Shown here piece by piece: positions 1 to 64,000 of a DNA stretch of 64,000 bases; position 1 is the stretch's first letter; every line of letters starts with the position of its first letter. Source of the DNA: Archaeoglobales archaeon (GTDB taxonomy: Archaea > Halobacteriota > Archaeoglobi > Archaeoglobales > Archaeoglobaceae); NCBI GenBank assembly GCA_030055525.1, contig JASFYJ010000003.1:124001-188000 (forward strand). The letters are read 5' to 3'. The translations under genes were made by a program, and so were the position numbers. The notes below the pieces were generated by a model that was not told where the DNA came from, ran no database searches, and saw only the letters and a program-made list of their open reading frames with translations.

Positions 1-165
1 GTATTTTTGGAATATCCGAAGGATTCTTTGGACATGCTGCCGAAGAAAGTGACATCTTTTCCGACATTTTGCGTTGGACATGTAGGTAATATAAGCTGCC
101 GTGAGATTTCATCGATTCGTGAATTGATGGACATGCTTGAGGTGGAGTATTGGCCAAAAGTTTAA
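1..165 (+). CDS. C-terminal fragment of an unidentified protein (5' end outside window)
   Basis: Frame 1 open from base 1 to TAA at 163-165 (…RELMDMLEVEYWPKV*). Confidence 0.5.
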   Translation, partial: VFLEYPKDSLDMLPKKVTSFPTFCVGHVGNISCREISSIRELMDMLEVEYWPKV

Positions 166-190
166 TTGCAGAAAATTTAGAAAATAAAGG

Positions 191-919
191 ATGAAGGCTG
201 TACTTATATTGAGTGGTGGTGTAGATTCTTCAACTCTACTATATCATCTGCTAAACAAAAATTACAAGGTTCATGCTTTAACCTTCATATATGGCCAAAG
301 ACATGCTAAAGAAGTGGAATTTGCAAAGAAGATAGTTGAAAGAGCTAGAGAAGTTGGTTTCGTTGAACATGAGATCGTTGATATAACTTCGATCCACAGG
401 CTTATATGCAAGGGAGCTATTACTGGTGATGATCTGGTTCCTGCTGGCGAGTACAGCGAGGAAAGACAGAGAATTACAATCGTACCGAATAGAAACATGA
501 TTTTACTAGCGATAGCTGTCGGTTACGCTGTTAAAATTGAAGCAGGAGAAGTTTATTATGCTGCACACAAAAGTGATTATAGTGTTTATCCCGACTGTAG
601 GAAAGAGTTCGTAAAGGCTATGGATACGGCAATATATCTTGGAAATCTTTGGACCCCAGTTGAATTAAAGGCTCCATTTGTCGATATGAGCAAAGCAGAG
701 ATAGTCTCTGTTGGATTAAAACTTGGAGTACCCTATGAACTTACTTGGAGCTGTTATTTAGGCAGCGAGAGACCTTGCTTGAGTTGTGGTACGTGTATAG
801 AGAGAACTGAAGCCTTTTTGCTTAACAAAACAAAGGATCCACTTTTAAACGATGATGAGTGGAAAAGAGCTGTGGAGATATATAAAAATACAAAAATCAG
901 GAATAAAAATGATTCTTAG
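191..919 (+). CDS. queC: 7-cyano-7-deazaguanine synthase QueC
   Basis: N-terminal PP-loop [13 protein letters not shown] and C-terminal Cys cluster [15 protein letters not shown]. Confidence 0.93.
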
Positions 920-960
920 TTAACCAAACTTTTTTTATACGCAACAGAATCTTTTTAACC

Positions 961-2196
961 ATGTATCAAAAGATAAGACCGCCAGAAGAGGGAGAGAAAA
1001 TCAGGTACGAAGATGGAAAGCTTTTAGTTCCAAGAAACCCGATAATTCCTTACTTTGAAGGGGACGGAATAGGAAAAGATGTTGTACCAGCTGCTATAAG
1101 AGTTTTAGATGCTGCAGCAGAAGCCATAGGAAAGGAGATAGTTTGGTTTAAAGTTTATGCAGGAGAGGATGCTTACAAGCTTTATGGCAACTATCTGCCT
1201 GAAGACACACTAAAGGCTATATTGGAGTACAGGGTTGCTCTGAAGGGTCCGCTAACAACTCCAGTTGGAGGAGGTTATAGAAGTCTAAATGTTACAATTC
1301 GTCAAGTTCTGGATCTTTATGCAAACGTGAGGCCAATATACTATCTAAAGGGTGTTCCCAGCCCAGTTAAAAATCCAGAAAAAGTTAATTTTGTTCTGTT
1401 CAGAGAGAGTACTGAAGATGTTTACGCCGGAATCGAATTTTCCTACAAAAGCGAAGAAGCTAAGAAAATAAGAGACTTCTTCAAAAAAGAGTTCGGAATA
1501 AGTATCAGAGATGATGCCGGAATAGGAGTTAAACCAATTAGTGAGTTTGCAACAAAAAGGTTGGTCAGGATGGCAATAAAGTACGCAATAGAAAATGGTA
1601 GAAGTAGTGTAACCCTTGTTCATAAAGGCAACATAATGAAGTACACGGAAGGTGCTTTCAGGGATTGGGGATACGAGGTTGCAAAGGAAGAGTTCGGAGA
1701 ATACTGTATAACTGAGGATGAACTTTACGAGAACTACGGTGGAAGGCAGCCAAAGGGGAAGATAGTGATCAAAGACCGCATAGCAGACAACATGTTCCAG
1801 CAGATACTCACAAGGACTGAAGAGTACGATGTCATAGCGCTTCCAAACTTAAACGGGGACTATTTGAGCGATGCTGCTGCAGCTATGGTTGGTGGGCTTG
1901 GTGTTGCACCAGGAAGCAACATAGGGGATGGAATAGGTGTATTTGAGCCAATCCACGGTTCAGCACCGAAATATGCTGGACAGAACAAGGTAAACCCAAC
2001 AGCCCAAATACTCAGTGGGGCACTCATGCTTGAATATCTCGGATGGAAAAAGGCGAGCGAATTGATAAAGAAGGCTGTGGAGATGACGATAAGTAGCGGA
2101 ATCGTAACTTACGACATCCACAGGCTATCTGGAGGAAAGCTTGTAGGTACAAAAGAATTCGCAGATGCTGTTGTAGATAATCTGAAGACTTTATGA
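961..2196 (+). CDS. icd: NADP-dependent isocitrate dehydrogenase
   Basis: [49 protein letters not shown] motifs. Confidence 0.95.
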
Positions 2197-3131
2197 TACA
2201 AATTTTTGGTGCTGGAGTTGCAGGTACTTACCTTTATCATTTATTTGAGCAAAATGGCTACAAAGCGAATATTTTCGATGTCAGAAGTTCTGTGGATTGC
2301 AGATGTGCTTGGGGCATAATTTACTCAGAGGCTAAGGAGCTTTACAGTCGAATTGGTGTTGACATCGACGATTATCTGCTTTCAAAACCAGAGTGCGTTG
2401 TTGTAAATGGGGTGGTTTTGAAAAATAAAAACATCGTTACCTTTGACAAAAAGAAACTTTTAAGAGATTTGTGGGTAGATTTCAAAAAAATAGAAAATCC
2501 TGAGCTGATAATCGATGCTACAGGAACTTCAAGGGCTTTTTTACCCCCAATAAAACAGGATAGATTGTTTCCAACAGTCCAGTATCTTGAAAAGCAAAAG
2601 ATCGAAGAGAACATCTACATTTTGGCAAAAAATACCGGGTATTCTTGGGCTTTTCCTCTTGGAAATAACATGTGGCATGTTGGAGCAGGAGCTTTGAGTT
2701 TAGAGGATGCTAACGAATTGATAAGAAAGCTGAGAGAAAAATATGGGTTTAAGAGTTGTGAAGCTGAATGTTCCTGCTTAGCTAAGATAAGAATGCTTCC
2801 ACCATCGAAATGCAGACCTTTTATTTACCAGAACGTATGCGGTGTTGGAGAGGCGATAGGTTGTGTAAGTGGTGCTGGAGAAGGAAACGTTCCAGCTTTA
2901 ATTTCATCTAAAGTTCTTTTTGGGTGCATCGAAAGGAACAAGCTTGGGGAATATGAGAATTGTATAGTGAAAGAACTCGAATGGTTGGAAGTTGAGCAAA
3001 AGTTCGTTGAAGCGATGTTAAATAAAAAAAGATTTTCGATGCTTCGCTTACTGCCGAAGATAGTGAAGTTTGAGAGGGAGAGAACTGTAGAACATTCTGT
3101 AGAGACTATTAGATCTATTTTAGGGATATGA
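2193..3131 (+). CDS. FAD-dependent oxidoreductase (geranylgeranyl reductase-like)
   Basis: N-terminal Rossmann [13 protein letters not shown] and later [13 protein letters not shown]; overlaps icd by 4 nt. Confidence 0.65.
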
Positions 3132-3832
3132 GACGATTTAAGTTTGCCTACAAGGAAACAATCGTAACAATAATCACGGAAAGCGAGGAATTCTTTGAAG
3201 CCTGTGTAAAAGCAATCCTTGAGGCGAGAAGTGAGATAGAAAGGTACATAGCTTTAAATCCAGATTTTTACATATCTTACGAGCCTTTAGACTGCAAAGG
3301 GGGGAGAATAATTGATGAAATGTGCAAAGCTGCAAAGATAGCTGGAGTTGGACCTATGGCAAGCGTTGCTGGAGCAATAGCTGATTTTGCTGTAGAAAAA
3401 ATGGCTGAAGCTGGAGCCAAACTGGCTATAGTAGATAACGGAGGAGATATAGCAATGAAGACAGATAGAGAGATATCGGTAGGTATATATCCTACGGAAC
3501 TTGCATTTATAATTGAACCAAAAAATAAATATTCGATTTGTACTTCCAGCGGAACAATTGGACCATCTGTAAGCTTTGGTTATGCAGATGCAGCAACGGT
3601 TTTAGGTGAGAATGCAGCAGTCTGTGATGCTCTAGCCACAGCGTTAGGCAATGGAGTAAAAAAAGATTTTGAACTAAAAGATCTTGAAGAATACGTTCGT
3701 GAATTTTATAATAAATACAAAGACTTCATTGATGGCGTTTTTGTTGCAAAAGGGGACGAAATTGCCTTCACTGGGAACCTTCCAGAGATAGTTCCTGCTA
3801 AGGTCAGTTTGGACCTCATAACGAAGGCTTAG
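3128..3832 (+). CDS. UPF0280 family protein (ApbE-like)
   Basis: GPMASVAGAIADFAVEKM and IVDNGGDIA motifs typical of UPF0280. Confidence 0.8.
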   Translation: MRRFKFAYKETIVTIITESEEFFEACVKAILEARSEIERYIALNPDFYISYEPLDCKGGRIIDEMCKAAKIAGVGPMASVAGAIADFAVEKMAEAGAKLAIVDNGGDIAMKTDREISVGIYPTELAFIIEPKNKYSICTSSGTIGPSVSFGYADAATVLGENAAVCDALATALGNGVKKDFELKDLEEYVREFYNKYKDFIDGVFVAKGDEIAFTGNLPEIVPAKVSLDLITKA

Positions 3833-4143
3833 CGGTACATCCTTTTCTCTATACTCTCCAACTTGTTTTCAACTGCCTTCATGTTTGCATAAACGATCTT
3901 TTCAACCCTGCCCTCTATGTCTTCAGATATAACACCTATTGTACGTTTTAAGCTCTGATACTCTTCCTGCATCCTTTGCATCCTCAATTCGATGCTGATT
4001 AAAAATAGAGCTAACGAAGCTACGAGTAGTATAGCGAAAAATACTGTCAAAAAATCTTCCCTGTTGTATAAACTTAGCCATCGGAATACTAGAGCTGCTG
4101 CAGATACAACCATCAAAGCTGCAAGCGCGAAGTCCCTCATCAC
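3829..4143 (-). CDS. Small membrane protein with C-terminal coiled coil
   Basis: Two hydrophobic N-terminal segments followed by a charged helix; convergent with the UPF0280 gene. Confidence 0.5.
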   Translation of the reverse strand: MMRDFALAALMVVSAAALVFRWLSLYNREDFLTVFFAILLVASLALFLISIELRMQRMQEEYQSLKRTIGVISEDIEGRVEKIVYANMKAVENKLESIEKRMYR

Positions 4144-4210
4144 TCTACTTTATCTTCTGTATTTTAAAAAATTTGCGAGAGGTTTTAAAGTAGAAGGAAG
4201 TAGAGTTTAT

Positions 4211-6430
4211 GTGGGATATATAACTCATCCGCTTATAAAGGAGCAGACGATTGAGAGGAGGATGTATCAAGTTGCCATCGCAACATCAGCTCTTATAAAG
4301 AATACTCTCGTATGTATACCCACTGGATTAGGAAAAACTACTATTGCGGCTTTGGTTATAGCTTCAAGACTTTTGAATGATGATGGACAGATTTTGTTTA
4401 TGGCTCCAACCAAGCCTTTGGTTGAGCAGCATGCGTCCTACCTAAAAAATGTTTTGAAGATCGATAGCGAAGAGATCGTCGCACTTAGTGGTGAAACTCA
4501 TCCAGAAAAAAGGGAGGAGTTATGGAAGAAGAGGATAGTGGTCTCAACACCTCAAGTAGTTGAGAACGATATAATAACGGGTAAGGTCAAACTTGAAAAT
4601 TTCATACTTGCGGTGTTTGATGAAGCTCATAGAGCAGTTGGAAATTATCCATACGTCTTCATAGCAAAAGAATACATGAGAAAATCTAAAAAACCTCTAA
4701 TTTTGGCCTTGACAGCCTCTCCAGGGAGTGAAGCTGAGAGGATATGGGAAGTTATACAGAATCTGCATATACAGGCTTTAGAAGTTAGGGCAGAGTGGGA
4801 TGAAGACGTTAAGCCGTACATCGCAAAAAAGGAGATAGAATGGATAAAAGTTGAGATGCCCAAAGAACTAGAGATCGTTAAGAAGAAGATAGAAGAGTGC
4901 ATGGAGGTTAGGTTCAAAAAACTCAAAAATTTAGGTTTTGAAATTCCAGATGGAGTACCCAAGAAAGATCTTTTGGCTTTTCAAGATTCTATACAATCTC
5001 AATTAGCATCTTCTCCACAACCAGAACTTTACGAAGCATCATCTGTTTTGGCGGAGATATTGAAGCTTTTACATGCTGTAGAACTTGCAGAAACACAGGG
5101 AATTGAGGCTTTAAAAAGATATCTACGCAGGTTGCTAAAAGAGGCATCGACAAGAGGAAGCAAGGCAGCTAAGAGCATAAGCAACGATCCAATGTTTAGA
5201 GATGCTATAATCGCAGCTTTGAAGTGCAAAGAAGAGCATCCAAAGCTTTCAAAATTGATTGAAGTTGTGAAAGAACAATTAAAATCTAAAGAGGATTCAA
5301 GAATTATAGTCTTTACTAACTTTAGAGATACTGCAGAGAAGCTCGTTGAAGAACTTTCTAAGTTAGCACCAACTTCACGCTTCGTAGGCCAAGCTGCAAG
5401 GGTAGATGATAAGGGAATGAGTCAGAAAGAGCAGATTGAAACACTTGAAAAGTTCAAACGTGGAGAATACAAGATCCTCGTAGCAACATCCATAGGTGAG
5501 GAAGGTCTGGATATTCCAGCTACAGATCTTGTTGTATTCTATGAGGCTGTTCCTTCAGAGATTAGAGCAATACAGCGTAAGGGCAGGACGGGAAGGGGGA
5601 GAGAGGGGAAAATAGTCGTTCTTATAACAAAAGATACAAGGGATGAGGCATACTATTATGCAAGCTTGAGGAAGGAGAGGATGATGCACGAAAAACTTTT
5701 AGAAATAAAGAAAAAACTTGAAAGCGGTCAATTGACGATTTTGAACTTTCAAAATACATCTATTCCAAAATTTGGAGTAAAAATAATAGTTGATTCAAGA
5801 GAGCTAAAAGCTGAAGTTGTGAAGTATCTGAAAGACTCAGCTGAAATTGAAGTAAAAAATCTAGAGGTAGCGGATTACGTTTTAAGTGATAGGGTTGCAG
5901 TTGAAAGAAAAACAGCTGAAGATTTTGTTGAAAGTATAATCGAAGCTGAAAAACTCTTTTCTCAGTTATTAAAGCTAAAATCTAGTTATCAAAGGCCTAT
6001 CTTAATAATAGAAGGCTCGAATCTCTACTCTCGCCTACATCCAAACGCTGTACGGGGAGCGATAGTATCCATAGCTGTAGATTTTGGGATTCCAGTGATA
6101 CAAACATCAGATGCAAAGGAAACTGCAGATTTTCTTTTAACCATAGCTAGAAGAGAGCAGGAAGAAAGAAAAAGGACTGTTGTTGAGCATGTCGGGAAAA
6201 CAAAGAGAACACTAAAAGAAGAGCAGGAATATGTGGTTTCCGCCATATCAAACATCGGAAGTGTGATTGCAAAAAACCTTTTAGAACATTTCCAGACAAT
6301 TGAAAGAATAGCTACAGCAAGCGAAGAAGAGCTACAAAAAGTTCCAAAGGTTGGAAAGAAAACTGCTGAAAGGATTAGATTGTTGATGAGCACACCATAC
6401 CGTGAGGCGGACAAGTACTTGATGGACTGA
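4211..6430 (+). CDS. hef: Hef-type helicase/nuclease (SF2 helicase plus XPF-like nuclease)
   Basis: PTGLGKTTIAALV, DEAH, QRKGRTGR helicase motifs; C-terminal ERKTAEDFVESI nuclease and HhH. Supplied ORF starts at 3992; a GTG at 4211 (VGYITHPLIK…) avoids most overlap with the minus-strand ORF. Confidence 0.9.
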   Translation: MGYITHPLIKEQTIERRMYQVAIATSALIKNTLVCIPTGLGKTTIAALVIASRLLNDDGQILFMAPTKPLVEQHASYLKNVLKIDSEEIVALSGETHPEKREELWKKRIVVSTPQVVENDIITGKVKLENFILAVFDEAHRAVGNYPYVFIAKEYMRKSKKPLILALTASPGSEAERIWEVIQNLHIQALEVRAEWDEDVKPYIAKKEIEWIKVEMPKELEIVKKKIEECMEVRFKKLKNLGFEIPDGVPKKDLLAFQDSIQSQLASSPQPELYEASSVLAEILKLLHAVELAETQGIEALKRYLRRLLKEASTRGSKAAKSISNDPMFRDAIIAALKCKEEHPKLSKLIEVVKEQLKSKEDSRIIVFTNFRDTAEKLVEELSKLAPTSRFVGQAARVDDKGMSQKEQIETLEKFKRGEYKILVATSIGEEGLDIPATDLVVFYEAVPSEIRAIQRKGRTGRGREGKIVVLITKDTRDEAYYYASLRKERMMHEKLLEIKKKLESGQLTILNFQNTSIPKFGVKIIVDSRELKAEVVKYLKDSAEIEVKNLEVADYVLSDRVAVERKTAEDFVESIIEAEKLFSQLLKLKSSYQRPILIIEGSNLYSRLHPNAVRGAIVSIAVDFGIPVIQTSDAKETADFLLTIARREQEERKRTVVEHVGKTKRTLKEEQEYVVSAISNIGSVIAKNLLEHFQTIERIATASEEELQKVPKVGKKTAERIRLLMSTPYREADKYLMD

Positions 6431-6463
6431 AAGAATATAAACAGCATCGTTTTTTGGTAGCTA

Positions 6464-7372
6464 ATGAAGGTTAAAGTGTACTTCCCAGATGGACACTTGG
6501 AAACCCCTATATGGGATGCGTTGGTTACTGCAGGGTATAGGTTGAAGAAGAGTCAAAGAGGTTATCTCATAGATGTCGATCATCCTAAAATAATCTTCAA
6601 GCAGGTTAGACCACAGATAATGCCGTTCTACATAGAAATGGGAAAAGGAGATGGGGGATTTACTGGTGAAGATATCTTTGAAAACTGGAAACTGAAAATG
6701 GAAATGAAAAACGTTGAAATACTTGCAAGGATTCCGTTGAGGCCAACAAAGCTAGTAGTAGCGGCTTCAGAGGAAGTTTATCCAGATGTGAAGGATATAA
6801 ACGATTTTAAGAGAGTTGTGGGAAATAGAAAGGTTTTCATTGCATCAGAATTTCCGGAGATCGCTAAGAAGTATGCAGAAAAACATGGGCTTAATGCAGT
6901 AGTTTTCGATCCAATTGGAAAAACTGAAGCTGCCTTACTACCACCGATGCCGGAGGCAGATCTTATAATAGAAATAACGGAATTCGGAACTACACTTAAA
7001 GAAAACATGTGCAAAATTATAGACACAATAATGGATCCAGTTTACTCGGTTTTCATTGCAAACAAGAAATCTCTTGAGGATAGAGAAAAAAGAGAAGTCA
7101 TGGAGAATCTGCTTACTGACGTAAACGAGGTTATAAGTTCAAGGAATTTGATAAGTCTCCTCTTCAATGTACCGGATGAGAAAGATCTTGCCAAGATAAT
7201 AGAGTACCTCACATCAAACGGCTTCGATCCAACTGTTTCACCTTTAGCCAAGGGTGGAGCGGCAATACATATAATCCTGGACAGATCACAGGTAAAATTC
7301 CTGAAACCTGCAATAAGGGCGATGGGAGCTAAAAGAATCGCCACCGAACCAGTAATATCTTTCGGAGATTAA
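6464..7372 (+). CDS. hisG: ATP phosphoribosyltransferase (long form)
   Basis: EADLIIEITEFGTTLKEN and C-terminal regulatory domain. Confidence 0.75.
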   Translation: MKVKVYFPDGHLETPIWDALVTAGYRLKKSQRGYLIDVDHPKIIFKQVRPQIMPFYIEMGKGDGGFTGEDIFENWKLKMEMKNVEILARIPLRPTKLVVAASEEVYPDVKDINDFKRVVGNRKVFIASEFPEIAKKYAEKHGLNAVVFDPIGKTEAALLPPMPEADLIIEITEFGTTLKENMCKIIDTIMDPVYSVFIANKKSLEDREKREVMENLLTDVNEVISSRNLISLLFNVPDEKDLAKIIEYLTSNGFDPTVSPLAKGGAAIHIILDRSQVKFLKPAIRAMGAKRIATEPVISFGD

Positions 7373-8349
7373 ATTCTGTAAATTTTTCCAGCTTTTTTAA
7401 GCCTATTCATTATTGCTTTTCCCAAACCTTTTTCCTCGACTCCCTGCATTATTATCAAATCGCATTTTTTGTCTAATTCTCTAAGGGCTTTAAAAAGGTT
7501 CTTTGCAAAATCTTGCAATGAATCTCCAAGGTTGAAGCAGTTCTCTCCTTTAATACCCAACCCAGCTATACCTACTCTCTTCCCCCTTTTTTCAAAATTT
7601 TTTGCAACCTCTAAAGCTTTTTCAAAGAAGCCATCACCAACCAGAACTATCAGTTCGGCTTTTGGAGCGTAGTGTCTGTACTTCATTCCAGGACTCTTTG
7701 GAGTTCCAACTTCTTCTGCAAACCTAACTTCGAAGTACCTCTCTATCTCCTCCTTAGTTACACCGCCAGGACGTAAAATCTCTAGCGGGTAGACAGTTGT
7801 GTCTACCACTGTAGATTCTAAGCCTATAATCGTTTCGCCTGCGTCAATTATACACTCGATTTCCCCATTAAAGTCTTCAAGAACATGTTCAGCCTTTGTA
7901 GGGCTTGGTTTTCCGCTTTTGTTGGCAGAAGGTGCAGCAATGGGTGAGCTGTAATCTATTAATTTTAAAGCTACTTTATGGTTGGGCATTCTGATTGCTA
8001 CGGTTTCAAGTCCGGCGGTGACTATCTTTGGAACTTTTTTATTTTTCATAACAAGCGTCAGCGGTCCGGGGAAGAATTTTTCTATCAGCTCTTCTGCCAC
8101 ATCATTTGGTTCGGCTATTTCGTATATCTGCTCAATTCTACTTACATGCACTATCAATGGGTTATCTGCTGGTCTGCCTTTTACCTCGAATATCCTCCTA
8201 ACAGCTTTTTCGTTTAATGCATCTGCCCCCAATCCATAGACGGTTTCTGTTGGAAAAGCAACGAGCTTTCCCTGTTTTATATACTCTGCAGCTTCCAATA
8301 TCTCTTCTCCTGGCTTTTCGGCGTTTGTTTTTATTATCCTCGGCTTCAT
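7369..8349 (-). CDS. sua5: Threonylcarbamoyl-AMP synthase (Sua5/YrdC/YwlC)
   Basis: [38 protein letters not shown]. Confidence 0.93.
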
Positions 8350-9500
8350 TCTTTTAACATTATTTTTATTAAATTCAAAGCATCAATTTCGCCAAATTTC
8401 CCCTTTCTACAACTCGCTTCATCAAACCTCTTCACGTCATCTCTTTTTACTCTTCCATAGATGGCAAAAGGAACTGGCTCTGCAACGTGCGTTTTAAGCT
8501 CTACAGGTGTTGGATGGTCTGGAAGTAGTAGAATTCTAGTATCCTCATCTATCTTGTCAAGCAACTTTCCTAACACTTTTTCGTCGTATATCTCTATAGC
8601 TTCAACCTTCTTTTCCGCATCACCTTCATGACTAACTTCGTCTATTCCTTCTGTGTGCAAAACTACTAAATCGTAATCTTTCATAGCCTTTAATGTAGCT
8701 TTTACAAGACCTTTGTAGTTTGTGTCTATATAGCCTGTCAGACCTTCAACACTTATCACATCCATCCCAGCTCCCTTTGCTATACCTTCGAGAAGATCAA
8801 CTTCAGTGATCATCGCACTCTTTAGCCCGTAAAGTTCTCTGATCTTTGGAAAAGACGGGATTTTTCCTCCACCCCATGGCCATATCATGTTCGCTTTGCA
8901 TTCTATCTCTTCAAGAACATCTTTTGACCAAAGGATCATCTCTTTCAGTAAAGAAGCTAAATTTCCGTTTGAAGGGAGGTGGTCTTCAATCTTCTTGCCC
9001 TGTATATCGTGAGGGGCGAAAGTTTTTGGCAATTCATCAAATTCGGCATCTATACTTAATATATTTCTATAGCTTCTACCAGCGTGGAATTTAACGAATT
9101 CCCATTTCTTGTTTCTATTTAACTCCTTTATTGCATCTCTTGCTTCTTCATCGCTTATCCTACCACCAGAGTAATCTACCAAGATTCCATCTTTAACCTT
9201 TACGAGGTTGCATCTGTATATGATTTTAGCACTTATACCTCTTGCTAAAGCCTCGATCGGACCTCTGCCTGTATAGTATTTCCTAACGTCAATTCCCAGT
9301 ATGGACATGTTTGCAACATCACTTCCAGGCTCGTAGCCTTCGGGAATAGTCTTTGCAATTCCACATGCACCCTCATTTGCAATGTAATCCATGTTTGGCT
9401 TCTCGGCAACTTCAAGCGGTGTACCTTTTAGCTTTTCAATTCTCCAGTCGGCCATTCCATCTGGAATCAGGATAAGATACTTCATAGCAGCTCGCCACAA
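8346..9500 (-). CDS. apgM: 2,3-bisphosphoglycerate-independent phosphoglycerate mutase, archaeal type
   Basis: [43 protein letters not shown]. Confidence 0.93.
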
Positions 9501-11122
9501 TCGAAAATTTCGCTTAAAGTTATTTCAAAAGCTACAACGGGTAAACTTAGCTCGAAAGCTTCAAGAACTTCTGGATGTACTTCCCCAAAAACTCCAACTT
9601 TTTTATCTTCAACTACTATGTCTGCCCTTCTACCTGCAATAAAAGTCTCATCATCTGAGTCTATAGCTTTCCATTTTAAGTTCATCTCCCTCATAACTGC
9701 CTGAACGTAACTCCTCACTTCTGAAAAGTTGGCTTTTGCATGGGTTATGCATGCAGCTAGACTCAGTTTATTTTTACATCCAACAACTACATCTCCCACC
9801 TCAAAAATTTTCTGTGGCATCTCGTGGTGTTTATTTTGACTTAACAACTCCAGAAGTTTTGGAAGGATAGATGTTCTAACTATCGTGTGATCTATTGTAA
9901 GCGGATGCATCAGGGGAACGTAATCTATCCAAGCATTTCCTCTTCTTCTCATCATTTCATACATAACCTTTTCATTCGTCAGCGTGAAAGTTATGACCTC
10001 TATAAAACCTAAACCAATCATGATCTCCTTTACAGCATCTCTTAAATCGTTCCAGGGATGTGTAGCGCCGACTGTTAAAGTTCTTGGATATTCGGGCTTT
10101 ATTTTTTCGTAGCCGTAGCCGATTGCTATATCTTCGATTATATCCCATGGATGCATTATATCTGCCCTGTAAGGTGGAATCATTACCTTTATCTTCTCCC
10201 CAATAGAACACCCATACCTCATCCTCTCTAAAGCATCTTTAATCTCATCTTCGCTCATTTCAAATCCTAAAAGTTCGAATATCTCCTTTCTATCTATCTC
10301 CATCTCTCTAGCTGACAAATCCGGAGAGATTTCAACTCTTTCTGGATAAATTATCTCTAAGCTCTCTATTTCCGCTCCTCTATCTTTAAGCATGCAAGCC
10401 ACGATGTTTAGAGCTCTATCAACGCTACTATCAAAGCCGGTAACATCAATGAAGAGATCTCTCGAATTTTCAGTCACGCGAGTTTTCTCAGCGTTTATTA
10501 TTGGTGGGAAAGAGATCGCTTCACCCTTTGCATCGATTATCATTGGAAACCTATCCTTTCCTTCCAGTATAAAGGAGTAAAGTTTTCCTTTCGGATGTTC
10601 CTTTAAAATTTCTGCAACACTCATAACTTTGTCAAAATCGAGCGGTATAAAGGAGAAACTTTCATCTACAGCCTTGTAGGTTAGAGGAAAATTGACCTTT
10701 GAAAGATCGTGAATTCCTATGGCCATCCTTCTCCTGTTTCTTCCTATCGTCCAGTGGAGATCCTCCTGGACCTCCATCAAGCTTCTTATCAACTCGTCGC
10801 TCATCCTGACATTCTTTGCTACACAACCCAATATCCTTGGTCTGACGTAACTTACGCTTTTATCTACAAAGATCTTCCAGTTCGATCTTTTAACCTCGTA
10901 ATTTTTGTAACCTTTTTCTATACCAAGAAAACCTCTTAAAGCCCTTGCAACACCTTCAACACTGTAAAGATCGGGTCTGTTTGGAAAGAATTCAACATCT
11001 ATATGATCTTCCTCAATTCTCTCAATGTCGCAACCTAGCATCGGGAGTTTCTCGATTATCTTCTCTTTTCTTTCTCCAACAAGCTTTTCGAGTTCATTCA
11101 AGTAGAGAGTTATAACTGGCAT
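9482..11122 (-). CDS. pheT: Phenylalanine--tRNA ligase beta subunit
   Basis: Archaeal PheT-like: [41 protein letters not shown]. Confidence 0.93.
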
Positions 11123-11888
11123 TGAAGCTCTTATGCGGAAGCTGAATAAAAATGTAATCGAAGCATCTGCAGTAGATCATAATCGTTATAGTTTAAACTA
11201 TATTTATATAAAATTTTAAATTCTGCCTGCTGAGAGAAATATGGCACTGCTGAGCAGCTTTTAAACAAGCTTTTGGAAATATTAAAACCTTTTCTGAGCC
11301 TTTCCCGAGCACTGATTTGGGTACCAGACAATGGTAGCTTTAATAAGTCTACTGAAAGTTTGCCGACTTGGGTGCAGAACTTAATTGCGGAGATGCTGAG
11401 AATTCTGAAAGGTTAAAAATTTTTATATAAACTTAATTTTTTAACATCTTCTGTATCCGGCGACTGGATCTTTCTGAGCAGAGAGGAGTAGAGCACCGAA
11501 TGGGCTTATGCCCAAGATGTGGTGATCAAGCTCAGGATGGAGGCTCTGTTGTCCCTGAAAGCTCTCGATGAGCATCTAATAGAGTTGAGGGGGAAAGGAT
11601 GAAAATCTATGAATCCCACAACGGTACCTCAGGTTCCAAATTAAGACTTCTCCTCTCCAGTCTTTTTTAACTGTAGAAGTTGTCAAGGAGAGGATATATC
11701 TAAGTTTCAAAGTAACTTTTCTATCCAGATTCTGTATTTTGGATAACTTGGAACTGTCGTGATTATGGCTGTAAAAGATGAATAACATAACGATGCCCCA
11801 TCATCAATCCAATTACATGTTTTTCATCTGCAATTAAGTCGATGAATCCAACAACACATCCAAACCACTTTTTGGATCTGCTAAAATT

Positions 11889-12960
11889 CTAAGAAGACTG
11901 TTCTTTATCGCATATTCTGTGTTTAACCTTAAAAGAACACCTTCCAGACTCTCGTGCCTGCGAGTAGTTTGCGGTTCTCATGAGTTTGGCTAAATCACCC
12001 TCGGAGAGTGCTTTGATAACTATAGCTGCAAGCGTTCCAAGTGCGTGACCTGGAATGTTCATCTGAATGGAAGGATCTATTCTATTAGCCTGAAAAGTAA
12101 GAGCAGTCATGCATTCCTAGATGGGGTCATTAGGATCGCCATAGCAGTTGTAAACGTGGCCTCTGATTAGTCCGAAGAAAATATCCTAGTCGTAGCCAAG
12201 ATCCTTTCACACATCGGTTTTTTGGAACCTGCAGCTATGCAAGCCCCATCCCAGTCTGCATCTTTACCATAACTGCTATACCTTTTTATAGCAATCCGGA
12301 TCTGTGCAGTAGTAATCTATGCCATACCCTCATATTGTAATACTCGCTCTATTCTCTAAAAACTTTTGGACCATGAGATTTGGGTAAAGTCTTGCTACTG
12401 AATTTTCATCTATGTACTAATTCACTTTGATCCAATCTGCCCATTACAGTGTAGTCTACTACGGGATTATCGCCGCTAACAACTTTTGCGTAGATTTTTA
12501 TAGCATCTGTGGAAAAGAAGGCATCGTAGTCTCTCAAACCTCCATCTGTTTTTTAACTCTTGCAGCTGTAGTTCAGCTTACGCTAGCATCAACCTCTACG
12601 TGATCGGTTTTTGGGGTATGTTCTATAAAGCTATCATGGTCTATAGCTAAGATATTGGTCTGGCAGTTGGAAACAAAACCGTTCCCGTTTATCTATTGTC
12701 ATCCTGTTCCATTTATTTGGCCAATCTGTTGCCATCCGTTACCGTTCTATAAGTACAGTGTTAGCTTGTCGTTCAAGCCTTGCGCATGTCCACACCATTT
12801 AACAGTCACTGCAGAGCTTTTAACTACGGAAAATATGAAATGGTGAGTATTTTATCACTTAAAGAGAACTCCGAATCATCAACTTTGGCTATTCGATCTA
12901 TATCCTCTTAAGTAAACGGGATTTCGATAGGATGGTGTATATTTTTAAAGCAATGCAGAG
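11889..12960 (-). pseudogene. Heavily decayed gene, possibly for a secreted or surface protein
   Basis: No long ORF, but frame-hopping translation on the minus strand gives coherent peptides: LTLYL*NGNGWQQIGQINGTG, DYDAFFSTDAIKIYAKVVSGDNPVVDYTVMGRLDQSE, GHVYNCYGDPNDPI, MTALTFQANRIDPSIQMNIPGHALGTLAAIVIKALSEGDLAKLMRTANYSQARESG. Confidence 0.6.
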
Positions 12961-12967
12961 TTAGCTT

Positions 12968-14302
12968 ATGCGAGTTGGTGGTGTTGGGACCCTTTTTGGT
13001 ACTAACGGTGTTAGAGGTATTGCTAACGAGGAACTAACTGCAGAAGTTGCTTTAGATCTTGGACGAACAATTGCAACGCTCAAAGGAGGGAAGATAGCCA
13101 TTGCTTGTGATACGAGGATCTCAAGTTCCATGCTGAAGTGTTCTGTAGCTGCTGGAATAATGAGTTGTGGAAGCGATGTTGTAGATTTAGGCATTGCTCC
13201 AACACCAGCGTTGCAGTTTTACGTAAAGAATACAAATTGTAGCGCGGGAGTTATTGTTACGGCGAGCCATAATCCAAGGGAATACAACGGAATAAAGTTC
13301 GTTCAGGATAATGGTGCTGAATTCTTCAGAGAGATGGACGAAGAGAGCGAAAGAGTGTTCATGAGTAAGAAATTCAAGAAAGCTGATTGGAGTTGTGTAG
13401 GTAAACTTTTAGAAGATGAGTGTTATGAAATGTACGTCGAAGCAATAGTAGATAGTGTCGATCTTGATAGAAGGTACAGAGTTGTTGCAGATTGCGGAAA
13501 TGGTGCGGCATGCTTTACAACTCCAGAAATTCTGAAAAAACTAGAATGCGATTTCCTTACAATAAACGCGCATCCAGATGGTAGATTTCCTGTAAGAAAC
13601 CCAGAACCAGCGGAGGAAAATCTTGAACTGCTGAAGAAAGCTGTTTTGGATTTTAAGGCAGATATAGGTGTTGCACATGATGGAGACGCTGATAGGGCTG
13701 TTTTTATTGACGAAAATGGTAGATTTGTTAGTGAGGATGATATCTTAGCTTTGATGGCAAGGTACTACGTGGAGAAGAAAAAAGGTATCGTTGTAACTCC
13801 TGTTTCAACCTCCAAGCGTGTTGAGGATGTTGTAAGGGAAGCTGGAGGAGAAGTAATCTATACAGCTGTAGGCTCTCCAGTGGTGGCAAAAGTGATGATG
13901 GAAAACAACGCCGTTTTTGGCGGTGAAGGAAATGGGGGACTGATTTTTCCAGAGCATTTACTTGCAAGAGATGGAGGAATGAGTATTGCAAAAATTTTGC
14001 AGCTAATGGATGAAAAAGGAAAAAGTTTGAGTGAACTGGCTGCGGAGATTCCGAAGTATTTCATGTTAAAAGGTAAAGTACCCTGCAAAGACAAAGTTAA
14101 ATTGCTGAAAAAACTCGTTGAAGATTTTCCAGAGGCCAATTCGACAGATGGTATCAGAATAGATTTTGAAGATGGTTGGTTACTTATAAGACCTTCCGGA
14201 ACTGAGCCAATAGCGAGAATATATGCAGAAGGGAAAAATAAAGAGAAAGCTGAGGAACTCTACGATTTCGGAGTCAAAGTTGTGAAAAAGATCTTAGGTT
14301 AA
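12968..14302 (+). CDS. glmM: Phosphoglucosamine mutase / phosphohexomutase
   Basis: FGTNGVRGIANEELT, TASHNPREYNGIKF, HDGDADRAVFID, RPSGTEPIARIYAEG. Confidence 0.93.
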   Translation: MRVGGVGTLFGTNGVRGIANEELTAEVALDLGRTIATLKGGKIAIACDTRISSSMLKCSVAAGIMSCGSDVVDLGIAPTPALQFYVKNTNCSAGVIVTASHNPREYNGIKFVQDNGAEFFREMDEESERVFMSKKFKKADWSCVGKLLEDECYEMYVEAIVDSVDLDRRYRVVADCGNGAACFTTPEILKKLECDFLTINAHPDGRFPVRNPEPAEENLELLKKAVLDFKADIGVAHDGDADRAVFIDENGRFVSEDDILALMARYYVEKKKGIVVTPVSTSKRVEDVVREAGGEVIYTAVGSPVVAKVMMENNAVFGGEGNGGLIFPEHLLARDGGMSIAKILQLMDEKGKSLSELAAEIPKYFMLKGKVPCKDKVKLLKKLVEDFPEANSTDGIRIDFEDGWLLIRPSGTEPIARIYAEGKNKEKAEELYDFGVKVVKKILG

Positions 14303-14638
14303 AAGTTTTTGAAATCTTTTTACTAGCCTCAAACCCTTTATTTTCAGTTTTCCGCTAATCATCAACCTTAAAGTTCTAAATGTGCCTATTTTTCCACTTG
14401 CAAGTTCGTTGAGAGTTTGAAAATCTGTAGAAATTACCGCTTTTCCACCTTTTTCGTTTTTTAACATTATTTTGTCCTCTTCAAAGTAGATCGTAGATGC
14501 TGCGTTAAGATCTTTCGCCTCTATCGTCAGGCTACCCTTGAGACTTTTGGCGATTTTTATCTTTTCTTCGTTCATCCTCTGTTCGAGAAGCTGCCCTAAT
14601 ATAGCTGCCAATCCGGAAGGCTCGTATTCAATCTTCAT
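14294..14638 (-). CDS. Hypothetical protein
   Basis: 114-aa ORF with continuous protein-like composition. Confidence 0.5.
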   Translation of the reverse strand: MKIEYEPSGLAAILGQLLEQRMNEEKIKIAKSLKGSLTIEAKDLNAASTIYFEEDKIMLKNEKGGKAVISTDFQTLNELASGKIGTFRTLRLMISGKLKIKGLRLVKRFQKLLT

Positions 14639-14738
14639 ATAATGATTGATGTATGCTAATTATTAAATTTTTGCAAATTTGCCGATTCCAAGCTTTCAAA
14701 TAGTTAATTTTAAATATTTTAAAACTTTGATCATTAAC

Positions 14739-16088
14739 ATGAAAGCGGTGGTAGTTTGTTTCATCTTAGCTTTGCTTGTATGTGTTAGCATTACTGCGTG
14801 TATTCAGGAGCAGAGAGTCGAGAAGCCAGTAATAGTTTGTGCCCTCTTTGATCCGCGAGTTCCTGTTTTTAAAGCCAACGTCGAAGTGATTAAGATGGCT
14901 GTTGATGAAATAAACTCCAAGGGCGGCATAGCAGGTAGGAAAGTAGAATTTTACCATGAAGATACGCAAAGAAAGGTAGATATAGCCGTAACAGCTTACA
15001 GAAAAGCAGTTCTTGAAACTGGATGCGATGTTATCTTCTTTGAGGGTGTAACTGAAGAAACTCTAGCGGTAATTGAAGAGGGGGCCAAACTTTTCTCAAC
15101 AAAGCCGCACATATTTATAACTTCAACTGCAGCAATGGAACAGACACTCTTCCCTTTAAAAGATTACGAAAGGTACAAGTTTGTGTTTAATGCCTTAGTT
15201 GTTGGACCACAACATCACTACAACTGGACTTACGTTGTGTTCGAATTTGCAAAGAACACCCTCGGAGCTAAGAAGGTAGCACTGTTTTTGGAAGATGCAG
15301 CTTGGACACTTTGTTCAAGAGAGGGTTGTAGATATGAAACAAATCTGGGTGTGGGAGAATCAAAGGCTATGAAAGAATGGATAAAGGAGGACTTTGGTTT
15401 GGAACCCGTTTACGTTGTAAACATAGCAGTTGGGGAAAAGAATTTTCTTCCAATGCTTGAGACAGCAGTGGCAAATGGTGCAGAATTTATATTCGTTCGA
15501 TCCAGCTGGTATACGGATACGGTTACACTTGTAAAGCAGTGGTCATCATCATCTGCAAGAGATGTGCCGATCATGCTTTGGGGTGGCCCAAATCATTGGA
15601 CTGCCTTTTGGAACCTCACCGGCGGTGCATCTCTCGGCGTACTGACCTTCGTCTATGATGACCCATACATACCTCCGGCAAGCCCGTTAACGAGACCTTT
15701 TGTGGAGAAGGCAAGAGCATCGGGGTTGGCTGTAGATCTATCTTCTCACAACTACTACTCGGAGATGTATCGTGTTAAAGAAGCGATGGAAAAAGCTGGA
15801 GATCCAAAGAACATAAATGCGGTTATAAAGGCTATGGAGGAAATCGAATTCAAGAACCATACCTTATGGCCTGCAAAGTACAACTACTTCGGTTACAGGG
15901 ATATCAGGCTGCATTCCTATACTGGTATACCCATGCCCCATATGGCTCAGATTCAGTGCAACGGAACTCCAGTTTATGTGTCTTCCCCCGATTTAATAAG
16001 AGCTTCTGGCTATTCAGAGGAGGTCGTGAAGTTGATGAAACCCGAAGCTTATAGATCGCTTAAAGAACTTAGAGAAGTCTGCAAATAA
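14739..16088 (+). CDS. ABC transporter substrate-binding lipoprotein (branched-chain amino acid/amide type)
   Basis: Lipoprotein signal MKAVVVCFILALLVCVSITACIQEQ; periplasmic-binding fold INSKGGIAGRKVEFYHEDTQ. Confidence 0.85.
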   Translation: MKAVVVCFILALLVCVSITACIQEQRVEKPVIVCALFDPRVPVFKANVEVIKMAVDEINSKGGIAGRKVEFYHEDTQRKVDIAVTAYRKAVLETGCDVIFFEGVTEETLAVIEEGAKLFSTKPHIFITSTAAMEQTLFPLKDYERYKFVFNALVVGPQHHYNWTYVVFEFAKNTLGAKKVALFLEDAAWTLCSREGCRYETNLGVGESKAMKEWIKEDFGLEPVYVVNIAVGEKNFLPMLETAVANGAEFIFVRSSWYTDTVTLVKQWSSSSARDVPIMLWGGPNHWTAFWNLTGGASLGVLTFVYDDPYIPPASPLTRPFVEKARASGLAVDLSSHNYYSEMYRVKEAMEKAGDPKNINAVIKAMEEIEFKNHTLWPAKYNYFGYRDIRLHSYTGIPMPHMAQIQCNGTPVYVSSPDLIRASGYSEEVVKLMKPEAYRSLKELREVCK

Positions 16089-16089
16089 T

Positions 16090-16500
16090 TTTTCTAGCTT
16101 TAATTTTTCTCAACAAAAGTACCGAAAAATTATCACCCCTCCCCAAGCAAATCACCCAAAACTCAACAAAAAAATTTTTAAAAGCCTTAAATCAAAATCG
16201 AAGCCAAAATAGCAAGTCGCACGCGATAAAATTTTCCTTTATTATTACAAAAACTTATTTTTTATACTTCCTCCTTTCGCAAATCTAGGCTTTTCTATTT
16301 TTATTCTTAAGCTCTACCCTGATGAAATTTCTTTGATTTTTAAAAAAGCTTTTTAAACTCAATAAAATTTAAAAAGAATGCGAAGAAAAAAGTCGCATGC
16401 CTTTATAAATGAGTTGCAACTTTAGAGGTTTGCTATGCTATATAAATAAGAGAAGGCATTAGAAAGCTTTAAATTGAGAAAGAAGTAAAAATTCATAAGG
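16090..16500 (+). promoter_or_regulatory. Putative CRISPR leader
   Basis: AT-rich non-coding region upstream of the first repeat; repeats end in ATTGAAA(A/G), so transcription is expected left to right. Confidence 0.6.
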
Positions 16501-17552
16501 GTTCAAATCAGACCCAGGGTGGGATTGAAAACGAGATACACAGTGCCACGGGTTGTTGGCCATATACCTTCGTTCAAATCAGACCCAGGGTGGGATTGAA
16601 AACGAGATACACAGTGCCACGGGTTGTTGGCCATATACCTTCGTTCAAATCAGACCCAGGGTGGGATTGAAAATATATTTCTTAACTTTATCAAATCAAA
16701 TCCAAAAAACGTTCAAATCAGACCCAGGGTGGGATTGAAAATCTGAGCACATACATGTAATTCCACGGAGTTTCAGCGGTTCAAATCAGACCCAGGGTGG
16801 GATTGAAAAGCAATTCTCGCTGTTTTGGCAGTCGTTTCCGTGATTGGGTTCAAATCAGACCCAGGGTGGGATTGAAAAGCAATTCTCGCTGTTTTGGCAG
16901 TCGTTTCCGTGATTGGGTTCAAATCAGACCCAGGGTGGGATTGAAAGTGATAAGGAGTGAATACTCGTATAATATGCGGTATAAGTTCAAATCAGACCAA
17001 GATGGGATTGAAAGAACTGTGACAAAAGGTATAGAATTAAAGATTGCGATGGTTCAAATCAGACCAAGATGGGATTGAAAGTTTGATGCACAGGATTTAA
17101 GAATTTCATGCTTGCATTGTTCAAATCAGACCAAGATGGGATTGAAAGTTCGCTAAATTTCATTGTCATCTCACCTTGCTTTCTTCGTTCAAATCAGACC
17201 AAGATGGGATTGAAAGCTGATAAGCCTCGTCTCAACACAGATGTCTGGCATGTGTTCAAATCAGACCAAGATGGGATTGAAAGTTGCTTATTAGTGCTAA
17301 CCAGTATAGACCTGCTTCAAGTTCAAATCAGACCAAGATGGGATTGAAAGATGAAGTCGTTTGGTGCTGTTTGAGTTGGAAAGTCTGTTCAAATCAGACC
17401 AAGATGGGATTGAAAGTCAGGACTGAAAGCAACTCCCCAAGCCCTATTATAATCGTTCAAATCAGACCAAGATGGGATTGAAAGTAATTCTGTGTATTAA
17501 AAAAGATAGAATCCATAACGCTGTTCAAATCAGACCAAGATGGGATTGAAAG
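16501..17552 (+). CRISPR. CRISPR array, 16 repeats and 15 spacers; repeats 1-7 are GTTCAAATCAGACCCAGGGTGGGATTGAAA, repeats 8-16 are GTTCAAATCAGACCAAGATGGGATTGAAAG
   Basis: Repeat starts: 16501, 16572, 16643, 16711, 16779, 16848, 16917, 16985, 17052, 17119, 17187, 17254, 17321, 17387, 17455, 17523. Spacers are 36-41 nt. Confidence 0.98.
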
Positions 17553-17657
17553 ATTAAAATCAACCTAAAAAAGATGAAGAGGTTGAAAGTTCTTTGATGC
17601 GTGAAAATCGTACTTTTTTAGAAATATTCCCCGCTTTGAGAATATTATTTTTAAAAA

Positions 17658-17729
17658 TGCCCCCGCCGGGAATTGAACCCGGGTCGAGGAGTCCGCAGCC
17701 CCTCAGGATGTCCGCTACCCCACGGGGGC
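17658..17729 (-). tRNA. tRNA-Arg (anticodon GCG)
   Basis: GCCCCCG…CGGGGGC acceptor, loop CTGCGGA in stem AGGGG/CTCCT, T-arm CCGGGTTCAATTCCCGG. Confidence 0.9.
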
Positions 17730-17771
17730 CAATTTTAGCCATACTAAAAAAGAGGTTAGCGGTTTAAATAT

Positions 17772-18338
17772 CTAATTCCCGAAATGTTTTTTAAAAACTC
17801 CAAGTATATCTTCCGGTTTCTCAAGTATGAATACCCCATCCATCGTTGAAAGCTTCTTTACATGCTCAACATCTTCCTTTCTCACCCTCAACCTTAGCTC
17901 TCTTCCATCTGGAAGCTTAGTTATTACCTCTCCTTCTTTGTAATCTGATGGCATTATATATACGGGAACAAAAGCTTTCAAAGCCATTATTGCTGCGTTG
18001 GATATCATTGAGTCGGAGATACCCATTGATATCTTCGCCACCGTGTTTGATGTGGCAGGAGCAATAAGAAGGAATTCATATCTTCCAGACTGCAGTAGTC
18101 CCGCCAAAAAGGGTGTATTTGCGTTTATTTCAACTCTTACATTTCCGAAGGTATTGATTAAATCATCCATCAACTTGTACATCTTTAAAACCTGCTCTCC
18201 AGCTTTTGAGGCGTACACATTTATATCAACGTCTGGATAACTATTTTTCACATCCTTCATTACTGCTATGGTTTCAGCTAACCTGTCACCACTTCCAGTT
18301 ACACCCCAAGCTACCCTCTTCTTACTCATTCTTAACAC
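17772..18338 (-). CDS. afpA: Archaeoflavoprotein AfpA-like flavoprotein
   Basis: AWGVTGSGDRLAETI; LLIAPATSNTVAKISMGISDSMISNAA. Confidence 0.8.
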   Translation of the reverse strand: MLRMSKKRVAWGVTGSGDRLAETIAVMKDVKNSYPDVDINVYASKAGEQVLKMYKLMDDLINTFGNVRVEINANTPFLAGLLQSGRYEFLLIAPATSNTVAKISMGISDSMISNAAIMALKAFVPVYIMPSDYKEGEVITKLPDGRELRLRVRKEDVEHVKKLSTMDGVFILEKPEDILGVFKKHFGN

Positions 18339-18918
18339 CTCTAAAAATTTTTAACATTTCTGCAAATCTTTTAACAGTCTTTCTGAGACTCCTAAAACCC
18401 TCCTCGTCACCTTTAACACCTTCAAGTGAGTCTTTGCTCCAGAATGTTGCACCAATGTTAGCTCCAAAAGATCCTCCACTTACTGGTATAATCCCGTTCA
18501 GGATGTAGAAGGTTATTATCTGCTGTATTGCCAACTCCTGTCCGCCAACTCTATCTCCTCCAACTGCTATTGCCATACCTATCTTACCTCTGAAGAAGTT
18601 GTAATCTGCTGCCACCAAAGCTCTACACCTATCCATCAAAGCCTTTGTTTGAGCACTCACTCCACCGTTGTAGACTGGTGTAGCAATTATGATCCCATCT
18701 GCGTTTTTCAGCAATTCGTAAAGTTCAAACATGTCGTCTTTGATCCTGCAAACTTTATTTCTCAAACAATAGTCGCAATGCTGGCAAAAGTTGATGTTTT
18801 TTCCTCTAACTGTAAACATCTCAGTTTTAAATCCTAGTTCTTCGAGTATCCTTAACGCCTCACTTAAAACGTACTCTGTAGCCATTTTTCTTGGACTACC
18901 ACAAATACCTACGATCAT
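18322..18918 (-). CDS. NADPH-dependent FMN reductase / iron-sulfur flavoprotein
   Basis: GICGSPRK, CQHCDYCLRNKVC, ATPVYNGGVSAQTKALMDR. Confidence 0.88.
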   Translation of the reverse strand: MIVGICGSPRKMATEYVLSEALRILEELGFKTEMFTVRGKNINFCQHCDYCLRNKVCRIKDDMFELYELLKNADGIIIATPVYNGGVSAQTKALMDRCRALVAADYNFFRGKIGMAIAVGGDRVGGQELAIQQIITFYILNGIIPVSGGSFGANIGATFWSKDSLEGVKGDEEGFRSLRKTVKRFAEMLKIFRGVKNE

Positions 18919-20084
18919 TTTGCCAGTTCAACTCCTAATTTAAACGCTTTTTCGAGCTCCTCTTTTGTTGGATTGAACTTAACCATGAATGGTTCCATGG
19001 TGTTGAACTTAAGTTCCTCAAGAACCTTCTGAACCTCCTTCACGGCATTTCCATTCCATCCATAAGATCCAAAAGCTAGAGCTTTCTTTTTTTGTGGCTT
19101 AAGACCTTTCAAATAAGCTAAAAAGCCTGCAACTGGTGGGAATAATCCATTGTGGATTGTAGGAGAGCCTATAGCTATCGATTTCGCATCTAGAACTTCA
19201 GTCATAATCTCTGTCCAGCTATCTTTTCTCAGATGGAATACCCTAACTTCTGCACCTCCACTTGCGGCACCGTCGGCCAAACGCATCGCAATCTTCTCAG
19301 TTGAATGCCACATCGTGTCGTAGATGATGATAACTTTGTTCTCAATTTCAAAGTTTGCCCACCTTTCGTAGGCATCTATTATCTTCTCCGGATTTTTCCA
19401 AATCACACCGTGACTTGGGGCTATTATCTTTATCTCAATTCCAAGCTTCTTTATATCTTCAATCTTCTTCTTTATCAGATTGCTCAAAGGCATCAGGATG
19501 TTTGCATAATACATCTTCGCCCACTTAAGTGCCTCCTCTACTCCAAGCTCCTCGTCAAACCTTTCGCTACTTGCAACATGCTGACCAAAAGCATCGTTTG
19601 AAAGCAAAAGCTTGTCTTCTACAACATACGTTGCCATGCTATCTGGCCAGTGCAGCATCGTCATATCCAAAAATTTCAGAGTCTTCTTTCCGAGCTTCAA
19701 CTCATCTCCATCTTTTACGACCATAAAGTTCCAGTTTCTGCAGTCGTAGTATTTTTCAAGCCCTTCCTTTCCTCTCTGAGTACACACAACCACTGCATCT
19801 CTGGAGATCCTCATTATGTCCGGCAAACCACTCGAATGATCCGGTTCGATGTGGTTTACTATCACGTAATCTATTGAAGATGGGTCGACTATCTTTCCGA
19901 TCTTTTCAATGCTCTCCTTCACAAACTTGTGCTTTACTGCATCTACTAAGGTTGCTTTTTCATCAAGAATAAGGTAGGAATTGTACGTTAAACCCCTAGG
20001 TGTGGTGAAGTTGTGAAAGTCCTTTTCACTCCAATCTATCGCTCCTACCCAGTAAACATCCTTGCATATCTCGAAATTTGTCAT
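18915..20084 (-). CDS. fprA: A-type flavoprotein FprA (F420H2 oxidase/diflavin-like)
   Basis: Metallo-beta-lactamase NHIEPDHSSGLP plus flavodoxin domain IIIYDTMWHSTEKIA, SPTIHNGLFP. Confidence 0.92.
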   Translation of the reverse strand: MTNFEICKDVYWVGAIDWSEKDFHNFTTPRGLTYNSYLILDEKATLVDAVKHKFVKESIEKIGKIVDPSSIDYVIVNHIEPDHSSGLPDIMRISRDAVVVCTQRGKEGLEKYYDCRNWNFMVVKDGDELKLGKKTLKFLDMTMLHWPDSMATYVVEDKLLLSNDAFGQHVASSERFDEELGVEEALKWAKMYYANILMPLSNLIKKKIEDIKKLGIEIKIIAPSHGVIWKNPEKIIDAYERWANFEIENKVIIIYDTMWHSTEKIAMRLADGAASGGAEVRVFHLRKDSWTEIMTEVLDAKSIAIGSPTIHNGLFPPVAGFLAYLKGLKPQKKKALAFGSYGWNGNAVKEVQKVLEELKFNTMEPFMVKFNPTKEELEKAFKLGVELAK

Positions 20085-20168
20085 ACTCTTTTGTTCTTGT
20101 TAAAATCTATAAATTTTTCTTACGATTTTCGAACCAAATTTTTTTAAATCTAATATAAATTCTAAACC

Positions 20169-20357
20169 GTGTACGTTGAGGTTTGGGTTGAGGAAGGTTC
20201 TAAATCGCGAGTATTTGAAAAGCTAACTGAGCTATGTGAGGAAGTCTATGAGGTTTTTTGTGATTACAACTACATCGTAAGGGTTTCAGAGGCCAATTTA
20301 GAGGAACTTAGGAAAATTGAAGGGATAAAAAGAATAAAGAGGCACTACAATTGCTAA
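20169..20357 (+). CDS. Small hypothetical protein
   Basis: 62-aa ORF with GTG start. Confidence 0.4.
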   Translation: MYVEVWVEEGSKSRVFEKLTELCEEVYEVFCDYNYIVRVSEANLEELRKIEGIKRIKRHYNC

Positions 20358-20361
20358 AAGG

Positions 20362-21408
20362 TCATTTTTTAAGAACCATTTCGGCTACTTTTTCTCCAGC
20401 AGCTAGGCCTAAGCTCATACCGTGTCTTCCAAAGCCATTTAACTGAACAAATCCCTTTACTTTCGTGAAGCCTATTACTGGTTTTCCGTTTTTCCCTAAA
20501 TCGTAAACTCCGACCCACTGTCGTAAAACCGAAAGTCCCTTAAGCTTTGGTATGAGATTCGTAGCAAATTTTGCATACCTTATCAGCGGGTCCAATTCTC
20601 CTTTCTTGTCTATCTGGTCAATTTCCCTTCCTACTACCCCACCCACTATCTCTCCGCGCATTGACTGGCTTAAATAGGCGTTGTTAGATACGTCAAAGAT
20701 GTAAGGATCCAGATAGGGTCTGAGACTTTCCGTCACACAGATGTTTTCTTTGAAGATTTTGTTATCGAGCTCAACACCAGCAGATTTACTCACTTCATTA
20801 CTCCACGCACCAGCGGCGTTTATTACAAAGTCTGCTTTATGCAACCCATCTAAAGTCTGCACACCCTTAACAGAACCGTTTTCAACTACAACCGTAGCTG
20901 GGGTGTAGTCATAGACCTTCACGCCCAATGCTTTACATCCTCTTGCCAAGCCCCATATCACTGGCCAAGGAAATACTGTTCCTCCTTTGGAGAAGTAGTA
21001 AGCTAAATCGAAGGCCTTGGTGTTTATATCTGGTACAAGCTCTTTTACTTCGTTCTGGTTTAAAATTTCGATCTTCACCCCGAATTTTTTGAGTAAGCTG
21101 GCTTCACTTTCAAGCTTCGCCTCATCGTTTTTGTTTGCGATCTTAAGGTATCCATCTTTTCTGAGTAAAAAGTTGAACTTTACTTCACTCTGCAGTTCAT
21201 CGTATAGATCGAGACTTCTTAGGGCAAGCTTTATAAGCTCTTCATCATTGAATTGCACTGTAAGCCCGCCTGAGTTTCTACCACTCGCTCCGTAAAGGAG
21301 ATATCTCTGTTCAAAAACCTCAACCTCAGCACCACTTTTTGCTAAAAAGTAGGCAGCTGAAAGTCCGGCGATTCCTCCCCCTATCACGGCAACTTTCAAC
21401 TCACTCAT
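20362..21408 (-). CDS. FAD-dependent amine/proline dehydrogenase, beta-like subunit
   Basis: VIGGGIAGLSAAYFLAKSGAEVEVFEQ, RNSGGLTVQF, GFGRHGMSLG. Confidence 0.82.
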   Translation of the reverse strand: MSELKVAVIGGGIAGLSAAYFLAKSGAEVEVFEQRYLLYGASGRNSGGLTVQFNDEELIKLALRSLDLYDELQSEVKFNFLLRKDGYLKIANKNDEAKLESEASLLKKFGVKIEILNQNEVKELVPDINTKAFDLAYYFSKGGTVFPWPVIWGLARGCKALGVKVYDYTPATVVVENGSVKGVQTLDGLHKADFVINAAGAWSNEVSKSAGVELDNKIFKENICVTESLRPYLDPYIFDVSNNAYLSQSMRGEIVGGVVGREIDQIDKKGELDPLIRYAKFATNLIPKLKGLSVLRQWVGVYDLGKNGKPVIGFTKVKGFVQLNGFGRHGMSLGLAAGEKVAEMVLKK

Positions 21409-21673
21409 ACTCTCCCTCTGCTAAAACATAAAGCGGGACAGGATTCACAGGCTGCCTTTGTGTTGTAACTCCGATCTCTTCAGGCTTTTTACCGGTTTTT
21501 TGAGACAAGATCCTAATTAGGTGCATCAAACAACCTTTTCCCTGACATGGCCCGGTTGTAGCACCAGTGTATCTTTTAAGGCTCTCGAGATCATCATAAC
21601 CTTCTTCAATAGCTTTAATTATATCCTCTTCCGTCAGATCCTCACATCTGCATACGACCTTCCTATCCTTCAT
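21401..21673 (-). CDS. BFD-like [2Fe-2S]-binding subunit
   Basis: VCRCEDLTEEDI and TGATTGPCQGKGC. Confidence 0.85.
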   Translation of the reverse strand: MKDRKVVCRCEDLTEEDIIKAIEEGYDDLESLKRYTGATTGPCQGKGCLMHLIRILSQKTGKKPEEIGVTTQRQPVNPVPLYVLAEGEYE

Positions 21674-22155
21674 TCTCTCACCGGTCTAACGGCTCTTGCC
21701 TCAAAAATCAAATTTGCAGGCATCTCAACTCTTACAAGGGACATCTTTTCGTTCATCTCTGGTGGTAATACCCAGTTAACAACCCCTTCACCGATCTCTT
21801 CTCCCTTTCTGTTGTAAAGCTTAACCTTATCTCCCTTCTTTAACCAAGGTAAGAATTCGTACTGCAAAGTCACCTCGCCCATCCCATCTTCGCGAATTCT
21901 CAGCATAAATATTGCAAGCCCCGGGCAAACGCGGATACACTTCATGCACCCAGTACATTTTTCGTAGTCAACCACTGGGGGATCATTTATATTTTGCATC
22001 TTTATCGCACCATATTGGCAGGATTCGTAGCAAGGACTGCAGGGAATGGGTTGAGGGCATTCTATGTATGCAACTGGCCTTTTTCTTAACCTTTCTTCAC
22101 TCGGAAACGGAGGGAGCTCTTCTCTAATTAAATAGCCTCTCTCAAGGTACTTCAC
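21670..22155 (-). CDS. 4Fe-4S ferredoxin-like subunit
   Basis: CPQPIPCSPCYESC and CTGCMKCIRVCPG. Confidence 0.85.
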   Translation of the reverse strand: MKYLERGYLIREELPPFPSEERLRKRPVAYIECPQPIPCSPCYESCQYGAIKMQNINDPPVVDYEKCTGCMKCIRVCPGLAIFMLRIREDGMGEVTLQYEFLPWLKKGDKVKLYNRKGEEIGEGVVNWVLPPEMNEKMSLVRVEMPANLIFEARAVRPVRE

Positions 22156-23747
22156 ACTTTCACCCCCTCAACTAAGCACTTCTTTATCCCAACAACTACC
22201 TTCTGCCCAAATGGTCCAGCTCTGAACTCATCCAGCTCTTTTACAGCCTCTTCAAGCTCTTTTTCAGCTTCTTTTCCTCCGTAACCGAGAGAAATTGCTG
22301 CATGTATTCCACATATTCTGCCCTCCATTATCGCTGCTGTAGCCTCTTCAATTCCATCAACATCTCCAGCGGTGTATAGCCCAGGAACTGTAGTTTCGTT
22401 GTACTTTGTCCTTAACGGCACAAGCCCTCCAAGCTCTGGTATGAATTTCATTTCACAACCAGCCTGATACAGCAGTTCATGGGCAGGTGACAACCCAACA
22501 GCAACGCATATAAAATCACAATCAAACTTCTTTTCAGTTCCTGGTATTGGGTTCCATCTTTCATCAAGCTTCGCAATTATCGCTCCTTCGACACACTTCT
22601 TTCCTAAAGCTTTTAAAATCGTGTGTCTTGTATATATTGGAACGCCCAGCCTTGAAACTTTCGCCGCATGCACAAAGTAGCCACCTATGGTTGGCAAAGC
22701 TTCTACAATCGCTGCAACTTCTACTCCAGCTTGCATCAGCTGGTATGTGAGGATCAAACCTACGTTTCCAGAGCCGACAATGAGCCCCCTGTTTCCAGGC
22801 TTTATACCGTAAACGTTCATCAACGTCTGCACACCGCCAGCTCCGTATACTCCAGGTAAGTCGTTGTTCTCAAAAACAAGCGTTCTTTCGTATGCACCAG
22901 TTGCTACAATGATCTTTTTCGCTTTAATTCTTAAAAGTTTGTCAACCTCTCCCTTCTGATGTGCTCCAACTTCTCCGTTGTATATGCCAAATGCTCTAGT
23001 TTCCAGTCTTACATCTACATTTTTGAAACTTCTAAGTTCACCTTCAAGTATCTCGGCGATCTTGATCCCCCTTGTCCCGGCTCTCTCTTTTGCAGATCCG
23101 AAGAATCTATGAGTCTGTTTTACGAGTTGACCACCTAAAAACGGATTTTCATCAAGTATAAGGACTTTTGCTCCATACTTTGCAGCATTTATAGCTGCAG
23201 ACATCCCACCTGGCCCACCGCCAATCACTAGGACTTCCGTTTCTATCTCTTCATAACCAGCTTTTCCTTGATAAACGGCTTTTGGCGGGTATCCGAAGCC
23301 TGTGAACTTCCTGAGTTGGTTAACTATAAATCTCCTTGCGTTTTTTGAGGTTGTAAACTTTAGATAGTGGCTTCCATGTGGGAATACGGTATCCATAACA
23401 TCGTCTAGAATTGAGAGCACATCGTTTTCGGCTTCTGGCATTCCACTTTGTGTTTTTACCTGCATTCCATCTCTTACGTATACTTTGCAGGTTCTTACGT
23501 TTGGGATCCCATCTACTTCCATCATGCACGCCGAACATTTTCCTATCGCACAGAAAAAGCCTCGAGGTCTGTGCCATTTAAAAGATCTGCTGAAAACTCT
23601 AACTCCTGCAGCATACAATGCTGCAGCAACGGTTTCACCTTCAAAGGCTTTTATAGGTTTCCCATTGAAGTATATTGTTACTTCCTTACCTCTCTTGAAT
23701 TCGAGTATTGGATGTTCCTGTAATCGCCCCATCTCGGTTTTTACCAT
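22152..23747 (-). CDS. FAD-dependent dehydrogenase alpha-like subunit with N-terminal 2Fe-2S domain
   Basis: CAIGKCSACMMEVDG, VIGGGPGGMSAAINAAKYGAKV, LYTAGDVDGIEEATAAIMEGR. Confidence 0.85.
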   Translation of the reverse strand: MVKTEMGRLQEHPILEFKRGKEVTIYFNGKPIKAFEGETVAAALYAAGVRVFSRSFKWHRPRGFFCAIGKCSACMMEVDGIPNVRTCKVYVRDGMQVKTQSGMPEAENDVLSILDDVMDTVFPHGSHYLKFTTSKNARRFIVNQLRKFTGFGYPPKAVYQGKAGYEEIETEVLVIGGGPGGMSAAINAAKYGAKVLILDENPFLGGQLVKQTHRFFGSAKERAGTRGIKIAEILEGELRSFKNVDVRLETRAFGIYNGEVGAHQKGEVDKLLRIKAKKIIVATGAYERTLVFENNDLPGVYGAGGVQTLMNVYGIKPGNRGLIVGSGNVGLILTYQLMQAGVEVAAIVEALPTIGGYFVHAAKVSRLGVPIYTRHTILKALGKKCVEGAIIAKLDERWNPIPGTEKKFDCDFICVAVGLSPAHELLYQAGCEMKFIPELGGLVPLRTKYNETTVPGLYTAGDVDGIEEATAAIMEGRICGIHAAISLGYGGKEAEKELEEAVKELDEFRAGPFGQKVVVGIKKCLVEGVKV

Positions 23748-23919
23748 TGTTTCACCTCGGAATTCAACTTACTATCTCTTGGATGACCCTTGGTTTATAT
23801 AAGCATTCTCTAAAGACACTGTCGATTTGCTCAGAATTTATTGTAAAAAAATTAAGCTTGGTTTTGAATTTTCAACGTTGAAACGCAACACTTTAAAATC
23901 GCAGACCTATTTAAGTTGA

Positions 23920-23994
<75 letters not shown>

Positions 23995-24021
23995 CGTTTC
24001 TGGCAAGAAGATATGGATTTT

Positions 24022-24708
24022 TCAAAATATCTCCGCCTCTTCATATACAACGATACCCTTTTCAGTTATCAGGTACGGCTTTGGTTTCCTAGAATGCTTT
24101 ACGCCTCTCATTTTAACGACCTCTAAACCAAGTGTAGGTTCCTCAAGCTCACTTTTTCTTATCGTCTTCAGGCATATCATACCATCGCATATGTACTCGA
24201 GGATGCCGTACTTCGAGGCGGTAGGCATAAACTTGTCTGCTTCGCTGGTTAAAATTGCCGTTACCTGCAAAGACTTTAAAACCTTTTTTAAGTTGGATAA
24301 AATTTGATACCTCTCTGCATCGTTGAAGAGAGTCTCTAAAACGCTTATTGAGTCTATCAACATCCTGCTCGCCTGCATACTCTTTATGAGTTCTGGTAAC
24401 TCATTCTCCATCTTTTCAAAACTTTTTTTGAAACTTAGAGCATCCAGCCGGGAGATCTGCAAATTTTTGAACGAAGTCAGGTCCATACCAACACTTTTTG
24501 CGTTTCTTATCAAGCTATCCTCGTCTTCGTCGAAGCTAATTACTGTACATTTCTCTCCTTTTTTCAAACCTTCATATATAAAGTGCATCCCTAAGGTTGT
24601 TTTTCCCGTGCCATAGCTACCGATAACTGCAACTACGTAACCCCTTGGAATACCACCGCTAAGCATAACATCTAGTCCAGCGATACCTGTTGCAAGTTTC
24701 ATTTCCAT
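24022..24708 (-). CDS. KaiC-like RecA-superfamily ATPase with intact P-loop
   Basis: GSYGTGKTTLGMHFIYEGLKKGEKC; LIDSISVLE. Confidence 0.85.
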   Translation of the reverse strand: MEMKLATGIAGLDVMLSGGIPRGYVVAVIGSYGTGKTTLGMHFIYEGLKKGEKCTVISFDEDEDSLIRNAKSVGMDLTSFKNLQISRLDALSFKKSFEKMENELPELIKSMQASRMLIDSISVLETLFNDAERYQILSNLKKVLKSLQVTAILTSEADKFMPTASKYGILEYICDGMICLKTIRKSELEEPTLGLEVVKMRGVKHSRKPKPYLITEKGIVVYEEAEIF

Positions 24709-25443
24709 TCAAATCACCCTCATAATTTTTGAGATCGTAAAACCCTTTGAGGGATCTATCTGGGTGTTGTACTTCATTATTCTTTCTTTTTCGAGTAGTG
24801 GCATTATTCCAAGCATTTTTCTGAAGTACATCCATCTACTTATCGAATCTCTCTCTATGCTCAGTTCAAAAACTATGACACCATCTGCCGTTTCAAATAA
24901 CTCCTCTTCAACGCCCTTGCTTAGTACGTTTGATGTCAAAAGAGCTAGAAGGAGTATGTTTTTTTGTATGCATATCGATTTAAAACCTTTCAGAAGGTCT
25001 ATAACCGAATCCCATCCGATCTTTCTTGAAATCCTTGCTAGGTCTGTTATTGAATCCAGAACGACTAGTCCACTTACATCATCAAAAACTTCAACAAGTT
25101 TAGAAAGGATATTCTTTTCTTCCCTGATAATCTCTAGGACGCTTTTCTCTGTTATCCATTTCATTGGAACTACTGAATCCTTGAAGTAGTACTCGGCCAA
25201 GCTTACGACCTTTATTTCACTTTCCGTTTTCATCTCAGGAAAAGTGAGCGCAATCTCTCTCTGCACCTCTTTTTCGGTTTTTGCAATTGCTATGTAATTT
25301 AGCGGAACTTTGCCTGCGTTATTTAATAACATGGTAAGTGCAAACTCTCTCCCTCCAGCTCCGCTATCCTCGTAAAGTATTGTTAAACCTTCATGGATCC
25401 CACCTATCAACCTATCTAGAAATTCTATGCCTGTGGCAATCAA
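24709..25443 (-). CDS. KaiC-like protein with degenerate Walker A
   Basis: MIATGIEFLDRLIGGIHEGLTILYEDSGAGGREFALTML; Walker B-like LVVLDSITDLA. Confidence 0.72.
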   Translation of the reverse strand: MIATGIEFLDRLIGGIHEGLTILYEDSGAGGREFALTMLLNNAGKVPLNYIAIAKTEKEVQREIALTFPEMKTESEIKVVSLAEYYFKDSVVPMKWITEKSVLEIIREEKNILSKLVEVFDDVSGLVVLDSITDLARISRKIGWDSVIDLLKGFKSICIQKNILLLALLTSNVLSKGVEEELFETADGVIVFELSIERDSISRWMYFRKMLGIMPLLEKERIMKYNTQIDPSKGFTISKIMRVI

Positions 25444-25997
25444 TCTTCAATCACCTCGTCACACATCAGAGTTATCTGCGAGTAGTAGGTTTCCTCCATC
25501 TCCTTTTCTAACGTGAAAATTGTGCCAACGAATCCTCTTAGTCTGATCTTTCCAGTTATGTGTCTCAAAAATTTTATCAAAGTTTCGAAGGATTTATAGA
25601 GCGAAATTGTTGATAGAGAATCTAGGTATATAAACCGATTGTTGGAAGTTATAAGGTCCATAGCCCTTTCGATTGTTACCTGCAGTTGTATGGGGTCGGG
25701 GGTTGTGAGGTAAAAGCATCTATCTTCATCTATAACTTCTCCACCAACCTGCATTGTAATGCTATCGATGAAATACAACTTTTTCAGATCAACACCCTCT
25801 TTTGCTAACATCTTCTTAAGGCTGAAGTAGGGTTTGTTGAGCGTCACATATATCCCATCTGCGAAGCTCGAAAAGAATTTCACAATATCCAAGCTAACTC
25901 TGACGTAGTTTTTTGCATCTACTTTTACAAGAACTATTTCTGCGCCATTGTCTATCGCAGTCTTAATTTTGTCTACTAGGCTTAAATTCGTACTCAT
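25440..25997 (-). CDS. KaiC-like protein lacking a P-loop
   Basis: RFIYLDSLSTISLY; no GxxxxGK[ST]; 4-nt overlap with downstream gene. Confidence 0.6.
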   Translation of the reverse strand: MSTNLSLVDKIKTAIDNGAEIVLVKVDAKNYVRVSLDIVKFFSSFADGIYVTLNKPYFSLKKMLAKEGVDLKKLYFIDSITMQVGGEVIDEDRCFYLTTPDPIQLQVTIERAMDLITSNNRFIYLDSLSTISLYKSFETLIKFLRHITGKIRLRGFVGTIFTLEKEMEETYYSQITLMCDEVIED

Positions 25998-26685
25998 AAT
26001 CTTTCCTTACAAACCAGCCATCCTTTATTACTATACCTTCGTTGGTGATCTCGTAGGGGAAAAACTCCAGTGGATGGGAGTTTCGATATTTTTTCAAAAT
26101 TCTCATAGCTCTTGTATACCCTTCAGGAACTCTTAGCAAATCTAAGAACAAAACAGCTTCAGCAAAGTTCTTTGTTGGACTCCACTCCTCCTTCATTGGT
26201 GCTTCCTCAATCCAAAGGGCCGTAATTCCGTACTCGTAAGCTAAGTCGGCAAGTATACTCATGGCTCGTCTGTAGAGAACAACATCTGCCAGAGTGTTTT
26301 CTAGATCCGTGCAGGAGTCTAAGATAACTCTATCAACATCTTTGCTCTTTGAGCCGTAGATCAACTCCAATCCTTCTAGTAATTTTTCTTTTGTTAAGGG
26401 CATCAGGAATTTTGGATCCCATCGAACAAATTTCCAGTTTATTTTATCAAAAACATCCTTCATAAATCCGAACCTGCCAAGATAACTTTTACAAATGAAT
26501 TTATTCATTGTTGTAGATATGTAAACTACCTTTTCATCATTTCTAGCCCCCTCAGCTGCCCAGTGTGCTGCTAAAACGGTTTTTCCTATACCACTCCTGC
26601 CTATTATTAGATTGATCGAACTTCTGTCCAACCCACCACCCAAATACTCATCGAGTTTTAAGATTCCAAACTTTGCGTAATCCAT
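25963..26685 (-). CDS. KaiC-like RecA-superfamily ATPase with intact P-loop
   Basis: LIIGRSGIGKTVLAAHWAAEGARNDEKVVYIS; VILDSCTDLE. Confidence 0.8.
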   Translation of the reverse strand: MDYAKFGILKLDEYLGGGLDRSSINLIIGRSGIGKTVLAAHWAAEGARNDEKVVYISTTMNKFICKSYLGRFGFMKDVFDKINWKFVRWDPKFLMPLTKEKLLEGLELIYGSKSKDVDRVILDSCTDLENTLADVVLYRRAMSILADLAYEYGITALWIEEAPMKEEWSPTKNFAEAVLFLDLLRVPEGYTRAMRILKKYRNSHPLEFFPYEITNEGIVIKDGWFVRKDYEYEFKPSRQN

Positions 26686-26899
26686 GAAATTACTTTCGAA
26701 ATTAATACTTAAATTTAACTTTTTGTCTAAAAGGACTCTCTCCTAAATTAGTGTTTTTTAAACTTTTTTGCTCACGAAAAGTTTTTGCAGAATTTATATA
26801 TCAAAAATTTTAAAATAATGCAGAAAAATTGGGCGGAGTACTTAAGACTGAGTTGGAGTGCTCAAAAAATTTAAAAATCTTTCAAAAAGCTTTTTTAGG

Positions 26900-27352
26900 A
26901 TGTCAAAAATTGATGAGATCGATCTTCTAATTCTTAAAGAACTTCAAGAGGATGCCAGAAAAAGTCTTAAAGAGATCGCTGAAAGGGTAGGAGTTGCTGA
27001 AGGGACCGTTTACAACAGGATAAACAAGATGAAAAAGATGGGAGTGATAAAAAAATTCATACCGGTTGTTGACTTTTCAATACTTGGTTACGATCTAACT
27101 GCTGTGATAGGTGTCGTCGCTGAAGGGGGACACTTGGAAGAGATCGAAGAACAGATAGCCAAATATAAAAATGTGACTGCTGTTTACGATGTTACTGGTG
27201 AGTTTGACATCTTAATAGTGGCAAGGTTCAGGGACAGAGAAAGCCTTGATAAGTTCGTAAAGAAGATTGGTGGTATGAAAAACGTAACTAAAACTTATAC
27301 GATGCTTGTTCTGAACGTTGTTAAAGAGACGCACACAATAGAGTTAGAATGA
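26900..27352 (+). CDS. Lrp/AsnC family transcriptional regulator
   Basis: MSKIDEIDLLILKELQEDARKSLKEIAERVGVAEGTVYNRI plus RAM domain. Confidence 0.93.
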   Translation: MSKIDEIDLLILKELQEDARKSLKEIAERVGVAEGTVYNRINKMKKMGVIKKFIPVVDFSILGYDLTAVIGVVAEGGHLEEIEEQIAKYKNVTAVYDVTGEFDILIVARFRDRESLDKFVKKIGGMKNVTKTYTMLVLNVVKETHTIELE

Positions 27353-27353
27353 A

Positions 27354-28421
27354 TCAGATTTTTAGCATTTTAAAGAATTTTCCAGGATATCTTAGAACAA
27401 AAAATGGTTTAAATTTCGTGTACTTCATGTCGATGCCGTCAAGCAAAAGCATAAAGTTCAAGAAAGAGTCGAAGTTGCTCACTCTTTCAAGAGTAGCGAC
27501 CATTCTGTCTTTGAGAAATTCATTCTTCTTTTTAAGCAAATTTTTGTAATCTTCAAGGTTTTTAAGATTTTTTGATAGCAAGAATGCAGATAATATAGCA
27601 CCACTCATGCCCTCTCCATAAAGGGGATCAACCAACCCAGCAGCGTCGCCAACTTTCACAACTACATTCTTGTCTTTTAAAAAAACTTCTTTTTCTTTTC
27701 CTTCGTACATCATCGCAGCGTAGCTGTAGTCAAGCAATCCGGCACCGTTTTTAGTACATCTACCTATTTCAAGGCTTAAAAAATCAGAAATAAATTTTAT
27801 AAAATCGTTTAATTTTGCTTTACTCACCTTGCCACTACAGCCTAGATTAGCTATTTTATTTCCAAGCGGAAATAACCAGTATAAAGTTTCGGGTTCATCT
27901 TTTTTTACCATCCAGAAGTTAGTATCTTTTACATTCTCAAAATTTCCCTCCAGGATTTTGTATATTGCGATTTGGCAGTATTTTCCAGGTTTCGAACCTC
28001 TTGCATCAACAACTACATCTCCTTCAAGCTCATTCAAATTGACCTTTTCTCCAAAGTTTATTTTTACCCCCATCTCATGCAGTTTTTTGATAAGAAAAAG
28101 CTGAAATTTCAGCCGATCAATCATAATACAGAAGTTTCTGTTCATTATTGAAGAAATTTTTATTTCACCATCCACCTCAAAAATCCAGACTATCCTTTTA
28201 AGTCTGTTCATTACGAATGGTTTAACGAATTTTCCGATTATTTTAAAGGAATCTCTCTGATTTGCCAAGCCTTCAGCGCAATCTACTCTGTACCTTTCAA
28301 GTTTGAATTTTTCAAATACTTCTATGTTTATATTTTCATAATTATTTTTTACAAAATAGGCCGTTAATAATCCTGCCAAACCTCCACCGGCTATAGTGAG
28401 GTTCATAGGAAATGCACACAA
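27354..28421 (-). CDS. Geranylgeranyl reductase-family FAD oxidoreductase
   Basis: LTIAGGGLAGLLTAYFVK and VGDAAGLVDPLYGEGMSGAILS. Confidence 0.82.
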   Translation of the reverse strand: MCAFPMNLTIAGGGLAGLLTAYFVKNNYENINIEVFEKFKLERYRVDCAEGLANQRDSFKIIGKFVKPFVMNRLKRIVWIFEVDGEIKISSIMNRNFCIMIDRLKFQLFLIKKLHEMGVKINFGEKVNLNELEGDVVVDARGSKPGKYCQIAIYKILEGNFENVKDTNFWMVKKDEPETLYWLFPLGNKIANLGCSGKVSKAKLNDFIKFISDFLSLEIGRCTKNGAGLLDYSYAAMMYEGKEKEVFLKDKNVVVKVGDAAGLVDPLYGEGMSGAILSAFLLSKNLKNLEDYKNLLKKKNEFLKDRMVATLERVSNFDSFLNFMLLLDGIDMKYTKFKPFFVLRYPGKFFKMLKI

Positions 28422-28432
28422 TATAAAAATAT

Positions 28433-29563
28433 TTAAGTTGTGTATGCTGAATTCAGTTTAACGTAATCGTGACTTAGATCACAACCAATTGCAAAACCCT
28501 CACCAGTACCTCTATGCAGATCTATCAGAATTTCGAATTCTTCATTCTCTTCCATTAGCTTTTTAGCCTTCTCTTCATTCCCCAGTATGATACCTCTATC
28601 TACAAGCGTCACTTCACTGTTTGCTAAAAAGCTGATCGATATCTTTTCATCCACATTCGCTGTATATCCCACAGCTGCTACTATCCTACCCCAGTTTGGG
28701 TCCCTGCCGAAGATAGCAGTTTTTACGAGGAGAGATGACGCTACAGCCTTTGCTATCCTTGCAGCGATCTCATCATCTTCAGCCCCCATAACTCTAACAG
28801 TAAAAACCCTCGTCGCCCCCTCACCATCTCTGGCTATCTGGTAAGCCAAACTTCTGCAGACTTTTGTAAGCTCCTCTGAAAACATATCTCTATCCACTTT
28901 ATCCTTGCAAGTTGAAATTAAAAGTACAGTATCATTGGTCGAAGTATCTCCATCGACTGTAAGTCTGTTGAAACTGTTTTCTGCAGCCGTTTTCAACATT
29001 TCGTAGAGTTCTCCGCTATCGAATTTTGCTGTGGTAAAAATAAAGCAGAGCATTGTAGCTAAATTTGGTGCAATCATCCCAGCACCCTTTGCAACAGCAG
29101 ATATTTTTGCTTTTTCAGAATGGGCCTTCTTTAAGAACTTATCAGTAGTCATAATAGCTTTGCCAAATTTGTCTGCATGCTGCTTGCTATTTCCTAAGTC
29201 GTGGTAGACTTCTACGGCCTTTTTCCTGATCCATTCCATGTCAAGTTTTCTACCAATGACACCAGTGGATGCAATTGCAATATCTTTGGTATTACATTTA
29301 AGCAGCTCAGCAGCAATTTTACACATCTCCATCGCATCCTCCAACCCCTTTTCCCCAGTAAAAGCGTTTGCATTTCCGCTATTTACTATAAGTCCTTCAA
29401 TTTTACCGTCGGCTATATTTTCTTCGCAAATCCTTACTGGAGCAGCTTTAATGCTATTCTTCGTAAATAGACCAGCTACATTACCGCTGCATTTTGCAAG
29501 AGCGAGACCTAATTTTCCCTCCTTTATTCCGCTACATAGGATGCCCGTATCTGTGATCTCCAT
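28433..29563 (-). CDS. argJ: Bifunctional ornithine acetyltransferase/N-acetylglutamate synthase ArgJ
   Basis: IVNSGNANAFTGEKG, AKGAGMIAPNLATML, TVDGDTSTNDTVL. Confidence 0.95.
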   Translation of the reverse strand: MEITDTGILCSGIKEGKLGLALAKCSGNVAGLFTKNSIKAAPVRICEENIADGKIEGLIVNSGNANAFTGEKGLEDAMEMCKIAAELLKCNTKDIAIASTGVIGRKLDMEWIRKKAVEVYHDLGNSKQHADKFGKAIMTTDKFLKKAHSEKAKISAVAKGAGMIAPNLATMLCFIFTTAKFDSGELYEMLKTAAENSFNRLTVDGDTSTNDTVLLISTCKDKVDRDMFSEELTKVCRSLAYQIARDGEGATRVFTVRVMGAEDDEIAARIAKAVASSLLVKTAIFGRDPNWGRIVAAVGYTANVDEKISISFLANSEVTLVDRGIILGNEEKAKKLMEENEEFEILIDLHRGTGEGFAIGCDLSHDYVKLNSAYTT

Positions 29564-29618
29564 GAGTGTACATTGGTATGAGCATAAAATGTTTTATGTC
29601 CTCATTAGACTTTAAGCG

Positions 29619-30839
29619 ATGATAGGCGATCTTCCGACCTTAGATGATGTAGACTATGATGGTAAAACAGTACTAGTTAGAGTAGATCTGAACTCTCCAA
29701 TAGTGGATTCAAAGATCCTAGATACAACGAGGTTTGAGGCACATATACCAACGCTAGAGGATTTGGCAGATTCGAAGGTCGTTCTTATATCTCACCAGAG
29801 CAGACCGGGAAAGAAGGATTTTACAACCCTTGAAAGTCATTCAAAAGTGCTTTCGAAACTCCTTGGAAAAAAGGTAGAGTATGTGGACGAGATCTTCAGT
29901 CAGAGGGTTCAGCAAAGGATAAGGGAGATGTCCGATGGAGAAGTGATCTTACTCGAAAACGTTCGATTCTATGCTGAGGAAACTTTGGAAAGAACGGCTG
30001 AGGAACATGCAAACTCTCATCTTGTCAGAAAACTGAAAGGTTTGTTCGATTTATTCGTAAATGATGCTTTTTCAGCATCTCATAGAAGTCATGCATCACT
30101 CATAGGCTTTGTGCCGGTTTTACCATCTGTTGTTGGCAGACTAGTTGAGAAGGAAGTTTCAGCTCTGGACAAAGCGTTGAAAAGCGATGGTCGTAAGTTG
30201 TTCATACTTGGTGGAGCAAAGATGAAGGATTCTGTGAGGGTTATGAAGAACGTTCTTGAAAATGGCATAGCTGACAAAGTAGCGCTTACTGGAGTCGTCG
30301 CCAATTGCTTCCTCAAACTCAGCGGTGTTGAGATAGGTGAATACAATACGAAGGTGGTTGAAGAGAATAGAGAAGGGCTAAAAGACGAAGAACTTTTAAC
30401 GATCCTGAAGAAGTATAAAGAAAAAATCCTGCTGCCTGTAGACCTAGGTGTCGAAAAAGACGGTAAAAGAGTAGATATCCCACTAGAAAAGTTTAATGGA
30501 GAAAAAATAATGGATATAGGCATTGAAACGGCAAATATGATCGCATCTCTAGTTCCAGAATTTGATGTTGTTGTTATAAACGGCCCAGCAGGAGTTTTTG
30601 AGGATCAGAGATTTGCAATTGGAACCCACGAAGTTTTGAAGGCTGTTTCGAAGGCTAGGTATTCGGTGGTGGGGGGAGGCCATATCGTTTCAGCCGCGAT
30701 GCTCTTTGGATTAGCAAATAAGATGAGTCACGTTTCTACAGGTGGAGGAGCGAGTATTAGATACCTTAGTGGAGAAAAATTACCGGGAATAGAAGTTATA
30801 AGGGAATATTGGAAGAAGAAGTGGGGTGTTGGAAAATAA
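29619..30839 (+). CDS. pgk: Phosphoglycerate kinase
   Basis: VLVRVDLNSPI, NDAFSASHRSHASLIGF, FILGGAKMKDS, STGGGASIRYLSGEKLPGI. Confidence 0.96.
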   Translation: MIGDLPTLDDVDYDGKTVLVRVDLNSPIVDSKILDTTRFEAHIPTLEDLADSKVVLISHQSRPGKKDFTTLESHSKVLSKLLGKKVEYVDEIFSQRVQQRIREMSDGEVILLENVRFYAEETLERTAEEHANSHLVRKLKGLFDLFVNDAFSASHRSHASLIGFVPVLPSVVGRLVEKEVSALDKALKSDGRKLFILGGAKMKDSVRVMKNVLENGIADKVALTGVVANCFLKLSGVEIGEYNTKVVEENREGLKDEELLTILKKYKEKILLPVDLGVEKDGKRVDIPLEKFNGEKIMDIGIETANMIASLVPEFDVVVINGPAGVFEDQRFAIGTHEVLKAVSKARYSVVGGGHIVSAAMLFGLANKMSHVSTGGGASIRYLSGEKLPGIEVIREYWKKKWGVGK

Positions 30840-31043
30840 TTTTTAATTTTTTTGGTTTTTTTAGTTTTTATATCTATCGAAAGACTTTAATAGCACTATT
30901 TTGTTCAGACTAAAAATAGTGAAAATTAAAATCAACGATAAAATTTTGCAAGGATCGATATAGGATAAAAACAATCATAAGAATACTTTTTTTCGAAAAT
31001 TTTAAATTACGCTGTTTCAAATTGTCGGAGAGGTCGATATACT

Positions 31044-32447
31044 ATGAATGTTAGAGAGGAATATGAGAAGAAGCTGATTAGTGCTGAAGAAGCGGTCAAA
31101 ATGATAGAGAATGGCTACCACATAACATTGGGCGGGGCCGGGAGTTTTGCACAGGTAGTAGACAAGTACTTAGCAGCGAGAGACGATCTGAAGGAAGTTC
31201 TGGTATCAACTTTCATAGATGTACTTCCTTACGAGTTTTTAAGGGCAGATCCTTGCTGTGAGCGCTTTAAATGGGCTAGTGGTTTTATACACATGGGTAC
31301 AAGACCCTTTGCAAAGAACATAGGCACTGCCATGTATGTTCCAAACCTTTACAGCGATGTACCAAAAATTTATAGGGAAGTCTGGAAGGACAGGATAGAT
31401 ATCGCTTTCATCGTTACCACTAAGATGGATAAACACGGATACTTCAACTTTGGAATAACGTGTTCACATCTGAAGGCAATTATCGATTCTGCAAAGAAAG
31501 TAGTCGTTATAGCGAAGGAGGATATGCCGTGGATAAATGGCGGTTATGATGAATGTGTTCACATATCTGAGGTAGACTATGTGATTGAGGATCATGAATT
31601 TCCAACTCCGGCTTTGCCCTTCATCCCACCACCATCGAAAGAAGATCAGATGATAGCTGAGAATATAATTGAAGCTGGACTAGTCAAATCTGGTTCAACC
31701 CTCCAAGTAGGTATAGGTTCTCTACCGGATTCGGTTATAAAGCTGCTCAAAACGTGTGATTACAAAGATCTGGGCGTTCATACAGAGATGATAGGAGATG
31801 GGACGATAGAACTAATAAATGAAGGTATAGTTACGAACGACAAGAAAAAACTAGATAGGGGCAAATCCGTCTTTACCTTTGTCCTTGGAAGCAGGGATTG
31901 CTACGAATATCTCGATAGAAACCCAATGATGGCAAATTATCCCGTCGATTACACAAACGACCCATTTTTGATCGCTCAACAACCAAACGTTTTCTCGTTG
32001 AATCAGGCAGCGCAGATAGATCTGATGGGTCAAATAAATTCGGAACAGATGGGGATTATTTCTCCAACAGGTAAACTTTTCCAGATAAGTGGAACAGGTG
32101 GGCAGCTTGATTTTGTTATGGGATGTCTTTTCAGCAAAGATAGACAAGGTAAGTCCGTAATAGCACTCTATTCAACTTACGATGGACATTCCAGAGTTGT
32201 ACCTTTGCTTCCGGAAGGTTCTGCAGTTACCGTACCAAGATCCATGACTCAATATGTTGCAACAGAATGGGGCGTAGCTTACCTCAGAGGCTATCCAGTC
32301 AGAGATAGAGCCATAGCTCTGATCAACATAGCCCATCCAGATCACAGAGAGTGGTTAATAAAAGAGGCTGAAAGGGTTGGCATATTCCCTCCGCATTATA
32401 AGCCACCAATTGGAAAACCAGAAAACGTAATTGTTAGGAGAGATTGA
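31044..32447 (+). CDS. Acetyl-CoA hydrolase/4-hydroxybutyrate CoA-transferase family protein
   Basis: LQVGIGSLPDSVIKLL, LGVHTEMIGDGTIELINEGIVT, GTGGQLDFVMG. Confidence 0.85.
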   Translation: MNVREEYEKKLISAEEAVKMIENGYHITLGGAGSFAQVVDKYLAARDDLKEVLVSTFIDVLPYEFLRADPCCERFKWASGFIHMGTRPFAKNIGTAMYVPNLYSDVPKIYREVWKDRIDIAFIVTTKMDKHGYFNFGITCSHLKAIIDSAKKVVVIAKEDMPWINGGYDECVHISEVDYVIEDHEFPTPALPFIPPPSKEDQMIAENIIEAGLVKSGSTLQVGIGSLPDSVIKLLKTCDYKDLGVHTEMIGDGTIELINEGIVTNDKKKLDRGKSVFTFVLGSRDCYEYLDRNPMMANYPVDYTNDPFLIAQQPNVFSLNQAAQIDLMGQINSEQMGIISPTGKLFQISGTGGQLDFVMGCLFSKDRQGKSVIALYSTYDGHSRVVPLLPEGSAVTVPRSMTQYVATEWGVAYLRGYPVRDRAIALINIAHPDHREWLIKEAERVGIFPPHYKPPIGKPENVIVRRD

Positions 32448-32778
32448 GTTTAATTATTTCTGCATTTTTATATTCTTTGTCCGGAGGCTTTTTTAGGATT
32501 TTCCGAATTAGAAATCCTGAAAACGATCTTCAAAGCTGATTTAGATTTTTTTGGTTGATTAAATTATGTGAAAAAGTTCGAGATAAAAATTCAGTCAACT
32601 TTTCCTTCATGAACTTTATTTTTTTCTGACTTCAGGTAAGTTGAGGTCCCTGAGAATACTGCAACCCAACAGTATGCTTGATCTCATCGAAATATTCGAG
32701 ATCCTCGTTGTTCAATCGAAAAGTATATATATCACTAATACAAAGTTTTTAACGGAAATAAAGAAGGAGGTGATTTGA

Positions 32779-32982
32779 ATGGCTGAACTTCCAGCTGCAC
32801 CAGTAGATAGGTTGATCAGGAAGGCAGGTGCAGAGAGGGTAAGTGCAGATGCTGTGGAGAAGATGATAGAAGTACTTGAGGACTATGCGATGAAGGTAGC
32901 TAAGAAGGCAGTTGAAGTTGCAAAGCACTCTGGAAGAAAAACAGTTACTGCTGAGGATATAAGGCTAGCCCTATCAATGTAA
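32779..32982 (+). CDS. Archaeal histone
   Basis: [65 protein letters not shown]; upstream TATA-like tatatata and RBS ggaggtga. Confidence 0.97.
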
Positions 32983-33017
32983 ACTTTTAAAATTTTTTTG
33001 TATAAAAAATTTTGATA

Positions 33018-34271
33018 TTATATTACTACTTCGTAAACTTTCCTTAACTTTTCAACCTCAATTACACTGCTCAGATCTCCTCTTTTTATAATTTTGAAAG
33101 CATGTTCTATCACAGCTTTGTAGAACTCACAGAATGGACTTTTGTTGAGGAAAGACCCTTTTTCAGCGTAAACTTCTGCTGGACAAGGGCTTCCACAGAT
33201 GTTTCTGAAGGCGCAATCCTTACATTCTTCAATATTCTCTACTCTTCTCTTTCTTACGCTTTCAAAAGCTTTTTTGAGCTCTTCTTTGTCTTTAATAATT
33301 TCTAGGGGGCTTCTAAAGTCGGATATACCGATAAACTCCCCACAGGGGTAGACTCCAGTGGGTGTTATCGCAAAAAATCTTCTCCCGCCTCCGCATGGGG
33401 AAATGTCGCACTGTAGAACTCTCGAATAGGGAGCGACTATTCCAAGGATTATGTTGGCAAAATCTCCTATTACTATTCTTTTACCATTCTTCGTATGCCA
33501 GATTGACCTCTCAACTGCTTTTATAAATTCATGCGCCGCTACTTTTGGATCTGGTCTTAGTTCTCTGCCACCTGCACTTGAACCTCTAACAGGGTTCATC
33601 AAAACAAGCCTAACTTTTCCAGCTAAAAAATCGATCATTTCGCTCAGATCCGTGTAGTTGTACTTCGTTATTGTAGTGATAACGTTGAAACCCTTTTGAT
33701 TGTTGAACCACTCCAGAATCTCAACAACTTTTTTGTAATGACCTTTACCCCTTAAAAAGTCCTCAATATTCTCTTTTGGTGAATCAAAAGATATTCCTAC
33801 GTTTACTTTCATATCTTTCAAAAATTCGGCATCTTCTTCATTTAAAAGAAAGCCGTTGGTCTGTATGCCGAATATAAAATCGTTTTTGAAATCCTCTATG
33901 GCTCTGAAGATAGTATTTTTTGATAGGAGCGGTTCGGCTCCATGAAAAACGACGCTCTTTACATTAATGTCGGATAATGTGTTCAAGATTGAGTATAAAA
34001 CATCGTATTCCATCTCTTCTCCGCTTCTCCTAAGCTCCTTTGGAATATAACAGTAGGGGCAGTTTGCATTGCACCTTTCGGTTACATTTAGGTATACTGT
34101 ATTAAAGTCGATTTCTGTTCGGTATTTTTCCATTTTTCGGCAAAGCTCCTCTCTCAGATTTTGATAGAGTTTTAGTATTTCGTCTGGAATTTTTCCATCG
34201 TATATCGTCCAAAAGTTGTTTTCCGGATCTATAGAAATATCAAAATCCTCCATTTCAACTTTCTGTAGCAT
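33018..34271 (-). CDS. Radical SAM/SPASM protein, probable peptide-modifying enzyme
   Basis: CNANCPYCY radical SAM motif; C-terminal Cys-rich region CGGGRRFFAITPTGVYPCGEF…CKDCAFRNICGSPC typical of SPASM. Confidence 0.88.
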   Translation of the reverse strand: MLQKVEMEDFDISIDPENNFWTIYDGKIPDEILKLYQNLREELCRKMEKYRTEIDFNTVYLNVTERCNANCPYCYIPKELRRSGEEMEYDVLYSILNTLSDINVKSVVFHGAEPLLSKNTIFRAIEDFKNDFIFGIQTNGFLLNEEDAEFLKDMKVNVGISFDSPKENIEDFLRGKGHYKKVVEILEWFNNQKGFNVITTITKYNYTDLSEMIDFLAGKVRLVLMNPVRGSSAGGRELRPDPKVAAHEFIKAVERSIWHTKNGKRIVIGDFANIILGIVAPYSRVLQCDISPCGGGRRFFAITPTGVYPCGEFIGISDFRSPLEIIKDKEELKKAFESVRKRRVENIEECKDCAFRNICGSPCPAEVYAEKGSFLNKSPFCEFYKAVIEHAFKIIKRGDLSSVIEVEKLRKVYEVVI

Positions 34272-34289
34272 TAAATCACCTCAAAAAAT

Positions 34290-34370
34290 TTAGAAGGGAG
34301 ATTCCTCTCCCAATATGTAATGAGTTAAACCTCCTCCCGTTTTGCACTCGAACTGGTAGCTAACTGCCAT
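34290..34370 (-). CDS. Putative 26-aa peptide precursor MAVSYQFECKTGGGLTHYILGEESPF
   Basis: ATG at 34370-34368, TAA at 34292-34290; directly upstream of the radical SAM gene on the same strand; absent from the supplied ORF track (too short). Confidence 0.6.
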   Translation of the reverse strand: MAVSYQFECKTGGGLTHYILGEESPF

Positions 34371-34405
34371 ATTTTAATTCGAATAGATCGCAATTTAAAC
34401 CTTCA

Positions 34406-34431
34406 TTTTGTAATACAATTGTATTACAAAA
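34406..34431. promoter_or_regulatory. Perfect 26-bp palindrome TTTTGTAATACAATTGTATTACAAAA (candidate operator)
   Basis: Left half TTTTGTAATACAA is the reverse complement of right half TTGTATTACAAAA; 35 bp upstream of the small-peptide ATG. Confidence 0.75.
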
Positions 34432-34472
34432 AACTCAGTTTATTAAATGAAAATCTCGAAAGAACTCAAGAT

Positions 34473-34892
34473 TTAGGGTACTTTTATCTCAACTACGATC
34501 TCAGTCTTTTCATCTTTCATCAGTTCGATCATTTCTCTGTTCAAATCTATTGCAGCTTTTGTGGATCGGATTCCTACAGTTCTACTGCAGATAAAGTTAC
34601 TTTTTCTGAAAACGATATCTTTTGCATGATCTAGAGACATTTCCCTGCTACCGTGCGTATAAAAACTATCCTCCATTCCATAATCGGGGAGTTTTATCAC
34701 CACAAAAAACATTTTATCGCTTTTAATCTCTTTTTTTAGCCATTCAGGTAGATCTCTGGCTGAACTAGAGGCTTTAACGCCAACGATGCAGTTTCCCCTT
34801 GGTGTTAAGTAGCTTTCCTTCGTAACCTCTAGAGTTGTTCTGTGTGTGGCCCTAAGATTCTTGTGGCCTCTAGCAAATATAGTGTAAAGCAT
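34473..34892 (-). CDS. DUF371 family protein
   Basis: ARGHKNLRATHRTTLEVTKESYLTPRGNCIVGVKA. Confidence 0.75.
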   Translation of the reverse strand: MLYTIFARGHKNLRATHRTTLEVTKESYLTPRGNCIVGVKASSSARDLPEWLKKEIKSDKMFFVVIKLPDYGMEDSFYTHGSREMSLDHAKDIVFRKSNFICSRTVGIRSTKAAIDLNREMIELMKDEKTEIVVEIKVP

Positions 34893-34912
34893 AAAAAATT
34901 GCTAGATTGGAG

Positions 34913-35233
34913 TTAGTTGTATTCTAGTATCTTATCTATCTCTTCCCTAACCTCCCTCTCCGGCATAGCCCCTACAAATCCACCAATTATTTTACCATCC
35001 TTAAAGAAGAGAACAGTAGGTATACTTGAAATTCCATACTCAAATGCTATTTCTTGTTCTTCATCAACGTTTACCTTGTAAAACTCCACTCTGCCGTTGT
35101 ACTCTTTCTCAAGTTTTTCGAGCACCGGACTCAAATATCTACATGGCATACACCAATCAGCGTAGAAATCTACTGCAACGATCTTACCACTTTCTACGAC
35201 CTTTCTAAATTCTTCAGAGTTCAATTTCTTCAT
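34913..35233 (-). CDS. trxA: Thioredoxin
   Basis: VDFYADWCMPCRYLSPVLEKL, SSIPTVLFFKDGK. Confidence 0.93.
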   Translation of the reverse strand: MKKLNSEEFRKVVESGKIVAVDFYADWCMPCRYLSPVLEKLEKEYNGRVEFYKVNVDEEQEIAFEYGISSIPTVLFFKDGKIIGGFVGAMPEREVREEIDKILEYN

Positions 35234-35290
35234 TATCTCACCTCTATCCTACTAACCTTCTCTGTACAATTATATAACAATTTCCACTTT

Positions 35291-36406
35291 CTAGGCGTAG
35301 ATCGTTATAATATCCCCATCTTCGACCTTGTGATCTAAACCGACTCTTTGACCTTCGAATTTAACAGATACTCCCCAAACTCTTGCATATCTGAAGTTTT
35401 CGACGAAATCCTTGTGTAATCTCCTGCAAACATCTTCTATTGTTGCCCCTCTTCTTAAAACCATCGGTTTTTCCATATCTGGCTTACCACCTGGTGGTTT
35501 TAGGTAGACCCTTATAAAGTCCAACTTTTGAAAAATAGCCTCCTTTAGCAACTCAAGGTTTAACCCCTTCTCCGCCGAGATCTTGATAGCGTTAACTTCC
35601 ACATCTGTAAGATCTATTTTATTCACAACCACAAGGGAGGGTATGTACACCCTATTGCTGCTCAGAGCATCAATTAGCCTGTCGATGGTTATTTCTTCTC
35701 TTATAAGTACATCAGCGTTGTAAATTCTGTATTCTCTTAGAATTTCGCGAATCGTTGCCTCATCGAGTTTTAATGGTACAGTTGAGCTAATTCTAACGCC
35801 TCCTCTATCCTTCTTTTTTATCACAATGTCTGGTGGCTTTTCATCTATTCTGATCCCGGCATCGTATAGCTCTTTTTTCAATATTTCTATGGTATGCAGC
35901 GTAAAAACATCTGCAACTATTATTATCAAATCCGCTATTCTTATGGCAGAGAGAACTTCTTTACCTCTACCCTTTCCGGAGGATGCCCCCTCTATTAAAC
36001 CCGGAAGATCGTAAATCTGTATCCTTGCACCTTTGTATTCTAAAACCCCTGGGACAGGTTTTAGTGTTGTAAAATCGTAATCTCCAACTTCACTCCTAGC
36101 TCCGGTAAGTTTGTTGAGTATGGTCGATTTACCTACAGATGGATAACCTACCAGCACTGCAGTAGCATCTTCTTCTTTTTTTATCGTTATTTCGCTAGTT
36201 TTTGTTTTTGACTTCTGTTTTTCAGCCTCTTCTCTAAGTTTGGCAAGTTTTGCTTTCAATCTGCCAACGTGATGTTCAGTAGCTTTGTTGTAAGGTGTTC
36301 TTTTGATTTCCTCTTCTATCAGCTTTATCTGTTCTTGAATATCCATAGTGTGTTTAACAGATGTGGCGAGAAATATTAATTTTTTAACTATTTTTGACAA
36401 ACTCAA
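35291..36406 (-). CDS. DRG-type GTPase with TGS domain (start possibly at MDIQEQIKLIEEEIKR, ~36346)
   Basis: GYPSVGKSTILNKLTGARSEVGDYDFTTLKPVPGVLEYKGARIQIYDLPGLIEGAS; C-terminal TGS. Confidence 0.93.
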   Translation of the reverse strand: MSLSKIVKKLIFLATSVKHTMDIQEQIKLIEEEIKRTPYNKATEHHVGRLKAKLAKLREEAEKQKSKTKTSEITIKKEEDATAVLVGYPSVGKSTILNKLTGARSEVGDYDFTTLKPVPGVLEYKGARIQIYDLPGLIEGASSGKGRGKEVLSAIRIADLIIIVADVFTLHTIEILKKELYDAGIRIDEKPPDIVIKKKDRGGVRISSTVPLKLDEATIREILREYRIYNADVLIREEITIDRLIDALSSNRVYIPSLVVVNKIDLTDVEVNAIKISAEKGLNLELLKEAIFQKLDFIRVYLKPPGGKPDMEKPMVLRRGATIEDVCRRLHKDFVENFRYARVWGVSVKFEGQRVGLDHKVEDGDIITIYA

Positions 36407-36414
36407 AATAAAAA

Positions 36415-37860
36415 TTAAATATCAAAATACTTCATGTATTCCCATGGTGTTATATACAAACAGAACTGGTTCCATTCATCGATTTTTAGCTCCATAAATG
36501 CATCGAAGATATGTGAGCCCAAAACTTCCTTTATAACCTCATCACTAGCTAAATGGTCCAAAGCATCTCTTAAGGTTGTTGGAAGCTCCCCAATACCCAT
36601 TTCTCTCTTCTCTTTTCCGGATAATTCGTAAACGTCAACCATCACAGGATCTCCTGGATCGATCTTCTTCTTAATTCCATCCAACCCAGCAGCGAGCTGT
36701 GCGGATATTGCTAAGTAAGGATTGCAGCTTGGATCGGCACCACGGTACTCTACTCTTATAGCAGAAGGTTTTCTTATGTACATGGGCACTCTAATGAGAG
36801 CTGACCTATTCCTTGGGCTCCAGCAGATATTTATTGGAGCTTCGAATCCAGGAACGAGACGTTTGTAACTGTTTATAGTTGGGCAGCATACAGCTGTTAG
36901 TGCCTTTGCGTGTTCAAGTAAACCGCCTATATAGTAACGGGCAGTCTGGCTGAGCATAAATTCATCATCTGGATCTGCAAATAGAGCTTCACCCTTAAAA
37001 GGTTCACCCTTCCACAGGCTTTGATGAGTGTGCATTCCGCTTGCGTTGTCTAAATATACTGGTTTTGGCATGAAAGTTGGAGTCAGACCGAACTTTTTTG
37101 CTACGTTCTTAGCGGCAAACTTGTAGAGGTAGAAAGCATCTCCAACCTCTGGAAGTTGTTTTGGTCTGAAGTCTATCTCTATCTGCCCAGGAGTTGCAAC
37201 TTCGTGGTGATGGTATTCAACTTCCACGCCAAGCAAGCAGAGGTTGTAAACAAGCTCGTTTCTATATTCTACGGTCGTATCCTCTGGAGGAGCTCTGAAG
37301 TATCCCTCCTTCGGGCGTATTATATAACTACCATTCAGTTCATCGCTTATTGGCAGGATCCTTGGTGCTCCCCAACTATCTCCAGCTCCTCCATTTGGCG
37401 ACACCCAAAGATCCCACACCATGTTCCTGAAATCAACTCCCTTAAATACAAAGAATTCAATTTCCGGACCAAATATGGCTTTTAATCCTTTACTCTCAAG
37501 ATCCTTAAACATCTTCTTAGCTACATAGCCTCTTGGGTCACAATCTGCAATCTCCGAGGCTCCAGCTTCGTATATATCTCCAAACATGATTCCAGATTTT
37601 TGAATTGGATCGCTTATCCAAGGTATTACTCTGAAGGTGGATGGGTCGGGCATCCAGATCATATCGCTCTCTTCAATACTCTTGAAACCTCTAACAGAGG
37701 AGCCGTCAAATCCAATTCCCTCGAAGCCGTTACCTTCAACAAACTCTCTCGCTGGAATTGAAAAAGTCATAAGGTATCCTCTAATATCACTGAACGCACA
37801 TAGAACTTGTTTTATTCCGTTTTCTTTAATTATAGCTTGCACATTTTCTACAGTGTTCAA
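36415..37860 (-). CDS. glnA: Glutamine synthetase
   Basis: GFDGSSVRGFKSIEESDM, ASGMHTHQSLWK, RNRSALIRVPMY, EYRGADPSCNPYLA. Confidence 0.95.
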   Translation of the reverse strand: MNTVENVQAIIKENGIKQVLCAFSDIRGYLMTFSIPAREFVEGNGFEGIGFDGSSVRGFKSIEESDMIWMPDPSTFRVIPWISDPIQKSGIMFGDIYEAGASEIADCDPRGYVAKKMFKDLESKGLKAIFGPEIEFFVFKGVDFRNMVWDLWVSPNGGAGDSWGAPRILPISDELNGSYIIRPKEGYFRAPPEDTTVEYRNELVYNLCLLGVEVEYHHHEVATPGQIEIDFRPKQLPEVGDAFYLYKFAAKNVAKKFGLTPTFMPKPVYLDNASGMHTHQSLWKGEPFKGEALFADPDDEFMLSQTARYYIGGLLEHAKALTAVCCPTINSYKRLVPGFEAPINICWSPRNRSALIRVPMYIRKPSAIRVEYRGADPSCNPYLAISAQLAAGLDGIKKKIDPGDPVMVDVYELSGKEKREMGIGELPTTLRDALDHLASDEVIKEVLGSHIFDAFMELKIDEWNQFCLYITPWEYMKYFDI

Positions 37861-38042
37861 CTTGAATCACCCTTTTGTTTTCGGTACTCCAGGCTATATA
37901 TCTTTTTCCATTGTAACCAAAATCTTGAAGAAAATGCAATTTTACGCAAAAAATCTAAAAATATACGATTTGAATAAATTATTTTTAAATTTTTATTGCA
38001 GCGTAACAGAAAGGAAAAAATAGCGCTAAGAAGTGGTACTTT

Positions 38043-39074
38043 GTGGAATTCGATGAAATTTTGAAGAAGGTGATTGAAACACCGACGGTTGAAAACTGCT
38101 TAGCTTTAATTGAAAAAGTGAACAATTACGAAAGAATTCGTCAGCTTTTCGATGTAGCAAGCGAGATCAGGGATGAAAATCTCGATAGGGTGCTGAAACT
38201 TGATGGATTCATTTATCCAGTAAAAAAATGCCAGATGGAACACTACTGTATATATTGCTCCAACTATGTTGAAAAATTCAGGGTTGACGCGTTAAATTTA
38301 GATGAATTTATAAAAGCTGTAGATTTTATAAAAGATTGCGGAATGAAAAGGGTTACGCTTGAGGGCGGTTATAATAGCGAAGTGGGAAACATTCCTGATT
38401 TTGTTAGAATTGCAAGAAGAGCAGGACTTGATACTGCCTTGGATGTTTATCCGATTAAGATGGAGGATCTGAGGATATTTAAGACGTTGGGTGTTTCGGA
38501 AATCTATGCATCAATTGAAATCGCTGATAAAGATCTTTTTAGTCATTTTAAACCTTCAGAAAGCTTTGAAGCTCGCTTAAATCTTGCAAAGTGGATTTGT
38601 AAAGAAAAAATTTGGCTTTCGAGCACTTTGTTGATAGGCTTACCAAAAACCGACTATGAAGTTTGGGTTAAAGGTCTTTTCATGCTTAGGGAGATGCCAT
38701 ATCTAAGGCACTGTTCTATCTCAGGATTTCAACCGGTTTACGGTACTCCTTTGCAAAACTGCGATCCAGTATCGCCAATTAAAGTTGCCAAAATCGTAGC
38801 TTTAGCAAGGATCCTTCTTCCAGATAAAGATATCTCCGCTGGCGGTTCTGTTGGAGATCTACATTCCTTACCTCTGATGCTAATGGCCGGAGCAAACAGA
38901 GCTTATTTAGGAGCTTACGTTTGCAGGACAAGAACGCAAAGAGGATTTGCCGATGAATTTGATGAAGTTTTCAAGTCAGATTATGAAGTAAAAATAGTAG
39001 ATAGGTTGGTTTTTGCAAATCCGCTGCCTGCGGTTGAAAAGATCTGCAGAGAATTTGGTTTTGAGATAGATTAG
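38043..39074 (+). CDS. Radical SAM protein, BioB/HydE/HcgA-like, with CX5CX2C motif
   Basis: KKCQMEHYCIYCSNY gives C-x5-C-x2-C; GxGGSVGDLHSLPLMLMAGANRAYLGAYVC resembles the BioB-like C-terminus. Confidence 0.75.
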   Translation: MEFDEILKKVIETPTVENCLALIEKVNNYERIRQLFDVASEIRDENLDRVLKLDGFIYPVKKCQMEHYCIYCSNYVEKFRVDALNLDEFIKAVDFIKDCGMKRVTLEGGYNSEVGNIPDFVRIARRAGLDTALDVYPIKMEDLRIFKTLGVSEIYASIEIADKDLFSHFKPSESFEARLNLAKWICKEKIWLSSTLLIGLPKTDYEVWVKGLFMLREMPYLRHCSISGFQPVYGTPLQNCDPVSPIKVAKIVALARILLPDKDISAGGSVGDLHSLPLMLMAGANRAYLGAYVCRTRTQRGFADEFDEVFKSDYEVKIVDRLVFANPLPAVEKICREFGFEID

Positions 39075-39110
39075 TTGCGGAGTATATGTCTTTTTATCCT
39101 ATCCTAATTA

Positions 39111-39124
39111 CGTTTTCGAAAACG
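39111..39124. promoter_or_regulatory. 14-bp perfect palindrome CGTTTTCGAAAACG upstream of the aldolase-like gene
   Basis: Self-complementary; followed by aaaccttatattg and the ATG at 39144. Confidence 0.4.
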
Positions 39125-39143
39125 AAAACCTTATATTGTCACT

Positions 39144-39956
39144 ATGGTTCTAAGTAGCATGGGAACAATTGGTAAGAGAGTTAGATTTGAAAGGATAGTG
39201 AACCGAAACACCGGAAATACTGTCATAGTACCAATGGATCATGGCGTATCCATGGGGCCTATAGAAGGGCTTATAGATCTACAAAAAACGATAAACGCTG
39301 TTGCTGAGGGGGGAGCGAACGCAGTAGTCCTTCACAAAGGAGTTATAGGTTTCGGACATAGAGGTTACGGGAGAGATGTAGGGTTGATACTCCATTTAAG
39401 CGCATCAACGATGCTCTCACCAGATCCTAATGAAAAAGTCCTCGTTTGTACTGTAGAGGAAGCAATAAAGCTTGGAGCAGATGCTGTGAGCATTCACGTG
39501 AACATTGGAAGTAAAACGGAGGCAGAACAGCTAAGGATCTTTGGAGAAGTTTCAAGAGCTTGTGCAGATTGGGGGATGCCATTGCTTGCAATGGTATATC
39601 CAAGAGGAGATAAGATAAATCAGTTCGATGCTAAAGCTGTAGCACTCGCAGCCCGCGTAGGTGCTGAGCTAGGAGCAGATATTGTTAAAACAAACTACAC
39701 TGGGGATCCTGAAAGCTTTAAAATGGTTGTGAAAGGCTGTCCAGTACCTTTAGTCGTTGCCGGAGGTCCCAAGATGGACAGCATCGAGAATTTACTAAAG
39801 ATGGTTTACGATGCCATAAGTGCTGGGGCAAGGGGGGTTGCGATAGGTAGAAATATATTCCAGGCTGAGGATCCTACAAAGATAACAAGAGCCATCTCTA
39901 TGATTGTGCACGAAAATGCTGAGTTGAAAGAAGCGATAGAATTCGTTACTTCTTAA
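39144..39956 (+). CDS. 2-amino-3,7-dideoxy-D-threo-hept-6-ulosonate synthase / class I FBP aldolase-like
   Basis: [56 protein letters not shown]. Confidence 0.85.
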
Positions 39957-40411
39957 CGAATTTGTTCTGCAATATCTCTGATTTTTTTACCGCAGTAGTG
40001 GCATCTTGCAACAACATCTTTATCGAAGCTTACGTAGAAAATGGATCTAATTGGCTCTCTTTGCGAGTTTGAGATGCACATCCTGTTGGGGCAAATAATC
40101 AACCCCTCCACAACTGGAGGTAATGTAACCTTAAACTTCTTGACTATTTCGTAATCTTTTATCAAATTGATCGTTGCATTGGGAGATATTAAGGCTATCT
40201 TGTTCAGCTCTTCAGTACTTAGGAACTTTCCTTCAACTTTCACAATGTCCTTTCTACCCATCTTCTGACTTGGAACGTTCATGGCGATCAATATTGTATC
40301 CTTTGTTTTTTCAGATATTCCCAAAATTCTTAAAACAAGCAAAGCTCTCCCTGCAGTTATGTGGTCTATAACTGTCCCCTCCTTTATCTTGCTTACTACA
40401 AGTTCCTTCAC
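39953..40411 (-). CDS. pyrI: Aspartate carbamoyltransferase regulatory chain
   Basis: [21 protein letters not shown]; zinc Cys residues CPNRMCIS…CHYCGK. Confidence 0.95.
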
Positions 40412-41316
40412 TTTATCACCTCCGTCAGAATTGCCATCCTAACAGGCACACCATAGAAGGCCTGCTCGAAGTACCTTGCATGTTTTGTTTTATCAACAGC
40501 TGTATCGATCTCGTTCACTCTTGGCAGTGGATGCAGAATTATAAGAGTATCCTTTGCATTTATCAGCAAATCTGGGGTAATCTTGTAGCTGTTCGCGACC
40601 TTCTTGTATTCTTCCTCATCAGGAAACCTTTCTCTCTGGATTCTTGTTACGTAAAGAACATCTACAGCCGTTATGACTTCACTTAAATCTGCAATTTTAG
40701 TATTTGGAACCTCATCTAAAATCTCTTCTGGCAAAGAAAGTGTTGGTGGGCTTACAAGGTAAATTTCAGCATCAAAAAGATTTAAAGCCTTTATCAACGA
40801 GTGTACTGTCCTGGAATATCGTAGATCTCCAACCAAAGCTATAGATATCCCGGAAAGCTTACCACATTCTTTCCTTATAGTGTATAGATCTAGCAGTGTT
40901 TGTGTTGGATGCTGTCCAGCACCGTCACCTGCGTTTATTATTGGCACATCGGAATGTTCAGCTGCAAACCTCGCAGCTCCTATCAAAGGGTGCCTTATCA
41001 CTATAGCATCGCAGTACTTTGATACTACTTTAATTGTATCTGCAAGTGTTTCCCCTTTCGCAATGCTACTAGCTTCTTGAGCAGTTAAGTTTATCACATC
41101 CCCCCCTAAACGCTTCATAGCAGCCTCGAAACTCATCCTAGTTCTTGTTGATGGCTCAAAAAAGAGGTTGGCGAGTATTTTACCTTCGAGGATCCTCAAT
41201 TTTCTTTTGCCGAGAGCAACATCTTCAAATTCTTCAGCTTTATCTAGAATTTTTAAAATTTCGGCTTTCGAGAGATCTTCTATAGATATAAGGTTCTTCA
41301 TCGTCCAAATGTGCAT
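40408..41316 (-). CDS. pyrB: Aspartate carbamoyltransferase catalytic chain
   Basis: FFEPSTRTRMSFEAAMKRLGG, GDGAGQHPTQTLLDLYTI, LHPLPRVNEID. Confidence 0.96.
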   Translation of the reverse strand: MHIWTMKNLISIEDLSKAEILKILDKAEEFEDVALGKRKLRILEGKILANLFFEPSTRTRMSFEAAMKRLGGDVINLTAQEASSIAKGETLADTIKVVSKYCDAIVIRHPLIGAARFAAEHSDVPIINAGDGAGQHPTQTLLDLYTIRKECGKLSGISIALVGDLRYSRTVHSLIKALNLFDAEIYLVSPPTLSLPEEILDEVPNTKIADLSEVITAVDVLYVTRIQRERFPDEEEYKKVANSYKITPDLLINAKDTLIILHPLPRVNEIDTAVDKTKHARYFEQAFYGVPVRMAILTEVIK

Positions 41317-41450
41317 CCTTTTTTATTTAACCTTTCTGATTGGTCGGGCCACAAAAATTCTTAATTGCTCAAATTTTTATAATAAAAATAATCCATAAAA
41401 ATTCAAAACTAAAATAAAGTTGAGTTTAGATCGCTCTTCGGGAGTAAATT

Positions 41451-41612
41451 TTACTCTATCCTTTCGAATTGATCCTTAGTAGCACCACAAACGGGACAAA
41501 CCCAGTCGTCTGGCAGATTTTCCCATTTAGTACCTGGAGGAACGTTTCCGTCCGGATCGCCCTCCGCTTCGTTGTATATATAACCACAGACGCTGCATTG
41601 ATACTTCGCCAC
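41451..41612 (-). CDS. Rubredoxin (53 aa, GTG start)
   Basis: Translation (V/M)[52 protein letters not shown]; two CxxCG knuckles; not in the supplied ORF track. Confidence 0.95.
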
Positions 41613-41655
41613 AATCTCACCAAATTTAAATGGAAAAGGTAGTATTTAACCTTTT

Positions 41656-42393
41656 CTAGATAATTGTAGCGAGGGCTATGGCCCTTGCAAAACCCTCCGC
41701 GCTTTGGTTTCTGCTCGTATCGACTATTCTATATGGAACACCATAGTAAACGGCCCCGTACTCTTTTCCATCTCCAAGGTAGCAGAGAGCCCTGAATATC
41801 AGGTTTCCGGATATCCCGTCCGGAGCTATGACTATCCCCTCTTTTACGGCATCCTCAAGAAGTATTTCGTAATTTTTGCCCCCAGATAGTTTTGCTACAA
41901 GTTCCGCACTGGCGAGAGAGATATCTACATCTAGGTCTCTTCCTAAATCTCCATATCTCCCCCCAGCGAGAACTGCAATACCTTTGGAGATTTCAAGTTT
42001 TTCGGCAAGCTGTTTTGAGTATTCTATTAATTTCATCTTCTCTCTTACAGTCTTTCCTTCATCAACACCTACAGGAGAAAGAAGAAACAGTTCATTTTTT
42101 GCAGTTTCCAGTACAGCCACTCTGTAGGTTTTTTGTCCCGCCCTTAAAATTTCAAGAAATTTCGAGGCTCTAGCAGTACCTCTAACGGCTGAATACACCT
42201 CTCCATTTTTTAAAAGCTCTATTAGTTTCTTTTCTGTATTTTCCCCTTCATCTACAACAACTACATCAGCAAATTTACTAGCAATTTCTGTAGCTTTGAT
42301 TATTCTTTCTTCAGCAGTCTCATCAAACCTGTAAAGTCCAACTGCAACTTTTTTATTTCTAACTTTATTTTTTATCTTTTCATGTAGATACAT
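41656..42393 (-). CDS. mtxX: MtxX-like protein (methanogenesis marker 4 family)
   Basis: SAVRGTARASKFLE, LLSPVGVDEGKTV, VLAGGRYGDLGRD, GNLIFRALCYLGDGKEYGAVY. Confidence 0.7.
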   Translation of the reverse strand: MYLHEKIKNKVRNKKVAVGLYRFDETAEERIIKATEIASKFADVVVVDEGENTEKKLIELLKNGEVYSAVRGTARASKFLEILRAGQKTYRVAVLETAKNELFLLSPVGVDEGKTVREKMKLIEYSKQLAEKLEISKGIAVLAGGRYGDLGRDLDVDISLASAELVAKLSGGKNYEILLEDAVKEGIVIAPDGISGNLIFRALCYLGDGKEYGAVYYGVPYRIVDTSRNQSAEGFARAIALATII

Positions 42394-42394
42394 A

Positions 42395-42955
42395 TTATCT
42401 CCTTAAAAGCGTCTCCGCCATCTTGTTAGCTAAAGCTCTACAGCTGTTTAGTCCAACCTCGTCCCTCTTTGCAGCAGAAAGGTCTTTCATCGATCCTAAA
42501 ACAATCCCACCAAACCTTATCGGTACTATAAACATCTCGTGTGTAATCATCCACTGGTGTATCTGCTCGCAAACAATCTCCTGCCCCCCGTTTCTAACCT
42601 GTCCAACAGCTATAGCCCCACCAACTTTTCCAGCGAGTTTCTTTCTTATCATGATACTTCTATCAAACAAAGCCTTGAGCTGCGCTGGTACTGCGGTGTA
42701 ATAGACTGGAGAAGCTACGATTATACCGTCCGCAAGCTGCATTCTTTCGAATATTTCCTTAGCATCATCATCCTTTGGACACTGTTTACCTTCTAAGCAA
42801 TTACCACAATGATCACAGTATTCAACCTTCTTTTCTGCCAAAAGTATAATTTCAGTCTCAATACCTTTATCTTTCAAGGTATCGAGTGCAACTCTTAAAG
42901 CCGTTTCAGTATTACCGTTCTTTCGTGGAGAACCGCACAATCCAAGCACTTTCAT
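42395..42955 (-). CDS. NADPH-dependent FMN reductase / iron-sulfur flavoprotein
   Basis: GLCGSPRKNGNTETAL, CDHCGNCLEGKQC, SPVYYTAVPAQLKALFDR. Confidence 0.9.
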   Translation of the reverse strand: MKVLGLCGSPRKNGNTETALRVALDTLKDKGIETEIILLAEKKVEYCDHCGNCLEGKQCPKDDDAKEIFERMQLADGIIVASPVYYTAVPAQLKALFDRSIMIRKKLAGKVGGAIAVGQVRNGGQEIVCEQIHQWMITHEMFIVPIRFGGIVLGSMKDLSAAKRDEVGLNSCRALANKMAETLLRR

Positions 42956-43050
42956 AGTAGATTAACAATAGTGAAGATATATATCTCTTTCGTAAAAGGG
43001 CATGACAAAATTTATAACTTCTTTATTGGACTCTAATTGATCTTTAATGC

Positions 43051-43130
43051 CGGGGTTGCAGAGTGGTACTGCGCCGGCCTTGAGAGCCGGTGCCCTTTGT
43101 GGCTCCTGGGTTCAAATCCCAGCCCCGGCG
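43051..43130 (+). tRNA. tRNA-Ser (anticodon TGA), class II with variable arm
   Basis: GCCGGGG…CCCCGGCG, loop CTTGAGA, long variable arm, T-arm TGGGTTCAAATCCCA. Confidence 0.93.
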
Positions 43131-43332
43131 TCTTGATGCTGCTTTTTAAAAATTAAGATTTTTAAAACTTCCAATTCGAAATCTCCAGTTGCAGTATTAT
43201 ACTGTCTCCCAAAAAGAAATTGAAGTTCAGTAAATTAAGTAATGACTTATTAGAAACTTTTTGAGGCAACTCTTTTGATCTAAAATTTCTAACCCCTTAG
43301 CATTAAAAACGAATGAAAAGATCTTTCGATGA

Positions 43333-44390
43333 TTAAGAGGGTGATTTGGAAGTAGAGATCAAGGACAAGTATCTTTTTGCTATCTCTATATGATCAAATT
43401 GCTTTGAAAATTCAACCGCATTGCTGCTGATCTCATACCACTTATCATTTTCAAAAATCTTAAGTAGTGCCTTAGCGTAATCATCTGGATTAAAGCTTCT
43501 AACTCTAAATCCATTGAATCCGTTTATCACAACTTCATCTGGAATCGCTTCAGAAACAATTGCTGGAGTTCCACAGGCTAGTGCTTCTAAGACCGCATAA
43601 GGAAACGCTTCATAGCTGGATGGTAGAATTAGAGCCTTTGAACTTGATAAGATCTCGATTTTTTCTTTCTCAGACAAGTTAAATTTTAAATCTACAAAAT
43701 CCTTTCCAGCAGTTGCGTTTAGAACGTGCGAAGTTCTCGCTCCTATCACTACAAGTCTAAAGTTGTGGCCTAGATTTCTCAGAATTTCTACGGTTTTTAC
43801 GCTTATATCAACGTTCTTGATGTCTCTAGTTCCTATATGGCTATTACATCTTCTCTATCTTTCTTAACTTTAAAATTTTTTAATTTAAGAGGTAAAGGAA
43901 TTACTTCCGGTTCTATCCCTGAAAATTCTTGAAACTCCTTTGACAGCCTTTTTGATACGCATACGACTTTGTCGCACTTCTTATAAAGCTTCTTAGCTAC
44001 AAGAGTGTAGAATTTATTCGCTTCAAAGGTAAATCCGTGGTTGACAGCAACTTTTGTTTTTTTAAATCTAATAGGCACAATCCCGTTGATTACAACTGCG
44101 TCAAAGTCTTTTAATATTTCAGATCCTTTTGTAAATCAATCAAAGGCTATTTTAGTCCAATTTAGCTTCATTTCTGCCCTATTCAATGAGATTACTTCCA
44201 CTTCTTCTTCAAGCATATGTGCATCTTTGAAGAATTTTCCAATCTCATCTTTTTCTGTTCCATAAAAACTCCAAGTAACAACTTTTACGGTATTACCAAG
44301 TTTTATTAGACCTTCTGCTAAATTCGCAATAAATCTGTTTACACCATCTAAATGGGTTATGTACTCCCGCCTTGTTATCGCTATTTTCAC
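43333..44390 (-). pseudogene. GT4-type glycosyltransferase disrupted by an in-frame TGA and a frameshift
   Basis: N-terminal piece 44136-44390 ends at TGA 44136-44138; middle 43833-44078 is in the same frame; C-terminal piece 43333-43749 (LPSSYEAFPYAVLEALACGTPAIVSEAIPDEV) is in a different frame. Confidence 0.85.
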
Positions 44391-44676
44391 ATTCTATCCA
44401 AAAATCGGAAGTTATTAAGGATTTTCGCCCAAGTATAAAAATTAAGTTTTTTTGAGAAACTAAGAGTTTTTGGTTTGAAAAGAGAGGTGAATACATTTTT
44501 AACGCTTAAGAAAGCCTATTAAACAGACACATCCTCATCTTAATCTGATTAAAAACCTTGCTTTAGATCTGAAACCGTTTTATTTTTGAATTCAAAACTA
44601 GGGTCTTCAGGCATAAAAGATACAGATAAAAGAATTGAGCTCGGAAAAGCAATAAATACCGCGATCATTTTTCTTT

Positions 44677-45969
44677 GTGGATCTCATGCTATTCAATTCC
44701 TGGAGATTTTGGTCCGGACTAGCAGTACTTATTTTTTTAGTCGCTGGATTAGTTGTTAGAAGCAAAAAACCTTGGATTCCAGTCTGGTGCATTATGGCAT
44801 TTTCTTCTTTTATGGTCGTCTCTTCTGGTCTGGTCAGTTTCGACGAAGTTGATAGAGTTGTGAACATGGATGTAATACTTTTCCTCATTGGAATGTTCAG
44901 TTTAGTTGGACTTGCAGATTCCTCTGGATTGCTAAATGTCGTCTCCATGCGATTTATCTCTCTTTTCAAGAATAGATTCGCTTTGATTTATGCGTCCTCA
45001 CTTCTTTTTGGGATACTGGCAGCCTTCGCTGTTAACGATACAGTAGCGCTTGTCGGCCCACTGATAGCCTACACGATATCAAAAGCTGCAAAAGTTGGAC
45101 CAAAACTAATGTTTTTGCTGCTTGCTTTCTCTTTAACAATAGGCTCGGTGATGACACCAATTGGCAATCCGCAGAACATTTTAATAGCTGTAGAGTCTGG
45201 AATAGAAGCACCTTTCATTAACTTCATCGCAAAGCTCGCTATACCAACTTTTATCAACCTCTTAGTAACACCTTACTTACTGATAAAACTTTTCAAGGTT
45301 AAAAATGAAACTCTGAACTTTTCTTCTAATAATATGGAGGCTCTTAACAATGGGCGCGACTCTATTTTAGCTGCAATTGGGATAATCGCAACGATCTTTG
45401 CTTTGATCTTCAACGATTTGCTTCAACTCTATGGCGGACCACACATAACTTATCGAGGCGTAATTCCTTTTGTAATCGCTGCAGGAATTTTCATGTTCAC
45501 ATCAAATCCTAGAAAAATGCTCGCAGGCGTTGACTGGGGAACAATAGTTTTCTTCATAACCATGTTTATAACAATGGAAGGCGTTTGGAGGAGTGGAGTT
45601 CTTCAGCCAGTTCTTAGCTTTATAATTCCATCGAAGACTGAAGGGGTACTTGGAATTTTAAAAATTACGTTCGCCTCAATTCTTTTAAGCCAGCTTTTGA
45701 GCAACGTTCCATTTGTGAAGCTTTTCATAAACTATATGAAAGATATCGGCTATACATCTCAAGATGTAGATGCTTGGCTATCTCTCGCAATGGCTTCTAC
45801 AATAGCTGGTAACCTAACACTTCTTGGAGCAGCATCGAACATAATAGTACTCGAAACTCTGGAATCGAGGATGAAAGAGACGATAACATTCGTCGAATTC
45901 ATGAAATATGGCATAGTTATCGCATTCGTGAACTGCATTGTTTATTTAGTGTTTTTTATAATATTATAG
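44677..45969 (+). CDS. ArsB/NhaD/citrate-transporter-like permease
   Basis: Multiple TM segments; VNDTVALVGPLI, TPIGNPQNILIAVESGI, LLGAASNIIVLE. Confidence 0.8.
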   Translation: MDLMLFNSWRFWSGLAVLIFLVAGLVVRSKKPWIPVWCIMAFSSFMVVSSGLVSFDEVDRVVNMDVILFLIGMFSLVGLADSSGLLNVVSMRFISLFKNRFALIYASSLLFGILAAFAVNDTVALVGPLIAYTISKAAKVGPKLMFLLLAFSLTIGSVMTPIGNPQNILIAVESGIEAPFINFIAKLAIPTFINLLVTPYLLIKLFKVKNETLNFSSNNMEALNNGRDSILAAIGIIATIFALIFNDLLQLYGGPHITYRGVIPFVIAAGIFMFTSNPRKMLAGVDWGTIVFFITMFITMEGVWRSGVLQPVLSFIIPSKTEGVLGILKITFASILLSQLLSNVPFVKLFINYMKDIGYTSQDVDAWLSLAMASTIAGNLTLLGAASNIIVLETLESRMKETITFVEFMKYGIVIAFVNCIVYLVFFIIL

Positions 45970-46126
45970 TTAGGAAATGAAAGTAGTTCAAATGCAGCAT
46001 GGTAACTTGGATGTTAAAGTAGACCTCTTTCAATTCTAAATTTATCCGCTAATAGAGTCCCTCTAATAAAGAGACTTTGAATTCTTTTTATTTAGTTGTA
46101 AAACTAGAAATTTGGACTTTTTGATT

Positions 46127-46440
46127 TTAAACCTGCCTACATAGACCTTCAATAAGCTCAATCCACTTCTTTGCTATATTTTCCCACCTTAGCTCAGCTG
46201 GTGCTAGGAAATTCTTTTTTGGACCCTCATAAATCCTTTGCAATGCTTTAGCGATGCTTTCTGCATTTGCTTCAACAAAATAAGTCCCCTCGTAATTTGA
46301 AAGGGACTCAAAAAGACCACCGACTTTCGTGGCTATGATTGGAAGCCCAAAACTCATTGCGATGTGTGCAACTCCGCTCTGCGAGGCTCTTAAGTATGGC
46401 AAAACAAGCACATCGCCTGCAGAAAAGTATAGGAAATTTT
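46127..46440 (-). pseudogene. C-terminal remnant of a GT4 glycosyltransferase
   Basis: YFSAGDVLVLPYLRASQSGVAHIAMSFGLPIIATKVGGLFESL (GT4 C-terminus) with no N-terminal half adjacent. Confidence 0.75.
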
Positions 46441-46564
46441 TCTTTATTTAGCATTTACTACTTTTTGTGCTTATTGGGTATTACAAAAAGCCATCATATT
46501 ATATAAAGACTTTTCATCTATCAGACTTTAAAAAGTTTTAAAATCTTAAGCCATATTTATAACT

Positions 46565-47518
46565 ATGATCTCTGCCTTAATCTTTTCAATGAACAGAGTT
46601 GAGAACGTAGTTAAGCTTTCTGAGAAAATAAAGGATTATGTTGACGAAATCGTGATAATAGATTCCTCGGACAAAGAAAAATTTGAGGAAATGAAGAATA
46701 GAATCCCTTATGCAAAGATTTACTGGCTTCCACCTCTTGGAATGGCCGACTTTTACTATAAAATTGGACTAGAGCTCTGCAAAAACGAATGGATTCTGCA
46801 CTTGGATGATGATGAAGAGCCAAGCGATGAGCTTTTGAAGGATTTAAAGCTATTGATTGGTAGTGATCACAAAGTCTACTCTATTTGGAGGATTAGTAAA
46901 AGTTCGAAAATGTGTCAGAGAATTTTTAGACTATTTCACAAAAAGTATATCGTTCCATCCGGCGTAATTCACTTAACTTGGTTTTCTAAGGTAAAACCAG
47001 TCCTCTTAGACAGGAAATACCACATAGTCCATTATGAAGAAGACGTTAAAATAGAAAAAATTAAAAATTATGCTATTATAGATTCGTGGCAGTTTTGTTG
47101 TAAGATTTGTTTTTTGATTTTGGAAACCGAATATTATACCCTAAGTAAACTGCTTAATTCTATCAGAAAAATAGGGAAAATCATTTCATATAAATCCAAG
47201 CTTGGGAAATTTGGTTGGTTTTTGTTGAGTTTAGAATTTAACATCTTTATATCTTTGTATCGCGTTAAATTATATTTTAATAATTTTAAATATTTGTTCT
47301 ACTATTCTATTCTTTATAGTATATTTTTCCAGATTTATCTTCTCAAAGACTTTTCAAAAAAACTTGAAGCAAGCTTAAAGATGTGGGATAAGGGGGTTTT
47401 CGAATTTCTCGGAGTAGATAGTTACGAGAATGCCTTGAAAAACTTAGAAGAATTGAACTCGATAAATGGATTAGAAAACTTTGTTAAACTGGTTAAGAAA
47501 AGATTGCGAAATTTTTAA
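46565..47518 (+). CDS. GT2-family glycosyltransferase (copy 1)
   Basis: MISALIFSMNRVENVVKLSEKIKDYVDEIVIIDSSDKEKF, ILHLDDDEEPSDELL; paralog of 51788-52783. Confidence 0.8.
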   Translation: MISALIFSMNRVENVVKLSEKIKDYVDEIVIIDSSDKEKFEEMKNRIPYAKIYWLPPLGMADFYYKIGLELCKNEWILHLDDDEEPSDELLKDLKLLIGSDHKVYSIWRISKSSKMCQRIFRLFHKKYIVPSGVIHLTWFSKVKPVLLDRKYHIVHYEEDVKIEKIKNYAIIDSWQFCCKICFLILETEYYTLSKLLNSIRKIGKIISYKSKLGKFGWFLLSLEFNIFISLYRVKLYFNNFKYLFYYSILYSIFFQIYLLKDFSKKLEASLKMWDKGVFEFLGVDSYENALKNLEELNSINGLENFVKLVKKRLRNF

Positions 47519-47519
47519 A

Positions 47520-47818
47520 ACATTACGACTTAAAAAGATCCTAAAATCCATTTTACCAAGTCTATAAGCTTTTATCCAGCTTATTGGATTGTTCCAGTCC
47601 AAGATTTCGTGAACTGAGACTTTTGAATTAAAATCGATTCTTGTCAGATTTTCTCCGACTCTCTTCCATCCTGGAAAAAGCCTTTTCGGGAGCATTTTTC
47701 TGAAAAGGATTGCCTTAACTTCAGCATGAGCAGAGAGGGCATTTGCTAAGCGAATCGTGTAATAGCTTATTCCTGAAAGAAAAAGTTTTGATGGACCAAA
47801 GATTGCAATCCTCATCAA
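47520..47818 (-). pseudogene. N-terminal remnant of a GT4 glycosyltransferase
   Basis: MMRIAIFGPSKLFLSGISYYTIRLANALSAHAEVKAILFRKMLPKRLFPGWKRVGENL…; reading frame runs into antisense of the GT2 3' end. Confidence 0.7.
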
Positions 47819-47938
47819 GACAAAGAAATTCTTAGGTTATTAAAACTGTTCTACTAAAAAGGGAACAAAAAATCGCTCTATAATTCTGAAAATGAACTAA
47901 AGACAAATTTTCCCTTATTTCCCCAGCTCGGCTGATCG

Positions 47939-48271
47939 TTAAATAATTTTTATCCAATACTTCTTCGCATCTCTTAGCACCGTAGAAATCTCCTTTTCAA
48001 CTTCCGCACTCGTGAACGGTAAGACTTCTAAATTTCCAAGCTCTTTTTTCCATATAATTTCATTCACGAGATCCAACCTCTTTAGAAACTTCATTTTTTC
48101 AAAACCGTCTGAGATTACAATCAAATCCACGTCACTCGTTTTTAACCAATTCCCTTTTGCGTAGCTACCGAAAAGATAGATTGAATCAACTATAAAACCT
48201 CTTTTCTCGAGCTCTTCCTTTAAAATCTCAGCTTTTCTCTTTATTTCTGATAAAACCTCTTGCATAATCAA
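47939..48271 (-). CDS. MNT nucleotidyltransferase (pair 1)
   Basis: FGSYAKGNWLKTSDVDLIV (GSx10DxD). Confidence 0.88.
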   Translation of the reverse strand: MIMQEVLSEIKRKAEILKEELEKRGFIVDSIYLFGSYAKGNWLKTSDVDLIVISDGFEKMKFLKRLDLVNEIIWKKELGNLEVLPFTSAEVEKEISTVLRDAKKYWIKII

Positions 48272-48647
48272 AGATCTCTTCTGCTATTTTTAAAGCTCTT
48301 TCCGCTTCGATTCTATCAACGCTTTCCGAAGGCAATCCGTTGGCAGCGTCGGGATACCTTGAGACCGTGTATTATTTGTTCAAAACAAACAACTGCTCTT
48401 CAAGTTCATCTGAAAGCTTAAATCCCGTTTTTTCCTTTAAAATTCTGTATAGTTCCGTAACGCTCTGAATTTTTGGCGGATCTTCTCTTGCCATTTCAAT
48501 GAAAAGAGCTTTTAGGACTTTTTCAACTGCCTGTTGAGCAAAAAAAGCACTTCGAAAATATCTTCTACTCGTAAAAAAGGATCTTGAATCCAACAGGTCT
48601 TCCTCAGCAGTTCTTAGCCATAGCTCCGTTTCTCTTCTCATATCCAA
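48228..48647 (-). pseudogene. HEPN protein (pair 1) interrupted by a single in-frame TAA at 48372-48374
   Basis: …LEEQLFVLNK*YTVSRYPDAANGLPSESVDRIEAERALKIAEEIFDYARGFIRNKEKS*; same frame continues past the stop and overlaps the MNT start. Confidence 0.85.
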
Positions 48648-48781
48648 AGCAGATTACTTTTTTTAATTCCTGTATTTTAAAAATAAAAATTTTTCTGACA
48701 ACTGAAACTCGTTCTTTAATAGCCTTGCAAAGCTGATGAGTTTGCAAAATATTTTTATTTTTTCTTCGTTTTCTTATTTAG

Positions 48782-49159
48782 ATGAAAAAAGAGATCGAGG
48801 TATTTTTGAGACGTGCAGAAGGGTTTATAAAAGATGCACACGAAGATCTGAAAAGAGGAGATTATGATTTGGCTATGTTTCACGTTGAGCAGGCTTGTCA
48901 GTTGATTTTGAAGGCAAAGCTTTTGGATCTGACTGGCTACTTCGAAAAAACGCACAGCTTAAGAAAGCTAATAGAGAGGCTTTCAGAAATTTTTTTGCAT
49001 GAAGAACTCAATGAGTTTTTAAAGGAGAATTGGAACACGCTGAGAAGCCTTGAATTTGCTTATCTTTCTTCACGATGCTATCCAGAGGAGTTCCAGAAAG
49101 AAGAGGTTGAAGAAGCTTTAGAAATGTATAAAGCGTTGAGGGATCTGATTTGGGCTTGA
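48782..49159 (+). CDS. HEPN protein (pair 2)
   Basis: FHVEQACQLILKAKLLDLTGYFEKTHSLRKLI … YLSSRCYPEEF. Confidence 0.85.
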   Translation: MKKEIEVFLRRAEGFIKDAHEDLKRGDYDLAMFHVEQACQLILKAKLLDLTGYFEKTHSLRKLIERLSEIFLHEELNEFLKENWNTLRSLEFAYLSSRCYPEEFQKEEVEEALEMYKALRDLIWA

Positions 49160-49479
49160 AAGACATTTACGAACGCAGAAAGAAATACTTTGAGAATCTC
49201 GAGATTTTTTTGCTCGAGATAAAGAAAATTGTAAAAGAAGAGGTTCCTGATGCGGAGCTCTTTCTCTTTGGTTCAGTTGCCGAGGGAAATTACTCGATCG
49301 GATTGAGCGACATAGATCTAGCGATTGTTTCCGACGCCTTTTTGAATAGGGATCTAAAGTTGAAAGTTTTTGGGGAACTGCTTGAGAAGTTCTTCGACTC
49401 GCCATTCGAATTCCATGTATTGACGAAGGAGAGATGGGAATACTACAAGAGGTTTGCTAAAAAGTTTAGAAGCGTTTAA
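49150..49479 (+). CDS. MNT nucleotidyltransferase (pair 2)
   Basis: FGSVAEGNYSIGLSDIDLAIV; overlaps HEPN by 10 nt. Confidence 0.87.
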   Translation: MGLKDIYERRKKYFENLEIFLLEIKKIVKEEVPDAELFLFGSVAEGNYSIGLSDIDLAIVSDAFLNRDLKLKVFGELLEKFFDSPFEFHVLTKERWEYYKRFAKKFRSV

Positions 49480-49557
49480 TCGATAGTATAAATTCAAGCT
49501 TCTCAGCTTAGGCTTTTGACCGAGAAGACATAAATATTTGACCGCTGAAGAAATCAT

Positions 49558-49926
49558 GTGAAAGAAGAGATTGAACTTTACCTTAAAAGAGCAAAGAAGT
49601 TCGAGGAGAACGCCAAGTTCAACTTTGAAAGAAAAGACTACGATATCGCAATGTTTCATATTGAACAGGCGATGCAGTTGATAATTAAAGCAAAGCTTTT
49701 GGATGAGAAGGGCTATTTTGAGAGAACCCATAGCCTCAGAAAGCTCTTGCATGAGCTCAAAAACGATGAAGTGAAAAAATTTGTTGAGAAGTATGAGAAA
49801 GTTTTGAGAGATCTTGAAAGAGCTTACATTACTTCGAGATACTACTTTGAGGAATTTTTCGAAGACGAAGTTCTTAGGGCTTTTGAAGCTCTGAGAGAAA
49901 TAAGGGCGATACTATGGAAAGAGTAG
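49558..49926 (+). CDS. HEPN protein (pair 3)
   Basis: FHIEQAMQLIIKAKLLDEKGYFERTHSLRKLL … YITSRYYFEEFF. Confidence 0.86.
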   Translation: MKEEIELYLKRAKKFEENAKFNFERKDYDIAMFHIEQAMQLIIKAKLLDEKGYFERTHSLRKLLHELKNDEVKKFVEKYEKVLRDLERAYITSRYYFEEFFEDEVLRAFEALREIRAILWKE

Positions 49927-50228
49927 AGTATTTCAAAAATTACAAGAAATATTTGCAAGAGATTGCTGAACTTGTTTCAAAGATTTGCAAGGACTTTGAA
50001 ATCTTTGTCTTCGGCTCTTTGATTCGCGGTGATTTTTCGATCGGGCTCAGCGACATTGACGTTGCAATCGTTTCAAACGAGTTCGAAAATAGAGAGAAAA
50101 GGCTAATGGTTTACGATTTGCTTTTTAACAAATACTTCGACTCCCCTTTCGAATTTCATCTGCTTACAAGAGAAAAATGGGAGAAATTTTTGAAGTTCGT
50201 TGGAAAAGATTTTGAAAAGATCGTTTAA
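49914..50228 (+). CDS. MNT nucleotidyltransferase (pair 3)
   Basis: FGSLIRGDFSIGLSDIDVAIV. Confidence 0.87.
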   Translation: MERVEYFKNYKKYLQEIAELVSKICKDFEIFVFGSLIRGDFSIGLSDIDVAIVSNEFENREKRLMVYDLLFNKYFDSPFEFHLLTREKWEKFLKFVGKDFEKIV

Positions 50229-50270
50229 TCTCTGCATTAAAGCTAAATACTTAGGCGCGGAATTGTTTAC

Positions 50271-50657
50271 GTGAAAGAAGAGATAGAGGTCTTCGCTGAA
50301 AGAGCTAAAAAGTTTGAAGAAATCGCAAAATACCTTTACAGGACAAAAGTCTTTGATTTATCCGCTTTCAACGTTGAGCAGGCTTTACAGCTTTACCTCA
50401 AGTTCATACTTGCAAAGGATTTGGGATATTTTCCAAAAACCCATAGTTTAACAAAGCTTTTCAACGATTTATCGAAGCTCGATAAAGCTTTTTTGGAATT
50501 TTACGAGGAGAACGAGATAATAATAAAGGACATAGAAGACGCCTACATCCTTTCGAGATACTTGCCGAGAGACTATTCTGAAAAGGAAGTGGAGCTGATG
50601 ATAAATACTCTTGAAAAATTCAAGGAGAGGTTTAAAGAATGGTTGTCGAGAGATTGA
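50271..50657 (+). CDS. HEPN protein (pair 4)
   Basis: FNVEQALQLYLKFILAKDLGYFPKTHSLTKLF … YILSRYLPRDY. Confidence 0.86.
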   Translation: MKEEIEVFAERAKKFEEIAKYLYRTKVFDLSAFNVEQALQLYLKFILAKDLGYFPKTHSLTKLFNDLSKLDKAFLEFYEENEIIIKDIEDAYILSRYLPRDYSEKEVELMINTLEKFKERFKEWLSRD

Positions 50658-50968
50658 TAGAAGAAAGGAAAAAGAGGGAAGAAATTTTTAGGAATCTCGA
50701 GTTTCATCTCAGAGAATTGAAGAGAATTGCTGAGAATTACTTTGGAAATTGCAGAGTTTTTCTCTTTGGCTCAGTTGCTCGTGGAGATTACGACTTGATG
50801 CTCTCTGACATCGACATCGCAATTGTCACCGATTGCAATGATAGGGAGAGAATCCTGAAATTCAAAGCTGAGATTTCGCGGAGATGGTATTTCTTTGAGT
50901 TGCACGTGCTCGATGAAAGAAAATGGGAGTTCTACAAGAGATTCATCGATGTCTATAAGGAGTTCTGA
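50639..50968 (+). CDS. MNT nucleotidyltransferase (pair 4)
   Basis: FGSVARGDYDLMLSDIDIAIV. Confidence 0.87.
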   Translation: MVVERLIEERKKREEIFRNLEFHLRELKRIAENYFGNCRVFLFGSVARGDYDLMLSDIDIAIVTDCNDRERILKFKAEISRRWYFFELHVLDERKWEFYKRFIDVYKEF

Positions 50969-50969
50969 G

Positions 50970-51710
50970 CTAACTCTTCATTTTCATTGACAAATGCCAA
51001 AGAATGTCGTAGCAGAGCGGGATGGAGATTAGATGGAAGCAAAATCTAAACCTTGGATCGTTTCTTATTCTCTCCCATTTCGTTAATTTTCTTGGATAGC
51101 AAATGATTGGAGGATTTTTAGGATCGTGATGCTCAGAATAGGCTATAAAGCCTCGGTATATTTTTGCTCTTAGTTTTACGAGGTCAAATTCAAAATAAAC
51201 TCCTTCATCAATTACTCTACCATTTTTCTCTTTGCATCTAAATCTAATCTTTTCTATGACCCACCTTTTGATCAAAGTCCCGCCGAAGCCTGTCAGGTTT
51301 ATTCCTTTAGGATTTCCTCTGTCAAGATAGCCATTGTAAACAACATCGTAGAAATTCGCAAATTCGAGCAGTTTGTTAACGATTTCAGCTTCGAAGATCA
51401 TGTCCGAATCCATGAAGATTAGAAAATCCGCGTCACTTTGGAGAAAGTATTCTCTTATAGCATTTCTTGCTGAAACTATGTTCCAGATTCTATCCTTCGC
51501 ATTCAAAGGCTTATGAACTTCAAATTCGATTACTTCAAAACTATTTCCAACTTTTTTTCTTAATTCTTTTGCAAATTCCTTTTCTTCCGTTGCAAAAACT
51601 GTTTTGCATTCGATTTTTGAAGCTTTATGGATCTCTTTTTGATTCTCGATGGACTTCTCAAGAATAAAGGCTGATTTCGAATTTACTGGAGCTCAGATTA
51701 TGGCTTTCAT
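50970..51710 (-). pseudogene. Glycosyltransferase-like gene with premature TGA at codon 6
   Basis: ATG 51708-51710 reads MKAII*APVNSKSAFILEKSIENQKEIHKASKIECKTVFATEEKEF…, continuous in frame with supplied ORF 50970-51506 (DADFLIFMDSDMIFE). Confidence 0.7.
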
Positions 51711-51787
51711 AGCATCAGATTTTATTTAAGCTTTTTTAGTTTTACGGTATCGAAAAGCTTTAAAAAACTAGTCAATATTTAAGAACG

Positions 51788-52783
51788 ATGATCTCTGCCT
51801 TAATCTTTTCGATGAACAGAGTTGAGAACGTAGTTAAGCTTTCTGAGAAAATAAAAGGTTACGTTGACGAAATCGTGATAATAGATTCCTCGGACAAAGA
51901 AAAATTTGAGGAAATGAAGAATAGAATTCCCTATGCAAGGATTTACTGGCTTCCACCTCTTGGAATGGTTGAACTTTACTATAAAATTGGACTCGAGCTC
52001 TGCAAAAATGATTGGATTTTGCACTTAGAGGATGATGAAGAGCCTAGCGATGAACTTTTGAAGGATTTAAAGAAAATTATAAGTAAAAATGATAGTAAAG
52101 TTTATGCAATTTGTAGAAAGGAAACTAAATCAAAACAAGCGCATGAAATTTTTAGACTTTTTCATAAGAATTACGTAGTGCCTTCTGGATTAATTCACTT
52201 TGTCTGGGCTTCTAAAGTTAAGCCATTTGTTTTAGATCGAAGATACTACATATTACATACCGAGATGGAAACAAATTTTAAAAAATTAAAAAAATTTTCG
52301 ATTTTTGAGTCTTGGCAACTATGCTGCAAGATACTGTATTTAATATATGGAGCTCAAATAACTCATTTTAAAAATCAGAATACATTTAATTTTATGAAAA
52401 AAATAGGAAAAATACTTTTTTACCAGTCTAAGCTTGGAAAATTTGGATGGTTTTTGCTGGCTACGGAATTTAACCTTTGCTATTTATTACTTTTTTTGAT
52501 GAAGTCTTCAAGAACTCTTAAATTTATAGTCTACTCGCTTATATACTCGCTATTCATTCAGATCAACCTCCTCAAAGATTTTTCAAAGAAGCTCGAAGCA
52601 AGCTTGAAAATGTGGGAAATGGGTGTTTTTGAGTTTCTAGGACTCGATAGCTATGAAAATGCTTTGAAAAGCTTGAAAGGTATAGATTCGGGGAATGGCT
52701 TGGAGAACTTTTTTAGGTTGATTGAGATAAGATTGAAAAATTTAAAAAGTGAAAATAATAGGACTCTAAAACACACTATTTAG
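51788..52783 (+). CDS. GT2-family glycosyltransferase (copy 2)
   Basis: Paralog of 46565-47518; near-identical first ~95 codons, diverged middle. Confidence 0.8.
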   Translation: MISALIFSMNRVENVVKLSEKIKGYVDEIVIIDSSDKEKFEEMKNRIPYARIYWLPPLGMVELYYKIGLELCKNDWILHLEDDEEPSDELLKDLKKIISKNDSKVYAICRKETKSKQAHEIFRLFHKNYVVPSGLIHFVWASKVKPFVLDRRYYILHTEMETNFKKLKKFSIFESWQLCCKILYLIYGAQITHFKNQNTFNFMKKIGKILFYQSKLGKFGWFLLATEFNLCYLLLFLMKSSRTLKFIVYSLIYSLFIQINLLKDFSKKLEASLKMWEMGVFEFLGLDSYENALKSLKGIDSGNGLENFFRLIEIRLKNLKSENNRTLKHTI

Positions 52784-52866
52784 CCGAGACTTTATTTACA
52801 GCGTTGAGGTTGCGATTTATACTAAGTGGAAATATAGGAAAAACCAAAATTAAAAGCGGAAATACA

Positions 52867-53991
52867 TTATATTATTACTCTTCTTAAATTTTTTTCTAAC
52901 TCTCGGGCGCATTTTTCCCAAGTAAAATGCCTCTCTACCCTCTCTCTACCTTTCTTTCCCATTTTTTCAGCAACATCTGGATTATCTAAAACGTATTCTA
53001 TGGCATTTGCAAATTCCCTTTCATCTCGGTTAGTTAAAATACCCGTCAAACCATCAAAAACTGACTCTCTAAGCCCCCCCTCTCTCACAGCTACCACTGG
53101 CGTCCCACATGCCATTGATTCTACCGCAGTTAATCCAAAAGGCTCCATTACGTGTGCTACAGCGGTTAATTTTGCTTTATTGTAAAGATATACCAATTCG
53201 CTGTCTTCGATGTTCTCCTTTATTTCTAATACAACTCCCAAATTTTCAGCAAGCCTTCTTAGATAACTCTTGATTTTCTCTGATCCGCTTCCAACTACAA
53301 TCAACTTCGGTCTTTTTTGCTCTGGAATCAATCCTAAAGATCTTAAAACAAAATCGTGGGCCTTTATAGGGTGTATCACTCCAACCGATAAAATAAAATT
53401 CTCTTTTTCAGTTTCAACCCTTCTAAACTTCTTAATGTCAACGCCAAGATAATTGGTTATTGAGAAAATGCCATATATTTTATAAATGTATTCGCGAGTA
53501 AAGTCGGAGTTAGCTAAGACTAAATTTGCTCTTCTAACAGAATACTTGTCAATATAACTATAAGGCAGATAAGCTAACTTTATAAAGAATTCGTTGGGCT
53601 CATATACCACCCGAACGGGTTCTTGACAATAATAAACCTTGGGAATTTTCAGGAAAGGTATTATAGGAGAAGAAAAAAAATGGTGAACAAAAGCTACATC
53701 GTAATTCCCCTTATTTATTCTCTTCGAAAGCCTGTAAAGAGAAAGAATAGAGTAATTTCTCAAAAGAGAACGCATTCTTGCGAGATGAGCTGAGGGTTTC
53801 ATATTTACGCATCTCAGAGTGTATGTTCTAATATCATTCTCTCTGAATTTTTCTAAGAAGTAATTTGAAATCGTAACCGTGTAGACGTCAATATCATGTC
53901 CTCTGGATTTCAAAGATGTGACCATCTCTAAAAAAGCTCTTTCCGCACCTCTTAATTGAATCAAATGACTTTGAACCGCAGCTATTTTCAT
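52867..53991 (-). CDS. GT4-family glycosyltransferase
   Basis: RGAERAFLEMVTSLKSRGHDIDVYT; VMEPFGLTAVESMACGTPVVAVREGGLRE. Confidence 0.93.
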   Translation of the reverse strand: MKIAAVQSHLIQLRGAERAFLEMVTSLKSRGHDIDVYTVTISNYFLEKFRENDIRTYTLRCVNMKPSAHLARMRSLLRNYSILSLYRLSKRINKGNYDVAFVHHFFSSPIIPFLKIPKVYYCQEPVRVVYEPNEFFIKLAYLPYSYIDKYSVRRANLVLANSDFTREYIYKIYGIFSITNYLGVDIKKFRRVETEKENFILSVGVIHPIKAHDFVLRSLGLIPEQKRPKLIVVGSGSEKIKSYLRRLAENLGVVLEIKENIEDSELVYLYNKAKLTAVAHVMEPFGLTAVESMACGTPVVAVREGGLRESVFDGLTGILTNRDEREFANAIEYVLDNPDVAEKMGKKGRERVERHFTWEKCARELEKNLRRVII

Positions 53992-54266
53992 ATTTATTTG
54001 GTTTTGCCAAAAAATATTAATTTTTTGTTTTGAATAAAATCATAATTTTTATATTTATTTCATATAAATTAAGCTCGACAAAAATCGTTTTAAAATCGTA
54101 TTTAGAGTTAATGAAAAATTAACCGTTAACAAGAAGCGTAAATTCAACGAGTATCTTTAAAAAATTTTGTTAAATAAAAAACTTTTAGAGAAGGGGTAAC
54201 TTTTCAGATGTTAAATGCCAAATTTTTATAGAATTGGTATTTGAGACGTGTGCTTACGCAAAAACA

Positions 54267-55091
54267 CTAAAAGAAAAACAAGTCTTCATCTCCTTTATTC
54301 ACAAGCTTAAACCTATAATCATCCCTTATCGAAAGAATGAGCTCGGGAATCTTCTTCTTGTCATCAGGCAAATGGTAGGCTGAGATTGCCATCTTTGGTT
54401 TGAATTTCCTTATTGTTTCCTTTGCACCCTTGATTATTTCTCTTTCGTAGCCTTCAGTATCGATTTTTATGAAATCAACTTTTTCGATATTGTTTTCTTC
54501 AACGAATTTGTCTATTGTTGTTGTTTTTACTTTCACACTTTTTTCATACTTTTGCCATCTCAAAATCGTGTTATCTCTACTTTTTAGCAATGTAGAAACA
54601 GTTCCGAGCTCATTAGTCAAGAATAATTCAGCTTCTCCTTCAAAAGAAGATAAAGCCAAGCAAAAGGGCTCTATTTTTTCTTTATCCCAAATGTTTGCAT
54701 GTTCTTTGAGAATTTCAAAAACATATGGATTTGGCTCGAAAGCGTAGATTTTCTTTGCCCCCTTTTGCAAAGCGTAATAAGAAAAGAAGCCGAAATGTGC
54801 TCCGACATCGAAAACGATGTCTCCTTGAGCAACATGGCATTCTGGAATAGAATACATCCCACCCATTATAAATGTTGCCTCAAGTGAGTAAGCTACTGCT
54901 TTTGGGAGCTTAAATTTCTTGCCTTTCCACTTCAGAATTTCTCCTTCCTTTAATTCAGCTTTGTAAAAACTCGGATAATTGTGTGCTAAGTAAAGCTTCA
55001 AACTCGTTTTACCACTCAAAACTTCAAAGAACTCCTTTACATAGCGATAGAAAAGCTTAGGATACTCTTTCTTCGGAATTCCATCGAGCAT
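54267..55091 (-). CDS. FkbM-family methyltransferase
   Basis: VFDVGAHFGFFSYYALQKGAKKIYAFEPNPYVFEILKEH; VDFIKIDTEGYEREIIKGA. Confidence 0.9.
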   Translation of the reverse strand: MLDGIPKKEYPKLFYRYVKEFFEVLSGKTSLKLYLAHNYPSFYKAELKEGEILKWKGKKFKLPKAVAYSLEATFIMGGMYSIPECHVAQGDIVFDVGAHFGFFSYYALQKGAKKIYAFEPNPYVFEILKEHANIWDKEKIEPFCLALSSFEGEAELFLTNELGTVSTLLKSRDNTILRWQKYEKSVKVKTTTIDKFVEENNIEKVDFIKIDTEGYEREIIKGAKETIRKFKPKMAISAYHLPDDKKKIPELILSIRDDYRFKLVNKGDEDLFFF

Positions 55092-55150
55092 AAAATCTTT
55101 TAAAGCATTGGCATATAAAATTTTTTCAAAATCTTAATCAGAAGAATTTT
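54952..55150. repeat. 199-bp 5'-end repeat, copy 1 (matches 56106-56304)
   Basis: Aligned by eye; 133 nt (55018-55150) identical to 56172-56304, mismatches only in the gene-internal part. Confidence 0.95.
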
Positions 55151-55456
55151 TGCAGTTTTCCAAAAAACTCATGACATATTTTGATCGCATAGTTTTTTCG
55201 TATATTCATAGAGAAATGCTACTAGGAATTTTTCTGTTTAAAAAATTAGCGGTTTTTTGAGCTTATTCTTTCTATTGAGCGTCTAGTCACTTTTATTTTA
55301 CACTGGAAATTCAAAAAAAGCCTTAAAAATTTTTATAGGCTATTCTGGGGGTTTTGGACAAAAAAGGATGGACAAAAGAGCTTTAGATAGAAGTAGACTT
55401 TTCAATTGGAAAAATTCAGAGACTTTAAAGTTTTATGAAGCTGTCTTTGAAAAATA

Positions 55457-56245
55457 TCAAATTTTATTATTTTTGTATAAACAAATAGCAACAGCTCTAG
55501 CAGAAGGAGTTTTAAAATCATATTTTAGATTTAGGCAAGAATCAGCGCCGCATTGCTCCCATTCACAAATAGAAACTTTTTTCATATAAAAAATCTTGTC
55601 AAAAATTACAGGATTTTTATTCTCATTTTTTAATAGCTCGTCAACAACAGGATTATAACCAACGGGAAGTGTTATCACTAGCAAACCATTTTCAGCTAAT
55701 AGATCTTTTAAGTTAGATACAGCTCTAAATATTTTTCCTGGTTCTCGTGGTTTTTCATCCCAACCTACATGTTCTAAAGTAGAAATACTAAATATAAAAT
55801 CAAATTTATCATTCAAGGAGAAATCGACAACGTCCTCATTTATCACGTTTGGTGCTTTTTCATATTTGTCAACAATTACATGCTTGACATTAAAATAATG
55901 AGAAAAAACGTTTCCAATCTCTAATATTTTTAATTTTTTACTTAAATATTCTAAATATAGATTGTATACAATTGGTATCTCTACAGCTCTCTCATTTTTC
56001 CATGTAGTATTGTAGCTATGATAAAAATATTTATACTTCTTGCCTTCAAAAATAAATTTACTTGGGAGGGATGCCCCCTCCCACTTCAAAACTTCCCCCT
56101 CTCTAAATTCAGCTTTGTAAAAACTTGGATAATTATATGCCAAATAAAGCTTCAAACTCGTTTTCCCACTTAAAACTTCAAAGAACTCCTTTACATAGCG
56201 ATAGAAAAGCTTAGGATACTCTTTCTTCGGAATTCCATCGAGCAT
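55457..56245 (-). CDS. SAM-dependent methyltransferase (type 11-like)
   Basis: LKILEIGNVFSHY, FDFIFSISTLEHVGWDEKPREPGKIFRAVSNLKDLLAENGLLVITLPVG. Confidence 0.8.
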   Translation of the reverse strand: MLDGIPKKEYPKLFYRYVKEFFEVLSGKTSLKLYLAYNYPSFYKAEFREGEVLKWEGASLPSKFIFEGKKYKYFYHSYNTTWKNERAVEIPIVYNLYLEYLSKKLKILEIGNVFSHYFNVKHVIVDKYEKAPNVINEDVVDFSLNDKFDFIFSISTLEHVGWDEKPREPGKIFRAVSNLKDLLAENGLLVITLPVGYNPVVDELLKNENKNPVIFDKIFYMKKVSICEWEQCGADSCLNLKYDFKTPSARAVAICLYKNNKI

Positions 56246-56304
56246 AAAATCTTTTAAAGCATTGGCATATAAAATTTTTTCAAAATCTTAATCAGAAGAA
56301 TTTT
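56106..56304. repeat. 199-bp 5'-end repeat, copy 2 (matches 54952-55150)
   Basis: See copy 1; covers the promoter, start codon and ~45 codons. Confidence 0.95.
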
Positions 56305-56317
56305 ACACAAGCTCAAT

Positions 56318-56722
56318 TTAGTCAGCGCCATGTATTCTCTTCTTGACAAATTCAACGATTTCTTCTGCCATTTTAACCGCTTCTATTGCATAATCTCTCG
56401 AGTAGATTCTTGCGGGAATGCTATCTGGAATGCTGTTGGAATATCTCGTAGGAACATAATAGCTGTCTAATATCGCCCATTTTTTCGATTTATCAGCAAA
56501 AGATTCGTCGTATTTTGAGCATGCATGGCATAGCCTCTATCGAGTGTCCAACTACTATATCTTCTCCGTTGTGATACAGAAAAGCCTTAAGTGCCTTATC
56601 TCCGATTTGCTGAGCTAAAAAGGAATGTGATATCCTACTCTTTCCGCTAAATCTTTCACCCACTTCAGGTCTTCGATAGCCTGTTCAAGCCATCTTCTAC
56701 CTTCTTTGAGAGAATCTCTCAT
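56318..56722 (-). pseudogene. Frameshifted HEPN gene (pair 5)
   Basis: [35 protein letters not shown] then other frames [30 protein letters not shown] and YYVPTRYSNSIPDSIPARIYSRDYAIEAVKMAEEIVEFVKKRIHGAD*. Confidence 0.85.
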
Positions 56723-57047
56723 AAAGAACTACCTCGTTTTCCAATGCTTTCTTCAGAAAACTGCTATTATTCATTTTCTCAAATTCCTCTGGCGTGTAGC
56801 AAATTATGTCTGCATCAACGGGTAATGATAGCAAAGAGTATATTTCCCTAACCCTTTCTAAGAAATTCTTTTCTGTTCTCATTACGATCAAAACGTCAAG
56901 ATCTGTGAACAAATCCGCTCTACTTGGATAAGAGCCAATCAAGCTGATTCTCTCTACTTTATCCCTCAGTTTTTCTACAATCACTTCAACTGACTTCTGC
57001 AGCAATTCAACATATCTCCGCCTTTCCTCATCGATTTTCTCTTGCAT
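56697..57047 (-). CDS. MNT nucleotidyltransferase (pair 5)
   Basis: IGSYPSRADLFTDLDVLIV (GSx9DxD). Confidence 0.82.
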   Translation of the reverse strand: MQEKIDEERRRYVELLQKSVEVIVEKLRDKVERISLIGSYPSRADLFTDLDVLIVMRTEKNFLERVREIYSLLSLPVDADIICYTPEEFEKMNNSSFLKKALENEVVLYERFSQRR

Positions 57048-57367
57048 CCTAATTTTTCATTTTAGCAGAGCTAATAAAGCTTGGTTATCTTTTTACTTCA
57101 GTCTGGTTTTCCGCAAATATTCCCCATGTGATCCTTCTCCTTTTCTCTTCTGGTAGCTTTTTTCACGGAAGCATGTGCTTCATAAGTTATAGAAGCTATC
57201 ACCGCCTCAGAACCTTGAATTGGGATCTAAGCCAGCCATGAGTTTCTTTTCAAGACTTCAGCCATTTTAAGTTTAAAAATCAAATTTATGGTAAGAATTC
57301 TTAGCTCTTGTCATGCGGGTATGAAAAGCAACGATAAGCTTAAAAATTTCCTTGCGGATTCGTTTTA

Positions 57368-57853
57368 ATGGATGAGCCATATAAAAGCATACTCGAAAAA
57401 CTCCTTGAAGCTTTAAAGGAGAAATACAACGATAGACTAATTTCTGTTGTTTTATTCGGCTCAGTAGCAAGAGGAGAAGCGAGGAGAGATAGCGACATTG
57501 ATCTTCTTCTCGTGATCGAAGGATTGCCGAAGAGCAGATTAAAGAGACAGGAAGAGTTTTTGGAGGTTGAAAGCAATTTGGTCGAAATGATAGAAGCGTT
57601 AGAAGACTACACGATTGAAATCTCTCCAATTATGAAGACGCCTGAAGAAGTAGCAAAATACCCGCCAATACTGCTTGATATGGTTGAGGATGCGATAATA
57701 CTGCACGATAGAAACGATTTCTTTAAAAATCTGATCGAAGATCTGCGAAAAAAGCTCGAAAAGCTCGGAGCGAAAAGAGTAAGAATGGGAAAAAGATGGT
57801 TCTGGATCCTAAAGCCTGATTACAAGTTTGGAGAGGTGATAAAGATTGAATAA
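57368..57853 (+). CDS. MNT nucleotidyltransferase (pair 6, longer form)
   Basis: FGSVARGEARRDSDIDLLLV. Confidence 0.9.
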   Translation: MDEPYKSILEKLLEALKEKYNDRLISVVLFGSVARGEARRDSDIDLLLVIEGLPKSRLKRQEEFLEVESNLVEMIEALEDYTIEISPIMKTPEEVAKYPPILLDMVEDAIILHDRNDFFKNLIEDLRKKLEKLGAKRVRMGKRWFWILKPDYKFGEVIKIE

Positions 57854-58270
57854 CATCTCTATGGCAAGATCCTATCTTCGCCAAGCTGAGGAAAGATTAA
57901 AGCATGCTAAAGAAGCTTTTGAAGATGGAAACTATCCCTACACGATAAGAGAGTGTCAGGAAGCTGTAGAGCTCTCGCTTAAAGCTGCTTTGAGAATTGT
58001 CGGAATAGAACCACCAAAAATTCACGATGTCGGGCCATTGCTGAGAAAGAATTCGCATCTTTTCCCAGATTGGTTCAAACAGAATATAAATAGAATGGCT
58101 ACAATTTCGAGAACGCTGAGAAGGGAAAGAGAAGTAGCATGTATGGTGACGAAGAACTCTTATTGACTCCTGAGGAAATTTAATGCGAAGATGATGCAAA
58201 AAATGCCCTGCTCGATTGTGAATTTGTGCTTCAGAACTGCAAAAAGCTTCTGGATTCTGTTTTGAGATGA
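57846..58270 (+). pseudogene. HEPN gene (pair 6) with frameshift near 58140 and a further in-frame TAA
   Basis: ARSYLRQAEERLKHAKEAFEDGNYPYTIRECQEAVELSLKAALRIVGIEPPKIHDVG… then, in a shifted frame, YGDEELLLTPEEI*CEDDAKNALLDCEFVLQNCKKLLDSVLR*. Confidence 0.82.
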
Positions 58271-58276
58271 TTCAAA

Positions 58277-58711
58277 TTGGCAGAAAAACATATTAATGCA
58301 CAGGCGAAATGTCTTCAAATGAGAGGAGAAGCTAAAAGATGGTTCAGTGAAGCCCTCTGGGATTTAGAGACTGCGAAAATATTGCAGGAGAAGGGTAGAT
58401 ATAACTCTTCTGTTTTCTACGCACATCAAAGCGCTGAAAAGGCGGTGAAGGCTTTACTTTACTCTCTAAACGAAGTTCCTTGGGGACATAGTGTAAGAGA
58501 GCTCCTTGAAAGGTTTTTTGAGAGAATTGGAGAAAGGGAGGAAAAGATGTTAAGCTTCGCAAGAGAGCTCGATAGACATTATATAACATCGAGATACCCT
58601 GATTCCCTGCCTTCAGGAACTCCACATGAAGCTTATGATGAAGAAACCGCAAGAAGAGCTGTTGAAATTGCAGAAAGTGTTGTTGAGTATGCAAGAAAGT
58701 TCATCAGATGA
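58277..58711 (+). CDS. HEPN protein (pair 7)
   Basis: YAHQSAEKAVKALLYSLNEVPWGHSVRELL … FARELDRHYITSRYPDSLPSGTPHEAY. Confidence 0.9.
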   Translation: MAEKHINAQAKCLQMRGEAKRWFSEALWDLETAKILQEKGRYNSSVFYAHQSAEKAVKALLYSLNEVPWGHSVRELLERFFERIGEREEKMLSFARELDRHYITSRYPDSLPSGTPHEAYDEETARRAVEIAESVVEYARKFIR

Positions 58712-59108
58712 AATTCTTAGGGAAGCTGTGAATAAGCTCAAGAAAAGCTATAAAGTCCATGCTATAATTCTATTTGGTTCGAGAGCCAGAAAAGACCACA
58801 AGCCATGGAGCGATTACGATTTATTGATCATTGCAGATTTCAAAGAAAAATTTTTGGAAAGAATTGGCAAACTTCTCGAGCTTCTCCCTTCAAAGGTCGA
58901 ACCGCATCCTTACACGCTAAGTGAGGCGATTGAAATGCTAAAAAGGGGGAATATAACGCTCGTTGACGCGTTAGAAGAAGGAGTTTTGCTTTACAGCGAC
59001 GAAGAATTCGAGATCTTAAGGCAAATTTATAAAGAAATGGTAGAAAAAGGACTTAGAAGGAGCAAAGTTTCAATAATCCTGCCAGAATTCAAGGAAACAG
59101 ATTCTTAA
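58689..59108 (+). CDS. MNT nucleotidyltransferase (pair 7)
   Basis: ILFGSRARKDHKPWSDYDLLII; ATG at 58689 overlaps HEPN. Confidence 0.88.
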   Translation: MQESSSDEILREAVNKLKKSYKVHAIILFGSRARKDHKPWSDYDLLIIADFKEKFLERIGKLLELLPSKVEPHPYTLSEAIEMLKRGNITLVDALEEGVLLYSDEEFEILRQIYKEMVEKGLRRSKVSIILPEFKETDS

Positions 59109-59157
59109 AAGATCTAAGTTAAGATAGCTCAATTTATACCCAGAAAGATTTTTAACT

Positions 59158-59352
59158 TTGGAGAGAAAAGAAATTTCAATGAGTTTTGAAGCAGCAGAAA
59201 TACTGAAGCGAAGAGCGGAATCTTTTTTAAAGAATGCAGAGGATCTGCTGAAGGATTTTGGGAAAGTTCTTGAAAAAGAGAAAGAAGTTATGGAGTTTAT
59301 TGAAGCAAACATAAGCCATTTAGGAGCCGTTGAAGCTGAAGAAATTTCTTGA
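59158..59352 (+). pseudogene. Short HEPN remnant (pair 8), apparently internally deleted and C-terminally truncated
   Basis: SFEAAEILKRRAESFLKNAEDLLKDFGKVLEKEKEVMEFIEANISHLGAVEAEEIS* lacks the FHxEQAxQL core and SRY motif. Confidence 0.5.
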
Positions 59353-59358
59353 CGAGCT

Positions 59359-59700
59359 ATGTTCGAAACGAGCTTAGATCTGAAAAAGGCAAAAGAATAC
59401 TTCGAAAACTTCATTTACTATGCAGAGAAAATTAAAAAAGCCGCTATCGAAGTGCTGGGAAATGCAGAAATCTTTGTTTTCGGTTCTGTTGTTAAAGGCA
59501 AAGCTACAATGGCAAGCGACATAGATCTACTGATTGTTTCGAATCTATGTCCAAGGTTGATTACAGAAAGGGCAAAAAAGATTGTCGAAATTCTCAAAAA
59601 GGCGGAAATAGATTTTTTCGCTCCTTTTGAAATCCATCTGATAAACGAGAGAGAGTTCGAGTGGTATAGAAAATTCATAAAGAAGCTTTTAAAAGTTTGA
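59359..59700 (+). CDS. MNT nucleotidyltransferase (pair 8)
   Basis: FVFGSVVKGKATMASDIDLLIV. Confidence 0.88.
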   Translation: MFETSLDLKKAKEYFENFIYYAEKIKKAAIEVLGNAEIFVFGSVVKGKATMASDIDLLIVSNLCPRLITERAKKIVEILKKAEIDFFAPFEIHLINEREFEWYRKFIKKLLKV

Positions 59701-59747
59701 ACTCGAAGCGCAACGCAAATTTTAAAAACAAGATTCATATTAAATCC

Positions 59748-60977
59748 ATGAACTTTGAAAATCGGAGGGTTTTAATTACCGGTATAAGCGGTTTCGTTGG
59801 TTCTTATCTTGCAAGATACTTGCTAAATCAAGGAGCGGAAGTCTATGGCATTTTAAGAAGAAGAGCAGACTGGTCTATTCCTCAGAATCTTGTTGAAAGA
59901 GGAATATATGGGGATTTGAAGCTAATAGATGGAGATTTGCTTGACATCTCCTCAATTGCTCGAGCTTTAGACGTATCACAGCCAGAAATCGTTTTTCACC
60001 TTGGCGCACAATCCTTTGTTCCTCAATCTTTCGTGAACCCTGTTGAGACGATGCAAACAAACTGCATCGGGACTCTGAATTTGCTTGAAGCAATAAGAAT
60101 CAAAAACATAGACCCAGTTGTTGTTTTTGCGGGTTCAAGCGAGGAATACGGGCTTGTCATCAGTTCTGAAAAGCAATATCAAAGAATAAAGTCTCAGGGC
60201 AAAACCATTCATCCTGAGCCCGAAAGAATTCCGGAGTTGCCAATAAAAGAGACGAATCCATTGAGACCGATGTCGCCATATGCGGTGAGCAAGGTATACG
60301 GAGATTTTCTTTTCAGGAATTACTATCACTCCTATGGCTTGAAGACAATAGTTTCGAGGGCTTTCAACCACGAAGGAGCGGGAAGGGGAAAGATGTTTGT
60401 CACCGCCAACATAGCATTGCAAGTTATGAAGCTTCGATTTGGAGAAGTTGACAGAATAAGCATTGGAAACGTTAACGCATTTAGAGACTGGAGCCACGTA
60501 GAAGACATTGTCAAGGGCTATTGTTTGCTTGCCCTCAAAGGAAAATATGGGGAAGTTTACAATCAAGGCTCTATGAGAACTAATTCTGTGCTTAGCTACA
60601 TACTTCTTGTCTTAGAGATGGCTGGCTATACGATTGAGAGAATTGAAACCTTCAAAGGTGAAAAAAAGGTCGAGAAGCCAACTGAGATAAGCGATTCGGA
60701 GTTCTTTGGTGTGAAGTTCGAAAAAACTGTGATTGATGAGATGATGCTTAAGGATGAAATCTACTTCGAGCTCGAAGACAAGGGAATCTTTGCCTTCACA
60801 GATAAGGGGAAAGTTGCCATAGAATTCGATGCAACTCGCTTCAGACCAGCTGAAGTTCCAATTTTGCTTTCAGATACCAGAAAGGTTCAAGATTTGGGAT
60901 TCAGGGCTGAACACAGCATTAAAGACATTATAAGAGACCAGCTGAACTACTATCTCGATGCAAGAAGAAGGAATTAA
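59748..60977 (+). CDS. NAD-dependent epimerase/dehydratase (GDP-mannose 4,6-dehydratase-like)
   Basis: VLITGISGFVGSYLARYLLNQGAEVYGI; SPYAVSKVYGDFL; RAFNHEG. Confidence 0.92.
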   Translation: MNFENRRVLITGISGFVGSYLARYLLNQGAEVYGILRRRADWSIPQNLVERGIYGDLKLIDGDLLDISSIARALDVSQPEIVFHLGAQSFVPQSFVNPVETMQTNCIGTLNLLEAIRIKNIDPVVVFAGSSEEYGLVISSEKQYQRIKSQGKTIHPEPERIPELPIKETNPLRPMSPYAVSKVYGDFLFRNYYHSYGLKTIVSRAFNHEGAGRGKMFVTANIALQVMKLRFGEVDRISIGNVNAFRDWSHVEDIVKGYCLLALKGKYGEVYNQGSMRTNSVLSYILLVLEMAGYTIERIETFKGEKKVEKPTEISDSEFFGVKFEKTVIDEMMLKDEIYFELEDKGIFAFTDKGKVAIEFDATRFRPAEVPILLSDTRKVQDLGFRAEHSIKDIIRDQLNYYLDARRRN

Positions 60978-61289
60978 CTCAGAGCAGAATTCCCCCTCTA
61001 AAGCTTTTTTAACCGTCCCTATCTCATTCTTTTTCTTTTCGAACTCCTCCTCTGTGTAACAAAATACGTCAAGATGTTCTTTTTTGTCCCAAAACTCGTA
61101 GATAAAGCGAATTCTATCGAGAAAATGCATTCCCTTAAACTTTTCGCTTATCAGAATTAAATCGAAATCCGAAGTTTTTAAATAATCTCCTCCCACTCTG
61201 CTGCCGAAAAATATCGCTTTCAATTCCCCTATTTCTTTTCTTAGCTTTTCAACAAACGCCTTTATCTCTGCAATTCCCTCCTCACCCAT
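60870..61289 (-). CDS. MNT nucleotidyltransferase (pair 9); 3' end runs into antisense of the epimerase gene
   Basis: FFGSRVGGDYLKTSDFDLILI; residues after KKALEGEF are antisense of 60870-60977. Confidence 0.8.
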   Translation of the reverse strand: MGEEGIAEIKAFVEKLRKEIGELKAIFFGSRVGGDYLKTSDFDLILISEKFKGMHFLDRIRFIYEFWDKKEHLDVFCYTEEEFEKKKNEIGTVKKALEGEFCSELIPSSCIEIVVQLVSYNVFNAVFSPESQILNLSGI

Positions 61290-61444
61290 TCTACCACCTT
61301 CTTAGCATTTTCAAGCTTTCTCTTGGCGGTACTATCATCGTATATCTCATAAGGGACTTCTTCAGCAACGTCAGGACATCTTGAGATTACAAAATCTGGC
61401 GTTAAATCTCGCAGTATTCCCAAGAACTCTTCTGTTTTAGCCAT
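61262..61444 (-). pseudogene. N-terminally truncated HEPN (pair 9)
   Basis: MAKTEEFLGILRDLTPDFVISRCPDVAEEVPYEIYDDSTAKRKLENAKKVVEWVRRELQR corresponds only to the C-terminal half of the SRYPD-type HEPN. Confidence 0.7.
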
Positions 61445-61477
61445 TTACTCGCTTCTTCTATCACAAACTTAGTAGTC

Positions 61478-62539
61478 TTATCGTTTAAAATCTTTTTCAA
61501 GTGTAGCAAAGTATACTTCCTTCGTTTTCTCAGCAACCTCATCCCAGCTCGGAACGCTAACATTTTCAACTTCAACTTCTGAAGCTTTTTTAATCAGTTC
61601 CGCAAGCTTTGCTGGCTTTGGAGGATATTCAATACCAAAAACGTTTCTCTCATCGACCCATTCAGCTAAAGCAGAAGTTTTTGCAACAACACAGGGAGTT
61701 TTGCTTGCCAAGGCTTCAGCAACAACCAAACCATAGGCTTCAAACTTTGAAGGCAAAGCCAAGACGCTCGCTTCGGCGTATCTCTTTATAAGCTCTTCTC
61801 TGCTCAGATCTTGATAGAACTTTATTCTGCTGAGAACTCCGAGTTTCTTTGAAAGCTTTATAATTTTGCCCTTATAGCTTCCCTTACCAACGATCTCAAG
61901 CTCAAAATCTGGTAAAAATTTTAGAGCTTTAATTAAATACTCTAACCCCTTGTATTTTTCTATTCTGCCAACGTACAGAATTTTCTTTCCTATTTTACTC
62001 TTTTGGAGAAAGTCTTTGTTTACTCCCAATGGAATTGCAACCACTTTGAATTCTTCGACTTTAAAATCCCTCAAAATTAGTCTCTTTTCAAACTCGGAAT
62101 CACATATTATCGCATCAACTTTTTCAAAAACCTTTTTACCATAGATCTTGTAGAAGCGGAACAGGACATTCCTGAAAAAACTGTGCCCATGGCCGTGATA
62201 GTGAGGGGTAAGAATAAACACCCTTGGATTTGAAAGCCCAGCGTATAAAGCTGGCAAGGCATGGAAGTTGTGAGCATGAATTAAATCGTAATCTTCTGCA
62301 TGCCTTTTCAAAAATCTTCGAAGCTCATTGGAGAAAAAATATGCGTTGCTCGGAGCATAAGATTTGAATCTCCTAACTTTAATGCCTTCGATCTCTTCGA
62401 ATTTTGCAAGTTTTCCGCTTGGATCTGTCGTAAGAACTTCGACTTCGAACTCCTTCATTCTTTTTGCCAATTCATAAACATGCGTCTCGACACCACCTAT
62501 GTAAGGATAAAACCTAGGAGTAACGTATGCGATCTTCAT
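61478..62539 (-). CDS. GT4-family glycosyltransferase
   Basis: PYIGGVETHVYELAKRMKEFEVEVLTTDPSG; LALPSKFEAYGLVVAEALASKTPCVVA. Confidence 0.94.
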   Translation of the reverse strand: MKIAYVTPRFYPYIGGVETHVYELAKRMKEFEVEVLTTDPSGKLAKFEEIEGIKVRRFKSYAPSNAYFFSNELRRFLKRHAEDYDLIHAHNFHALPALYAGLSNPRVFILTPHYHGHGHSFFRNVLFRFYKIYGKKVFEKVDAIICDSEFEKRLILRDFKVEEFKVVAIPLGVNKDFLQKSKIGKKILYVGRIEKYKGLEYLIKALKFLPDFELEIVGKGSYKGKIIKLSKKLGVLSRIKFYQDLSREELIKRYAEASVLALPSKFEAYGLVVAEALASKTPCVVAKTSALAEWVDERNVFGIEYPPKPAKLAELIKKASEVEVENVSVPSWDEVAEKTKEVYFATLEKDFKR

Positions 62540-62717
62540 TCATAATCAATAGCTTTGAGGATATAAAGCATTTTAGTAAACTACTCAGATCTTCGAGCCT
62601 GCCAGTTCCACTAACTAGTTTATTAGTTACATAAAAAAGGTCAGAAGAATTGAAGAAATCGATAAATATCCTCGATGATTTTCAAAACACTTATAAAATT
62701 GCAAACAAAAAAATTCC

Positions 62718-63956
62718 GTGCAGCTGAAGTATAACATAGACGATACTCCTCCACTTGCTGAGCTTCTGGTTTTAAGTTTTCAGTGGCTGGTGGTAGTAGT
62801 GTCTATCCTAATAATAGGTGGAAGAGTCGTTGCCGAAATCCAATATGAAAGTTTCTTTGAGAAAAATATCTATCTTCAAAAGATCTTTTTTGTCGCTGGA
62901 GTTACTTTGCTCTTCCAGCTCATCTTTGGACACCGTTTGCCATTGGTGGTTGGTCCATCGTCGGTCTTGATAGTTGGGATCTATACAAGTCTTATGAGTG
63001 GATTTGGGGCGATATATACTGCTATAGCTGTTTGTGGAGTGTTAATGGCAATTTTTGCATTAACAGGAAAATTTAACCTCCTTAGAAAATTTTTCAATAA
63101 AAATATTGTTGCATTCATCCTTATACTCGTCGCAATAACTTTGGCCCCTATAATAATTAGCTTGATTGCAGATTCATTCTCTCATTTCATCTTTTCTTTG
63201 GCTATTGTTTTCTCTTTATTTTTATTCGGCAGAGTACTTAAGGGTGTGTGGAGTTCAAGTTTAATTTTTTTCGGTATATTTTTCGGAACGGCAGTTTATT
63301 GGTTAATTTATCCTCAACAAATATCTTTCCCAGCCATTGAATTTGAAAGCTTCTTTTACGATTTAAATCTGATTCCAGAGTTTAGAATTGAGGTGATCAT
63401 TGCATTTCTGATCTGCTTTTTAGCTTTGGCAATAAACGATTTAAGTTCAATTTATTCTGTCGGAGAGATGCTTGACGCAGAGGAAATAGGAAAGAGGGTT
63501 AATAGAGGAGCATTTTTAACTGGAATTTCAAATGTGCTTTCCGGATTTTTTGGGGTTGTTGGAATGGTAAACTATACCTTAAGCCCCGGTATGATATCGG
63601 CTACAAAATGTGCATCTCGTATACCTCTTCTAATTTTAGGAGCGATTCTGATAATTTTTGCATTCTTTCCAGTGATAATTTCAGCCTTTGGAGCGATTCC
63701 AAGAGTTGTGGTAGGTAGCATATTCTTTTACATCATGTGTTCGCAAATTGCCATCGCTTTATCAATGCTAAAAGTCGAAGATGTTAATTCCGGTTTGAGT
63801 ATAGGTTTTCCAATACTTCTTGCCATCTTTGTAACTTTTTTACCGCAGAACATTCTTAATTCAATTCCAGAATTTTTAAGACCAATATTAGGCAATGGAT
63901 TCGTAGTTGGTGTGCTTACGGCGATATTGATGGATAAAATTATTTTAAAAAAATAA
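62718..63956 (+). CDS. Xanthine/uracil permease family (NCS2) transporter
   Basis: VGPSSVLIVGIYTSLMSGFGAIYTAI; NDLSSIYSVGEM; TM-rich. Confidence 0.8.
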   Translation: MQLKYNIDDTPPLAELLVLSFQWLVVVVSILIIGGRVVAEIQYESFFEKNIYLQKIFFVAGVTLLFQLIFGHRLPLVVGPSSVLIVGIYTSLMSGFGAIYTAIAVCGVLMAIFALTGKFNLLRKFFNKNIVAFILILVAITLAPIIISLIADSFSHFIFSLAIVFSLFLFGRVLKGVWSSSLIFFGIFFGTAVYWLIYPQQISFPAIEFESFFYDLNLIPEFRIEVIIAFLICFLALAINDLSSIYSVGEMLDAEEIGKRVNRGAFLTGISNVLSGFFGVVGMVNYTLSPGMISATKCASRIPLLILGAILIIFAFFPVIISAFGAIPRVVVGSIFFYIMCSQIAIALSMLKVEDVNSGLSIGFPILLAIFVTFLPQNILNSIPEFLRPILGNGFVVGVLTAILMDKIILKK

Positions 63957-63958
63957 AA

Positions 63959-64000
63959 TCAACCCAAATCTATCTCTATTTCTTTGCCCTCGAGTACCTG
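63959..64000 (-). CDS. C-terminal fragment of an unidentified protein (…QVLEGKEIEIDLG*)
   Basis: Open frame from window end to TGA at 63961-63959. Confidence 0.35.
   Translation of the reverse strand, partial: QVLEGKEIEIDLG

What the first reader, a model, noticed from the sequence alone, without database searches (positions are those of the whole stretch)
47939..61444. Nine HEPN/MNT modules in 13.5 kb; every MNT is open but about five of nine HEPN partners are broken
Seen: nine MNT ORFs (47939-, 49150+, 49914+, 50639+, 56697-, 57368+, 58689+, 59359+, 60870-), each keeping a GSx(9-11)DxD signature. HEPN partners: pairs 2, 3, 4 and 7 intact; pair 1 has one nonsense codon; pair 5 is frameshifted; pair 6 is frameshifted plus nonsense; pair 8 looks deleted; pair 9 lacks its N-terminal half. 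Established: in characterised HEPN/MNT systems the HEPN is the toxin and the MNT neutralises it by nucleotidyl transfer. Inference: selection to keep antitoxins while toxins decay, either because orphan MNTs protect against other copies or because HEPN activity is costly.
Basis: partly seen in the sequence, partly recalled or inferred. Interest (0 to 1): 0.82.

Follow-up and report, generated by a model that had tools for sequence, protein, structure and literature searches.

The report
Archaeal toxin-antitoxin island losing its toxins
An archaeal surface-sugar gene island, shared recently with a distant relative, carries nine toxin-antitoxin pairs in which the toxin gene breaks first and the antitoxin gene only later; this order of decay supports HEPN as the poison and does not require selection for keeping orphan antitoxins.

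Summary
In detail: nine MNT ORFs with the GSx(9-11)DxD signature, four open HEPN partners, five broken. Corrections: the end of MNT9 is frame-shifted, and open HEPN2 has lost a conserved Tyr. The genome (Archaeoglobaceae draft) has 12 such pairs, seven with a broken HEPN. A same-genus genome (core DNA 68-71% identical) carries the same ~16-kb island at 94-97%, with a different set of broken HEPNs: HEPN1 and HEPN9 are intact there, HEPN3 and HEPN7 broken. So the island was recently exchanged, most lesions are unlikely to be assembly errors, and toxins die repeatedly. In 71 pairs from other genomes, HEPN-only breakage outnumbers MNT-only 19:2 (p=2e-4). Retention of MNTs by selection is not shown: damaged MNTs are more frequent where the HEPN is already dead (7/31 against 2/61, p=0.006, partly hand-scored), MNT8 evolves almost neutrally, and HEPN6, dead in both copies, still shows omega 0.03, so low omega predates the lesions. 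Best explanation: ordered decay, toxin first and antitoxin later, on a mobile TA-rich island. The parts are known; the quantified order supports HEPN as the toxin although RX4HXY is absent in all 76 open HEPNs.

The parts
47939..48271 (-). MNT1, open
   Evidence: PF01909 52.5 bits; omega 0.12 vs G008
48267..48647 (-). HEPN1, broken by an in-frame TAA at 48372-48374; conserved His also changed (KIQS). Open copy in G008
48782..49159 (+). HEPN2, open; conserved Tyr changed to Cys (G008 keeps Tyr)
49150..49479 (+). MNT2, open
   Evidence: PF01909 55.1 bits
49558..49926 (+). HEPN3, open here; 101-bp deletion in G008
49914..50228 (+). MNT3, open
50271..50657 (+). HEPN4, open in both copies
50639..50968 (+). 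MNT4, open
56348..56707 (-). HEPN5, broken: three segments in different frames; broken in G008 as well
56697..57047 (-). MNT5, open here; premature stop at codon 19 in G008
57368..57853 (+). MNT6, open
   Evidence: PF01909 54 bits
57846..58268 (+). HEPN6, broken: frame change near 58130 plus in-frame TAA; broken in G008 too, partly by different lesions
58277..58711 (+). HEPN7, open here; 1-nt deletion in G008 at 58514
58692..59108 (+). MNT7, open (overlaps the end of HEPN7)
59158..59352 (+). HEPN8 remnant with a large internal deletion; a further 91 bp gone in G008
59359..59700 (+). MNT8, open; omega 0.66 vs G008 (relaxed)
60870..61289 (-). MNT9; frame change near 60994 replaces the C-terminus with a tail antisense to the epimerase gene; 103-aa copy in G008
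61262..61444 (-). HEPN9 C-terminal remnant; 178 bp more are present in G008, where HEPN9 is open
46107..62542 (.). Island shared with G008 at 94-97% nt identity (nine HEPN/MNT modules plus glycan genes), against 67-73% for flanking and core DNA
43048..43132 (+). tRNA-Ser(TGA) near the left edge of the variable region; possible integration site (inference)

Best explanation
A horizontally exchanged surface-glycan island of Archaeoglobaceae carries nine PF05168-HEPN/MNT toxin-antitoxin modules that are being dismantled in a fixed order. While the HEPN is an active toxin its MNT cannot be lost, so the first tolerated lesion falls in the HEPN (nonsense, frameshift, deletion, or loss of the conserved His or Tyr). 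Once the HEPN is dead the MNT loses its purpose and decays later. What the window shows is a snapshot between the two steps. Shown: the asymmetry, independent HEPN losses in two copies of the island, the exchange of the island between distant species, and damage to some orphan MNTs. Inferred: that these HEPNs are toxic, that the MNT neutralises by nucleotidylation, and that the cost or pointlessness of toxin activity drives the first loss.
For: HEPN-only vs MNT-only breakage 28:2 in 92 modules (p=9e-7; 1e-5 after length adjustment), 19:2 without G000/G008 (p=2e-4), 13:1 in closed or near-closed genomes (p=0.002) (states). Six lineage-specific HEPN ORF losses between G000 and G008 (G000: HEPN1, HEPN9, C9:104129, C3:16014; G008: HEPN3, HEPN7), none starting with the MNT. 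Island 94-97% identical while core and flanks are 67-73%; the G008 contig carries its own CCA-enzyme region at 67% to G000, so misbinning is unlikely. MNT damage commoner where the HEPN is dead (7/31 vs 2/61, p=0.006). MNT8, beside the most deleted HEPN, has omega 0.66, against 0.087 pooled for MNTs 1, 2, 3, 4, 7, 9. In the f1-family loci scanned, no open HEPN away from a contig end lacked an adjacent MNT remnant, apart from partial matches inside long unrelated ORFs.
Against: MNTs with partners broken in both copies pool to omega 0.22, clearly below 1 (p=6e-6), and differ from the rest only at p=0.07. On ORF breaks alone the MNT excess in HEPN-dead modules is not significant (3/31 vs 2/61, p=0.33), and the 7/31 count includes hand-scored damage. 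One closed genome (G010, L048) has an open HEPN beside a truncated MNT. Identity along the island is mosaic (0-6% divergence), so lesion ages cannot be dated. Module states were curated by hand from profile matches, and the loci were chosen around HEPN hits.
Confidence: 0.75

Rival explanations
1. Orphan MNTs are kept by selection because they neutralise HEPNs of other copies or of incoming islands (anti-addiction, cross-protection).
For: MNTs with dead partners still have pooled omega 0.22; MNT8 is 41/38/35% identical to MNT2/3/4, whose HEPNs are open; the island is exchanged between species; the anti-addiction precedent is reviewed in PMC2654758.
Against: Some orphan MNTs lose GS, gain a stop or a new tail; MNT8 omega 0.66; every open HEPN in the window has its own open MNT; HEPN6 shows that low omega predates the lesions.
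Confidence: 0.12
2. The lesions are sequencing or assembly errors in a draft genome.
For: G000 is a 16-contig draft; HEPN1 (TAA) and HEPN7 (in G008, 1 nt in a T run) are single-base lesions seen in one copy only.
Against: Six of nine broken HEPNs of G000/G008 involve deletions or several frame changes (HEPN3, 5, 6, 8, 9, C3); HEPN5, 6 and 8 are broken in both species; the same asymmetry is 13:1 in closed or near-closed genomes; errors would also hit MNTs.
Confidence: 0.04
3. General decay of a redundant island that happens to hit HEPNs because of chance or gene length.
For: One glycosyltransferase gene is split in the window and another is disrupted in G008.
Against: Length-adjusted p=1e-5 for HEPN vs MNT over 92 modules, most of them in unrelated loci.
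Confidence: 0.06
4. MNT is the toxin and HEPN the antitoxin (the original 2009 prediction, PMC2701414).
For: Proposed from comparative genomics.
Against: 28 modules keep an open MNT, nearly all with the catalytic signature, beside a broken HEPN, which should then be lethal.
Confidence: 0.03

Closest known systems
Archaeal HEPN-T (PF05168, COG2250)/MNT (COG1708, PF01909) modules (PMC2701414, PMC3710099)
   Same: Same families, adjacent two-gene layout, expansion and clustering in thermophilic archaea, mobility, many solo genes
   Different: Nine modules in one glycan island held by two species, with about half of the HEPNs broken, in a toxin-first order
HepT/MntA and HEPN-MNT of Shewanella and Legionella (type VII TA; PMC7641770, PMC11586414)
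   Same: HEPN beside MNT; MNT neutralises HEPN by nucleotidyl transfer (shown there)
   Different: The RX4HXY motif is absent in all 76 open HEPNs examined here; they carry a conserved upstream His and an RY motif instead
Decaying chromosomal TA loci such as ccdO157 and hok-sok in E. coli (reviewed in PMC2654758, PMC7167474), and orphan antitoxins in Klebsiella (PMC7192599)
   Same: Chromosomal TA decay by nonsense mutations, deletions and toxin-inactivating changes; orphan antitoxins common
   Different: Archaeal HEPN/MNT; toxin-first order counted over 92 modules and seen as different losses in two copies of one exchanged island

Membership tests
HEPN-T/MNT two-gene modules (PF05168 + PF01909) | HEPN member matches PF05168 above the curated cut-off | tested here: met
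   HEPN2, 3, 4, 7 at 82-112 bits; HEPN1 and HEPN6 65-67 bits for the longest fragment
HEPN-T/MNT two-gene modules (PF05168 + PF01909) | MNT member matches PF01909 and keeps GSx..DxD | tested here: met
   Eight of nine above the cut-off, MNT5 at 20 bits; GSxDxD in all nine
HEPN-T/MNT two-gene modules (PF05168 + PF01909) | Adjacent, same strand, overlapping or within ~200 bp | tested here: met
   Distances 15-206 bp between profile matches; HEPN8 is only a remnant next to MNT8
HEPN-T/MNT two-gene modules (PF05168 + PF01909) | HEPN is toxic and MNT neutralises it | not testable with these tools
   Decay order is consistent with it; no assay
HepT/MntA (type VII TA as characterised) | RX4HXY motif in the HEPN | tested here: not met
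   0 of 76 open HEPNs
HepT/MntA (type VII TA as characterised) | MNT nucleotidylates a Tyr of the HEPN | not testable with these tools
   A Tyr is conserved in 72 of 76 open HEPNs; modification not shown
Horizontally acquired genomic island | Near-identical block in a distant genome with diverged flanks | tested here: met
   94-97% vs 67-73%
Horizontally acquired genomic island | Integrase, attachment repeats or tRNA junction | tested here: inconclusive
   tRNA-Ser at 43048-43132, no tRNA in the G008 loci; no search for integrase or attachment repeats was made
Anti-addiction / orphan antitoxin under selection | Orphan antitoxin evolves under purifying selection after the toxin died | tested here: inconclusive
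   Pooled omega 0.22, but HEPN6 shows that lesions postdate much of the divergence, and some orphans are damaged

The most novel reading that the evidence does not exclude
The orphan MNTs form a retained antitoxin set that lets the host accept exchanged islands carrying related HEPNs, so toxin loss with antitoxin retention is an adaptive immunisation against TA-bearing mobile islands.
Probability: 0.1. Interest if true: 0.75.

Novelty: new member of a known kind. Interest (0 to 1): 0.45.

Why it matters
HEPN/MNT is among the most abundant two-gene modules in thermophilic archaea, and which partner is the toxin was first predicted the other way round. For the PF05168 HEPNs, which lack the motif of the characterised HepT toxins, the order of decay is an independent genomic argument that HEPN is the toxin. 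Two copies of one island with different sets of dead toxins also give ready-made natural mutants for testing cross-neutralisation.

Tried and rejected
Recoding or programmed readthrough of the HEPN stops: rejected, because premature stops lie at scattered positions and codons and G008 has Tyr at all three G000 TAA sites. Misbinning of the G008 contig: rejected by its diverged flanks and CCA-enzyme region. Apparent reverse cases (HEPN open, MNT broken): L032a and L047 turned out broken in both genes; L033b has a broken MNT with GS changed to DS, and its open HEPN has lost the conserved His; L048 is a real reverse case. dN/dS as proof of selection on orphan MNTs: rejected as uninformative, because HEPN6, broken in both copies, has omega 0.03. 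A first dN/dS of HEPN6 and HEPN9 used wrong frames and was redone; HEPN5 used wrong frames and was redone (omega 0.44); consequently the pooled 'HEPN dead (5,6)' figure is not used. The script stopped on a division by zero before its last two comparisons. The one genome-contig scan returned three Archaeoglobales/Archaeoglobaceae MAG loci and no copy of the island. Literature searches for published counts of toxin-first decay returned nothing on point; the 2009 ccdO157 decay paper is not held. No structure was predicted.
Full report
What is there. The window lies on contig C10 of a 1.56-Mb, 16-contig draft genome (98.5% complete). The nearest named relative of MNT2 is in an Archaeoglobaceae MAG; G001, G005 and G008 are classed as same genus. 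Between about 46 and 62.5 kb lie glycan genes and nine HEPN/MNT modules. PF01909 finds 17 places and PF05168 ten places in the genome; three further HEPN/MNT pairs lie on C9 (two) and C3 (one), two of them with a broken HEPN.

State of the nine pairs. HEPN2, 3, 4 and 7 are open. HEPN1 carries an in-frame TAA; HEPN5 is in three frame segments; HEPN6 has a frame change and a TAA; HEPN8 is mostly deleted; HEPN9 keeps only its C-terminal half. All nine MNT ORFs are open and keep GSxDxD, but MNT9 changes frame near 60994 and gains a tail antisense to the epimerase gene. HEPN1 has also lost the conserved His and HEPN2 the conserved Tyr.

A second copy of the island. G008 contig C7 carries the block 46107-62542 at 94-97% identity, while core DNA is 68-71% identical and the flanks on the same G008 contig, including the CCA-enzyme region, are 67-73%. 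The block was therefore exchanged recently between distant species. Divergence along it is mosaic, 0% to 6%, so more than one exchange is likely. In G008, HEPN1 and HEPN9 are open, HEPN3 has a 101-bp deletion and HEPN7 a 1-nt deletion; HEPN5, 6 and 8 are broken in both; MNT5 has a stop at codon 19 and MNT9 ends normally. On other contigs, G000 has broken and G008 open HEPNs at C9:104129/C10:65399 and C3:16014/C2:165325.

Is the asymmetry general? I scanned 82 loci from about 20 genomes with HEPN and MNT profiles built here, chained fragments into copies, and curated states by hand, leaving out G044 (another family of the phylum) and copies at contig ends. Of 92 non-redundant modules, 59 are open in both genes, 28 have only the HEPN broken, 2 only the MNT, 3 both (p=9e-7; length-adjusted 1e-5). 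Without G000 and G008 it is 19:2 (p=2e-4); in seven closed or near-closed genomes 13:1 (p=0.002). The loci were chosen around HEPN matches and the states were hand-curated, so the exact ratio should be redone blind.

Selection on orphan MNTs? Between the two copies, MNTs 1, 2, 3, 4, 7, 9 pool to omega 0.087 and MNTs 5, 6, 8, whose partners are broken in both copies, to 0.22 (Fisher p=0.07; neutral expectation rejected, p=6e-6). This does not show selection after orphaning: HEPN6 is broken in both copies yet has omega 0.03, so its substitutions mostly predate its death or were brought in by exchange. MNT8, beside the most deleted HEPN, has omega 0.66. MNT damage is commoner where the HEPN is dead: 3/31 vs 2/61 for ORF breaks alone (p=0.33), and 7/31 vs 2/61 after adding four hand-scored events, namely GS loss in G000:C3 and L043, the MNT9 tail and the MNT5 stop in G008 (p=0.006). 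GS loss was scanned in all MNTs; the last two events were found only because G000 and G008 were compared closely, so this test is suggestive rather than firm.

Mechanism. The simplest account is ordered loss: an active toxin forbids loss of its antitoxin, so the HEPN goes first and the MNT follows. Reviews describe chromosomal TA decay by deletion, nonsense mutation and inactive toxins (PMC2654758, PMC7167474), and orphan antitoxins are common in Klebsiella (PMC7192599). That HEPN is the toxin is shown for HEPNs with RX4HXY (PMC11586414); none of 76 open HEPNs here has that motif. They have a conserved His upstream (71/76) and an RY motif (Tyr 72/76), matching the alternative site proposed for AF0298-like HEPN-T proteins (PMC3710099). 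In two open HEPNs of G000 one of these residues is lost while G008 keeps it (C9:95870 GQS vs GHS; HEPN2 RC vs RY), which suggests missense inactivation as well.

Verdict. The asymmetry needs no benefit from orphan antitoxins. The families and the decay of TA loci are known; what is added is the count, the exchanged island with two different sets of dead toxins, and a polarity argument for PF05168 HEPNs.

Noticed in passing
window 16501-17150: CRISPR-like array with identical spacers repeated in tandem (period 71 and 69, 2.4 copies each at 100%).
   Followed up: no
window 46127-46411 and 47471-47818: One glycosyltransferase gene split by a ~1.1-kb insertion carrying a paralogue (46565-47518) of 51788-52783; the gene is whole (378 aa) in G008 at L025:18094-19230.
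   Followed up: partly
window 50970-51506: Glycosyltransferase gene open here; two 1-nt indels and a stop in the G008 copy.
   Followed up: no
window 48372-48374, HEPN6, and G000:C9:104129-104506: All three nonsense codons in G000 HEPNs replace a Tyr that G008 keeps, and all are TAA; whether this is chance or a mutational bias was not tested.
   Followed up: partly
window 52000-54000 and 55500-56000: Near-zero divergence from G008 (0-1%) inside an island otherwise 2-6% diverged, pointing to several exchanges.
   Followed up: no
L048 (G010:C1:246515-246850): Closed genome with an open HEPN beside an MNT that has lost its N-terminus, next to a transposase-like ORF: the one clear reverse case.
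   Followed up: partly
L019 (G000:C9), L020 (G000:C3) vs G008: Other HEPN/MNT regions are also 93-97% identical between G000 and G008, so these species share several exchanged regions.
   Followed up: partly
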